From Flavobacteriales bacterium (lineage in GTDB: Bacteria; Bacteroidota; Bacteroidia; Flavobacteriales; UBA7312): a DNA stretch of 35,730 nt. Shown here in pieces: positions 1 through 35,730 of the stretch (positions are counted from its first letter, which is position 1; each line of letters starts with the position of its first letter). The notes under the pieces are model-generated. The model was given only the letters and a program-made list of their open reading frames with translations, was not told where the DNA came from and searched no databases. Made by a program: the position numbers and the translations under genes. The DNA lies in contig PAYK01000010.1 of assembly GCA_002714805.1 (NCBI GenBank), forward strand, positions 3,540 through 39,269, given 5' to 3'.

Positions 1-1967
1 GCACTTTCTAATAGAGTAATAAACAAACCGCCATCAGCAACATCGTGAGCCGATTCGATATGATTACTTCGAATAAGTGTTTTTATTAAGTCTTGTAAGT
101 CATATTCCTTATCCAAATCAAAAGGTGGAGTTGAACTAGCTTTTATACCTTGATAAGATACTAAATATTCTGAACTGCTAATGTTATTGTGTGACTCTCC
201 TAACAAATATATTAAGTCGCTTTTGCCTTTGAAGTCTAAAGACATGATATGTTTTTTATCTTCAACTATTCCTAACATACCAATGGTTGGTGTAGGGAAA
301 ACTGGCACTTCATTACCATTAATAGCAGTTTGGTTGTAGAAACTTACATTTCCTCCAGTAACAGGGGTTTTGAATTTCAAACAAGCTTTGGACATTCCTT
401 TGATAGCACCTACAAACTGCCAATATACTTCTGGATTATATGGGTTGCCAAAGTTCAAACAGTTGGTAATTGCTGAAGGCACTCCACCAGAACAAATGAT
501 GTTTCTAGCAGCTTCGGCAACTGCCATAGCGCAGCCTTCTTCGGGATCAGCATTGACCATTCTAGCATTACAATCTACTGTCATAGCCAAAGCCTTATTA
601 GTACCTTTGACGTTAACAACACCAGCATCTTTAGGTGCGTTAGTACCCATATTTATGGTTCCTACCATAGAGTCATACTGCTCATAAACCCATTTTTTAG
701 AGGTTATATTAGGGTGGGTCGTTAAAAACTTAGCTACCTCAGCTAAATCTTTTGGTTGCTCTACTTGTTCAATAGAGAATTTTTTAAACTCTTGGTAGTA
801 AGCAGGTTCTGAATACTCTCTTTCATAAATGGGTGCACCACCACCTAATACTAAATCATCTGCCGGCACATCAGCTACCAATTCTCCGTGCATATAATAC
901 TTGAGTTTTCCGCCTTCGGTAACTTCACCGATTTGCTCACAACTTAAATCCCATTTATCATAAATCTCGTGAACGATGTGTTCCTTACCTTTTTCAACGA
1001 CGATGAGCATACGCTCTTGAGATTCAGAAAGTAAAATCTCCCAATCTTTCATATTTTCTTGTCGTGTAGGCACTTTATCTAAATGAATAATCATACCGTG
1101 TTTACCAGCAGCACTCATTTCAGATGTTGAGCAAGTGATACCGGCAGCACCCATATCCTGCATACCCACTATTGCATCGGTTTGCCCCAACTCTAATGTC
1201 GCTTCTAATAATAGCTTTTCTTGGAAGGGATCACCTACTTGTACTGCTGGTAGGTCGTTAGCAGAATCTTCAGTGATATCTTTGGAGGCAAAAGCCGCAC
1301 CATGAATACCGTCTTTTCCTGTTCTAGAACCCACAATATAGACAGGATTGCCAACACCAGATGATGTCGCCGAAATAAGACCGTCGGCTTTCATAATACC
1401 TGCTGAAAAAGCATTGACTAAGGGATTGGTATTGTAACATTCGTCAAAAAATACTTCTCCTCCAACAATGGGAATACCAAAAGCATTACCATAATCGCCA
1501 ATACCTTTAACTACACCCTTGACTAGCCATTTGGTACGTTCTAATTCTATGCTACCAAAACGCAATGAGTTTAATTGTGCAATAGGTCTTGCACCCATAG
1601 TAAAGATGTCTCTATTGATACCTCCTACACCAGTAGCTGCGCCTTGATATGGCTCTAAAGCTGAGGGGTGGTTATGACTTTCTATTTTAAATGCACAGGC
1701 TAAACCGTCTCCAATATCTACCAATCCCGCATTTTCTTCACCCGCTTTGACTAGCATATGAGGACCATCTTTAGGTAAGGTTTTGAGCCAAGTAATAGAA
1801 TTTTTGTAAGAGCAATGTTCCGACCACATGACCGAAAAGATACTCATCTCCGTAAAGTTAGGTGTTCTACCTAAAATAGATTTGATTTTATCAAATTCTT
1901 CAGGACGTAAACCGAGCTCTTGAGCTTGTTCTAAAGTGGCTAGTGTAGTGGTTGCTTGTGCAGACAT
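1..1967 (-). CDS. purL: Phosphoribosylformylglycinamidine synthase subunit PurL (3' end outside window)
   Basis: Reading the minus strand from the ATG at 1967 gives an open frame of 655 codons that runs off the left edge. PurL is the ATP-dependent synthetase subunit that makes formylglycinamidine ribonucleotide (FGAM) in purine synthesis; ammonia comes from the glutaminase PurQ. Visible signatures are MWSEHCSYKNS near residue 50, SHNHPSALEPYQGAATGVGGI near 100 and the duplicated AIR-synthase-like halves, the second with TGGNVSFYNQ. The N-terminus has no large extension and starts MSAQATTTLATLEQ, so this is the small PurL type (about 720-750 residues) that needs separate PurS and PurQ, not the 1300-residue fused form. 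Roughly 80-90 residues are missing beyond base 1. A promoter element lies just upstream at 1990-1997. Confidence 0.97.
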   Translation of the reverse strand, partial: MSAQATTTLATLEQAQELGLRPEEFDKIKSILGRTPNFTEMSIFSVMWSEHCSYKNSITWLKTLPKDGPHMLVKAGEENAGLVDIGDGLACAFKIESHNHPSALEPYQGAATGVGGINRDIFTMGARPIAQLNSLRFGSIELERTKWLVKGVVKGIGDYGNAFGIPIVGGEVFFDECYNTNPLVNAFSAGIMKADGLISATSSGVGNPVYIVGSRTGKDGIHGAAFASKDITEDSANDLPAVQVGDPFQEKLLLEATLELGQTDAIVGMQDMGAAGITCSTSEMSAAGKHGMIIHLDKVPTRQENMKDWEILLSESQERMLIVVEKGKEHIVHEIYDKWDLSCEQIGEVTEGGKLKYYMHGELVADVPADDLVLGGGAPIYEREYSEPAYYQEFKKFSIEQVEQPKDLAEVAKFLTTHPNITSKKWVYEQYDSMVGTINMGTNAPKDAGVVNVKGTNKALAMTVDCNARMVNADPEEGCAMAVAEAARNIICSGGVPSAITNCLNFGNPYNPEVYWQFVGAIKGMSKACLKFKTPVTGGNVSFYNQTAINGNEVPVFPTPTIGMLGIVEDKKHIMSLDFKGKSDLIYLLGESHNNISSSEYLVSYQGIKASSTPPFDLDKEYDLQDLIKTLIRSNHIESAHDVADGGLFITLLES

Positions 1968-1989
1968 ATTTTTGTTTTTACAGTATGGA

Positions 1990-1997
1990 CAAAAATA
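1990..1997 (-). promoter_or_regulatory. Putative -7 promoter element for purL
   Basis: The minus strand reads TATTTTTG, a full match to the Bacteroidota -7 consensus TAnnTTTG. It ends 22 nt before the purL ATG, giving a leader of roughly 18 nt. I see no clear TTG-type -33 box at the usual spacing, so the assignment rests on the -7 match and position alone. Confidence 0.5.
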
Positions 1998-2062
1998 AGT
2001 ATATCACTCATAAAAACGACTAAAAACAAATGGCTTTTTAAAAAGTTTTCAAGAATATCTGA

Positions 2063-3703
2063 CTAGCTTACAATATGACCATCTTTATCATACCATGTCG
2101 TATAGTTATCCTTATATAAACGCTCCACTTCATTTCGCTTTATCTTCATCGATGGCGTAAGGAGGTTGTTTTCTATAGTCCACTCTTTGTCCAGTACAAC
2201 AATTTTCTTCAAACGTTCGTGAGATTCAAACTTAGGGTTAACAATGTTTAATGTGGTTTCTAAACTACCATAGACATCTTCAACTGGTCTACTCTTACCA
2301 TATTCAGAAAGTGTGATTAAGGCAATAGGCTGAGGCAATCCTGTTCCGACTACACAGACTTGTTCTATATTTTTGTTGGCAGACAACTTCATCTCAATAG
2401 GTGCTGGAGCAACGTATTTAGCTTTTGAAGTTTTGAATAAATCTTTAACTCTACCTGTTATCTTCAAATAGCCTTCAGCGTCTATATGACCTTCATCACC
2501 CGTATGCAACCAACCGTCTTTGATAGTATCTTGAGTTTGCTTATCCTCTTTGTAATATCCGTCCATCAAAGCGACGTGCTTAATCAAGATTTCATTATCT
2601 TCACTTAACTTCACTTCACAATGGGGCAAAGCTTTACCAACATAGCCAAACTTAATACCATCGTTGAGTGTAACGTGAGAATAACAGCAATTTTCTGTCA
2701 TCGCATAAGCCTCTTGTATTGGAATACTTAAACGCTCAAACCACTTGAGTGTAGATACTGGCGTAGGTGCTGCTCCTGTAAAAATATTTCTAGCTTCCTG
2801 CAGTCCTAAACCAGACTTTATCTTTTTCTTAATTAGTGATGAAACCAAAGGAATAGACAGTAAAACGTTTAACTTTTTCTGTGGCAATTTGCCCAATATT
2901 CCTTGTTGGAATTTAGTCCATATTCGAGGCACTCCTAAAAATGCTGTTGGCTTGGTATCGGCTAAATTTTGTGCAAAAGTGTCCAAGCTCTCGGCAAAAG
3001 AAACCATACCACCAGAATACAAACTTCCCATTTCTACTAACAAACGCTCAGCTATGTGACATAAGGGTAAGTATGAGAAGAAACGCTCTTCTGTTGCCAA
3101 TCCTAAAAGCGGCACGGCATTAGAAGTTGCAAAAGAAAAGTTATAAAACTTATGCATAACCCCTTTTGGCATGCCAGTAGTACCTGAAGTATAAATGATG
3201 GTAGCCAATTCGTTGGGCTCTCGAACAACATTCTCGGTCATAGGCTCGACATCTTTTATCAAATCGTCCCAAACAGGATAACCCTCTTCACTATAAAAAG
3301 GAAAGGCTATACAAGGTAAATCTTCAGGAACACCGGGGCGCATACTTTCAAAATCGTCTAACTTACCCACGAATAACAATTTGGCCTCACTGTGCTCTAA
3401 AATTTGTGTGATACTCTCTGCTTTTAGATTGGGATACAAAGGCACCGAAACGTGTCCAGCCATCATAATAGCTAAATCGGAAATAATCCAATGGGCACAA
3501 TTTTTAGATAGAGTAGCTATTTTACTGTTGGCAGGAAAATCCAAAGATTTTAAATAAGCCGCCATCTTTCTGATTTCTGTAGCAGTTTCCGACCATGTCC
3601 AATGGTGCCATTCGCCATTAATGGGTTGGCGCATATATAATTTGTTGGGCGTTTCTTTCTCCCAATGGTAAAACATCTCTAGTGGTGACTTATACTCTTG
3701 CAT
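2063..3703 (-). CDS. Long-chain acyl-CoA synthetase (AMP-forming, FadD/FAA-like)
   Basis: A 546-residue ANL-superfamily adenylating enzyme, expected to activate free fatty acids to acyl-CoA via an acyl-adenylate. The phosphate-binding loop YTSGTTGMPKG is at residues 171-181. YAMTENC follows as the A5 motif, then GWLHTGDEG (A7), GRVKDLFKTSKAKYVAP (A8) and a C-terminal PSMKIKR carrying the usual catalytic lysine. Length and the LFKTS form of A8 fit the long-chain group found widely in Bacteroidota, rather than acetyl-CoA synthetase. It has no signal peptide and should be cytoplasmic or peripheral to the membrane. It lies between two purine genes on the same strand, but gaps of 95 and 281 bp and its own promoter at 3726-3758 suggest it is transcribed alone. 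The fatty-acid chain length cannot be read from the sequence. Confidence 0.93.
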   Translation of the reverse strand: MQEYKSPLEMFYHWEKETPNKLYMRQPINGEWHHWTWSETATEIRKMAAYLKSLDFPANSKIATLSKNCAHWIISDLAIMMAGHVSVPLYPNLKAESITQILEHSEAKLLFVGKLDDFESMRPGVPEDLPCIAFPFYSEEGYPVWDDLIKDVEPMTENVVREPNELATIIYTSGTTGMPKGVMHKFYNFSFATSNAVPLLGLATEERFFSYLPLCHIAERLLVEMGSLYSGGMVSFAESLDTFAQNLADTKPTAFLGVPRIWTKFQQGILGKLPQKKLNVLLSIPLVSSLIKKKIKSGLGLQEARNIFTGAAPTPVSTLKWFERLSIPIQEAYAMTENCCYSHVTLNDGIKFGYVGKALPHCEVKLSEDNEILIKHVALMDGYYKEDKQTQDTIKDGWLHTGDEGHIDAEGYLKITGRVKDLFKTSKAKYVAPAPIEMKLSANKNIEQVCVVGTGLPQPIALITLSEYGKSRPVEDVYGSLETTLNIVNPKFESHERLKKIVVLDKEWTIENNLLTPSMKIKRNEVERLYKDNYTTWYDKDGHIVS

Positions 3704-3725
3704 AGGAACTTGTATTTAATGGCTT

Positions 3726-3758
3726 CAAATATAAACTTTTTACAAAACCAATTTCAAA
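3726..3758 (-). promoter_or_regulatory. Promoter of the acyl-CoA synthetase gene
   Basis: On the minus strand a TTTG box (3755-3758) is followed after 21 nt by TATATTTG (3726-3733), close to the Bacteroidota consensus spacing of a -33 TTTG and a -7 TAnnTTTG. The -7 element ends 22 nt before the ATG at 3703. It is the best-formed promoter pair in the window. Confidence 0.6.
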
Positions 3759-3859
3759 GCCGCATTTATTTCTGTCCATGTATTGCCTTCAACAAAAGCA
3801 GATTGAAAAAAAAGAGAGCAATATAATATTATGAATCCAACAATAAGTAAGATTTTCAT
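3740..3859 (-). CDS. Possible 39-residue membrane peptide
   Basis: A minus-strand frame from ATG at 3859 to TAA ending at 3740 encodes MKILLIVGFIILYCSLFFQ and a short tail with GNTWTEINAAL. The first 20 or so residues are strongly hydrophobic, like a signal anchor or a very short secreted peptide. A TAAATTTG element at 3876-3883 sits just upstream, and the purE terminator (3928-3960) separates it from purE, so it could be a stand-alone gene. Against it, the 3' end overlaps the promoter of the acyl-CoA synthetase gene, and a 40-codon frame can arise by chance in AT-rich DNA. I recognise no family. Confidence 0.3.
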   Translation of the reverse strand: MKILLIVGFIILYCSLFFQSAFVEGNTWTEINAALKLVL

Positions 3860-3875
3860 AAAATAGGATTGAATT

Positions 3876-3883
3876 CAAATTTA
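3876..3883 (-). promoter_or_regulatory. TAAATTTG -7-like element
   Basis: The minus strand reads TAAATTTG, a full match to TAnnTTTG, 17 nt ahead of the small frame starting at 3859. No -33 partner is obvious. It matters mainly as support for transcription of that small frame or for a second start upstream of the acyl-CoA synthetase gene. Confidence 0.35.
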
Positions 3884-3927
3884 GTAATCTATTTAATAAA
3901 TACTCACGCATTACTCAAAATTTTCAT

Positions 3928-3960
3928 AAAAAAAGGGCTCAAGAACTTAATCTTGAACCC
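3928..3960 (-). terminator. Rho-independent terminator downstream of purE
   Basis: On the minus strand a 10-bp stem GGGTTCAAGA / TCTTGAGCCC (one T-G wobble), with a 6-nt loop, is followed directly by seven T. It begins 25 nt after the purE stop codon and is orientated to end the purE transcript. On the plus strand the same stem has a C-A mismatch and is not followed by a comparable T run, so it is directional. Confidence 0.85.
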
Positions 3961-3984
3961 ACATTAAATTGTAATCTAGTGTAA

Positions 3985-4497
3985 CTACTGCACTCTGAAG
4001 TCAAATTTTTCGCTAGCCAAATCTTGGTTGGCTTTAACGATTTTTTGCTTCATGTTCATCTTAAACTCAACCATTCTTGAGTGTAGAGCATCATCAGAAG
4101 TTGACAAAATTTGTCCTGCTAAGATACCAGCATTGTAGGCTGCATCTAGTCCTACAGTTGCAACTGGAATACCAGGAGGCATTTGTAAGATAGATAATAT
4201 ACTATCCCAACCGTCAATGGATATAGATGAACGACAAGGAACACCAATAACTGGCACTGTAGCAAAGGCTGCTACTACCCCTGGCAAATGAGCCGCGCCG
4301 CCTGCACCGGCAATAATAACTTTAATGCCACGTGCTTGAGCATTAGTGGCAAACTCCTCCACCTTCTCAGGCACACGGTGTGCTGACAAGGCATTAATCT
4401 CAAAAGGAATTTGCATACTGTTTAAAAAATCTGCGGCTTTGCGCATTACGGGCATATCCGATGTACTACCCATTATTATACTTACTACTGCTTTCAT
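3985..4497 (-). CDS. purE: N5-carboxyaminoimidazole ribonucleotide mutase (class I PurE)
   Basis: A 170-residue protein of normal class I PurE size. It converts N5-CAIR to CAIR in de novo purine synthesis; PurK, which makes the substrate, is not in this window. The N-terminal GSTSDMPVM loop (residues 10-18), the SAHRVPEKV segment around residue 40 and the AGGAAHLPGVVAA motif are all intact. These form the nucleotide and carboxylate site, including the conserved histidine of SAHR. It is transcribed divergently from hpt across a 149-bp gap containing a palindrome (4602-4616), and ends at a clear terminator. The start at 4497 directly precedes the canonical beta strand, so no upstream start is needed. 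Confidence 0.97.
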   Translation of the reverse strand: MKAVVSIIMGSTSDMPVMRKAADFLNSMQIPFEINALSAHRVPEKVEEFATNAQARGIKVIIAGAGGAAHLPGVVAAFATVPVIGVPCRSSISIDGWDSILSILQMPPGIPVATVGLDAAYNAGILAGQILSTSDDALHSRMVEFKMNMKQKIVKANQDLASEKFDFRVQ

Positions 4498-4523
4498 TGT
4501 ATTTTGTTACTAAATTAATCTTG

Positions 4524-4531
4524 CGAATTTA
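4524..4531 (-). promoter_or_regulatory. Putative -7 element for purE
   Basis: The minus strand reads TAAATTCG, one mismatch from TAnnTTTG. It ends 26 nt before the purE ATG. The divergent hpt gene has the identical octamer at a similar place (4626-4633). Confidence 0.4.
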
Positions 4532-4601
4532 AAAAAAAGAGAGAATATATTTATAAAAAAGAAATTAAGATTAAGTTTAATCACGTAAGCAAATATGAAT
4601 T

Positions 4602-4616
4602 GCCCTATATTAGGGC
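4602..4616. promoter_or_regulatory. Candidate operator: GCCCTA-TAT-TAGGGC palindrome
   Basis: A 15-bp inverted repeat with perfect 6-bp arms and a 3-nt centre lies in the purE/hpt divergent intergenic region. It sits 9 nt upstream of the putative hpt -7 element, between the -33 and -7 positions, where a repressor would block initiation. Its GC content stands out from the very AT-rich surroundings. It has no following T run and so is not a terminator. Which protein would bind it is unknown. Confidence 0.4.
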
Positions 4617-4625
4617 TAATTATTG

Positions 4626-4633
4626 TAAATTCG
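4626..4633 (+). promoter_or_regulatory. Putative -7 element for hpt and the downstream gene run
   Basis: The plus strand reads TAAATTCG, one mismatch from the Bacteroidota -7 consensus, ending 13 nt before the hpt ATG at 4647. The predicted transcript start falls in a second small palindrome, CAAATATTTG (4635-4644), immediately ahead of the start codon. This would serve the whole coupled run of genes down to aroA. Confidence 0.45.
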
Positions 4634-4646
4634 CCAAATATTTGCA

Positions 4647-5177
4647 ATGGTACAACTACACGATAAAACCTTTGAACCTTACCTTTCGGAATTTGAAATT
4701 CGAGAAATTGTAAAGGATATGGCTTATAAAATGGGAGTTTTAAAAAATGAAAAGCCCCTATTTATTATCATTTTGAAAGGTTCTTTTATTTTCGCTTCTG
4801 ACTTAGTGAAAGCCCTCGATTTTGATGTCGAGCTATGTTTTATGCAGCTCAATTCTTATGATGGAACAAAAAGCAGTGGCAAAATCAAAGAAATTATGGG
4901 AATTTCTAAGCAAATTAAAGATCGAACATTGGTAGTTGTAGAAGATATAATAGATACTGGAAATACATTAGAATATCTCAACCAACACCTATTGGCTGAA
5001 CAACCAAAAAAAATATATTACTCTAGTTTATTACTTAAAGCTAGTGTTTACAAAAAAACTATACCTATTGACTTTGTAGGAAAAGAAATAACCAACGAAT
5101 TTGTAGTAGGATATGGATTAGATTATAAAGAATTAGGTAGGACTTTAACACAAATTTATAAACTCAAAATCTCATAA
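4647..5177 (+). CDS. hpt: Hypoxanthine phosphoribosyltransferase
   Basis: A 176-residue type I phosphoribosyltransferase that salvages hypoxanthine (and often guanine) to the nucleotide using PRPP. The PRPP-binding signature LVVVEDIIDTGNTL is at residues 95-108, with the paired acidic residues of the family. LKGSFIFASDL near residue 44 is the usual flexible-loop/substrate segment, and the C-terminal FVGKEI and VVGYGLDYKE match the purine-contacting region. It is the first gene of a nine-gene run and is followed after one base by adk, a natural pairing of purine salvage with adenylate kinase. It diverges from purE, so salvage and de novo genes share one regulatory region. Confidence 0.96.
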   Translation: MVQLHDKTFEPYLSEFEIREIVKDMAYKMGVLKNEKPLFIIILKGSFIFASDLVKALDFDVELCFMQLNSYDGTKSSGKIKEIMGISKQIKDRTLVVVEDIIDTGNTLEYLNQHLLAEQPKKIYYSSLLLKASVYKKTIPIDFVGKEITNEFVVGYGLDYKELGRTLTQIYKLKIS

Positions 5178-5178
5178 T

Positions 5179-5754
5179 ATGCTTAATATCGTAATATTTG
5201 GACCTCCAGGTGCAGGAAAAGGTACACAATCTCAGTTACTTATAGACCAATTTAACTTGATACATCTATCTACCGGGGATATTCTAAGAGGTGAAATTGC
5301 TCAAGGCACTGAACTTGGCATAAAAGCCAAAAGTATTATGGATAGAGGCGATCTCGTTCCTGACGAAGTAGTAATTGGAATGATACGATCTATCTTGGAA
5401 AAAAATCCGAATGCCAAAGGCTTTATCTTCGATGGCTTTCCCAGAACTACTGTTCAAGCCGAATCTTTAGATCAAATGTTAAACGAACTTAATACTTCAA
5501 TTTCTACCATGCTATCATTAGACGTAGACGTCGATGAGCTGACCAAAAGACTATTAGAACGCGGCAAAAGTAGTGGTCGAGCAGACGATGCTAATGAATC
5601 TATCATAAGAAATCGTATTAAAGAATATAACAAAAAAACTGCGCCGTTAAAAAAGTTTTATGCTAAACAAAATAAATTGCAATCCATTACAGGTGTAGGA
5701 AGTGTTGACTCAATTTATACTAAAATTTGTGAAGCTATAGACCAAATCAAATGA
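5179..5754 (+). CDS. adk: Adenylate kinase (short form)
   Basis: Adenylate kinase interconverts ATP + AMP and 2 ADP. The 191-residue protein has the P-loop GPPGAGKGT at residues 8-16, an AMP-binding LSTGDILR segment near residue 31 and DGFPRT near residue 85. The LID region ([14 protein letters not shown]) is short and has no zinc-binding cysteines, which makes this the short-LID type and explains the length below the roughly 215 residues of long-LID enzymes. The start follows the hpt stop by one base, and its stop overlaps the obg start in ATGA. The full set of catalytic arginines appears present (FPRT, RGKSSGR, RNRI). Confidence 0.96.
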
Positions 5755-6749
5755 AAGTTAAAAATTCCAACTTTGTCGATTATGTCAAAATATTTTGCCG
5801 TTCAGGCAAAGGTGGAGCGGGCTCTGCCCACTTTTTAAGAGATAGAAATACTGCTAAAGGTGGACCTGATGGTGGTGACGGTGGTCGTGGAGGTCAAATT
5901 ATCATTAAAGGTAATGACCAAATGTGGACATTACTTCATCTCAAATACCAAAAACATCTTTTTGCTGAACACGGCGGATCTGGAAGTGGCAACAAAAAAA
6001 TTGGTAAAGACGGACAAAGCAAAACCATACAAGTACCCTTAGGTACTGTGGCAAAAAATGCCGAAACAGGAGAAATCCTATTCGAAATTACAGAACATCA
6101 GGAGGAACAAATTTTGCTAGAAGGCGGTAAAGGTGGAAGGGGAAATGTACACTTTAAATCCCCTACCAACCAAACACCTCGTTATGCTCAACCCGGAATG
6201 GATAGTCTTGAAGGTTGGTTTATTCTCGAATTAAAAATACTTGCCGATATAGGCTTAGTCGGTTTTCCCAATGCTGGTAAATCCACACTTCTTTCCTTAG
6301 TGTCTGCAGCTAAGCCAGAGATTGCCAACTACGCCTTTACAACACTTGTGCCTAATTTGGGTATTGTCTCCTATCGTGATGAGCGTTCTTTTATAATGGC
6401 TGATATTCCCGGTATCATAGAAGGTGCTGCAGAAGGCAAAGGCTTAGGATTACGTTTTTTAAGACACATAGAAAGAAACTCAACTTTATTATTTCTTGTC
6501 CCTGCTGATAGTGATGACATCCTTAAAGAATACAATATCCTTCTAGGTGAATTAAAGAAGTATAATCCCCAACTTTTAGATAAAAACAGAATATTGGCTA
6601 TCAGTAAATCCGATATGCTAGACCAAGAACTAAAAGATGAAATAGCTCAGGATTTTCCTAAAGATATGATATGTCTTTTTATCTCGTCTGTTGCTCAGCA
6701 AGGACTAATGGAAATGAAAGATGCGATTTGGCAAAAATTGAATGAATAA
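5751..6749 (+). CDS. obg: GTPase Obg (ribosome assembly)
   Basis: A 332-residue Obg/CgtA GTPase, which acts in late 50S subunit assembly and stress control. Residues 1-160 form the glycine-rich Obg fold ([27 protein letters not shown]). The G domain follows with G1 GFPNAGKST (171-179), the switch TTLVPNLG, G3 DIPGIIEGA and G4 as SKSD in place of the common NKxD. It lacks the extra C-terminal domain of some orthologues, as is normal for short Obg proteins. The gene overlaps adk by four bases at its start, and its stop overlaps the next start as TAATG, so translation through adk-obg-PAP2 is probably coupled. Confidence 0.96.
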
Positions 6750-7288
6750 TGGAGTGGCTCATTGAATTAGATAAAAATTGTTTTCATCTGATAAATAATG
6801 CAGGGTCATCTACCTGGGATAATCTTATGCTTTTTGCTAGTCATAAATTGTCTTGGATACCTTTATACATTCTTTTAGTTTATTTAATCGTTAAGGAAAA
6901 GGGCAAAGAAAGTATTTGGATTTTAGTAAGCGTAGGTTTAGTTATTGCTAGTTGCGATCTTGGCAGTGTACATCTTTTTAAAAATACTTTTCAGCGTTTG
7001 CGACCTTGTCATTTTCTAGATGAAGTACGACTAGTCTCTGAAAGATGTGGTGGACAATATGGTTTTATTTCTTCTCACTCTTCTAATGTTTTTGGCTTAG
7101 CCTTAGTTGTCAGTAAACTTATTAATAAGAAGTTTTTATTTATAGGCTTATTTATTTGGGCGGCTTTAGTTTCATTCTCCAGAGTATATCTTGGAGTTCA
7201 CTATCCATTGGATATTTTAGGTGGTATGTTATGGGGAACTATTGTTGCTTTAATTATCATATCTCTTCATAAAAAATTTAGGAAATGA
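6749..7288 (+). CDS. PAP2-family membrane phosphatase
   Basis: A 179-residue integral membrane protein of the type 2 phosphatidic-acid phosphatase superfamily, which removes phosphate from lipid substrates such as undecaprenyl pyrophosphate or phosphatidate. The three family motifs are complete: K78 to R85-P86 (KNTFQRLRP), the SSHSS motif with H110, and SRVYLGVHYPLD with R145, H151 and D155. Hydrophobic segments near residues 36-48, 56-70, 112-122, 128-142 and 157-172 fit a polytopic protein with the active site on the outer face. The gene overlaps obg by one base and the following 50-residue gene by four. The lipid substrate cannot be told; C55-PP recycling is an inference. Confidence 0.9.
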   Translation: MEWLIELDKNCFHLINNAGSSTWDNLMLFASHKLSWIPLYILLVYLIVKEKGKESIWILVSVGLVIASCDLGSVHLFKNTFQRLRPCHFLDEVRLVSERCGGQYGFISSHSSNVFGLALVVSKLINKKFLFIGLFIWAALVSFSRVYLGVHYPLDILGGMLWGTIVALIIISLHKKFRK

Positions 7289-7437
7289 AACAGTTTAATT
7301 GGATATGGTTTATTTGGCTTCTTCTAGTCATCGTATGGAATTACATATGGGCAGATGTACCACCTATTGCCGATGTGATTGTTGCTATTTTTCTTTCTAT
7401 TTTAGCATATCAATTTAATTTTAAACTTAAAAAGTGA
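7285..7437 (+). CDS. Small 50-residue membrane protein
   Basis: This frame starts at an ATG overlapping the PAP2 stop (ATGA) and ends in a TGA overlapping the GTG start of pafA. It encodes MKQFNWIWFIWLLLVIVWNYIW, then a short polar turn (ADVPPIAD) and a second hydrophobic stretch VIVAIFLSILAYQF, ending in a basic tail KLKK. That predicts two membrane helices in a hairpin with a positively charged C-terminus. Overlap with both neighbours at 4-base junctions, within an uninterrupted run of same-strand genes, is strong positional evidence that it is translated. I recognise no family; a partner role for PAP2 is only a guess from position. Confidence 0.75.
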   Translation: MKQFNWIWFIWLLLVIVWNYIWADVPPIADVIVAIFLSILAYQFNFKLKK

Positions 7438-9038
7438 AAAAGATCATATTAGTGTTATGTGTTATGTTTTGGGGTATTTCTAAATCTCAAGAAAAACCTA
7501 AACTTGTTGTAGGAATAGTAGTAGATCAAATGCGATACGATTACATCTATCGTTTTTGGAATCAATTTGAAGAAAATGGCTTTAAAAAATTAGTTAATGA
7601 AGGATATTTTTTAAGAAATACACACTATAATTTTACACCAACCTACACAGGCCCTGGACACGCAAGTATATTTACAGGTACTACCCCTTCTGTACATGGA
7701 ATAATTGGTAATAATTGGTACAACAAGTCTGATGGCTTATCTGTATATTGTGCTGGTGATGGTAATTCTAATACTATATGTGATTGCGAAAACCACATAG
7801 ATGTAGAATCTAAAGAAGGTAAAATGTCTCCCCATCGTATGCTTACAACAACTTTTTCAGACGAACTAAAATTATTTAGTTCACAATCAAAAGTATTCGG
7901 AATTTCTATAAAAGATAGAGGTGCAATACTTTCAGCTGGACATACTGCAAATGGGGCCTTTTGGATGAGCAAAAGTGGAGAATGGATTTCTAGTTCATAT
8001 TATTATGAAGAATTACCAAAATGGTTAATAGAATTTCAACAAAATAAACCTGCTACTAGCTACTTCAAAGGCGCTTGGAAAGGAAGAGGTTTTGGTTACC
8101 CTATGGATAGCCTATTAGCAAGTAAAGGACCAGCATCTGTAAAAAGTACTCCTCAAGGAAATACCTACCTAAAAGACTTAGCCATTGAGCTAATTAAATC
8201 AGAAGAATTAGGAAAGGATGATATTACAGATGTATTGACATTAAGTTTTTCATCGACTGATTACATTGGTCATCAATTTGGACCACATTCTCAAGAATTA
8301 GTCGACACATACATTAAATTAGATAAGGATATTGCCGAAATTTTGAATTATATACAATCTAAAATAGGACAAAAAAATACTTTGATATTTCTTACCGCAG
8401 ACCACGGAGTAGTAAGTGTTCCTAATGAATTAAAATCAAGAAAAATACCTGCTGGTTATTTTGATGGATCAAATTTAACTAATGAACTAAATAATTATCT
8501 AATTAAAAGATATGGTAAATTATCTCAACCTAAAGTGTTTGGGGCAAAATTAATTTCTTCAAATAATGAAAACTCATTTGTTCTAAAGTATTCGAATCAA
8601 CAATTCTATTTAAATCATAAATTGATAGAACAACATAAAATTAGCCTTCATGAAATACAGCAATTAGCTTCTGATTACTTAATTGGCTTGGAAGGCATTC
8701 AGAACACATTTACAGCACATCAACTACACCAAAATGAATATCAAGATAAATTTTATTCTCTTATTCAAAAAGGTTATAATCAAAAGCGTTCAGGAGATGT
8801 TATAATTGCTTTGAATTCAGGATGGATTGAGTGGAACTCGCCAACAGGAACAACACACGGCTCATGCTTCAGCTACGATACGCATATTCCTTTATTATTT
8901 TGGGGTAAAGGCATTCAACATGGTGTTTCTGACGAATACATTTCTATCTGTGATATAGCACCTACAGTCAGTACTTTATTAGGTATTTCTTTTCCTAACG
9001 GCTGTACAGGTCAACCCATAAGAAGTATTACCGAATGA
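7434..9038 (+). CDS. pafA: PafA-type phosphate-irrepressible alkaline phosphatase
   Basis: A 534-residue exported phosphomonoesterase of the alkaline phosphatase superfamily. The GTG start is preferred because it gives a clean signal peptide (MKKIILVLCVMFWGISKSQ); the next in-frame ATG would destroy it. Zinc-site and catalytic residues known from Elizabethkingia PafA are all present: D31, the nucleophile T72 in YTGPGHAS, N93, the K160/R162 pair in IKDRG, D276 and H280 in TDYIGH, D323-H324 in TADHG, and H475 in GTTHGS. The K/R pair is characteristic of PafA monoesterases rather than diesterase NPPs. It should liberate phosphate from organic esters in the periplasm regardless of phosphate supply. 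It is coupled by four-base overlaps to the small gene before it and to aroB after it. Confidence 0.9.
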   Translation: MKKIILVLCVMFWGISKSQEKPKLVVGIVVDQMRYDYIYRFWNQFEENGFKKLVNEGYFLRNTHYNFTPTYTGPGHASIFTGTTPSVHGIIGNNWYNKSDGLSVYCAGDGNSNTICDCENHIDVESKEGKMSPHRMLTTTFSDELKLFSSQSKVFGISIKDRGAILSAGHTANGAFWMSKSGEWISSSYYYEELPKWLIEFQQNKPATSYFKGAWKGRGFGYPMDSLLASKGPASVKSTPQGNTYLKDLAIELIKSEELGKDDITDVLTLSFSSTDYIGHQFGPHSQELVDTYIKLDKDIAEILNYIQSKIGQKNTLIFLTADHGVVSVPNELKSRKIPAGYFDGSNLTNELNNYLIKRYGKLSQPKVFGAKLISSNNENSFVLKYSNQQFYLNHKLIEQHKISLHEIQQLASDYLIGLEGIQNTFTAHQLHQNEYQDKFYSLIQKGYNQKRSGDVIIALNSGWIEWNSPTGTTHGSCFSYDTHIPLLFWGKGIQHGVSDEYISICDIAPTVSTLLGISFPNGCTGQPIRSITE

Positions 9039-10045
9039 AAGTAGTTCATAGCTCAACATATGATATAAAAATTGGCAAATGCAGTCTACAAACAATCCAA
9101 CATTCAAGTTATTCAGCAATTGCCATTTTGGTAGATGAACATACTAAAACGAATTGCTTAGATATCTTTCTGAAAGAAAGTCAAATCAATCCAAAGCTAA
9201 TTATTGAAATATGTTCAGGTGAAGAACATAAAAATATTTCAAGTTGTGAGCAAATTTGGCAACAACTGACCAACGCTAAATTTGACAGAAAATCATTACT
9301 CATAAATTTAGGTGGTGGTGTTATTGGCGATATGGGTGGCTTTGCTGCATCTTGTTATAAAAGAGGTATTGATTTCATTCAAGTGCCCACCACTCTACTA
9401 GCTATGGTCGATGCCTCAGTTGGAGGAAAACTTGGAATAGATTTTGACAATTTGAAAAATCAAATCGGATTATTTAAATATCCAAAAGGAGTATACATTT
9501 ATCCTCTATTTTTAAAAACATTGAGCGATAGACAAGTTTTATCAGGATATGCTGAAATCGTTAAACATGCTCTTATTGCTGACAAAAACTATTGTCATAT
9601 GTTAATGGAAACATCAATTGAAAAAATAAATTGGGAAGAAACTATCCATCATTCTATTAACCTAAAAAATGATATCGTTGAATCCGACCCTTTTGAAGAA
9701 AACAAACGTAAAATTTTGAATTTTGGGCATACCTTGGGACACGCCATAGAAAGTTTTTACCTTAAGAAAGAAAAGGACATTCTACATGGTGAAGCTATTG
9801 CTTTGGGTATGTATTTAGAAACTGAGTTATCGCCACTCAATATCGAAAAGAAAAAAGAAATTCAAGACTATTTGAAGTCTAACTTCAATTTAGTGGATTG
9901 TCCATCCTTAAATCAACTCCTACCCTTTCTCAAACACGATAAAAAAAATGAATACGATAACATTAATTTCTCGCTTCTCGACGATATAGGTTCTTGTAGC
10001 TACAATAATGATTTAAGTATAGAGAAAATAAAGGCTATTTTTTAA
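9035..10045 (+). CDS. aroB: 3-dehydroquinate synthase
   Basis: AroB catalyses the second step of the shikimate pathway, closing DAHP to 3-dehydroquinate with NAD+ and a divalent metal. The 336-residue protein shows the nucleotide loop NLGGGVIGDMGGF (91-103), the QVPTTLLAMVDASVGGK segment (116-132), metal ligand E174 in GYAEIVKHA, the GHTLGHAIE motif (231-239) and H251 in LHGEAIALGM. The length is slightly under the usual 350-360, mostly from a compact C-terminal domain. Its start overlaps pafA by ATGA. Two genes downstream lies aroA, so two pathway steps share this transcript. Confidence 0.95.
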   Translation: MKVVHSSTYDIKIGKCSLQTIQHSSYSAIAILVDEHTKTNCLDIFLKESQINPKLIIEICSGEEHKNISSCEQIWQQLTNAKFDRKSLLINLGGGVIGDMGGFAASCYKRGIDFIQVPTTLLAMVDASVGGKLGIDFDNLKNQIGLFKYPKGVYIYPLFLKTLSDRQVLSGYAEIVKHALIADKNYCHMLMETSIEKINWEETIHHSINLKNDIVESDPFEENKRKILNFGHTLGHAIESFYLKKEKDILHGEAIALGMYLETELSPLNIEKKKEIQDYLKSNFNLVDCPSLNQLLPFLKHDKKNEYDNINFSLLDDIGSCSYNNDLSIEKIKAIF

Positions 10046-10072
10046 TGTTATATTTGACATTCAATTGACACT

Positions 10073-10837
10073 ATGCAATCTGCAAAAGAATATCTTATAC
10101 AAGAAGGCTTGAACAAATACATTAAAATTGATGTAAATGCTGATTTTAAAGAAGGTGTATTTGATGCTGTTAGTGGTAAATTAAATATACCATTTCCACC
10201 TGTCGCTGAAGACCTAGCCCGTTTACACCGACTCATGAGAAAAAGAAAAGCATTTACTGTGTTGGAGTTTGGTTCTGGATTATCTACCATAGTAATGGCT
10301 GATGCCTTAAGTAAAAACAAAGCTGACTTTTTAGCTCTTGAGGAAAAACCAGAACTTAGAAACCGATTTATGTTTCAAATTTTTTCTGTTGAATCCGATA
10401 AACAATGGATAGAACATAGCCAATCAAAAATTCCTAAACACTTATTGGAACACGTTAATTTTCATTATTCAGAAATTAAAATAGATACTTTCAATGGTAG
10501 AATTTGTCACTTTTATGACAATTTACCAGATATCGTTCCAGACTTTATTTACCTTGACGGACCTAATCCAAAAGATGTAAAAGGAAATGTGAATGGCATG
10601 ACATTTCAATGCGACGAGCGCACCGTAATGGCAGCAGATCTTTTACTAATGGAGTCTATATTATTGCCGGGTACATTCATTTTGGTCGATGGCAGAACAA
10701 ATAATGCTAGATTTCTTAAAAAGAACTTCCAAAGAAACTTTGAAATGAGCTGGGACAAAGATGGTGATGTAACTAGCTTTGAGTTACAAGAAGAAAGACT
10801 TGGTAAATACAATATTTTAGGCTCTGACTTTTATTGA
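10073..10837 (+). CDS. Uncharacterised protein with class I methyltransferase-like fold
   Basis: A 254-residue protein wedged between aroB (27 bp before) and aroA (6 bp after). Residues 63-72 read VLEFGSGLST, resembling the glycine-rich motif I of SAM-dependent Rossmann methyltransferases. An acidic residue follows the next strand (FLALEEKPE), and DFIYLDGPNP resembles the D-containing motif IV. FILVDGRTNNARFL marks a later strand. There is no signal peptide or membrane segment. A basic linker LMRKRK precedes motif I. The target is unknown: a small molecule, sugar or protein substrate are all possible, and loss of methyltransferase activity is possible too. Position suggests, but does not show, a link to aromatic biosynthesis. 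Confidence 0.7.
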   Translation: MQSAKEYLIQEGLNKYIKIDVNADFKEGVFDAVSGKLNIPFPPVAEDLARLHRLMRKRKAFTVLEFGSGLSTIVMADALSKNKADFLALEEKPELRNRFMFQIFSVESDKQWIEHSQSKIPKHLLEHVNFHYSEIKIDTFNGRICHFYDNLPDIVPDFIYLDGPNPKDVKGNVNGMTFQCDERTVMAADLLLMESILLPGTFILVDGRTNNARFLKKNFQRNFEMSWDKDGDVTSFELQEERLGKYNILGSDFY

Positions 10838-10842
10838 TAATT

Positions 10843-12078
10843 ATGGATTTTTTGATTTCACATACTAGTAAATCGATTAATGCTGACCTTATCCTTCCAC
10901 CTTCAAAAAGCATAAGCAATAGAGCACTCATTATTCAGGCTTTATGCCAACCCAAGCCAAAAATTTTAAATCTATCACAATCTAGCGACACTCAATCTTT
11001 AGTACAAGCATTACAGACTACTTCTAAAACTATAGATATTGGCGATGCTGGTACAAGTATACGGTTTATAACTGCCTACCTTAGTCAGCAAAAAGGTAGT
11101 TATATTTTGACGGGTAGTGACCGAATGAAAGAACGTCCCATCGGCCATTTAGTAGAGGCCTTAAATAGCATTGGTGCAGATATAAATTACTTAGAGAAAG
11201 ATGGTTTTCCTCCTTTAGCCATTAATGGAAAAGCTTTAGAAGGAGGAAAATTAGATATTTCTACATCTGTAAGTAGTCAGTTTGTTTCTGCTTTATTATT
11301 AATTGCACCAACACTACAAAAAGGGCTATCATTATCCTTAAAAGGAAAGCTGCTATCCAAACCATATATTAAAATGACCTTGGATATTATGAAGTATTTT
11401 GGCATTCAATCAACTTGGATAAAAAATACAATAAAAGTCGAATCACAAAAGTATATTGCTAAGGATTTGAAAGTGGAGTCAGACTGGAGTGCTTTGGCTT
11501 TTATCTTACAAATTATATCAATAGCTAAATCTGCACAAGTTAGTATATCCGGCCTATCAAAAAATAGTTGGCAAGGCGATATTTATGTTCTAAGTTTATT
11601 TAAAAATTTTGGAATTCAATACGAATTTAAAAACGAAAAACTATTTTTAAGTAATAATAAAGACTTGTTAAGTGGTAATTTCAATGTTAATTTAATAGAC
11701 ACCCCTGATTTGGCCCAAGCCTATTGTTGCTCTCTTTCAGCATTATCAAAATCTGCTAAAATTAAGGGATTAAACAACCTTAAATACAAAGAAAGTCATC
11801 GTCTGAAAGCACTTCATCTTGAATTCAATAAAATAGGACAACTAAGTCGTTATTATGAAGATACAATGGAATTAGAGGCATCTATTCTTCATGCCCCAAC
11901 AGATAGTTTTAATAGTCATAATGATCACAGAATGGCTATGTGTCTTGCCCCTTTTGCTTTACTTTTTGAAATTAAAATAAAAAATGTAGAAGTCGTCAAT
12001 AAGTCTTATCCTAGTTATTGGAATGATCTAAAAAAAATGGGATTTATAATATACCCTCTAACTGACTTAAACAATTGA
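10843..12078 (+). CDS. aroA: 3-phosphoshikimate 1-carboxyvinyltransferase (EPSP synthase)
   Basis: AroA transfers the enolpyruvyl group of PEP to shikimate-3-phosphate. I place the start at the ATG at 10843 (411 residues); a TTG at 10834 would overlap the previous gene and add only three residues. Signatures in order: PPSKSISNR (K22, S23, R27) at the S3P site, GDAGTSIRF for the PEP loop, RMKERPIGHLVEAL, the SSQFVSALLL segment, the catalytic aspartate in IDTPDLAQA, YKESHRLKAL and HNDHRMAM. It is slightly shorter than the common 425-430 residues, but all motifs are intact. The last 35 bp overlap the 3' end of the convergent HAD hydrolase gene, and there is no terminator between them. Confidence 0.95.
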   Translation: MDFLISHTSKSINADLILPPSKSISNRALIIQALCQPKPKILNLSQSSDTQSLVQALQTTSKTIDIGDAGTSIRFITAYLSQQKGSYILTGSDRMKERPIGHLVEALNSIGADINYLEKDGFPPLAINGKALEGGKLDISTSVSSQFVSALLLIAPTLQKGLSLSLKGKLLSKPYIKMTLDIMKYFGIQSTWIKNTIKVESQKYIAKDLKVESDWSALAFILQIISIAKSAQVSISGLSKNSWQGDIYVLSLFKNFGIQYEFKNEKLFLSNNKDLLSGNFNVNLIDTPDLAQAYCCSLSALSKSAKIKGLNNLKYKESHRLKALHLEFNKIGQLSRYYEDTMELEASILHAPTDSFNSHNDHRMAMCLAPFALLFEIKIKNVEVVNKSYPSYWNDLKKMGFIIYPLTDLNN

Positions 12079-12736
12079 TTTCGAAGGTAATATTAGAGAT
12101 TGTGTGTTTATGCTTTAAAGGGTTAAAATATACTTGATCCATACCGACTTCTTTAGCTCCGTAAATATCGGCATATAAATCATCGCCAATCATTATACTC
12201 TCAGAATTTTTAGCAAATGTTTTTTGCATTGAGAAAATAAAAATTTCTGAGCTAGGCTTTTTAAATCCAACTTGCTCAGATGTAATTATTTGATTAAAGT
12301 AATCTATAATATTACTATTTTCTAATTTTTGATATTGTACCTCTTCAAAGCCATTAGTAATAATATGTAAATTATATCTGTTTTGTAAGTAATTAAGAGT
12401 TGAATGTACATAAGGGAATAAATTTGTTTTCTTTGGGCATAATAATATATAATCACTTCCTAAATTAGAAGCGAGAACATCACAATTAACACTAAACTCC
12501 TCCAATGTTATTTTGAATCTTTCATCTCTTAATTTTTCTTTTTCTATTTTATTTTGCCTATACAAGCTCCATAGTTTTTCATTATGAAACTTATATCTTT
12601 TAATAAACTTGTTACAATCATCAATTCCATATGAAAACAAATTATATTTTTCATACAATTCATTTAAAACTTCATCGGAATTCTTTTCAAAATCCCATAA
12701 TGTTCTATCTAAATCAAAGAAAATATGTTTATACAT
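12044..12736 (-). CDS. HAD-family hydrolase, YjjG/YfnB-like nucleotidase
   Basis: A 230-residue haloacid-dehalogenase phosphatase. Motif I is FFDLDRTLWDF with nucleophile D8 and acid D10, motif II is ITNGFEEVQ, the motif III lysine is in VGFKKPSSEIF, and motif IV is IGDDLYADI. The WDF following motif I, the all-alpha C1 cap at residues 15-100 and the TNGFEEVQYQKL segment are typical of the YjjG group, house-cleaning pyrimidine nucleotidases; substrate is inferred from this resemblance only. It is the last gene of a minus-strand cluster and its final 35 bp overlap aroA. A 99-bp AT-rich gap separates it from the FemAB-like gene upstream. Confidence 0.88.
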   Translation of the reverse strand: MYKHIFFDLDRTLWDFEKNSDEVLNELYEKYNLFSYGIDDCNKFIKRYKFHNEKLWSLYRQNKIEKEKLRDERFKITLEEFSVNCDVLASNLGSDYILLCPKKTNLFPYVHSTLNYLQNRYNLHIITNGFEEVQYQKLENSNIIDYFNQIITSEQVGFKKPSSEIFIFSMQKTFAKNSESIMIGDDLYADIYGAKEVGMDQVYFNPLKHKHTISNITFEINCLSQLEGIL

Positions 12737-12835
12737 AAGCCCAAATTAGTGTTATAATGAAATACAATCTAAAAACTGATACAAATAAAAAACGTAAGTT
12801 TTTATGATTTATTTTTAAAATAAATAATGGATTTT

Positions 12836-13735
12836 TCATGAATTCTTTGTGCTAATAAAATTTAAGCATCTTTGAAAGATATTTTGACTAACAGTATAAT
12901 AATAATTAGGAATAGCGCCGAATCCTTTATTTCGTTGAGCTACTCCTTTTAAATTTGATCCTTCAAAGTCAAAAACAAATCCTTTGAACTTATCTAGAGA
13001 AAATATATAATCTAATAAATAAAAATAAGCAGAGTTAAGCTTACCATATTTATTAGAATATGAACTCAATAAATATAATTTATTATTATCATTTATTATG
13101 AATACAGAACAACAATTTGCTTTTTTTCCTTTGACAGAAAAAATCTCACCTTTGCCTAAAGCTAAAGATGTTTTAATAATTCTATATTCTAAATCAAATT
13201 GCTTTTTAGTCATATAATCATAAGCTAAGTGTTGTTTGTTCTTACAAAAATTTTCAACGGAATCTGGCTTTGATGCAATACAAAGATTACTTTTGTTAGC
13301 TCTTTTGATGTTCTTTAAATGACTCTTAGAATAATTATCTCTTAACTTTTCAATCTCCTTGTCTAAGTATAGTATGTAATTTGTGTTTTTTTTTATTGAA
13401 TAAGACGACTTGTTATATGAGTTAAGATTAAATTTAAAATGAAAAAAACTTTTAGGAATAGAATTTATAAATTGATCAACATCAATACTCTTTTTTTTAT
13501 AAAACAAGCCTAATTGTTGACAGAAAAAAGGTTGATATATATATTTAAATCCAAACTTATTTTTAATAGGAAGAGGCATTACTGCTTCGTAATCATTTAA
13601 AATTAAAGCATCCCAATTTTCACATATAATATCTAAATACCAAGACATTGCATAAAAATTTGTATTAATAGAATTTTGTATACAACTATCCCATTTTTTA
13701 AGATCAATATTGTTATAATTAATGTATCTAATCAC
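12836..13735 (-). CDS. FemAB/GNAT-like acyltransferase, putative envelope-related
   Basis: A 299-residue protein rich in Lys, Asn, Ile and Phe. The N-terminal ALILNDYEAVMPLPIKNKFG segment, the YIYQPFFCQQLGLF stretch and the C-terminal GVAQRNKGFGA loop resemble the GNAT-fold FemAB-like proteins that Bacteroidota carry next to polysaccharide deacetylases. The central part has RDNYSKSHLKNIKRANK, similar to the KxRKxIRKA-type segment of that group, and a tail FDFEGSNLKG typical of the second GNAT repeat. Its ATG overlaps the deacetylase stop by four bases, so the two are co-translated. A role in modifying a cell-surface glycan or lipid is inferred; no substrate can be assigned. Confidence 0.65.
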   Translation of the reverse strand: MIRYINYNNIDLKKWDSCIQNSINTNFYAMSWYLDIICENWDALILNDYEAVMPLPIKNKFGFKYIYQPFFCQQLGLFYKKKSIDVDQFINSIPKSFFHFKFNLNSYNKSSYSIKKNTNYILYLDKEIEKLRDNYSKSHLKNIKRANKSNLCIASKPDSVENFCKNKQHLAYDYMTKKQFDLEYRIIKTSLALGKGEIFSVKGKKANCCSVFIINDNNKLYLLSSYSNKYGKLNSAYFYLLDYIFSLDKFKGFVFDFEGSNLKGVAQRNKGFGAIPNYYYTVSQNIFQRCLNFISTKNS

Positions 13736-15030
13736 TTATTGATATATTCTAACATTTGCTCATAAAGATATGACCAACCACTCCATTCTTTGTAATCACT
13801 CCAAGTTTCATTATGCCAAACTGAAATAAAATGACCATTTACATTTTTAATCTCATCAATAATTTTTTGAATATTTGCTAATGCTTCGTTTGGATGTAAA
13901 TTTAGGTAATATTTTAGAGTTGCATCCATTACAGAAAATGGATGAACCTTCAAATTTGTTGATGATTCAACTTCTATATCATAAAAATAAAATGGAGTGC
14001 AAATACTTGCTCTAAATCCTAAATGTGATGCGTAACCCATAGTATAGTCATCAGTAATAGATAGTTCTAAAAGATTTCTATAAGTTTTGGGAATCTCCAA
14101 TTTTAAAAAATGCTGCCTTGAAAGTGTAACTTCTTTTTTTAAAATATTTTCTAAACGATTTTTTTCCAAAGTAAGTATATCAAAACTTTTATTAGAAGCA
14201 TAAGATGGATGTATGCCTATTTTAGCATGGTCGGCTAAGTGTTTAATCAATAATTGAAACTTTCTACTATTAACAGAACAATTTTTATCATTTGTACCAT
14301 AATTAGCCAATAGAAAAAAGTAAACTACATCAACATTATATTTTTCATTAATACTCATGTGATCTTCAAAAGTATCATATGGATCTGATAATTTTCCTAA
14401 TAATGTGTTTTTCCTTTCCTCTATGGCAACTTTATCTAAATTGAAAGCCGATTTTATAAATGATGCGACAGTTCTTACAAAACCTTTTTCTAAAAAATAA
14501 TACGCATTATCTACGTCTATAGTCGATTGATAAGAAAATTTATTGTGTGGAAATTCTAATGAGGGAAATTTCATTTTGAAAATATTTTTTAGCTCTTCAA
14601 CCCATAAATTAATTAGAGGACGATGTAAAAAATTATTTTTAAAAGCTAAGCTTTCTTTAGCATCAAAACGTTCGTATTTATCTTTAATATGAGGTAAATA
14701 TTCTTCATAACGAGACACCAAATAAAATGAAGCTGAAAATATATCAAATGGCAAAATAGAATCTTTGATTTTAAAGAAAATAGGTAATTCATTCCATTTA
14801 TCAAAAATTATTTCTTGATCTGAAATACCCCTTTCGGACAACAACCCATAAGCATTAATGAAAAATTCATTTTCTAATTGTATTTTAGAATAGTTTAGTT
14901 TGGGACCTGAAAAATTTTGAAAAAAAACTATGTCTTCAGAAAGATCATAATCTATATTTAATATAGAATTAAAAATCAGTTCAAAACTGTATTGAATTCT
15001 GCTTGTAATTTTTGGAGTATAAATTAGCAT
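13732..15030 (-). CDS. Polysaccharide deacetylase-family protein
   Basis: A 432-residue protein of a Bacteroidota group with a roughly 130-residue N-terminal domain followed by a NodB-like deacetylase barrel. The barrel begins at STIDVDNAY near residue 170, where the aspartate pair would bind the metal. GIHPSYAS near residue 273 supplies the conserved histidine, and the C-terminal SVWHNETWSD gives the late histidine. There is no signal peptide, so the protein is probably cytoplasmic and acts on a lipid-linked or intracellular precursor rather than on mature wall. It shares a four-base overlap with the FemAB-like gene. Its function is likely carbohydrate de-N-acetylation; the substrate is unknown. 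Confidence 0.8.
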   Translation of the reverse strand: MLIYTPKITSRIQYSFELIFNSILNIDYDLSEDIVFFQNFSGPKLNYSKIQLENEFFINAYGLLSERGISDQEIIFDKWNELPIFFKIKDSILPFDIFSASFYLVSRYEEYLPHIKDKYERFDAKESLAFKNNFLHRPLINLWVEELKNIFKMKFPSLEFPHNKFSYQSTIDVDNAYYFLEKGFVRTVASFIKSAFNLDKVAIEERKNTLLGKLSDPYDTFEDHMSINEKYNVDVVYFFLLANYGTNDKNCSVNSRKFQLLIKHLADHAKIGIHPSYASNKSFDILTLEKNRLENILKKEVTLSRQHFLKLEIPKTYRNLLELSITDDYTMGYASHLGFRASICTPFYFYDIEVESSTNLKVHPFSVMDATLKYYLNLHPNEALANIQKIIDEIKNVNGHFISVWHNETWSDYKEWSGWSYLYEQMLEYINK

Positions 15031-15139
15031 CTAAAGCTTGTAATAGTCTTAAAAAGCTAATTTAAAGTCTTTTGTTTAACAATAAGATGTTTTTATTATG
15101 ATTTTTTTGAGAATAATGAGAGTAATAAACTTAAGTTCA

Positions 15140-15391
15140 TTATAAACTATTAACATGTTTTGCTAATTTTGATTTTAGATTAGCAGCTTTATTTTTATGA
15201 ATAATATTTCTTTTTGTTAATTTATCAAGCATTGACTCTAGAGTAGGAAGTAATGCTATTGCTTCTTTCTTATTTGAAGTAGCCCTAAGTTTTCTCATAG
15301 CATTACGAGTTGTTTTGTGAAAATAAGAATTTGCAGCATTTCTTTTTGCCGATTGTCGTATTCTTTTTTTTGCTGACTTATGATTAGCCAT
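15140..15391 (-). CDS. rpsT: 30S ribosomal protein S20
   Basis: An 83-residue, lysine/arginine-rich protein beginning [18 protein letters not shown], the standard S20 opening, followed by the helical [14 protein letters not shown] and the C-terminal [21 protein letters not shown]20 binds 16S rRNA early in 30S assembly. The -7 element TACATTTG at 15423-15430 gives a leader of about 30 nt. It stands alone, with a 109-bp gap to the deacetylase gene. Confidence 0.97.
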
Positions 15392-15422
15392 AATGTTATA
15401 AATTTTCTGTTTTAAAAGAGGG

Positions 15423-15430
15423 CAAATGTA
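15423..15430 (-). promoter_or_regulatory. -7 promoter element for rpsT
   Basis: The minus strand reads TACATTTG, a full TAnnTTTG match, ending 31 nt ahead of the rpsT ATG. No convincing -33 box is seen 19-22 nt further upstream. The element lies just past the stop of the small frame at 15443-15616. Confidence 0.55.
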
Positions 15431-15442
15431 TTAATTTATTTA

Positions 15443-15616
15443 CTAAAAATGATTATTTCTAATTAAAAAAGTAATTTTGATATCATTTAGAATCGAATTG
15501 CTCTGACCATTTCTCTTTATACTAGCGGACCAATGAATGTTTTTAAATGCAAACCCAAAGATTTTAAAATATGTTTTGGCTCCATTTTTTGAAGTTATTA
15601 TTTTAAAATTTGACAT
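15443..15616 (-). CDS. Possible 57-residue orphan peptide
   Basis: In the 282-bp gap between rpsT and the M42 peptidase gene, the minus strand has a 58-codon frame from ATG at 15616 to TAG ending at 15443. The product is basic and mixed in character (it contains NGAKTYFKIFGFAFKNIHW and SIKRNGQSNSILND), with no hydrophobic helix and no signal peptide. It matches no family I know. It ends 13 bp before the rpsT -7 element, and its start lies 24 bp from the opposite-strand -7 box at 15640. No TAnnTTTG element was found ahead of it. It could be a chance frame or decayed gene; confidence is low. Confidence 0.3.
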   Translation of the reverse strand: MSNFKIITSKNGAKTYFKIFGFAFKNIHWSASIKRNGQSNSILNDIKITFLIRNNHF

Positions 15617-15639
15617 TTAACAAATTAAGTATATTTTAT

Positions 15640-15647
15640 TAGATTTG
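15640..15647 (+). promoter_or_regulatory. -7 promoter element for the M42 peptidase-ilvE operon
   Basis: TAGATTTG matches TAnnTTTG in full and ends 26 nt before the ATG at 15674. A TTTG occurs upstream, but at 27 nt rather than the usual spacing near 20. It probably drives both the peptidase gene and ilvE, which are 4 nt apart. Confidence 0.5.
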
Positions 15648-15673
15648 CTGTCCTAATTTCACTAATAAAAAAA

Positions 15674-16765
15674 ATGAAAAAGAAACCATCTATTATCACC
15701 AAAAAATCAATAACATTTTTAGAGAAATACTTAAATAATGCCTCGCCAACTGGATTTGAAAGTGAAGGACAAAAGTTATGGTTAAATTACATTAAACCAT
15801 ACATCGATGATTATTTTATTGATACTTATGGAACAGTTGTTGGCGTTATAAATCCAAAAGCAAAATACAAAGTTGTAATCGAGGCTCATGCTGATGAGAT
15901 ATCTTGGTTTGTTCACTATATAACTAAAGATGGTTTTATTTATTTAAAAAGAAATGGTGGTAGTGACCATCAAATTGCTCCTTCCAAAAGAGTAAATATT
16001 CACACAAATCAAGGGGTTGTTGATGCAATATTTGGCTGGCCTGCTATTCATACTAGACATGGAAAGGATGAAAAAGCTCCTAAACTAGATAATATTTTTT
16101 TAGATTGTGGGTGTAAATCAAAAGAAGAAGTTGAAAAACTTGGTGTTCATGTGGGCTGTGTGGTAACATATAAAGACGAATTTATGTTACTTAATGATAC
16201 ATTTTATGTTGGAAGGGCATTAGATAATAGAATTGGTGGATTTATAATTGCTGAAGTAGCAAGACTAATTAAAAAGAATAAAATTAAATTACCATTTGGT
16301 CTGTATATAACAAATTCTGTACAGGAAGAGGTTGGATTAAGAGGAGCACAAATGATTACAGAAAGAATACGACCTGATGTAGCTATTGTAACAGACGTTT
16401 GCCATGACACACAAACACCAATGATAAATAAAATTAAGCAAGGTGATTTATTCTGCGGAAAAGGCCCTGTATTAACGTATGGCCCTGCCGTTCAAAACAA
16501 CCTATTGAAATTGATTATTGACACTGCTAATCAAAATAAAATTCCTTTTCAAAGAGCAGCAGCATCTAGAGCAACAGGTACAGATACTGATGCATTTGCA
16601 TACTCAATAGGAGGAGTTGCCTCTGCGTTAATCTCTCTTCCTCTAAGATATATGCATACTACTGTTGAAAGTGTTCATAAAGAAGATGTTGAGAATGTTA
16701 TAAAATTAATTTATAATTCACTGATTAAAATAGAAGATAGACACGACTTTCGCTACATTAAATAA
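15674..16765 (+). CDS. M42-family glutamyl aminopeptidase-like metallopeptidase
   Basis: A 363-residue member of peptidase family M42, dinuclear-metal aminopeptidases that form large tetrahedral assemblies and clear short peptides. Metal and catalytic residues are in place: H72 with D74 in AHADEI, D184 in GRALDNRIGG, the E218-E219 pair in QEEVGLRGA, D241 in TDVCHD and H328 in RYMHTT. There is no signal peptide, so it acts in the cytoplasm. The family has sometimes been labelled endoglucanase, which is unlikely here given the full peptidase site. It is followed after four bases by ilvE, linking peptide breakdown to amino-acid transamination. The substrate residue preference cannot be read. Confidence 0.92.
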   Translation: MKKKPSIITKKSITFLEKYLNNASPTGFESEGQKLWLNYIKPYIDDYFIDTYGTVVGVINPKAKYKVVIEAHADEISWFVHYITKDGFIYLKRNGGSDHQIAPSKRVNIHTNQGVVDAIFGWPAIHTRHGKDEKAPKLDNIFLDCGCKSKEEVEKLGVHVGCVVTYKDEFMLLNDTFYVGRALDNRIGGFIIAEVARLIKKNKIKLPFGLYITNSVQEEVGLRGAQMITERIRPDVAIVTDVCHDTQTPMINKIKQGDLFCGKGPVLTYGPAVQNNLLKLIIDTANQNKIPFQRAAASRATGTDTDAFAYSIGGVASALISLPLRYMHTTVESVHKEDVENVIKLIYNSLIKIEDRHDFRYIK

Positions 16766-16769
16766 AAAT

Positions 16770-17816
16770 ATGATTATTACTAAAAGAGTACATTCTAAAA
16801 TAAAAGAAATTGACTTTGAAAATCTATCTTTCGGTAAATATTTTAGTGATCATATGTTTATTATGTCATATAAAAATAATAAATGGTTAGAACCTAAAAT
16901 TATTCCATACGGGCCATTAAATTTAAATCCAGGCACTCATATTTTTCATTATGGGCAAGCAATTTTTGAGGGCATGAAGGCATTTAAAAATGATTTAGGG
17001 GAAATTCGTTTATTCAGACCAATCGAAAATCTTAAAAGATTTAATAAATCAGCTAAAAGATTATGTATGCCTGAAATTGATAAATCAACATTTTTGCTAG
17101 GTTTAAAAAAATTAATAGAAATTGATAGTAAATGGATTCCTAAATCCAATACAAAATCATTATACATTCGGCCATTTATGATTGCAGATAGCGAATATAT
17201 TCGAGCTACTCCAGCAAATGAATTTAAATTTATGATTATTACATCGCCTACCTCATCTTATTATGCGGGTGAAACAAACTTAAAAATTGAACAGAAATAT
17301 GTAAGATCAGTTGTTGGTGGAACAGGATTTACAAAAGCTGCAGGAAACTACGCAGCAGCCTTTGCTCCAACAAGAAAAGCACAAGATGAGGGTTTCACAC
17401 AAATTATATGGACAGATGCTATCAATCATAAATATATTGAAGAATGTGGAACTATGAATATTATGTTTAGAATAGATGATAAGTTAATAACTCCTCAATT
17501 AAGTGAAAGTATACTTGACGGTATTACAAGAGATAGCATCATAACACTTGCAAAACAAAATAACATAGAAGTTGAAGAGAGAAAAATTTCTGTAAATGAA
17601 ATACTTGATCACTATAGATCCGGAAGTTTAAAAGAAGCATTTGGAGTTGGCACAGCTGTTACATTAAAGCCGATTAACTCAATAACTTTTAATGATATAA
17701 CTATGAAAATTAAAAAAACAAATCAAAATTCATACTCTTCAATACTAAAAAATGAATTGCAAGGGATTCAATACGGACAAATTAAAGATATTAATGGCTG
17801 GACAATCAGGATTTAA
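16770..17816 (+). CDS. ilvE: Branched-chain amino acid aminotransferase
   Basis: A 348-residue fold-type IV PLP enzyme that interconverts leucine, isoleucine and valine with their 2-oxo acids. The GQAIFEGMKAF motif (62-72), YIRPF at 132-136, the PLP lysine K189 in TGFTKAAGNYAAAF and the EECGTMNIMF segment identify BCAT of the long, eukaryote-like class II type. The gene directly follows the M42 peptidase and probably shares its promoter. The final 11 bp overlap the convergent GNAT gene. Its products feed branched acyl-CoA metabolism, to which the nearby icmF (isobutyryl-CoA mutase) also belongs, though the two genes are not in one operon. Confidence 0.95.
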   Translation: MIITKRVHSKIKEIDFENLSFGKYFSDHMFIMSYKNNKWLEPKIIPYGPLNLNPGTHIFHYGQAIFEGMKAFKNDLGEIRLFRPIENLKRFNKSAKRLCMPEIDKSTFLLGLKKLIEIDSKWIPKSNTKSLYIRPFMIADSEYIRATPANEFKFMIITSPTSSYYAGETNLKIEQKYVRSVVGGTGFTKAAGNYAAAFAPTRKAQDEGFTQIIWTDAINHKYIEECGTMNIMFRIDDKLITPQLSESILDGITRDSIITLAKQNNIEVEERKISVNEILDHYRSGSLKEAFGVGTAVTLKPINSITFNDITMKIKKTNQNSYSSILKNELQGIQYGQIKDINGWTIRI

Positions 17817-18231
17817 AGGTCATTAAGCAATGATCTATGCCAGCTTCTTTAAAAATATTTCCTTCCTTTTTAAAACCTAATTTTTCATAAAATTCAATAG
17901 ATTTTAACTGAGAATGAAGATATATCAAATTTTTAAAAGGTAATACGTCTTTCAAAACTTCTTTAACAAGTCGTTTACCAATACCATCCCCTCTGAAATT
18001 GAAAAGTACTGCAAAACGTTCAAGCTTAATGCCTTTTTTTGTTTTTCTCCAACGAGCAACTCCACAAAAAATATTATTTTTTTTTAATAAATAGTGTTTT
18101 GAATAGGGTTCATATTTATCATATTCATCAGAAATATTAACCCCTTGTTCAACAACGAATACATCATTTCTGATTTGACGAACATAATCAAACATATCGT
18201 CATCAAAACTCAATCTATAAACTTTTAACAT
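17806..18231 (-). CDS. GNAT-family N-acetyltransferase
   Basis: A 141-residue acyltransferase of the GCN5 family. The acetyl-CoA pyrophosphate loop is FRGDGIGKRLVKEV (R/Q-x-x-G-x-G form), preceded by the beta strand KLERFAVL and followed by the late LHSQLKSIEFYEKLGFKKEG strand-helix. The opening, with IRNDVFVVEQGV and DEYDKYE, is typical of the ElaA/YjcF-like subgroup. It starts within the last 17 bp of the upstream MazG-like gene and ends 11 bp inside ilvE. The substrate is unknown. Confidence 0.85.
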   Translation of the reverse strand: MLKVYRLSFDDDMFDYVRQIRNDVFVVEQGVNISDEYDKYEPYSKHYLLKKNNIFCGVARWRKTKKGIKLERFAVLFNFRGDGIGKRLVKEVLKDVLPFKNLIYLHSQLKSIEFYEKLGFKKEGNIFKEAGIDHCLMTFKS

Positions 18232-18616
18232 GCTTAAGTAAAATGCTTTTTATGTCCGGCTTAAAGTAATTATCTCCCTTCATTACTTTACCATCATCTC
18301 TAAATATTGGCTTATTATTTTTGTCAAGTTTTGACATATTACTTTTTTGAATCTCGTCAAAAATCTCACCAATTACATCTTGCATGCCATGTTTTAAAAC
18401 TGTTCCACACCAAATATACAACATATCACCTAATGCATCTGCGATTTCAACTAAATCACCATTTTTACAAGCATCAAGATATTCCTGATTTTCTTCATGC
18501 ATCAAACGGTGCCTCAAAAGAAAAATTGATTCATCAATAACAGCTTTTGGTTTTTCTTCATTTCCAATTAAAAAAACCTCGTGAAATTGTTTTACTTTAT
18601 TTATTTTGTCAATCAT
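18215..18616 (-). CDS. MazG-like nucleoside triphosphate pyrophosphohydrolase
   Basis: A 133-residue all-alpha NTP pyrophosphatase. The signature is HEENQEYLDA with acidic residues near 36-40, followed by VEIADALGDMLYIWCGT, the E/D pair that completes the Mg2+ site in MazG, HisE and dUTPase-like families. The DDGKVMKGDNYFKPDI tail is common in the phosphoribosyl-ATP-pyrophosphohydrolase-like subgroup found as free-standing proteins in bacteria and phages. It is probably a nucleotide-pool cleaning enzyme. It overlaps the following GNAT gene by 17 bp, so the two are likely co-translated. The nucleotide specificity is unknown. Confidence 0.82.
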   Translation of the reverse strand: MIDKINKVKQFHEVFLIGNEEKPKAVIDESIFLLRHRLMHEENQEYLDACKNGDLVEIADALGDMLYIWCGTVLKHGMQDVIGEIFDEIQKSNMSKLDKNNKPIFRDDGKVMKGDNYFKPDIKSILLKHVKSL

Positions 18617-18655
18617 ATTATTTATTATTTCAGTAAATCTTTTTCCAAAATAAGT

Positions 18656-18663
18656 TAATTTTG
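18656..18663 (+). promoter_or_regulatory. -7 promoter element for the 63-residue membrane protein gene
   Basis: TAATTTTG matches TAnnTTTG and would start a transcript near 18667, leaving a leader of about 65 nt. That leader contains a 16-codon reading frame (18683-18733) whose stop overlaps the main start. Confidence 0.4.
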
Positions 18664-18682
18664 TTAGATCAATCTAAGAAAT

Positions 18683-18733
18683 ATGAATAAAAATATTATT
18701 CAAGTAATTATTTTAAGAAATTTTAATTTATAA
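18683..18733 (+). CDS. Possible 16-residue leader peptide
   Basis: A tiny frame, MNKNIIQVIILRNFNL, starts at an ATG and ends in a TAA that overlaps the ATG of the next gene by one base (TAATG). The arrangement would allow termination-reinitiation coupling. There is no run of a single amino acid to suggest attenuation. It may be chance, as frames this short are common. Confidence 0.25.
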   Translation: MNKNIIQVIILRNFNL

Positions 18734-18924
18734 TGGAAAATATAACAAAAGGTCATTGGATTTTTGGATTTATTTTTGCATTTTCATTCATATGTTATCT
18801 TATATGGTCGTATCGTAAAGAATTAAAAATTCATAAAATACACTATAGAGGAAGCTCATTGTTTATTCTATCGGTAATAGTGATAGCTTTTGTAATCTAC
18901 GTTTTTAGAGGCTATATGAAATAA
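18733..18924 (+). CDS. Small two-helix membrane protein, 63 residues
   Basis: The product starts MENITKGHWIF, then has a hydrophobic helix (FGFIFAFSFICYLIWSY), a basic loop RKELKIHKIHYRG and a second helix (SLFILSVIVIAFVIYVF), ending RGYMK. The positive loop places both ends on the outside or periplasmic face by the positive-inside rule. Similar short proteins are familiar as conserved hypotheticals in flavobacteria, but I know no function. It diverges from the MazG-like gene and is followed after 39 bp by the SRPBCC-GyrI gene, which has its own promoter element. Confidence 0.75.
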   Translation: MENITKGHWIFGFIFAFSFICYLIWSYRKELKIHKIHYRGSSLFILSVIVIAFVIYVFRGYMK

Positions 18925-18949
18925 ATTTTATATTTAAATTATCCATAAA

Positions 18950-18957
18950 TAAATTTG
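18950..18957 (+). promoter_or_regulatory. -7 promoter element directly before the SRPBCC-GyrI gene
   Basis: TAAATTTG, a full consensus match, ends only six nucleotides before the ATG at 18964. A transcript starting the usual 4-7 nt downstream would have almost no leader. This argues that an upstream in-frame TTG at 18955, inside the element, is not the start codon. Confidence 0.55.
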
Positions 18958-18963
18958 CTGCAA

Positions 18964-19971
18964 ATGAAGTTTCTCAAAATAATTCTGTACACCTTATTAG
19001 GAATAATGTTCATTTATCTTATTTCAAATCTATTCTTTAGTGAGAAATTTAAAGTGTCTACAAGTATTGAGATCGATAGTAGCCCTTACATCATATTCGA
19101 CCAAATTAACAACTTTGAAAATTGGGAAAATTGGGACCCTTGGATAGAAACCGATACAACAATAAAAATGAGTATATCTGATATTACTTATGGTGTTGGT
19201 GCTTACAGAATTTGGAATAGTAAAAATTCTGGTAATGGCAAAATGGAGATTACAGACAATGAGTACATTAAACAAATTGATTTCAAAATTACAATAGAAA
19301 ATAATAGTCCATTTATGGCAACATTTTATTTGGAATCTATTGATAATAAGGTTAAGGTAAGTTGGGAAAATAGTGGTAAATTACCTTTTTTGGCACGTAT
19401 CTTTGGACCCGTCATTAGAAAAATGATGAAAGGTGACCATAAAAAAGGTCTTAATAACCTTAAAAATTATTGTGAAACTATCCTGTCAAAAAGTAGTGAG
19501 GTAAAGATACAAGAATGGGATTCCCAAAAAATCATTGCAATTGTCGATACATGTTCTAGCTCAAATATTAGTCAATCATTAAGTGAAATATATAGTAAAA
19601 CTTTTGATTATTTAACCACTAATGATATAACAGCTCTTGAACAACCCTTTGTGCAATATCTTTCATTTCCGCAAAAACCAGGAGACAATGACTGGGTTAT
19701 ATTAAGAGCAGGAGCTTTCCTAAAAAATAACATCAAAGACTCCTTAATAAATGGAATGAGCTTTTATCAAACATTACCTAAACTAACAGCACAAGCTACT
19801 CATTTTGGAGACTATCGAACAATTTTTGATACGCATCAAAAAATTAAAGACTACTGTCAAGAAAATAATTATTCAACTATTGCTAGTCCATATGAAATCT
19901 ATATTACTGACCCAAGCCAAACACCTAATCCAAATGAATGGCAAACACTAGTCATCTATGAAATAGAATGA
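18964..19971 (+). CDS. Membrane-anchored SRPBCC (polyketide cyclase-like) + GyrI-like fusion protein
   Basis: A 335-residue protein from the ATG at 18964. A single N-terminal membrane helix (ILYTLLGIMFIYLISNLFF) is followed by an SRPBCC ligand-binding domain at roughly residues 30-165, seen in VSTSIEIDSSPYIIFDQINNF and ENWENWDPW. From about residue 180 to the end lies a GyrI/SOUL-type small-molecule-binding domain (IVDTCSSSNISQSLSEIYS, then ATHFGDYRTIFDTHQKI and PYEIYITDP). Both domain types bind hydrophobic ligands. The combination is a recurring family in Bacteroidota but its function is not known to me; ligand sensing or transport at the inner membrane is a guess. It converges on icmF with a 37-bp gap. 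Confidence 0.8.
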   Translation: MKFLKIILYTLLGIMFIYLISNLFFSEKFKVSTSIEIDSSPYIIFDQINNFENWENWDPWIETDTTIKMSISDITYGVGAYRIWNSKNSGNGKMEITDNEYIKQIDFKITIENNSPFMATFYLESIDNKVKVSWENSGKLPFLARIFGPVIRKMMKGDHKKGLNNLKNYCETILSKSSEVKIQEWDSQKIIAIVDTCSSSNISQSLSEIYSKTFDYLTTNDITALEQPFVQYLSFPQKPGDNDWVILRAGAFLKNNIKDSLINGMSFYQTLPKLTAQATHFGDYRTIFDTHQKIKDYCQENNYSTIASPYEIYITDPSQTPNPNEWQTLVIYEIE

Positions 19972-20008
19972 TTTGAATTTTATAGAGGTTCAATAACAGT
20001 ATAAATAA

Positions 20009-23000
20009 CTACATATTTCTTCTATACTGACCACCTACTTCAAATAGAGCAGTCGTTATTTGCCCTAGTGAACAAATTTTTGCTGCCTCCATCATTGCTT
20101 CAAAAATATTTTGATTTTGTAAAGCTGAATGTTTCAGACTCTCTATCTGATTTTTAGAATCTGATGAATTGTTTACTATTAATTGCTGAAGCATTTTTAT
20201 CTGATATTCCTTTTCTTCTTGTGTAGCTCTAATTACTTCAGAAGGGATAATAGTTGGAGAGCCTTTAGAATTCAAAAAGGTATTCACTCCAATGATTGGG
20301 AATTCACCAGTATGCTTGAGCATTTCATAATGCATAGACTCTTCTTGAATCTTTGAGCGTTGATACATAGTTTCCATCGCGCCAAGTACACCACCCCTCT
20401 CTGTAATCCTTTCAAATTCAAGCAATACGGCTTCTTCAACTAAATCAGTTAGCTCCTCAATAATGAAAGAACCTTGCAAAGGATTTTCATTTTTAGCTAA
20501 ACCTAACTCTTTGTTAATTATTAGCTGAATTGCCATGGCTCGTCTTACAGAGTCTTCTGTGGGTGTAGTTATAGCCTCATCATAAGCGTTAGTGTGTAGA
20601 GAATTACAATTATCATAAATAGCGTATAGAGCTTGAAGGGTTGTTCTAATATCATTAAAATCAATCTCCTGAGCGTGTAAAGAACGACCAGAAGTTTGAA
20701 TATGATACTTTAACATTTGTGCACGTTCATTAGCTGCATAACGTTGCTTCATAGCCTTAGCCCAAATACGTCTGGCTACACGCCCAATAACAGCATATTC
20801 AGGGTCAATACCGTTTGAGAAAAAGAAGGATAAGTTTGGACCAAACTTATTAATATCCATACCGCGACTCAAATAGTATTCCACATATGTAAAGCCATTA
20901 GCTAGTGTAAAGGCTAGTTGGGAAATTGGATTTGCACCAGCCTCTGCAATATGATAACCCGAAATAGATACTGAATAGAAGTTTCTTACCTCTTTATCTA
21001 TAAAATATTGTTGAACATCACCCATCATTCTAAGGGCAAATTCAGTGGAAAAAATACAGGTGTTTTGTGCTTGATCTTCTTTTAGAATATCGGCTTTAAC
21101 AGTTCCTCTTACAACTTTTAATGTATCGCACTTAATTTTGTTATATACATCTGTTGGTAAAACTTGATTGCCAGTAACTCCTAACAACATCAAACCAAGT
21201 CCATCATTACCCTCTGGCAATTCTCCTTGATAAGATGGACGTTCCTTGCCTTTATAGATAATATCTATTTTTTTCTGAACTTCTTTTTCTAGCTGATTTT
21301 CTTTAATATATAATTCGCATTGTTGATCCACAGCAGCATTCATAAAGAAAGCTAATAACATAGGGGCAGGGCCATTAATAGTCATAGATACAGATGTGGA
21401 TGAGGAGCATAGATTAAACCCTGAATAAAGCTTTTTAGCATCGTCTAGACAACAGATGGAAACTCCTGCATTACCTATTTTTCCATAAATATCAGGTCTA
21501 TAATCTGGGTCATTTCCATAAAGCGTAACCGAATCGAAAGCTGTGGACAAACGCTTAGCAGGCATTCCTAAACTGACATAATGAAAACGCTTGTTAGTAC
21601 GTTCTGGACCACCCTCACCAGCAAACATTCTAGTAGGATCTTCTCCTTCTCTTTTAAAAGGAAATATACCAGAAGTATAAGGGAATTGGCCAGGCAAATT
21701 CTCTTGTAATTGCCAATGCAATAAATCACCCCAAGACGAATATTTTGGAAGAGATATTTTAGGAATCTGTGAGCCAGATAAAGATTCTGTAAAAGTTTGA
21801 ATAGATATTTCTTTCTTGCGGACTTTGTAAATAAATTTATTTTTTTTGTAAGCTTGTTTTATATCATTCCAACCCTCAATGAGTATCATATTCTTAGGGT
21901 CTAAATCTAGAAATCGTTCATTATAAATAGCTTTTAATTGTTTTTTTAATTGCTCCTTATCCTTAGATTTTGATTGTTCTACAGATTGTATTGAAGCATT
22001 AAGCACATATAACTCTTGAGCAACTATTTTCTGTTGTTCAGCCCAAGCATCATAAGCTCTATTAGTGTCTGCAATTTCAGCTAAATACCTATTTCTCTTA
22101 GGTGGTATTACAAATATCTTTTCAGACATCTCTTTACTTATTTCAAAAGATGAATCTAAAGAAGCACCGGTCTTTTCCACAACTTTATTTATAAGAGCTT
22201 TATAAAGAGAATTAGCGCCAGGGTCATTAAATTGAGATGCTATAGTTCCAAAAACTGGCATTTGATTAACATCAGCTTGAAATAAATTATGATTACGCTG
22301 ATATTGTTTTTTAACATCTCTCAATGCATCAAATGAACCCCTTTTATCAAATTTATTAATCGCTATAATGTCAGCAAAATCTAACATATCAATCTTTTCC
22401 AACTGAGTGGCAGCCCCATACTCTGGAGTCATAACGTATAATGAAGCGTCAGAATGTTCTAATATTTCGGTATCAGACTGTCCTATTCCTGAAGTTTCTA
22501 AAATAATCAAGTCATAATTTGCAGCTTTGAGAATGTCCAAAGCCTTATTGACATGTGCAGACAGTGCTAAATTGGCTTGTCTGGTCGCTAATGAACGCAT
22601 ATAAACACGTTCATTTTTAATGGCATTCATGCGAATTCTATCGCCTAAAAGTGCCCCACCTGTTTTACGTTTTGAAGGGTCAACAGAAATGATAGCTAGT
22701 CGTTTATCACTAAAGTCAATTAAAAAACGACGAACTAACTCATCTACTAGAGAGGACTTACCAGCCCCACCTGTTCCAGTAATTCCCAAAACCGGTGTTT
22801 TTGATTGGTCAGCTAACTTTTTGATAGCGTTTAATTCTTTTTCAGACTCTTTTGGAAAATTCTCAGCAGCAGAAATTAATCGTGCTATATTTTGAATATT
22901 GGATAAGTTATTGATACAATCTTGAACATCTTTACCCGTTGGAAAATCTGATTTTTGAACTAAATCATTGATCATCCCTTGCAAACCCATAGCTCTACCA

Positions 23001-23377
23001 TCATCGGGATGGTAAATACGGCTAATACCATAGTCTTGTAATTCTTTAATTTCTTCGGGAAGAATAGTTCCACCACCACCAGCAAATATACGTATGTGTC
23101 CTGACCCTTTTTCCTGAAGCAAATCATACATATACTTTAGGTACTCAATATGTCCGCCTTGGTATGAGGTCATTGCAATGGCATTGACATCTTCTTGAAT
23201 GGCACAATTGACCACTTCTTCTACAGAGCGATCATGCCCTAAATGAATAACTTCACAGCCGGTAGCTTGTATTATTCGACGCATAATGTTTATAGCTGCA
23301 TCATGACCATCAAAAAGACTAGCAGCCGTTACTATACGAATTTTGTATTTGGGTTGGTATGGGTTCGATTCTTGCAT
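20009..23377 (-). CDS. icmF: Fused isobutyryl-CoA mutase (IcmF)
   Basis: A 1122-residue fusion with three parts: an N-terminal B12-binding domain (1-140; [12 protein letters not shown] with H25 as the cobalt-binding base, in the modified DxHxxA form usual for IcmF), a MeaB-like G-protein chaperone (about 190-420; P-loop GTGGAGKSS at 201-209, INKFDKRG for G4), and a C-terminal mutase barrel from about residue 540. The barrel motif [18 protein letters not shown] has the phenylalanine expected for isobutyryl/n-butyryl-CoA or related branched substrates, in contrast to the tyrosine/arginine set of methylmalonyl-CoA mutase. It interconverts isobutyryl- and n-butyryl-CoA using adenosylcobalamin, tying valine-derived acyl groups to straight-chain fatty-acid metabolism. 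A -7 element is at 23398-23405. Confidence 0.93.
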
Positions 23378-23397
23378 TTTTAAATAAGTTGCGTATA

Positions 23398-23405
23398 CAA
23401 ATATA
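23398..23405 (-). promoter_or_regulatory. -7 promoter element for icmF
   Basis: The minus strand reads TATATTTG, a full TAnnTTTG match, ending 20 nt before the icmF ATG. The divergent hemG element at 23428-23435 lies 22 bp away, so the two promoters are packed almost back to back in a 55-bp gap. Confidence 0.55.
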
Positions 23406-23427
23406 TATTTTCAGTACTTATTTTGGC

Positions 23428-23435
23428 TAAATTTG
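23428..23435 (+). promoter_or_regulatory. -7 promoter element overlapping the apparent hemG start
   Basis: TAAATTTG is a full consensus match. Its last three bases are the TTG that would be the only standard start codon for hemG. If the element works, transcription starts near 23439, past that TTG. Confidence 0.5.
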
Positions 23436-24761
23436 TACATCGCTTCTATAAAAAAAAATACCGTTATTCTAGGCGCTGGTATTACTGGGCTTAGTACAGC
23501 ACATTATTTATCACTAAAAAATGATGATTTTTTAGTGCTAGAAAAAAATAATATAGTAGGTGGAAATATATCTTCAGAAAAAAAAGAGGGTTTTATAATA
23601 GAAAATGGCCCTAATACCGTTTTACTAAATAACGACTCCATTGTTAAGCTAATCAAAGCCTATGACTTGTGGGATAATATCAGCCTTCCAAAAGAATCAG
23701 CAGAGAGTAACAGGTATGTATTGCTAAATAATAAATTGCAACTTTTACCAAGAAATTCTTTAGAATTTTTTAAAAGTCCATTGTTATCTTTGAAAGAAAA
23801 GCTAAGACTCTTTAAAGAACCATTCATTAAAAAGCATAAAAAAAACACTTCTGTTGCCGATTTTATAAAAAAACGATTCGGAGAAGGAATTTTACATCAA
23901 TTTGTAGAACCTTTCGTAACAGGTATTTATTCTGGAAATACAAATAATATGAGTGCTAAACATACCCTTAAAATACTATGGGAAGCAGAGCAAGAATATG
24001 GGAGTGTAATCAAAGGAATGATAAAAAAAGAACGTAAAGCCAAAGCTAAAATTTTCAATTTGTCTAATGGATTATCTCAATTAACAAATGCCATCGCGCA
24101 TCAATTGCACTCCAACATTCAGTTGGATTGTCTGATTAAAAAAATTGAAAAAAACGATAATGGCTATATAATCGAAACAGTCAATGAAACCATAAGTTGT
24201 CAAAATATCATATCAACGCTACCTGCTCATGCCTTAGCTCATTATGTGAATGACAAAACACTAAAAAATTGTCTTGAAGATGTTGAATATGTATCAGTTG
24301 ATGTCTTTCATTTCGGCTTCTACAAAAGAGATGTCAATAATCAATCTCAAGGCTTTGGTGTTTTGAGTAAAGCAAGTGACAAAAAAAAATTCTTAGGGAT
24401 TTTATTCAATAGTCGTATTTTTTCTCATGTTGCTCCAAAAGACCAAGAGTTGTTCACCGTTATAGTCGGTGGCAGTAGACAAAAGCACTTGTGTAAAATA
24501 GAATCAGTAAAATTAAAATCATTAGTCCTTGAAGAATTAATGGAATTAATGGAAATAAATAATGAGCCCATTTTCTCTAATCACTATAAGTATCCAAAGG
24601 GAATTCCTCAGTACAATTTAAATCATCAGTCTCTTCTTGATGCTATTCAGAATTTTGAAAATAATAATCCTAATTTTCATATCTTAGGGAATTATTTTAA
24701 TGGTATTTCTGTTAGCGATAGTATTTCAAAAGCTGACAATTTTATACAAACTAATTTCTAA
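23433..24761 (+). CDS. hemG: Protoporphyrinogen oxidase, HemY-type flavoprotein (hemG of Bacteroidota)
   Basis: A 442-residue FAD-dependent amine-oxidase-like enzyme that oxidises protoporphyrinogen IX to protoporphyrin IX in haem synthesis. The Rossmann motif ILGAGITGLSTAHYL is at the N-terminus, with the ENGPNTVLL segment and the C-terminal FAD motif LGNYFNGISVSDSI. It is of the HemY/PPOX superfamily, unrelated to E. coli HemG flavodoxin. The start is unclear: the only ATG, GTG or TTG upstream of the Rossmann strand is TTG at 23433, which overlaps a perfect -7 promoter element; homologues would be expected to begin near residue 6 (KKNTVILG), where the codon is ATA (23448). The body of the gene is intact. 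The T9SS protein gene follows by 15 bp. Confidence 0.9.
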   Translation: MYIASIKKNTVILGAGITGLSTAHYLSLKNDDFLVLEKNNIVGGNISSEKKEGFIIENGPNTVLLNNDSIVKLIKAYDLWDNISLPKESAESNRYVLLNNKLQLLPRNSLEFFKSPLLSLKEKLRLFKEPFIKKHKKNTSVADFIKKRFGEGILHQFVEPFVTGIYSGNTNNMSAKHTLKILWEAEQEYGSVIKGMIKKERKAKAKIFNLSNGLSQLTNAIAHQLHSNIQLDCLIKKIEKNDNGYIIETVNETISCQNIISTLPAHALAHYVNDKTLKNCLEDVEYVSVDVFHFGFYKRDVNNQSQGFGVLSKASDKKKFLGILFNSRIFSHVAPKDQELFTVIVGGSRQKHLCKIESVKLKSLVLEELMELMEINNEPIFSNHYKYPKGIPQYNLNHQSLLDAIQNFENNNPNFHILGNYFNGISVSDSISKADNFIQTNF

Positions 24762-24776
24762 CCTTTCATTTCAATT

Positions 24777-27506
24777 ATGAAGTCTTTTAAATTTATTATT
24801 GGTGTTACTTCACTTATTTTGGCTTGTTTTTTATTTTTTCCAGAAAATAATACTCCTATAGATTTTAACAGTATATACAAAGCCCCTTCAGAATCTCCTA
24901 AAGCCAGAAAATCATGGGACGCTAAACGATTAACAAACAGTCAGGGTGTTGTACCCAAAAATATTAGAACCAAAGAATTGCGTTTTGCTCAAAGTCTGCC
25001 CAATGACCTCAATAATTCTAATCTAACTTGGACCGCAGAAGGCCCTTTTAATGTAGGTGGAAGAACTAGAGCTTTGGCCTATGATGTTACGGATGAAAAC
25101 ACTCTTATTGCTGGTGGCGCATCTGGTGGGATTTGGCGTTCTACGGACTTAGGCCAAAGTTGGAATAAAATGACTCGACATTTCCAACTGCATAATGTAA
25201 CTTGTATAGCGCAGGATACTAGACCCGGCAAAGAAAATATTTGGTACTATGGCACTGGAGAATTATCAGGTAACTCAGCTTCTGGCGATGGAGCCTATTT
25301 TGATGGCAATGGTTTATATAAGTCGGTTGATAATGGTTTAACTTGGGACTCAATAAGTTCAACTTCTGATAATAATGCAGCAGGAGCATTTAATATTTTT
25401 GATTTTGCATGGAATATTACTTTAGATCCATCAAATCTTGAAGAAGATGAAATGTATTTAGCAACCTATGGAAGTATTTTAAGATCTATTGATGGTGGTG
25501 AAAATTGGGTCGAAGAATTAGGTGGCGGAGATGCTTATTATAATAATGTCGAAATAACATCAGAAGGTGTAGTCTATGCCACATTAAGTTCAGATGGAAT
25601 AGGCAAAGGGATTTGGCGATCTGAAGATGGTATGGAATGGAAGAATATTATTCCTAATGGATTTGGTAATGTATATGGAAGAACAGCAATAGGAATAAAC
25701 CCATCTAATGAGAACGAGGTGTATTTTTTAACCGCTGAAACTGAAAATTCTGGACAATATACCAATACTTTTTTTGGAGGAGAAACTTGGACCTCTTTAT
25801 GGAAATACACTTATTTATGTGGTGATGGTCTAGACTCTTGTGGTAATTGGGTAAATCTCTCTGCTAATATACCTGCAAATCGCCCCACTACTTTTGATAA
25901 TTTTAATGCACAAGGAGGTTATGACTTATTAGTAAAAGTAAAACCAGACGAGCCTAATGTTGTATTTATTGGAGGAACTAACTTATGGCGCTCAACAGAT
26001 GGTTTTAATTCTGACAGTAATACTACTCAGATTGGAGGCTATTTTGAAGGATCAGACCATGGCTATGGGAATTGGGATATTTACAGTAAACATCATCCTG
26101 ACCAACATGATCTTTTGTTTTTGCCATCAGACAATAACATTATTTTAAGCGCTAATGATGGAGGTGTTTACAAATCTAATGATTGTATGGCTAGTCCTCA
26201 CCTTTGGCAAAGCCTAAATAATGGTTATCAAACTACGCAGTTGTATGCGGTTAATTTTGGGAAAGGAACAAGTGATTTAATAATTGGTGGTTTTCAAGAT
26301 AATGGTAATTTTATTACAGTAAGTGAAGATGAAACAGATAGTTGGGTTATGCCATTTAATGGAGATGGTTGCTACAGTGCTGTTGCTGACAACGAGGAAG
26401 ATTTTTACCTACAAATTCAAAGAGGGGTTCTTTTCAAAATGAAGTTAAATAGTTTCGGAGAAGTAATAGCTTATAATAGAATGGATCCGCTAGATGCAGA
26501 TACTTCTGCTTATGACTTTATCAATTATTTATCAATGGATCCTAACAATGATAACATTATTTATTTCAATAATAATACAACTCTTTGGAGAAATAATGAT
26601 GCAGGAAACTATCCTTACAATAATTCACAACTAAGAACAAATATTGGTTGGGAACCATTCTCGGAATCTAGCTCAGCTGCCATAAGTTGTATGGATGTCT
26701 CAACTATACCGGCTAATACACTTTACTTTGGCACTCAAAATAGTTTAATATACAGAATTGATAATGCAAATGTAGGAGATCCAGGAATTATACAACTATC
26801 AACTTTGGGTATTGGTAGTAATAAATATATCTCAGCTATTGAGATTGACCCCACTAATGCTGAACGTGTGATGGCACTAGCATCAAATTACTCAACATAC
26901 AGTATTTTATTTAGTAATAATGGTGGACAAAGTTGGAAAAGAGTAGCAGGAAATTTAGAAGACAACAATGCAGGAGGTGGTAATGGACCTTCGCTAAGAA
27001 CAGCTGAAATTGCTGTTTTAGGAAGCGATACATTATATATTGTTGGAGGTAGTACTGGACTATACGCTACTGATAAACTTGAAGGCTTTAATACTGAATG
27101 GACTCAAATAGGAACTGAAATAATAGGAAATGTAGTTGTTGAAAATATTCGCTACAGAGAAAGTGATGGAAAACTTATTGTTGGGACTCATGGTACCGGC
27201 GTTTATTCAACAATTATCACATCTATTTATGATGTCTTTCCAGATTTAGTTAGTATTAAAGAGATAGATGACAATAAAAAGATTAATATTTTTCCTAACC
27301 CGGCTACAGACAACGTCATTGTTGAATGGTCAAACAACGATGTCAATAGAGTAATAGTATCAGATGCTAGTGGGAAGGTTGTACTTAGTAAAAACACTAC
27401 TACTAATTTAATTCAATTGCAAATATCTAATTGGAATAAAGGAATTTACTTTATTACTATTAAGGGAGAACAATTCGAGCAGAGTCAAAAACTAGTTATA
27501 CACTAA
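24777..27506 (+). CDS. Secreted Asp-box (BNR/sortilin-like) propeller protein with type IX secretion signal
   Basis: A 909-residue exported protein: N-terminal signal peptide ([16 protein letters not shown]), a long region of Asp-box repeats and a C-terminal sorting domain. Asp-box copies S/N-x-D-x-G-x-x-W can be read as [52 protein letters not shown] and [10 protein letters not shown], consistent with one or two beta-propellers. The last 80 residues contain [16 protein letters not shown] and [13 protein letters not shown], the standard type A T9SS sorting domain, so it is carried to the cell surface or medium. No catalytic sialidase residues are recognisable; adhesion or glycan or protein binding is the likely role. 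Its stop overlaps the convergent valS stop by four bases. Confidence 0.88.
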
Positions 27507-30115
27507 GAGATAGCTTTTATCTGCTCTTGCAGAACAGCAATCTTTGCTTTAGCATCAGATTGCTTTTTTCTTTCCATTTCCACAACTTGCTTTGGAGCAT
27601 TGTTTATGAAACGTTCATTTGATAGTTTACCCATTACTGACTTTAAAAATCCTTGAGTATAATCTAACTCTAAACGTAATTTTTCAAGCTCTGCACCAAC
27701 ATCTATATTATCAAAAAGTGGCACAAAAAATTCATTTGAATTTACTCTAAAAGAAAATGCACCATCAACATTATCTGAGATATATGACAATTCCGATAAA
27801 TTGGTAAGACGTGAAACTAATGCGTCCATAGACTTGGAAGTAGCTTCATTAAGCTTAATAAATAATTTCAGACTATCTTTATTAGGTATTTGCTTGTCTT
27901 TTCTAATAGTACGAATAGCAGAAACTATTTCGGTAGCGTAGTCAAAGTTAGAGAGAACATCCTTTTTAATTGAAGTTGTTTTAGGCCACTCCGAAACAAT
28001 AATATCTTTAGACCTTTCGTCGTCTAAAAGATGCCAAATTTCTTCGGTAAGGAAAGGCATAAAAGGATGTAGTAGCTTCAACAAATTTTCCATCAAGATA
28101 ATAGTACTATCTATGGTATTACGATCAATAGGCTTTTGATAATCTGGCTTAACAGATTCTAAATACCATGAACAAAAGTCATCCCATACTAATCGATATG
28201 TAAGCATTAAAACTTCTGATATTCTATATTTGGAATATGCATCATTAATTTGCTCTAGTGTATGCTGAAATTTATTTTCAAACCATTCAACTGCTATTAT
28301 AGATGATTCTGGCTGTTCGATGTCAGCAACTTCCCATCCTTTGATTAAGCGGGTAGCATTCCATATTTTATTGGAAAAGTTTCTACCCTGTTCACATAAA
28401 GATACATCAAATGGTAAATCATTTCCTGCTGGTGAAGATAAAAGCATACCTACTCTTACACCGTCAGCACCATATTTCTCAATAAGTTCTATAGGGTCAG
28501 GTGAGTTACCAAGTGATTTTGACATCTTCCTGCCTTGCTTATCACGTACAATTCCAGTAAGATAAACATTCTTAAATGGTAAATCTCCTTTATACTCGTA
28601 ACCTGACATTATCATTCGAGCTACCCAAAAGAATAAAATTTCAGGTGCTGTTACTAAATCATTAGTGGGGTAATAATAGTTTACTTCTTCATTATTAGGG
28701 TTTCTTATTCCATCAAAAACAGATATAGGCCATAACCAAGAAGAGAACCAAGTATCCAATACATCTTCATCTTGTCTTAAGTCATTAATAGTGATATCAG
28801 GATTAATTTTTTGAGCCTCTGTTAGTGCTTCTTCAATTGATTCGGCTACTACATAATTATTACCATCATAATAATAAGCTGGAATTTGTTGCCCCCACCA
28901 CAATTGTCTAGAGACACACCAATCTTTGATATTTTCCATCCAATGTCGGTAGGTATTTTTAAATTTTTTGGGATGGAATTTTATACTATCATTCATCACA
29001 TTTTCTAAAGCTGGTTTAGAAAATTTTTCCATTTTAAAAAACCACTGCATAGATAACTTAGGTTCTATTACAACATCTGTTCTTTCAGAAAAACCAACTT
29101 TATTTACTAGACTTTCTACCTCAACCAAATGCTTAGTTTTTTCTAACTCTTGAGCAATTTCTTTTCTTACAATAAATCGGTCCTTGCCTATAAATAATTG
29201 AGCAGATTGATTAAGTGTACCATCATCATTGAGTATATCTATCACTTCTAAATTATGCTTATCGCCAAGCTGATAATCGTTGATATCATGAGCGGGCGTA
29301 ACTTTCAGTGCACCCGTACCAAATTCCATGTCAACATAGTCATCAAAAATAATAGAAATAGAACGGTTAATAAGTGGTACAATGGCTTTTCTACCCTTGA
29401 GGTGGGTGTAACGTTCATCATTAGGATTAACACAAATGGCGCTATCACCTAATATTGTTTCTGGACGAGTTGTGGCAACTGTTAAATATTCATCACTTCC
29501 CTCAATTTTATAGCGTATATGGTATAAATTTGATTGCACTTCCTTATGAATCACTTCCTCATCAGAAAGAGCAGTTTGTGCACTAGGATCCCAATTGACC
29601 ATTCTTACCCCTCTATATATTAATCCTTTTCGGTGTAAATCGACAAATACCTTTATGACAGACTCGCTCATATCATCGTCCATAGTAAACTTTGTTCTGT
29701 TCCAATCACAAGATGCTCCTAGCTTTTTAAGTTGATCAAGGATAATTCCTCCGTGCTTTTCTTTCCACTCCCAAGCGTAAGTCATAAAATCCTCTCTGCT
29801 TAAATCAGATTTGTAAATTCCTTTGTTCGCTAACTTCTGAACTACCTTAGCTTCTGTTGCGATTGAAGCATGATCCGTACCTGGCACCCAACATGCATTG
29901 AAACCTTGCATACGAGCTTTACGAATTAATACATCTTGTAAAGTGTTATTTAACATATGTCCCATATGAAGAACACCCGTAACATTAGGAGGTGGAATGA
30001 CGATGGTATAAGCCTCTCTACTGTCAGGTTTGGAATTAAAATAACCTTTTGCTAACCAGTGGTTGTACCACTTTACTTCAGTACTTTTCGAATCGTATGT
30101 TTTTGAAATACTCAT
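27503..30115 (-). CDS. valS: Valyl-tRNA synthetase
   Basis: An 870-residue class I aminoacyl-tRNA synthetase charging tRNA-Val. The HIGH-type motif is [14 protein letters not shown] (residues 42-55), and KMSKS occurs as [10 protein letters not shown] around residue 527. The CP1 editing domain lies between them ([16 protein letters not shown]). The C-terminal 60 residues ([14 protein letters not shown] to VLQEQIKAI) form the coiled-coil arm typical of ValRS. Length is standard. The promoter element at 30139-30146 stands alone, and the gene meets the T9SS protein gene tail to tail with a four-base overlap. Confidence 0.98.
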
Positions 30116-30138
30116 TAATCAGTATGTAATAGTATTGC

Positions 30139-30146
30139 CAAAAATA
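30139..30146 (-). promoter_or_regulatory. -7 promoter element for valS
   Basis: The minus strand reads TATTTTTG, a full TAnnTTTG match, ending 23 nt before the valS ATG. I see no T-box or other leader structure. Confidence 0.5.
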
Positions 30147-30203
30147 ATATTTTAGACCTAAAATTGCATAGATAAATAAGATAATTAGAATACAATAATT
30201 TAT

Positions 30204-30211
30204 TACATTTG
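30204..30211 (+). promoter_or_regulatory. -7 promoter element for the DUF1573 gene
   Basis: TACATTTG is a full consensus match, ending 43 nt before the ATG at 30255. It probably also serves the aminotransferase gene beyond the terminator at 30741-30769. Confidence 0.5.
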
Positions 30212-30254
30212 TTGTTCTTATTTTTACATAATAAAACATAACATATATTTAGAG

Positions 30255-30713
30255 ATGAAAAAGATATTTTTAGCAATAGCATTTATTGGTGGTTTTATGT
30301 TATCTCATGCACAAACTAAAGCGCCTAATGAAAAACAAGCTGTAAATGGACCAAAAATGGAATTTAAAACCTCTGTTATGGATTATGGTCTTATTGAGCA
30401 CAATTCTGATGGTAATAGGGAATTTGTTTTGACTAATACAGGAAATGCCCCCCTAATAATTTCTAATGCTAAAGGAAGTTGTGGTTGTACCGTGCCTACC
30501 TGGCCAAAAGCACCAATAGCACCAGGAGAATCTGCATCAATTGGTGTTAAATACTCCACAAATAGAATTGGAAAATTTACAAAAACAATTACTTTAACAA
30601 CTAACACTGAGGAAAAAACAAAGATTTTGACAATTAAAGGAGAAGTTAAGAAGCCTTTAGAAGCTCCAGCTGCGCCAACTAAACCAAAATCTTCTGTTTT
30701 AGAAGTTAAATAA
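30255..30713 (+). CDS. DUF1573-family exported Ig-like protein
   Basis: A 152-residue protein with a signal peptide (MKKIFLAIAFIGGFMLSHA, then QT) and one DUF1573 domain at about residues 34-132. The domain shows the family pattern: a YGLIEHNSDG start, VLTNTGNAPLIISN, the cysteine pair in GSCGCTVPTWP and APGESASIGVKY, then the closing TNTEEKTKILTIKGEV strand. DUF1573 proteins have an Ig/ASPM-like fold and are abundant exported proteins in Bacteroidota, with function unknown. The tail is a flexible Pro/Ala/Lys-rich segment. The gene is followed by an intrinsic terminator. Confidence 0.88.
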   Translation: MKKIFLAIAFIGGFMLSHAQTKAPNEKQAVNGPKMEFKTSVMDYGLIEHNSDGNREFVLTNTGNAPLIISNAKGSCGCTVPTWPKAPIAPGESASIGVKYSTNRIGKFTKTITLTTNTEEKTKILTIKGEVKKPLEAPAAPTKPKSSVLEVK

Positions 30714-30740
30714 TATAAAATTCTATTTTAAATTAATACC

Positions 30741-30769
30741 AACGCCTCCTTAATTGGAGGTGTTTTTTT
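30741..30769 (+). terminator. Rho-independent terminator after the DUF1573 gene
   Basis: A 9-bp stem AACGCCTCC / GGAGGTGTT (one G-T wobble), with loop TTAATT, merges into a run of seven T. It begins 27 nt after the DUF1573 stop. The T run ends just 11 nt before the aminotransferase ATG at 30781, so the hairpin also lies in any leader for that gene. Confidence 0.85.
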
Positions 30770-30780
30770 ATTCGATAGCT

Positions 30781-31980
30781 ATGCCATATATTTCTAATAA
30801 AGGCACAAAAATGCCTGAGTCACCAATAAGAAAGTTAGTTCCTTTTGCTGAAGGAGCTAAAAAAAAAGGTAAAACGGTATTTCACCTCAACATTGGCCAA
30901 CCTGATATTGAATCACCCAAATTGGCTCTTGATGCTATACATAATTTCAAGAATAAGGTGGTAGAGTATAGCCATTCAGCAGGTTTTGAGAGCTACAGAA
31001 AAGGCCTAGCAACTTATTACCAAAAATTAGGAATTAAAATCGACTACAATGACGTTATGGTAACGACTGGTGGCTCGGAGGCATTGCTCTTTAGTCTAAA
31101 TTCATGTTTAGACAATGGGGATGAAATCATAATTCCAGAACCTTTTTACGCCAATTATAATGGCTTCTCCATTTCTGCTGGTGTAAAAGTTAAGCCTATT
31201 ACAACAAGTATTTATGATGGTTTTGCACTTCCTGCAATAGAAGAATTTGAAAAATTAATTACTCCTAAAACCAAAGCTATTTTGATATGTAATCCGGGTA
31301 ATCCTACTGGCTATTTGTATTCAAAAGAAGAATTAGAAACTTTGAAAAATATTGTCATCAAACACGACTTATTCTTATTTGCTGATGAAGTTTACAGAGA
31401 GTTTTGCTATGATGGAAACATACATCATTCAGTATTAAACATTCAAGGCTTAGAACAACACGCCGTTGTGATAGATTCGACCTCAAAAAGATTTAGCATG
31501 TGTGGGATTCGAGTGGGTTGTATAATTTCTAAGAATAAAGAACTTATGGCTACTGCTTTAAAATTTGCTCAAGCACGTTTGTCCCCCCCAACCTTTGGTC
31601 AAGTTGCAGGAGAAGCAGCACTACGGACACCAAAAAGTTATTTTGAAAAAGTAAGTTTGGAATATGTTCAACGCAGAGATTTACTTATTGAAGGACTAAA
31701 TAAAATTGAAGGTGTAATATGTCCAAAACCTAAAGGAGCATTTTATTGTATAGCTCAATTACCGGTTGATAATTCTGATAAATTCGCTCAATGGCTATTG
31801 GAAGAGTTTGACTATAAAGGCAAAACACTTATGGTAGCACCAGCAGCTGGCTTTTACTCTACGCCTAATACAGGAAACAATCAAGTCCGCATAGCTTATG
31901 TGCTAAACCAAGAGGCACTTTCTCAAGCTATTATTTGCTTAAAAAAGGCTCTCGAAATTTATCCGGGAAGAAGACTTTAG
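30781..31980 (+). CDS. Class I/II PLP-dependent aminotransferase (aspartate aminotransferase-like)
   Basis: A 399-residue fold-type I aminotransferase beginning MPYISNKGTKMPESPIRKLVP. A TTG further upstream (30754) lies within the terminator loop, so the ATG at 30781 is chosen. NIGQPDIESP is the substrate-binding opening, NPGNPTG the conserved asparagine/proline loop, ADEVYREFCYD the aspartate that pairs with the pyridine nitrogen, and STSKRFSMCGIRVG carries the PLP lysine with the phosphate-binding arginine. The C-terminal NQVRIAYV supplies the carboxylate-binding arginine. Members of this subgroup act on aspartate, aromatic or related amino acids; which one cannot be told. No TAnnTTTG element exists between the terminator and the start. 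Confidence 0.92.
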   Translation: MPYISNKGTKMPESPIRKLVPFAEGAKKKGKTVFHLNIGQPDIESPKLALDAIHNFKNKVVEYSHSAGFESYRKGLATYYQKLGIKIDYNDVMVTTGGSEALLFSLNSCLDNGDEIIIPEPFYANYNGFSISAGVKVKPITTSIYDGFALPAIEEFEKLITPKTKAILICNPGNPTGYLYSKEELETLKNIVIKHDLFLFADEVYREFCYDGNIHHSVLNIQGLEQHAVVIDSTSKRFSMCGIRVGCIISKNKELMATALKFAQARLSPPTFGQVAGEAALRTPKSYFEKVSLEYVQRRDLLIEGLNKIEGVICPKPKGAFYCIAQLPVDNSDKFAQWLLEEFDYKGKTLMVAPAAGFYSTPNTGNNQVRIAYVLNQEALSQAIICLKKALEIYPGRRL

Positions 31981-32126
31981 CGGAACGCTTTATCAAAACT
32001 AGTTGAATTGCACCTTACTGTAGTCTTATAGAATACCCGCAAACAAAAAAATAATAAGTTACACAGAGATTAATTTACAAAACGAATTATTTGTTCTGCA
32101 ACATATTAGATAATATTAAGACAAAC
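31981..32126. other. Convergent intergenic gap, no gene seen
   Basis: This 146-bp stretch separates the stop codons of the aminotransferase and NamZ-like genes. I see no reading frame above about 20 codons, no tRNA and no hairpin with a T run in either direction. Confidence 0.5.
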
Positions 32127-33272
32127 TCAATAAATTAAATATTTATTTCTTAACTCTTTATATAATCTTAGATCATTAATCCAACCTTCTCTAATAATAT
32201 TCTCACTTTTACCTTCAATAATAGACAATCTCAAGTCATTATTACCAGCAAGTTTATCAAAGAAGGAATTAAAAAAAAATTCTTTATTGGGACAATCTTT
32301 ATAAGCATTTATTAAAAATGATAAATCTAATTTTCTAAGTCTAGGCAATTTACTTAAGTCTTGACCATAACATATTATCCCTTCATGTTTAGGATTCTTA
32401 GCTCCAGATCTACTAGTTGGAACAAACGAATAATCACTTTCTAAATAAGGCGCGCCATAATGCTGAAAAGGTAAATCAGTACCTCTACCAACACTCACAT
32501 TAGTTCCTTCAAATAAACACAAAGAAGGATACAAATTGACAGCTTGATTATTAGGTAGATTAGGTGATGGCTTTATCGGTAAATCATAAATCATGTGCTT
32601 GTTATATCCACGCATTGAAATAATTGTTAGATCACATTCTACTCCATCTTTTAACCACTTCTCGCCATTTATCATTTTTGCATACTCACCAATAGTCATA
32701 CCGTGAACAATTGGAATTGGATGCATTCCAACAAAAGAACTAAAAGCTGTATCTAAAACAGGTCCATCATAATAATGACCATTAGGATTAGGTCTGTCCA
32801 AAACAATCAAAGAAATGTTATTTTCAGCTGCAGCTTCCATAACATAATGCAAAGTAGATATATAAGTATAAAAACGAGCTCCTACATCTTGCAGATCAAA
32901 CAGTAAGACTTGAATACCATCTAATTGTGATTGAGTTGGTTTTTTATTTTTACCATATAATGATATAATTGGTAGGCCCGTATTTTTGTCAATTTCATTT
33001 TTAATATGAGTTCCTGCATCGGCTATTCCTCTAAATCCATGTTCAGGACTAAATACTTTAAGAATGTGAAATTTTGCTCTCAATAAACTATCAACTAAAT
33101 GCGTACTTCTAATTAAAGAACTTTGATTTCCAACTATACCAATAGACTTACCTTCTATTAATGGAAAATACTTAGTAGTTCTTTCTGCTCCAATTTGTAA
33201 ACTTTCATTATTAGAAGAGCACTGAAGAAAGACTAAAAGGCAAAGAAATAAATGTTTAATTTTATAGCGCAT
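32127..33272 (-). CDS. NamZ-like exo-beta-N-acetylmuramidase (DUF1343)
   Basis: A 381-residue DUF1343 protein. Members of this family characterised as NamZ (glycoside hydrolase family GH171) remove N-acetylmuramic acid from the non-reducing end of peptidoglycan fragments. The family marks are clear: GNQSSL near residue 48, VFSPEHGFRG with E77-H78, GLPIISLYG, LLFDLQDVGARFYTYISTL, LDRPNPNG, PIVHGMTIGE, SPNLPN and LFEGTNVSVGRGTDLPFQ. An N-terminal hydrophobic segment ends in LVFLQCSSNN, so it is exported, possibly as a lipoprotein anchored at C18, though glutamine at -1 is atypical. It probably takes part in cell-wall recycling or in using external peptidoglycan. Its start is five bases from the divergent permease start. 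Confidence 0.87.
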   Translation of the reverse strand: MRYKIKHLFLCLLVFLQCSSNNESLQIGAERTTKYFPLIEGKSIGIVGNQSSLIRSTHLVDSLLRAKFHILKVFSPEHGFRGIADAGTHIKNEIDKNTGLPIISLYGKNKKPTQSQLDGIQVLLFDLQDVGARFYTYISTLHYVMEAAAENNISLIVLDRPNPNGHYYDGPVLDTAFSSFVGMHPIPIVHGMTIGEYAKMINGEKWLKDGVECDLTIISMRGYNKHMIYDLPIKPSPNLPNNQAVNLYPSLCLFEGTNVSVGRGTDLPFQHYGAPYLESDYSFVPTSRSGAKNPKHEGIICYGQDLSKLPRLRKLDLSFLINAYKDCPNKEFFFNSFFDKLAGNNDLRLSIIEGKSENIIREGWINDLRLYKELRNKYLIY

Positions 33273-33277
33273 AATTT

Positions 33278-34495
33278 ATGAGTTTTTCATTTTTCATAGC
33301 CCGAAGATTAATAGGAAAAAACGAATATCGTTTTTCTCGACCTGTTATAAGAATAGCTATAGTAGCTATTTCCTTGAGTATTACCATAATGTTACTATCC
33401 TTAGCTATTGTAAAGGGTTTTCAAAAAGAAATTACTGACAAAGTTATTGGTTTCAATTCTCATATTCAAGTAAGTAATTTTTTAAACGGAAACTCATACG
33501 AATCTACGATTTTAAAACAAAGGGACTCATTAAAACTTTTAATTTCGGATATTAAAGGCATAAAACATATTCAGTCCTATGCAACAAAAGCTGGCATAAT
33601 AAAGACTGATAATGAAATTCAAGGTGTAGTGCTTAAAGGGTTAACAACTGATTTTGACACAACATTTATAAAAAAAATATTAATAAAAGGTAAAATTCCA
33701 AAATTTAGAAAATTAAAAAAATCTAATGAAATATTAATCTCTCAAACAATAGCAAAGAAATTAAATCTAAATATTGGCGATGTATTTCAAATGTATTTTA
33801 TACAAAAACCTGTTAGAGTTCGTTTGTTTGAAATTAGTGGCATTTATGATAGTGGCGTGTCAGAATTTGACGAAATACTTGTTATTGGTGATATAATACA
33901 AATCCAAAAGCTTAATAAATGGGGTTCTAATGATATAGGAGGATTAGAAATACTAATCAATGATTTAGATCAATTAGAAAGTATTAACAAAAAGGTTTAT
34001 CACAAAATTGGCTTTGACTTGAATACACGCACTGTCATAGATAATAATCCGCAACTTTTTGATTGGCTTGAATTACAGAATATGAATGTTAAAGTTATTC
34101 TAATACTTATGCTAATTGTTGGAGCAATTAATATGATTGTAGCATTATTTATTTTAATTATTGAGCGATCTCAATTAATTGGCTTACTGAAAGCATTAGG
34201 AAGTAAAAATTGGGAAATAAGAAAAATTTTCATTTATCAAGCATTATATTTAATTTTAATAGGAATGTTTTGGGGCAATTTAGTATCATTAACACTTTGT
34301 TGGATCCAAAAACAATTTAATATTATAGAATTAGATAGAAGTACGTACTATATGTCTTATGTACCAATTGATATAAGTTTAATTAATATATTATCGTTAA
34401 ATCTAGGAACATTCATTTTATGTTGGCTAATACTTATTATTCCGTCTTATTTGATCAGTAAACTCAATCCGATTAAAGCGATTCGATTTGAATAA
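33278..34495 (+). CDS. FtsX/LolE-like ABC transporter permease
   Basis: A 405-residue permease of the MacB/FtsX superfamily, closest in layout to LolC/LolE. A transmembrane helix at about 21-45 (IAIVAISLSITIMLLSLAIV) is followed by a roughly 210-residue periplasmic domain and three helices near 270-292, 313-340 and 362-390. FIARRLIGKNEYRFSRPVIRIA at the start and GLLKALGSKNWEIRKIF before the third helix are family hallmarks, as is the closing KLNPIKAIRFE. Such permeases extract lipoproteins or act on the cell wall with an ATPase of the LolD type, but no ATPase gene lies nearby. No promoter element is visible in the five-base gap before the start, so control elements must lie inside the NamZ-like gene. 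Confidence 0.88.
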   Translation: MSFSFFIARRLIGKNEYRFSRPVIRIAIVAISLSITIMLLSLAIVKGFQKEITDKVIGFNSHIQVSNFLNGNSYESTILKQRDSLKLLISDIKGIKHIQSYATKAGIIKTDNEIQGVVLKGLTTDFDTTFIKKILIKGKIPKFRKLKKSNEILISQTIAKKLNLNIGDVFQMYFIQKPVRVRLFEISGIYDSGVSEFDEILVIGDIIQIQKLNKWGSNDIGGLEILINDLDQLESINKKVYHKIGFDLNTRTVIDNNPQLFDWLELQNMNVKVILILMLIVGAINMIVALFILIIERSQLIGLLKALGSKNWEIRKIFIYQALYLILIGMFWGNLVSLTLCWIQKQFNIIELDRSTYYMSYVPIDISLINILSLNLGTFILCWLILIIPSYLISKLNPIKAIRFE

Positions 34496-34512
34496 TAAAT
34501 AAACATTTATAG

Positions 34513-34520
34513 TAAATTTG
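34513..34520 (+). promoter_or_regulatory. -7 promoter element for the cysteine synthase/CBS-like gene
   Basis: TAAATTTG, a full TAnnTTTG match, ends only four nucleotides before the ATG at 34525. A TTTG at 34487-34490 (the end of the permease coding sequence), 22 nt upstream, may be the -33 box. The transcript should be leaderless or nearly so. Confidence 0.55.
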
Positions 34521-34524
34521 TAAT

Positions 34525-35499
34525 ATGAATTTTTATAATCACATCATTGAAACAATTGGTAATACACCGATGGTAAAATTAAATAAGGTTATTGAGACTA
34601 AAGCTCTTATTTTAGCCAAGTTAGAAAGTTTCAACCCTGGGCATTCAACTAAAGATAGAATGGCATTAAAGATGATAGAGGATGCTGAAAAATCTGGTTT
34701 ATTAAAAAAGGGTGGCACAGTAATTGAAGGAACTTCAGGAAATACTGGTATGGGCTTAGCGCTAGCTTGTATTCAAAGAGGTTATAAATTAATTTGCACA
34801 ATTTCCGACAAACAATCAAAAGAAAAAATGGATATTTTAAAGGCAATGGGAGCTGAAGTTTATGTTTGTCCCACTAATGTTAAACCTGAACATCCAGAAT
34901 CTTATTATTCTGTAGCTAAACGCCTAAATAAGGAAATCCCAAACTCTTTCTACCCAAATCAATATGACAATTTATCAAATCGTTTGGCACATTATGAATC
35001 TACAGGACCAGAAATATGGGAACAAACTGATGGAAAAATCACTCATTTTGTTGTTGGTGTTGGAACAGGAGGAACTATTTCTGGAATTGCAAAATACTTA
35101 AAGGAAAAAAATCCAACTATTAAAATTTGGGGAATTGACTCTTATGGATCAGTTTACAAAAAATATCACGAGACAGGAGAATTTGATGAAAATGAAATCT
35201 ACTCTTATATTACTGAGGGTATAGGTGAAGACATACTACCAGCTAATGTAGATTTTGATCTTATCGACCATTTTGAAAAAGTAACTGATAAAGATGGTGC
35301 TATATATGCTCGTCGTTTAGCTAAAGAGGAAGGTATTTTTGCAGGATACTCTTGTGGCAGTGCTATTGCAGGCATCAACCAACTGAAAGACAATCTTAAT
35401 GAAAACGATGTTTTGGTTGTACTTTTACATGATCACGGCAGTCGATATGTTGGAAAAATATTTAACGATGATTGGATGAAAAAACAAAATTTTATTTAA
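34525..35499 (+). CDS. Cysteine synthase / cystathionine beta-synthase-family PLP enzyme
   Basis: A 324-residue fold-type II PLP enzyme. The Schiff-base lysine is K43 in GHSTKDRMALKM; the phosphate/substrate loop GTSGNTGMGLAL is near residue 70, and GVGTGGTISG at about 177-186 binds the PLP phosphate. GIDSYGSV and YSYITEGIGEDILP, the latter matching the CBS-type TEGIGxD motif, favour a CBS-like or O-acetylserine-type beta-replacement enzyme. There is no C-terminal Bateman (CBS) regulatory domain, so it is the short catalytic form. It could make cystathionine from serine and homocysteine or cysteine from O-acetylserine; the sequence does not settle this. It follows the permease gene by 29 bp, with its own promoter element. 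Confidence 0.9.
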   Translation: MNFYNHIIETIGNTPMVKLNKVIETKALILAKLESFNPGHSTKDRMALKMIEDAEKSGLLKKGGTVIEGTSGNTGMGLALACIQRGYKLICTISDKQSKEKMDILKAMGAEVYVCPTNVKPEHPESYYSVAKRLNKEIPNSFYPNQYDNLSNRLAHYESTGPEIWEQTDGKITHFVVGVGTGGTISGIAKYLKEKNPTIKIWGIDSYGSVYKKYHETGEFDENEIYSYITEGIGEDILPANVDFDLIDHFEKVTDKDGAIYARRLAKEEGIFAGYSCGSAIAGINQLKDNLNENDVLVVLLHDHGSRYVGKIFNDDWMKKQNFI

Positions 35500-35590
35500 A
35501 AGTTAATAAACTATCCATTGTCATAAATAAATCCATTTTTTAATGTGTATATTTACAATTGTATAAATTCCAGAATAAGATATTTAATTT

Positions 35591-35730
35591 ATGAAGACTG
35601 TAAAATTTGATAAAAACCACTCTAAAGATTTTATAACAGAGCTTAGAAAAGCAGTTGAGGAATATTTTAAAAAAAATAATAAAACAAGATTTGGCAACGC
35701 TAATATGGTGTTCAAAAGTATCTTTATGCT
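35591..35730 (+). CDS. Probable fatty-acid desaturase, N-terminal fragment
   Basis: The ATG at 35591 opens a frame that runs off the right edge after 46 codons. The start (MKTVKFDKNHSKDFITEL, then KAVEEYFKKNNKTRFGNANM) matches the N-terminus of Bacteroidota acyl-CoA/acyl-lipid desaturases, where a KF..N..FF.TL..RV..YF.....K.GN pattern precedes the first membrane helix. The final residues (VFKSIFML) are the start of that helix. The histidine boxes that would confirm it are outside the window. Confidence 0.6.
   Translation, partial: MKTVKFDKNHSKDFITELRKAVEEYFKKNNKTRFGNANMVFKSIFM

Follow-up and report, generated by a model that had tools for sequence, protein, structure and literature searches.

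By its sequence and predicted fold, the 254-residue protein encoded between aroB and aroA of a Flavobacteriales bacterium is a class I SAM-dependent methyltransferase (MT), and it is probably an O-methyltransferase acting on a nonulosonic acid (NulO, i.e., the sialic and legionaminic-type sugars) or on a NulO glycan made for the cell surface. The parts of this reading differ in strength. Methyltransferase activity of the protein is near certain from its motifs and structural model, its action in a NulO-containing pathway is likely, direct action on the NulO itself is probable, and O-methylation has somewhat better than even chances over other chemistry (N-, C- or ester methylation). The linkage to aro genes tells only about inheritance.

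The methyltransferase gene and its predicted fold

The window, by which we mean the whole stretch of 35,730 nucleotides that was analysed, lies on contig C10 of a 1.67-Mb assembly (18 contigs, 93.67% complete; genome G000). Three of its genes are considered here:

9035..10045, + strand: aroB, 3-dehydroquinate synthase (Pfam); upstream neighbour of MT, genomic host site only
10073..10837, + strand: MT gene, SAM-dependent methyltransferase of 254 aa with a COMT-like predicted fold; proposed NulO O-methyltransferase
10843..12078, + strand: aroA, EPSP synthase (Pfam); downstream neighbour of MT, genomic host site only

The neighbours are identified by the Pfam families DHQ_synthase (5.6e-44) and DHQS_C (2.4e-32) for aroB, and EPSP_synthase (9e-71) for aroA. 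The MT reading frame was translated and has no internal stops, and the uninterrupted product of 254 residues contains both the VLEFGSGLST and the DFIYLDGP motifs, just as the original prediction had described it. The 27 bp which that prediction gave for the distance from the end of aroB (10045) to the MT start were also found, while the 6 bp given for the distance to aroA had to be corrected to 5 bp, as the aroA ATG lies at 10843. The gap between aroB and MT (window positions 10046-10072) contains TATATTTG, which fits TAnnTTTG, presumably the Bacteroidota -7 promoter motif. This sequence is conserved in the gap of G000, G001, G002 and G004 and not in that of G007 (see below for these genomes), and no -33 element to pair with it in the gap was seen by eye. 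Elsewhere in the window, positions 20009-23377 of the reverse strand encode a B12-binding domain, a MeaB GTPase and a methylmalonyl-CoA mutase fused in a single protein.

A protein search found MT in five of the 99 genomes of relatives, the window's own being counted. Four of the carriers (G000, G001, G002 and G004) belong to one genus and the fifth (G007) to another genus of the same family. Identity to the window protein is 92% in G001, 93% in G002, 73% in G004 and 66% in G007, and the gene lies between aroB and aroA in all five genomes, so the tight linkage to aro genes that had been noted for the window holds for every carrier of its family. Such identities between sequences at one and the same aroB/aroA site mean that the MT reading frame is not a chance ORF. 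The aroB gene of G004 (L004, 429-1471) appears as two overlapping ORFs in different frames, a break that is either genuine or due to misassembly.

The closest Pfam family is PF13578 (Methyltransf_24), which matches 14 of the 16 scanned MT-family members at E<=0.01, yet the window protein itself, for which it is the best Pfam match, scores 24.1 bits and stays under the curated cut-off of 26.3. In the NCBIfam scan nothing came close to a cut-off (MnmC2 reached 21.3 of 136 bits), the PHROGs scan gave no match, and the search of PDB sequences with the protein and with its profile gave no significant match. The matches to DUF5666, Ribosomal_L27_C, MGMT_N and Methyltransf_28 (Pfam) and to MnmC2, all of them below cut-off, were taken as chance. 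MT is indeed a methyltransferase without an assigned family, as first proposed.

The AlphaFold2 model of MT, built from a 13-row alignment, has a pLDDT of 81.3 and a pTM of 0.83, with residues 22-41 unsure. Foldseek matched the model to 101 PDB chains at E<=1e-3, and the best 50 of the 101 are methyltransferases, mostly of the COMT/CCoAOMT type. Among the matches listed in VIA-align, the best Z is 15.5 (8c9v; rmsd 2.6, 170 residues aligned), and among the best 50 the COMT folds (e.g., 8c9v, 7cvu and rat COMT) resemble MT with Z of 14.1-15.5 over 163-182 residues. The methyltransferase fold that had been suspected from two motifs is thus supported by a COMT-like model and by a motif I that does not vary among 19 aligned rows, which include the window's MT. 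Three segments of the protein are of interest here:

10256..10291, + strand: motif I region T62-I73, TVLEFGSGLSTI; E65, G67, G69 and S71 invariant in 19 aligned rows
10541..10564, + strand: DFIYLDGP, D157-P164; D157, Y160, D162 and P164 invariant in 19 rows
10679..10717, + strand: ILVDGRTNNARFL, I203-L215; contains D206 and G207

The motif I region (T62-I73) we take, by comparison with class I methyltransferases, to be the SAM-binding site. Going by motif, D162 is presumably the first metal-ligand Asp of COMT and D206 (within ILVDGRTNN) the second one, whereas the place of the third ligand, an Asn, would be taken by G207. Both D162 and D206 are invariant, position 207 is Gly in all 18 close rows, and in a profile alignment with a Niastella COMT, which is not significant, Asp-Asn stands opposite the Asp-Gly of MT. 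Two thirds of the COMT metal triad (Asp, Asp, Asn), mapped by motif, are therefore conserved, and with Gly in place of Asn, MT may or may not need a metal. Thus, MT is similar to COMT in its fold, in motif I and in the two Asp residues at the metal-ligand positions assigned by motif, and differs from it in overall sequence (14-21% identity), in the Gly at the third-ligand position and in its genomic company. The substrate cannot be read from the fold alone.

The neuABC cassette within the window's family

No NulO genes are adjacent to MT at the window's own locus. Three of the carriers, G002, G004 and G007, have a tight neuA-neuB-neuC cassette unlinked to the aro operon, which is located beside pheS in G002 and G004 and beside FemAB/GNAT-like and umuDC-like genes in G007. 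According to NCBIfam, NeuB of G002 passes the N-acetylneuraminate synthase equivalog (402 vs 399.65), its NeuC passes the hydrolysing 2-epimerase equivalog (402.3 vs 235.9), and its NeuA is closest to PseF, below the cut-off. Both MT and neuABC are present in these three genomes, G007 being 54% complete, and both are absent in three other genomes of two lineages (G006, G005 and G008). In G006, which is 99% complete, aroB and aroA are 3 bp apart without MT, and the genes found on the far side of the cassette in G002 come directly after pheS, i.e., the cassette is absent at this site. In G005 (74% complete) and G008 (60% complete) aroB overlaps or abuts aroA, and no NeuB was found. The FemAB/GNAT-like gene was rejected as a marker of the cassette, as it is also present in G006, which has no cassette.

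The remaining genomes of this group could be read only in part. G003 has the neuC end beside pheS at a contig end (assigned by eye); MT was not found in this assembly, in which aroA is truncated by the end of its contig, short of the insertion site. Neither MT nor the cassette was seen in G009 (66% complete), in which neither site is readable. NeuB was not found in the assemblies of G000, the window's own, and G001, and neither pheS nor the FemAB/GNAT-like gene had a match in them. Since both assemblies seem to lack the cassette region, the missing NeuB is uninformative rather than supportive. Judging by G002 and G004, the organism of the window presumably has neuABC.

The tree of AroB and AroA, midpoint-rooted and with G007 on a long branch, is ((G007,(G005,G008)),(G006,(G004,(G000,G001,G002)))), with a support of 100/99 for the middle branch and of 86/91 for the grouping of G004 with G000, G001 and G002. 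The identity of pheS to that of G002 (96 for G003, 93 for G004, 86 for G006, 82 for G007 and 77% for G008) gives an order that agrees with this tree. Carriers and non-carriers are interleaved on it, which implies two changes, either one old gain followed by two losses or two gains, the latter being less likely because the insertion point is the same. At most two events therefore stand behind the co-occurrence of MT and neuABC, and in one of the two lineages there are incomplete genomes. Four further Flavobacteriales (G031, G037, G053 and G071) also have this neuABC cassette and no MT, thus MT is not required for the cassette. Two other ideas were dropped. Co-transfer of neuABC with MT was rejected because the NeuB proteins of the family are closest to those of other Flavobacteriales (75-79%) and at most 61% identical to NeuB of the outside loci described below, and the 'surface carbohydrate' family TIGR04396 was rejected as a shared partner within the window's family because none of 14 genomes had a match over the cut-off (one match was sub-threshold).

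Homologues in other phyla and the genes around them

Short patterns, scanned against 84,980 species genomes, gave 12 loci, 10 of them beyond the window's family. These belong to Acidobacteriota, Cyclobacteriaceae, Uhrbacteria, two Gammaproteobacteria, Desulfobulbaceae, a Deltaproteobacterium, LCP-89, Nitrosomonas and Leptolyngbya, and are 51-62% identical to MT over the best segment. In profile searches, the window's phylum had MT in 2 of 395 genomes (G000 counted), the phyla of G107 and G108 in 2 of 398 and 2 of 292 (seed counted in each) and the phylum of G103 in 2 of 297 (seed counted, the non-seed match being very remote). Such low counts indicate that the MT family is rare. Members from different phyla intermingle in its tree, and those of the window's family group as a single clade (96/94); this points to horizontal spread and then to descent inside the window's family. 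L097 (genome G1226) was left out of the counts and of the second tree as very remote (E 6.5e-10, end branch >6); it does sit in a NulO locus, with one NeuB-like gene 834 bp and another 5340 bp away. Two matches on Mesorhizobium plasmids (E 0.2, 24% identity), one of which (H2) has surroundings without an annotated NulO gene, were not accepted as relatives. The Nitrosomonas eutropha homologue (L036/L088/L090, G107:C2:53911-54674) is broken, with internal stops and in two pieces, and adjoins a PLD-like gene (PLDc_2); a similar gene lies near the gammaproteobacterial homologue of L031.

Adding the homologues of G298, G520 and G1129 to the 10 loci of the pattern scan, we obtained 13 bacterial homologues outside the family, whose flanks were examined over 0.6 to 10 kb a side, a range in which NulO genes may be undercounted. 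Genes for NeuB, Epimerase_2 and CTP_transf_3 (Pfam) were found together in L030, L031, L037, L084, L085 (a wider stretch of L035) and L096, those for Epimerase_2 and CTP_transf_3 in L032 and L033, and that for NeuB in L095. The distance between NeuB and MT is 12 bp in L030, 86 bp in L096, 1304 bp in L037, 1835 bp in L095, 2035 bp in L031, 3086 bp in L084 and 6929 bp in L085, and in G103, the genome of L032, NeuB lies about 6.5 kb from MT on the same contig. Altogether, NeuB is found within 10 kb of MT in 8 of the 13 homologues, and NulO genes are near in 9 of them. No NulO genes were counted in the flanks examined of the other four (L028, L029, L034 and L036), where one flank of L029 is only 621 bp long; an Epimerase_2 gene 3406 bp from L029 was not accepted as a NulO gene, being WecB-like in our judgement (Pfam and BLAST). 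Anywhere in the genome, NeuB was found in nine of the ten outside genomes of the pattern scan, G104 being the one in which none was found.

For a randomly placed gene, the probability of lying near NeuB in at least 8 of 13 cases is about 3e-13 if three NeuB copies are assumed in each of G298, G520 and G1129, a weak null, because glycan genes are clustered in any case. As a control we used FkbM-type methyltransferases (PF05050) of the same ten genomes, and none of the 20 lies within 10 kb of NeuB (the nearest at 13 kb). The comparison of 5/10 for the MT family with 0/20 for FkbM gives a one-sided Fisher probability, calculated by hand, of 252/142506 (about 0.002). This control is small and rough: its 20 FkbM genes are spread over only six of the ten genomes, two of the genes come from G104, where no NeuB was found, and of the five genomes that have MT and NeuB close together only G106 (one gene) and G108 (three) contribute any.

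Some of these loci have further features. A second methyltransferase-like gene lies between MT and a NulO gene in L037 (6681-7562, Methyltransf_11-type) and in L084 (9552-10406, weak UbiG-type), and the glycans of these two loci may accordingly bear more than one methyl group. The MT homologue of L085 has two neighbours at 13995-16430, which Pfam assigns to CTP_transf_like and to a TPP enzyme. By eye this pair resembles phosphonate synthesis genes (phosphonopyruvate decarboxylase), and the NulO locus may make a phosphonate sugar too. A homologue with 46% identity, counted separately from the 13 bacterial ones, was found on the virus-labelled contig L038 (IMGVR_UViG_3300014656_000376, 225-6783), 453 bp from a gene for a NeuC-like epimerase (Pfam) and directly upstream of a terminase-like gene, with portal and GroES genes (PHROGs). 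A phage-borne modification of a sialic-acid type glycan is possible from this gene order. The search of phage records for MT gave no match, and a second viral scan with a wider MT profile returned only the L038 contig again.

The company of NulO genes could also be read in another way. Loci for Bacteroidota protein O-glycans often contain NulO genes as well, and MT might act on another sugar (e.g., a deoxyhexose or a uronic acid) of such a glycan or of a surface polysaccharide. Homologues do occur among general surface-glycan genes (Polysacc_synt_2, Asn_synthase, sulfotransferase and surf_polysacc TIGR04396), they could cluster in polysaccharide loci on account of a sugar that accompanies the NulO in its glycan, and for Shewanella flagellin the accessible part of PMC3765264 places the O-methyl groups, hypothetically, on a residue attached to the NulO and not on the NulO. 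We nevertheless consider action on another sugar rather unlikely, since the NulO genes are the recurrent neighbours (9/13) while the remaining genes vary, since MT matches the presence of neuABC within the window's family, and since glycan-type FkbM methyltransferases are, in the rough control above, in no case within 10 kb of NeuB (0/20).

That MT modifies an intermediate of the shikimate pathway, or another aromatic one, is very improbable. The aroB-MT-aroA order in 5/5 carriers of the family would suit this, as would the nearness of the fold to catechol and caffeoyl-CoA O-methyltransferases, a COMT-like fold being fit for aromatic hydroxyls. However, neither aroA nor aroB was found in the flanks examined of the 15 outside loci (the 13 together with L038 and L097), three family members join aroB to aroA without MT, and homologues of 56-62% identity sit in NulO loci of other phyla. 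The aro linkage of homologues, by which a shikimate role was judged, is confined to one bacterial family (5 of 99 genomes), and its lack in the flanks examined outside this family led us to reject that role. The aro neighbourhood, which the original prediction had regarded as informative, is not so for function. Among the options offered there (an unrelated passenger, or modification of an aromatic intermediate or of a glycan), the evidence speaks for the glycan, and more closely for NulO, with MT carried along in the aro operon. Neutral carriage or decay of MT is hardly credible, for although its distribution is patchy and horizontally spread and the Nitrosomonas copy is broken, 43 residues are invariant in 18 aligned rows, and dN/dS (NG86) in four pairs is 0.06-0.16 (0.122, 0.104, 0.163 and 0.062), below the 0.16-0.28 of aroB (0.161, 0.160, 0.282 and 0.228) and the 0.17-0.21 of aroA (0.214, 0.169, 0.170 and 0.189) in the same pairs, with no more than 170-176 codons compared in three of the four aroB pairs and with saturated dS in the G004 pair.

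Proposed role and known methylation of NulO

The NulO substrate and the position, the O-methylation, and the cellular place and stage of MT action are what we infer. In the reading we prefer, that of a NulO O-methyltransferase, MT would be a cytoplasmic SAM-dependent enzyme of COMT-like fold with SAM bound in the usual class I pocket. The methyl group would be passed to a hydroxyl of the NulO, either as the CMP-sugar or after its transfer as a glycan residue, before export. The most likely acceptor would be the sugar made by NeuABC, which is of the Neu5Ac type, on its way to a surface glycan. The aro operon would be a landing site and not a functional partner, and may give MT steady co-transcription. 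More tentatively, and with some doubt on our side, the homologues may be bacterial sialic-acid/NulO O-methyltransferases of COMT-like fold that form a family of their own and move horizontally. They would produce O-methylated sialic acids on the surface glycans of Flavobacteriales and of other, scattered bacteria, with a phage copy beside a NeuC-like gene.

Methyltransferases encoded together with NulO synthesis genes have been reported before. PtmH of Campylobacter, a homologue of ORF 8 of the Legionella LPS locus, makes CMP-Leg5AmNMe7Ac according to the accessible parts of PMC3766260 and PMC13317340. It resembles the outside homologues of MT, as does ORF 8, in being encoded with NulO synthesis genes and would differ from MT in methylating an acetimidoyl amino group, a distinction drawn from the published description of the enzyme. 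In the literature surveyed, as far as the accessible parts of the sources go, a step has been assigned to a single NulO methyltransferase, namely this N-methyltransferase (PtmH/Legionella ORF 8). Two others of unclear role are described in the parts of the papers at hand, one upstream of pseF in a NulO locus of Clostridium butyricum (PMC13317340) and one, SO_3264 with 395 aa, in the flagellin-modification cluster of Shewanella (PMC3765264); by these descriptions both are similar to the outside homologues of MT in lying in NulO-glycan clusters, and SO_3264 differs in size. The type of reaction proposed here resembles the SAM-dependent sialate 8-O-methylation of starfish, an animal enzyme activity compared by description and referred to, as 1998 enzyme work, in the available portion of PMC6994554. 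As for the phylum of the window, methyl groups are common on Bacteroidota glycans and the stage of their addition is not known, according to the part of PMC12871550 available to us. Among the papers listed on NulO and sialic-acid methyltransferases we recognised no description of the MT family.

Methylation of NulO as such is thus already known, and the MT family would be new to it if the substrate proposed here is right. A candidate methyltransferase together with its likely partner genes makes one step of glycan methylation directly testable. It can also be seen from this case that a tight operon can mislead about function: the aro partners of MT mislead, and its homologues in other phyla point to a likelier pathway.
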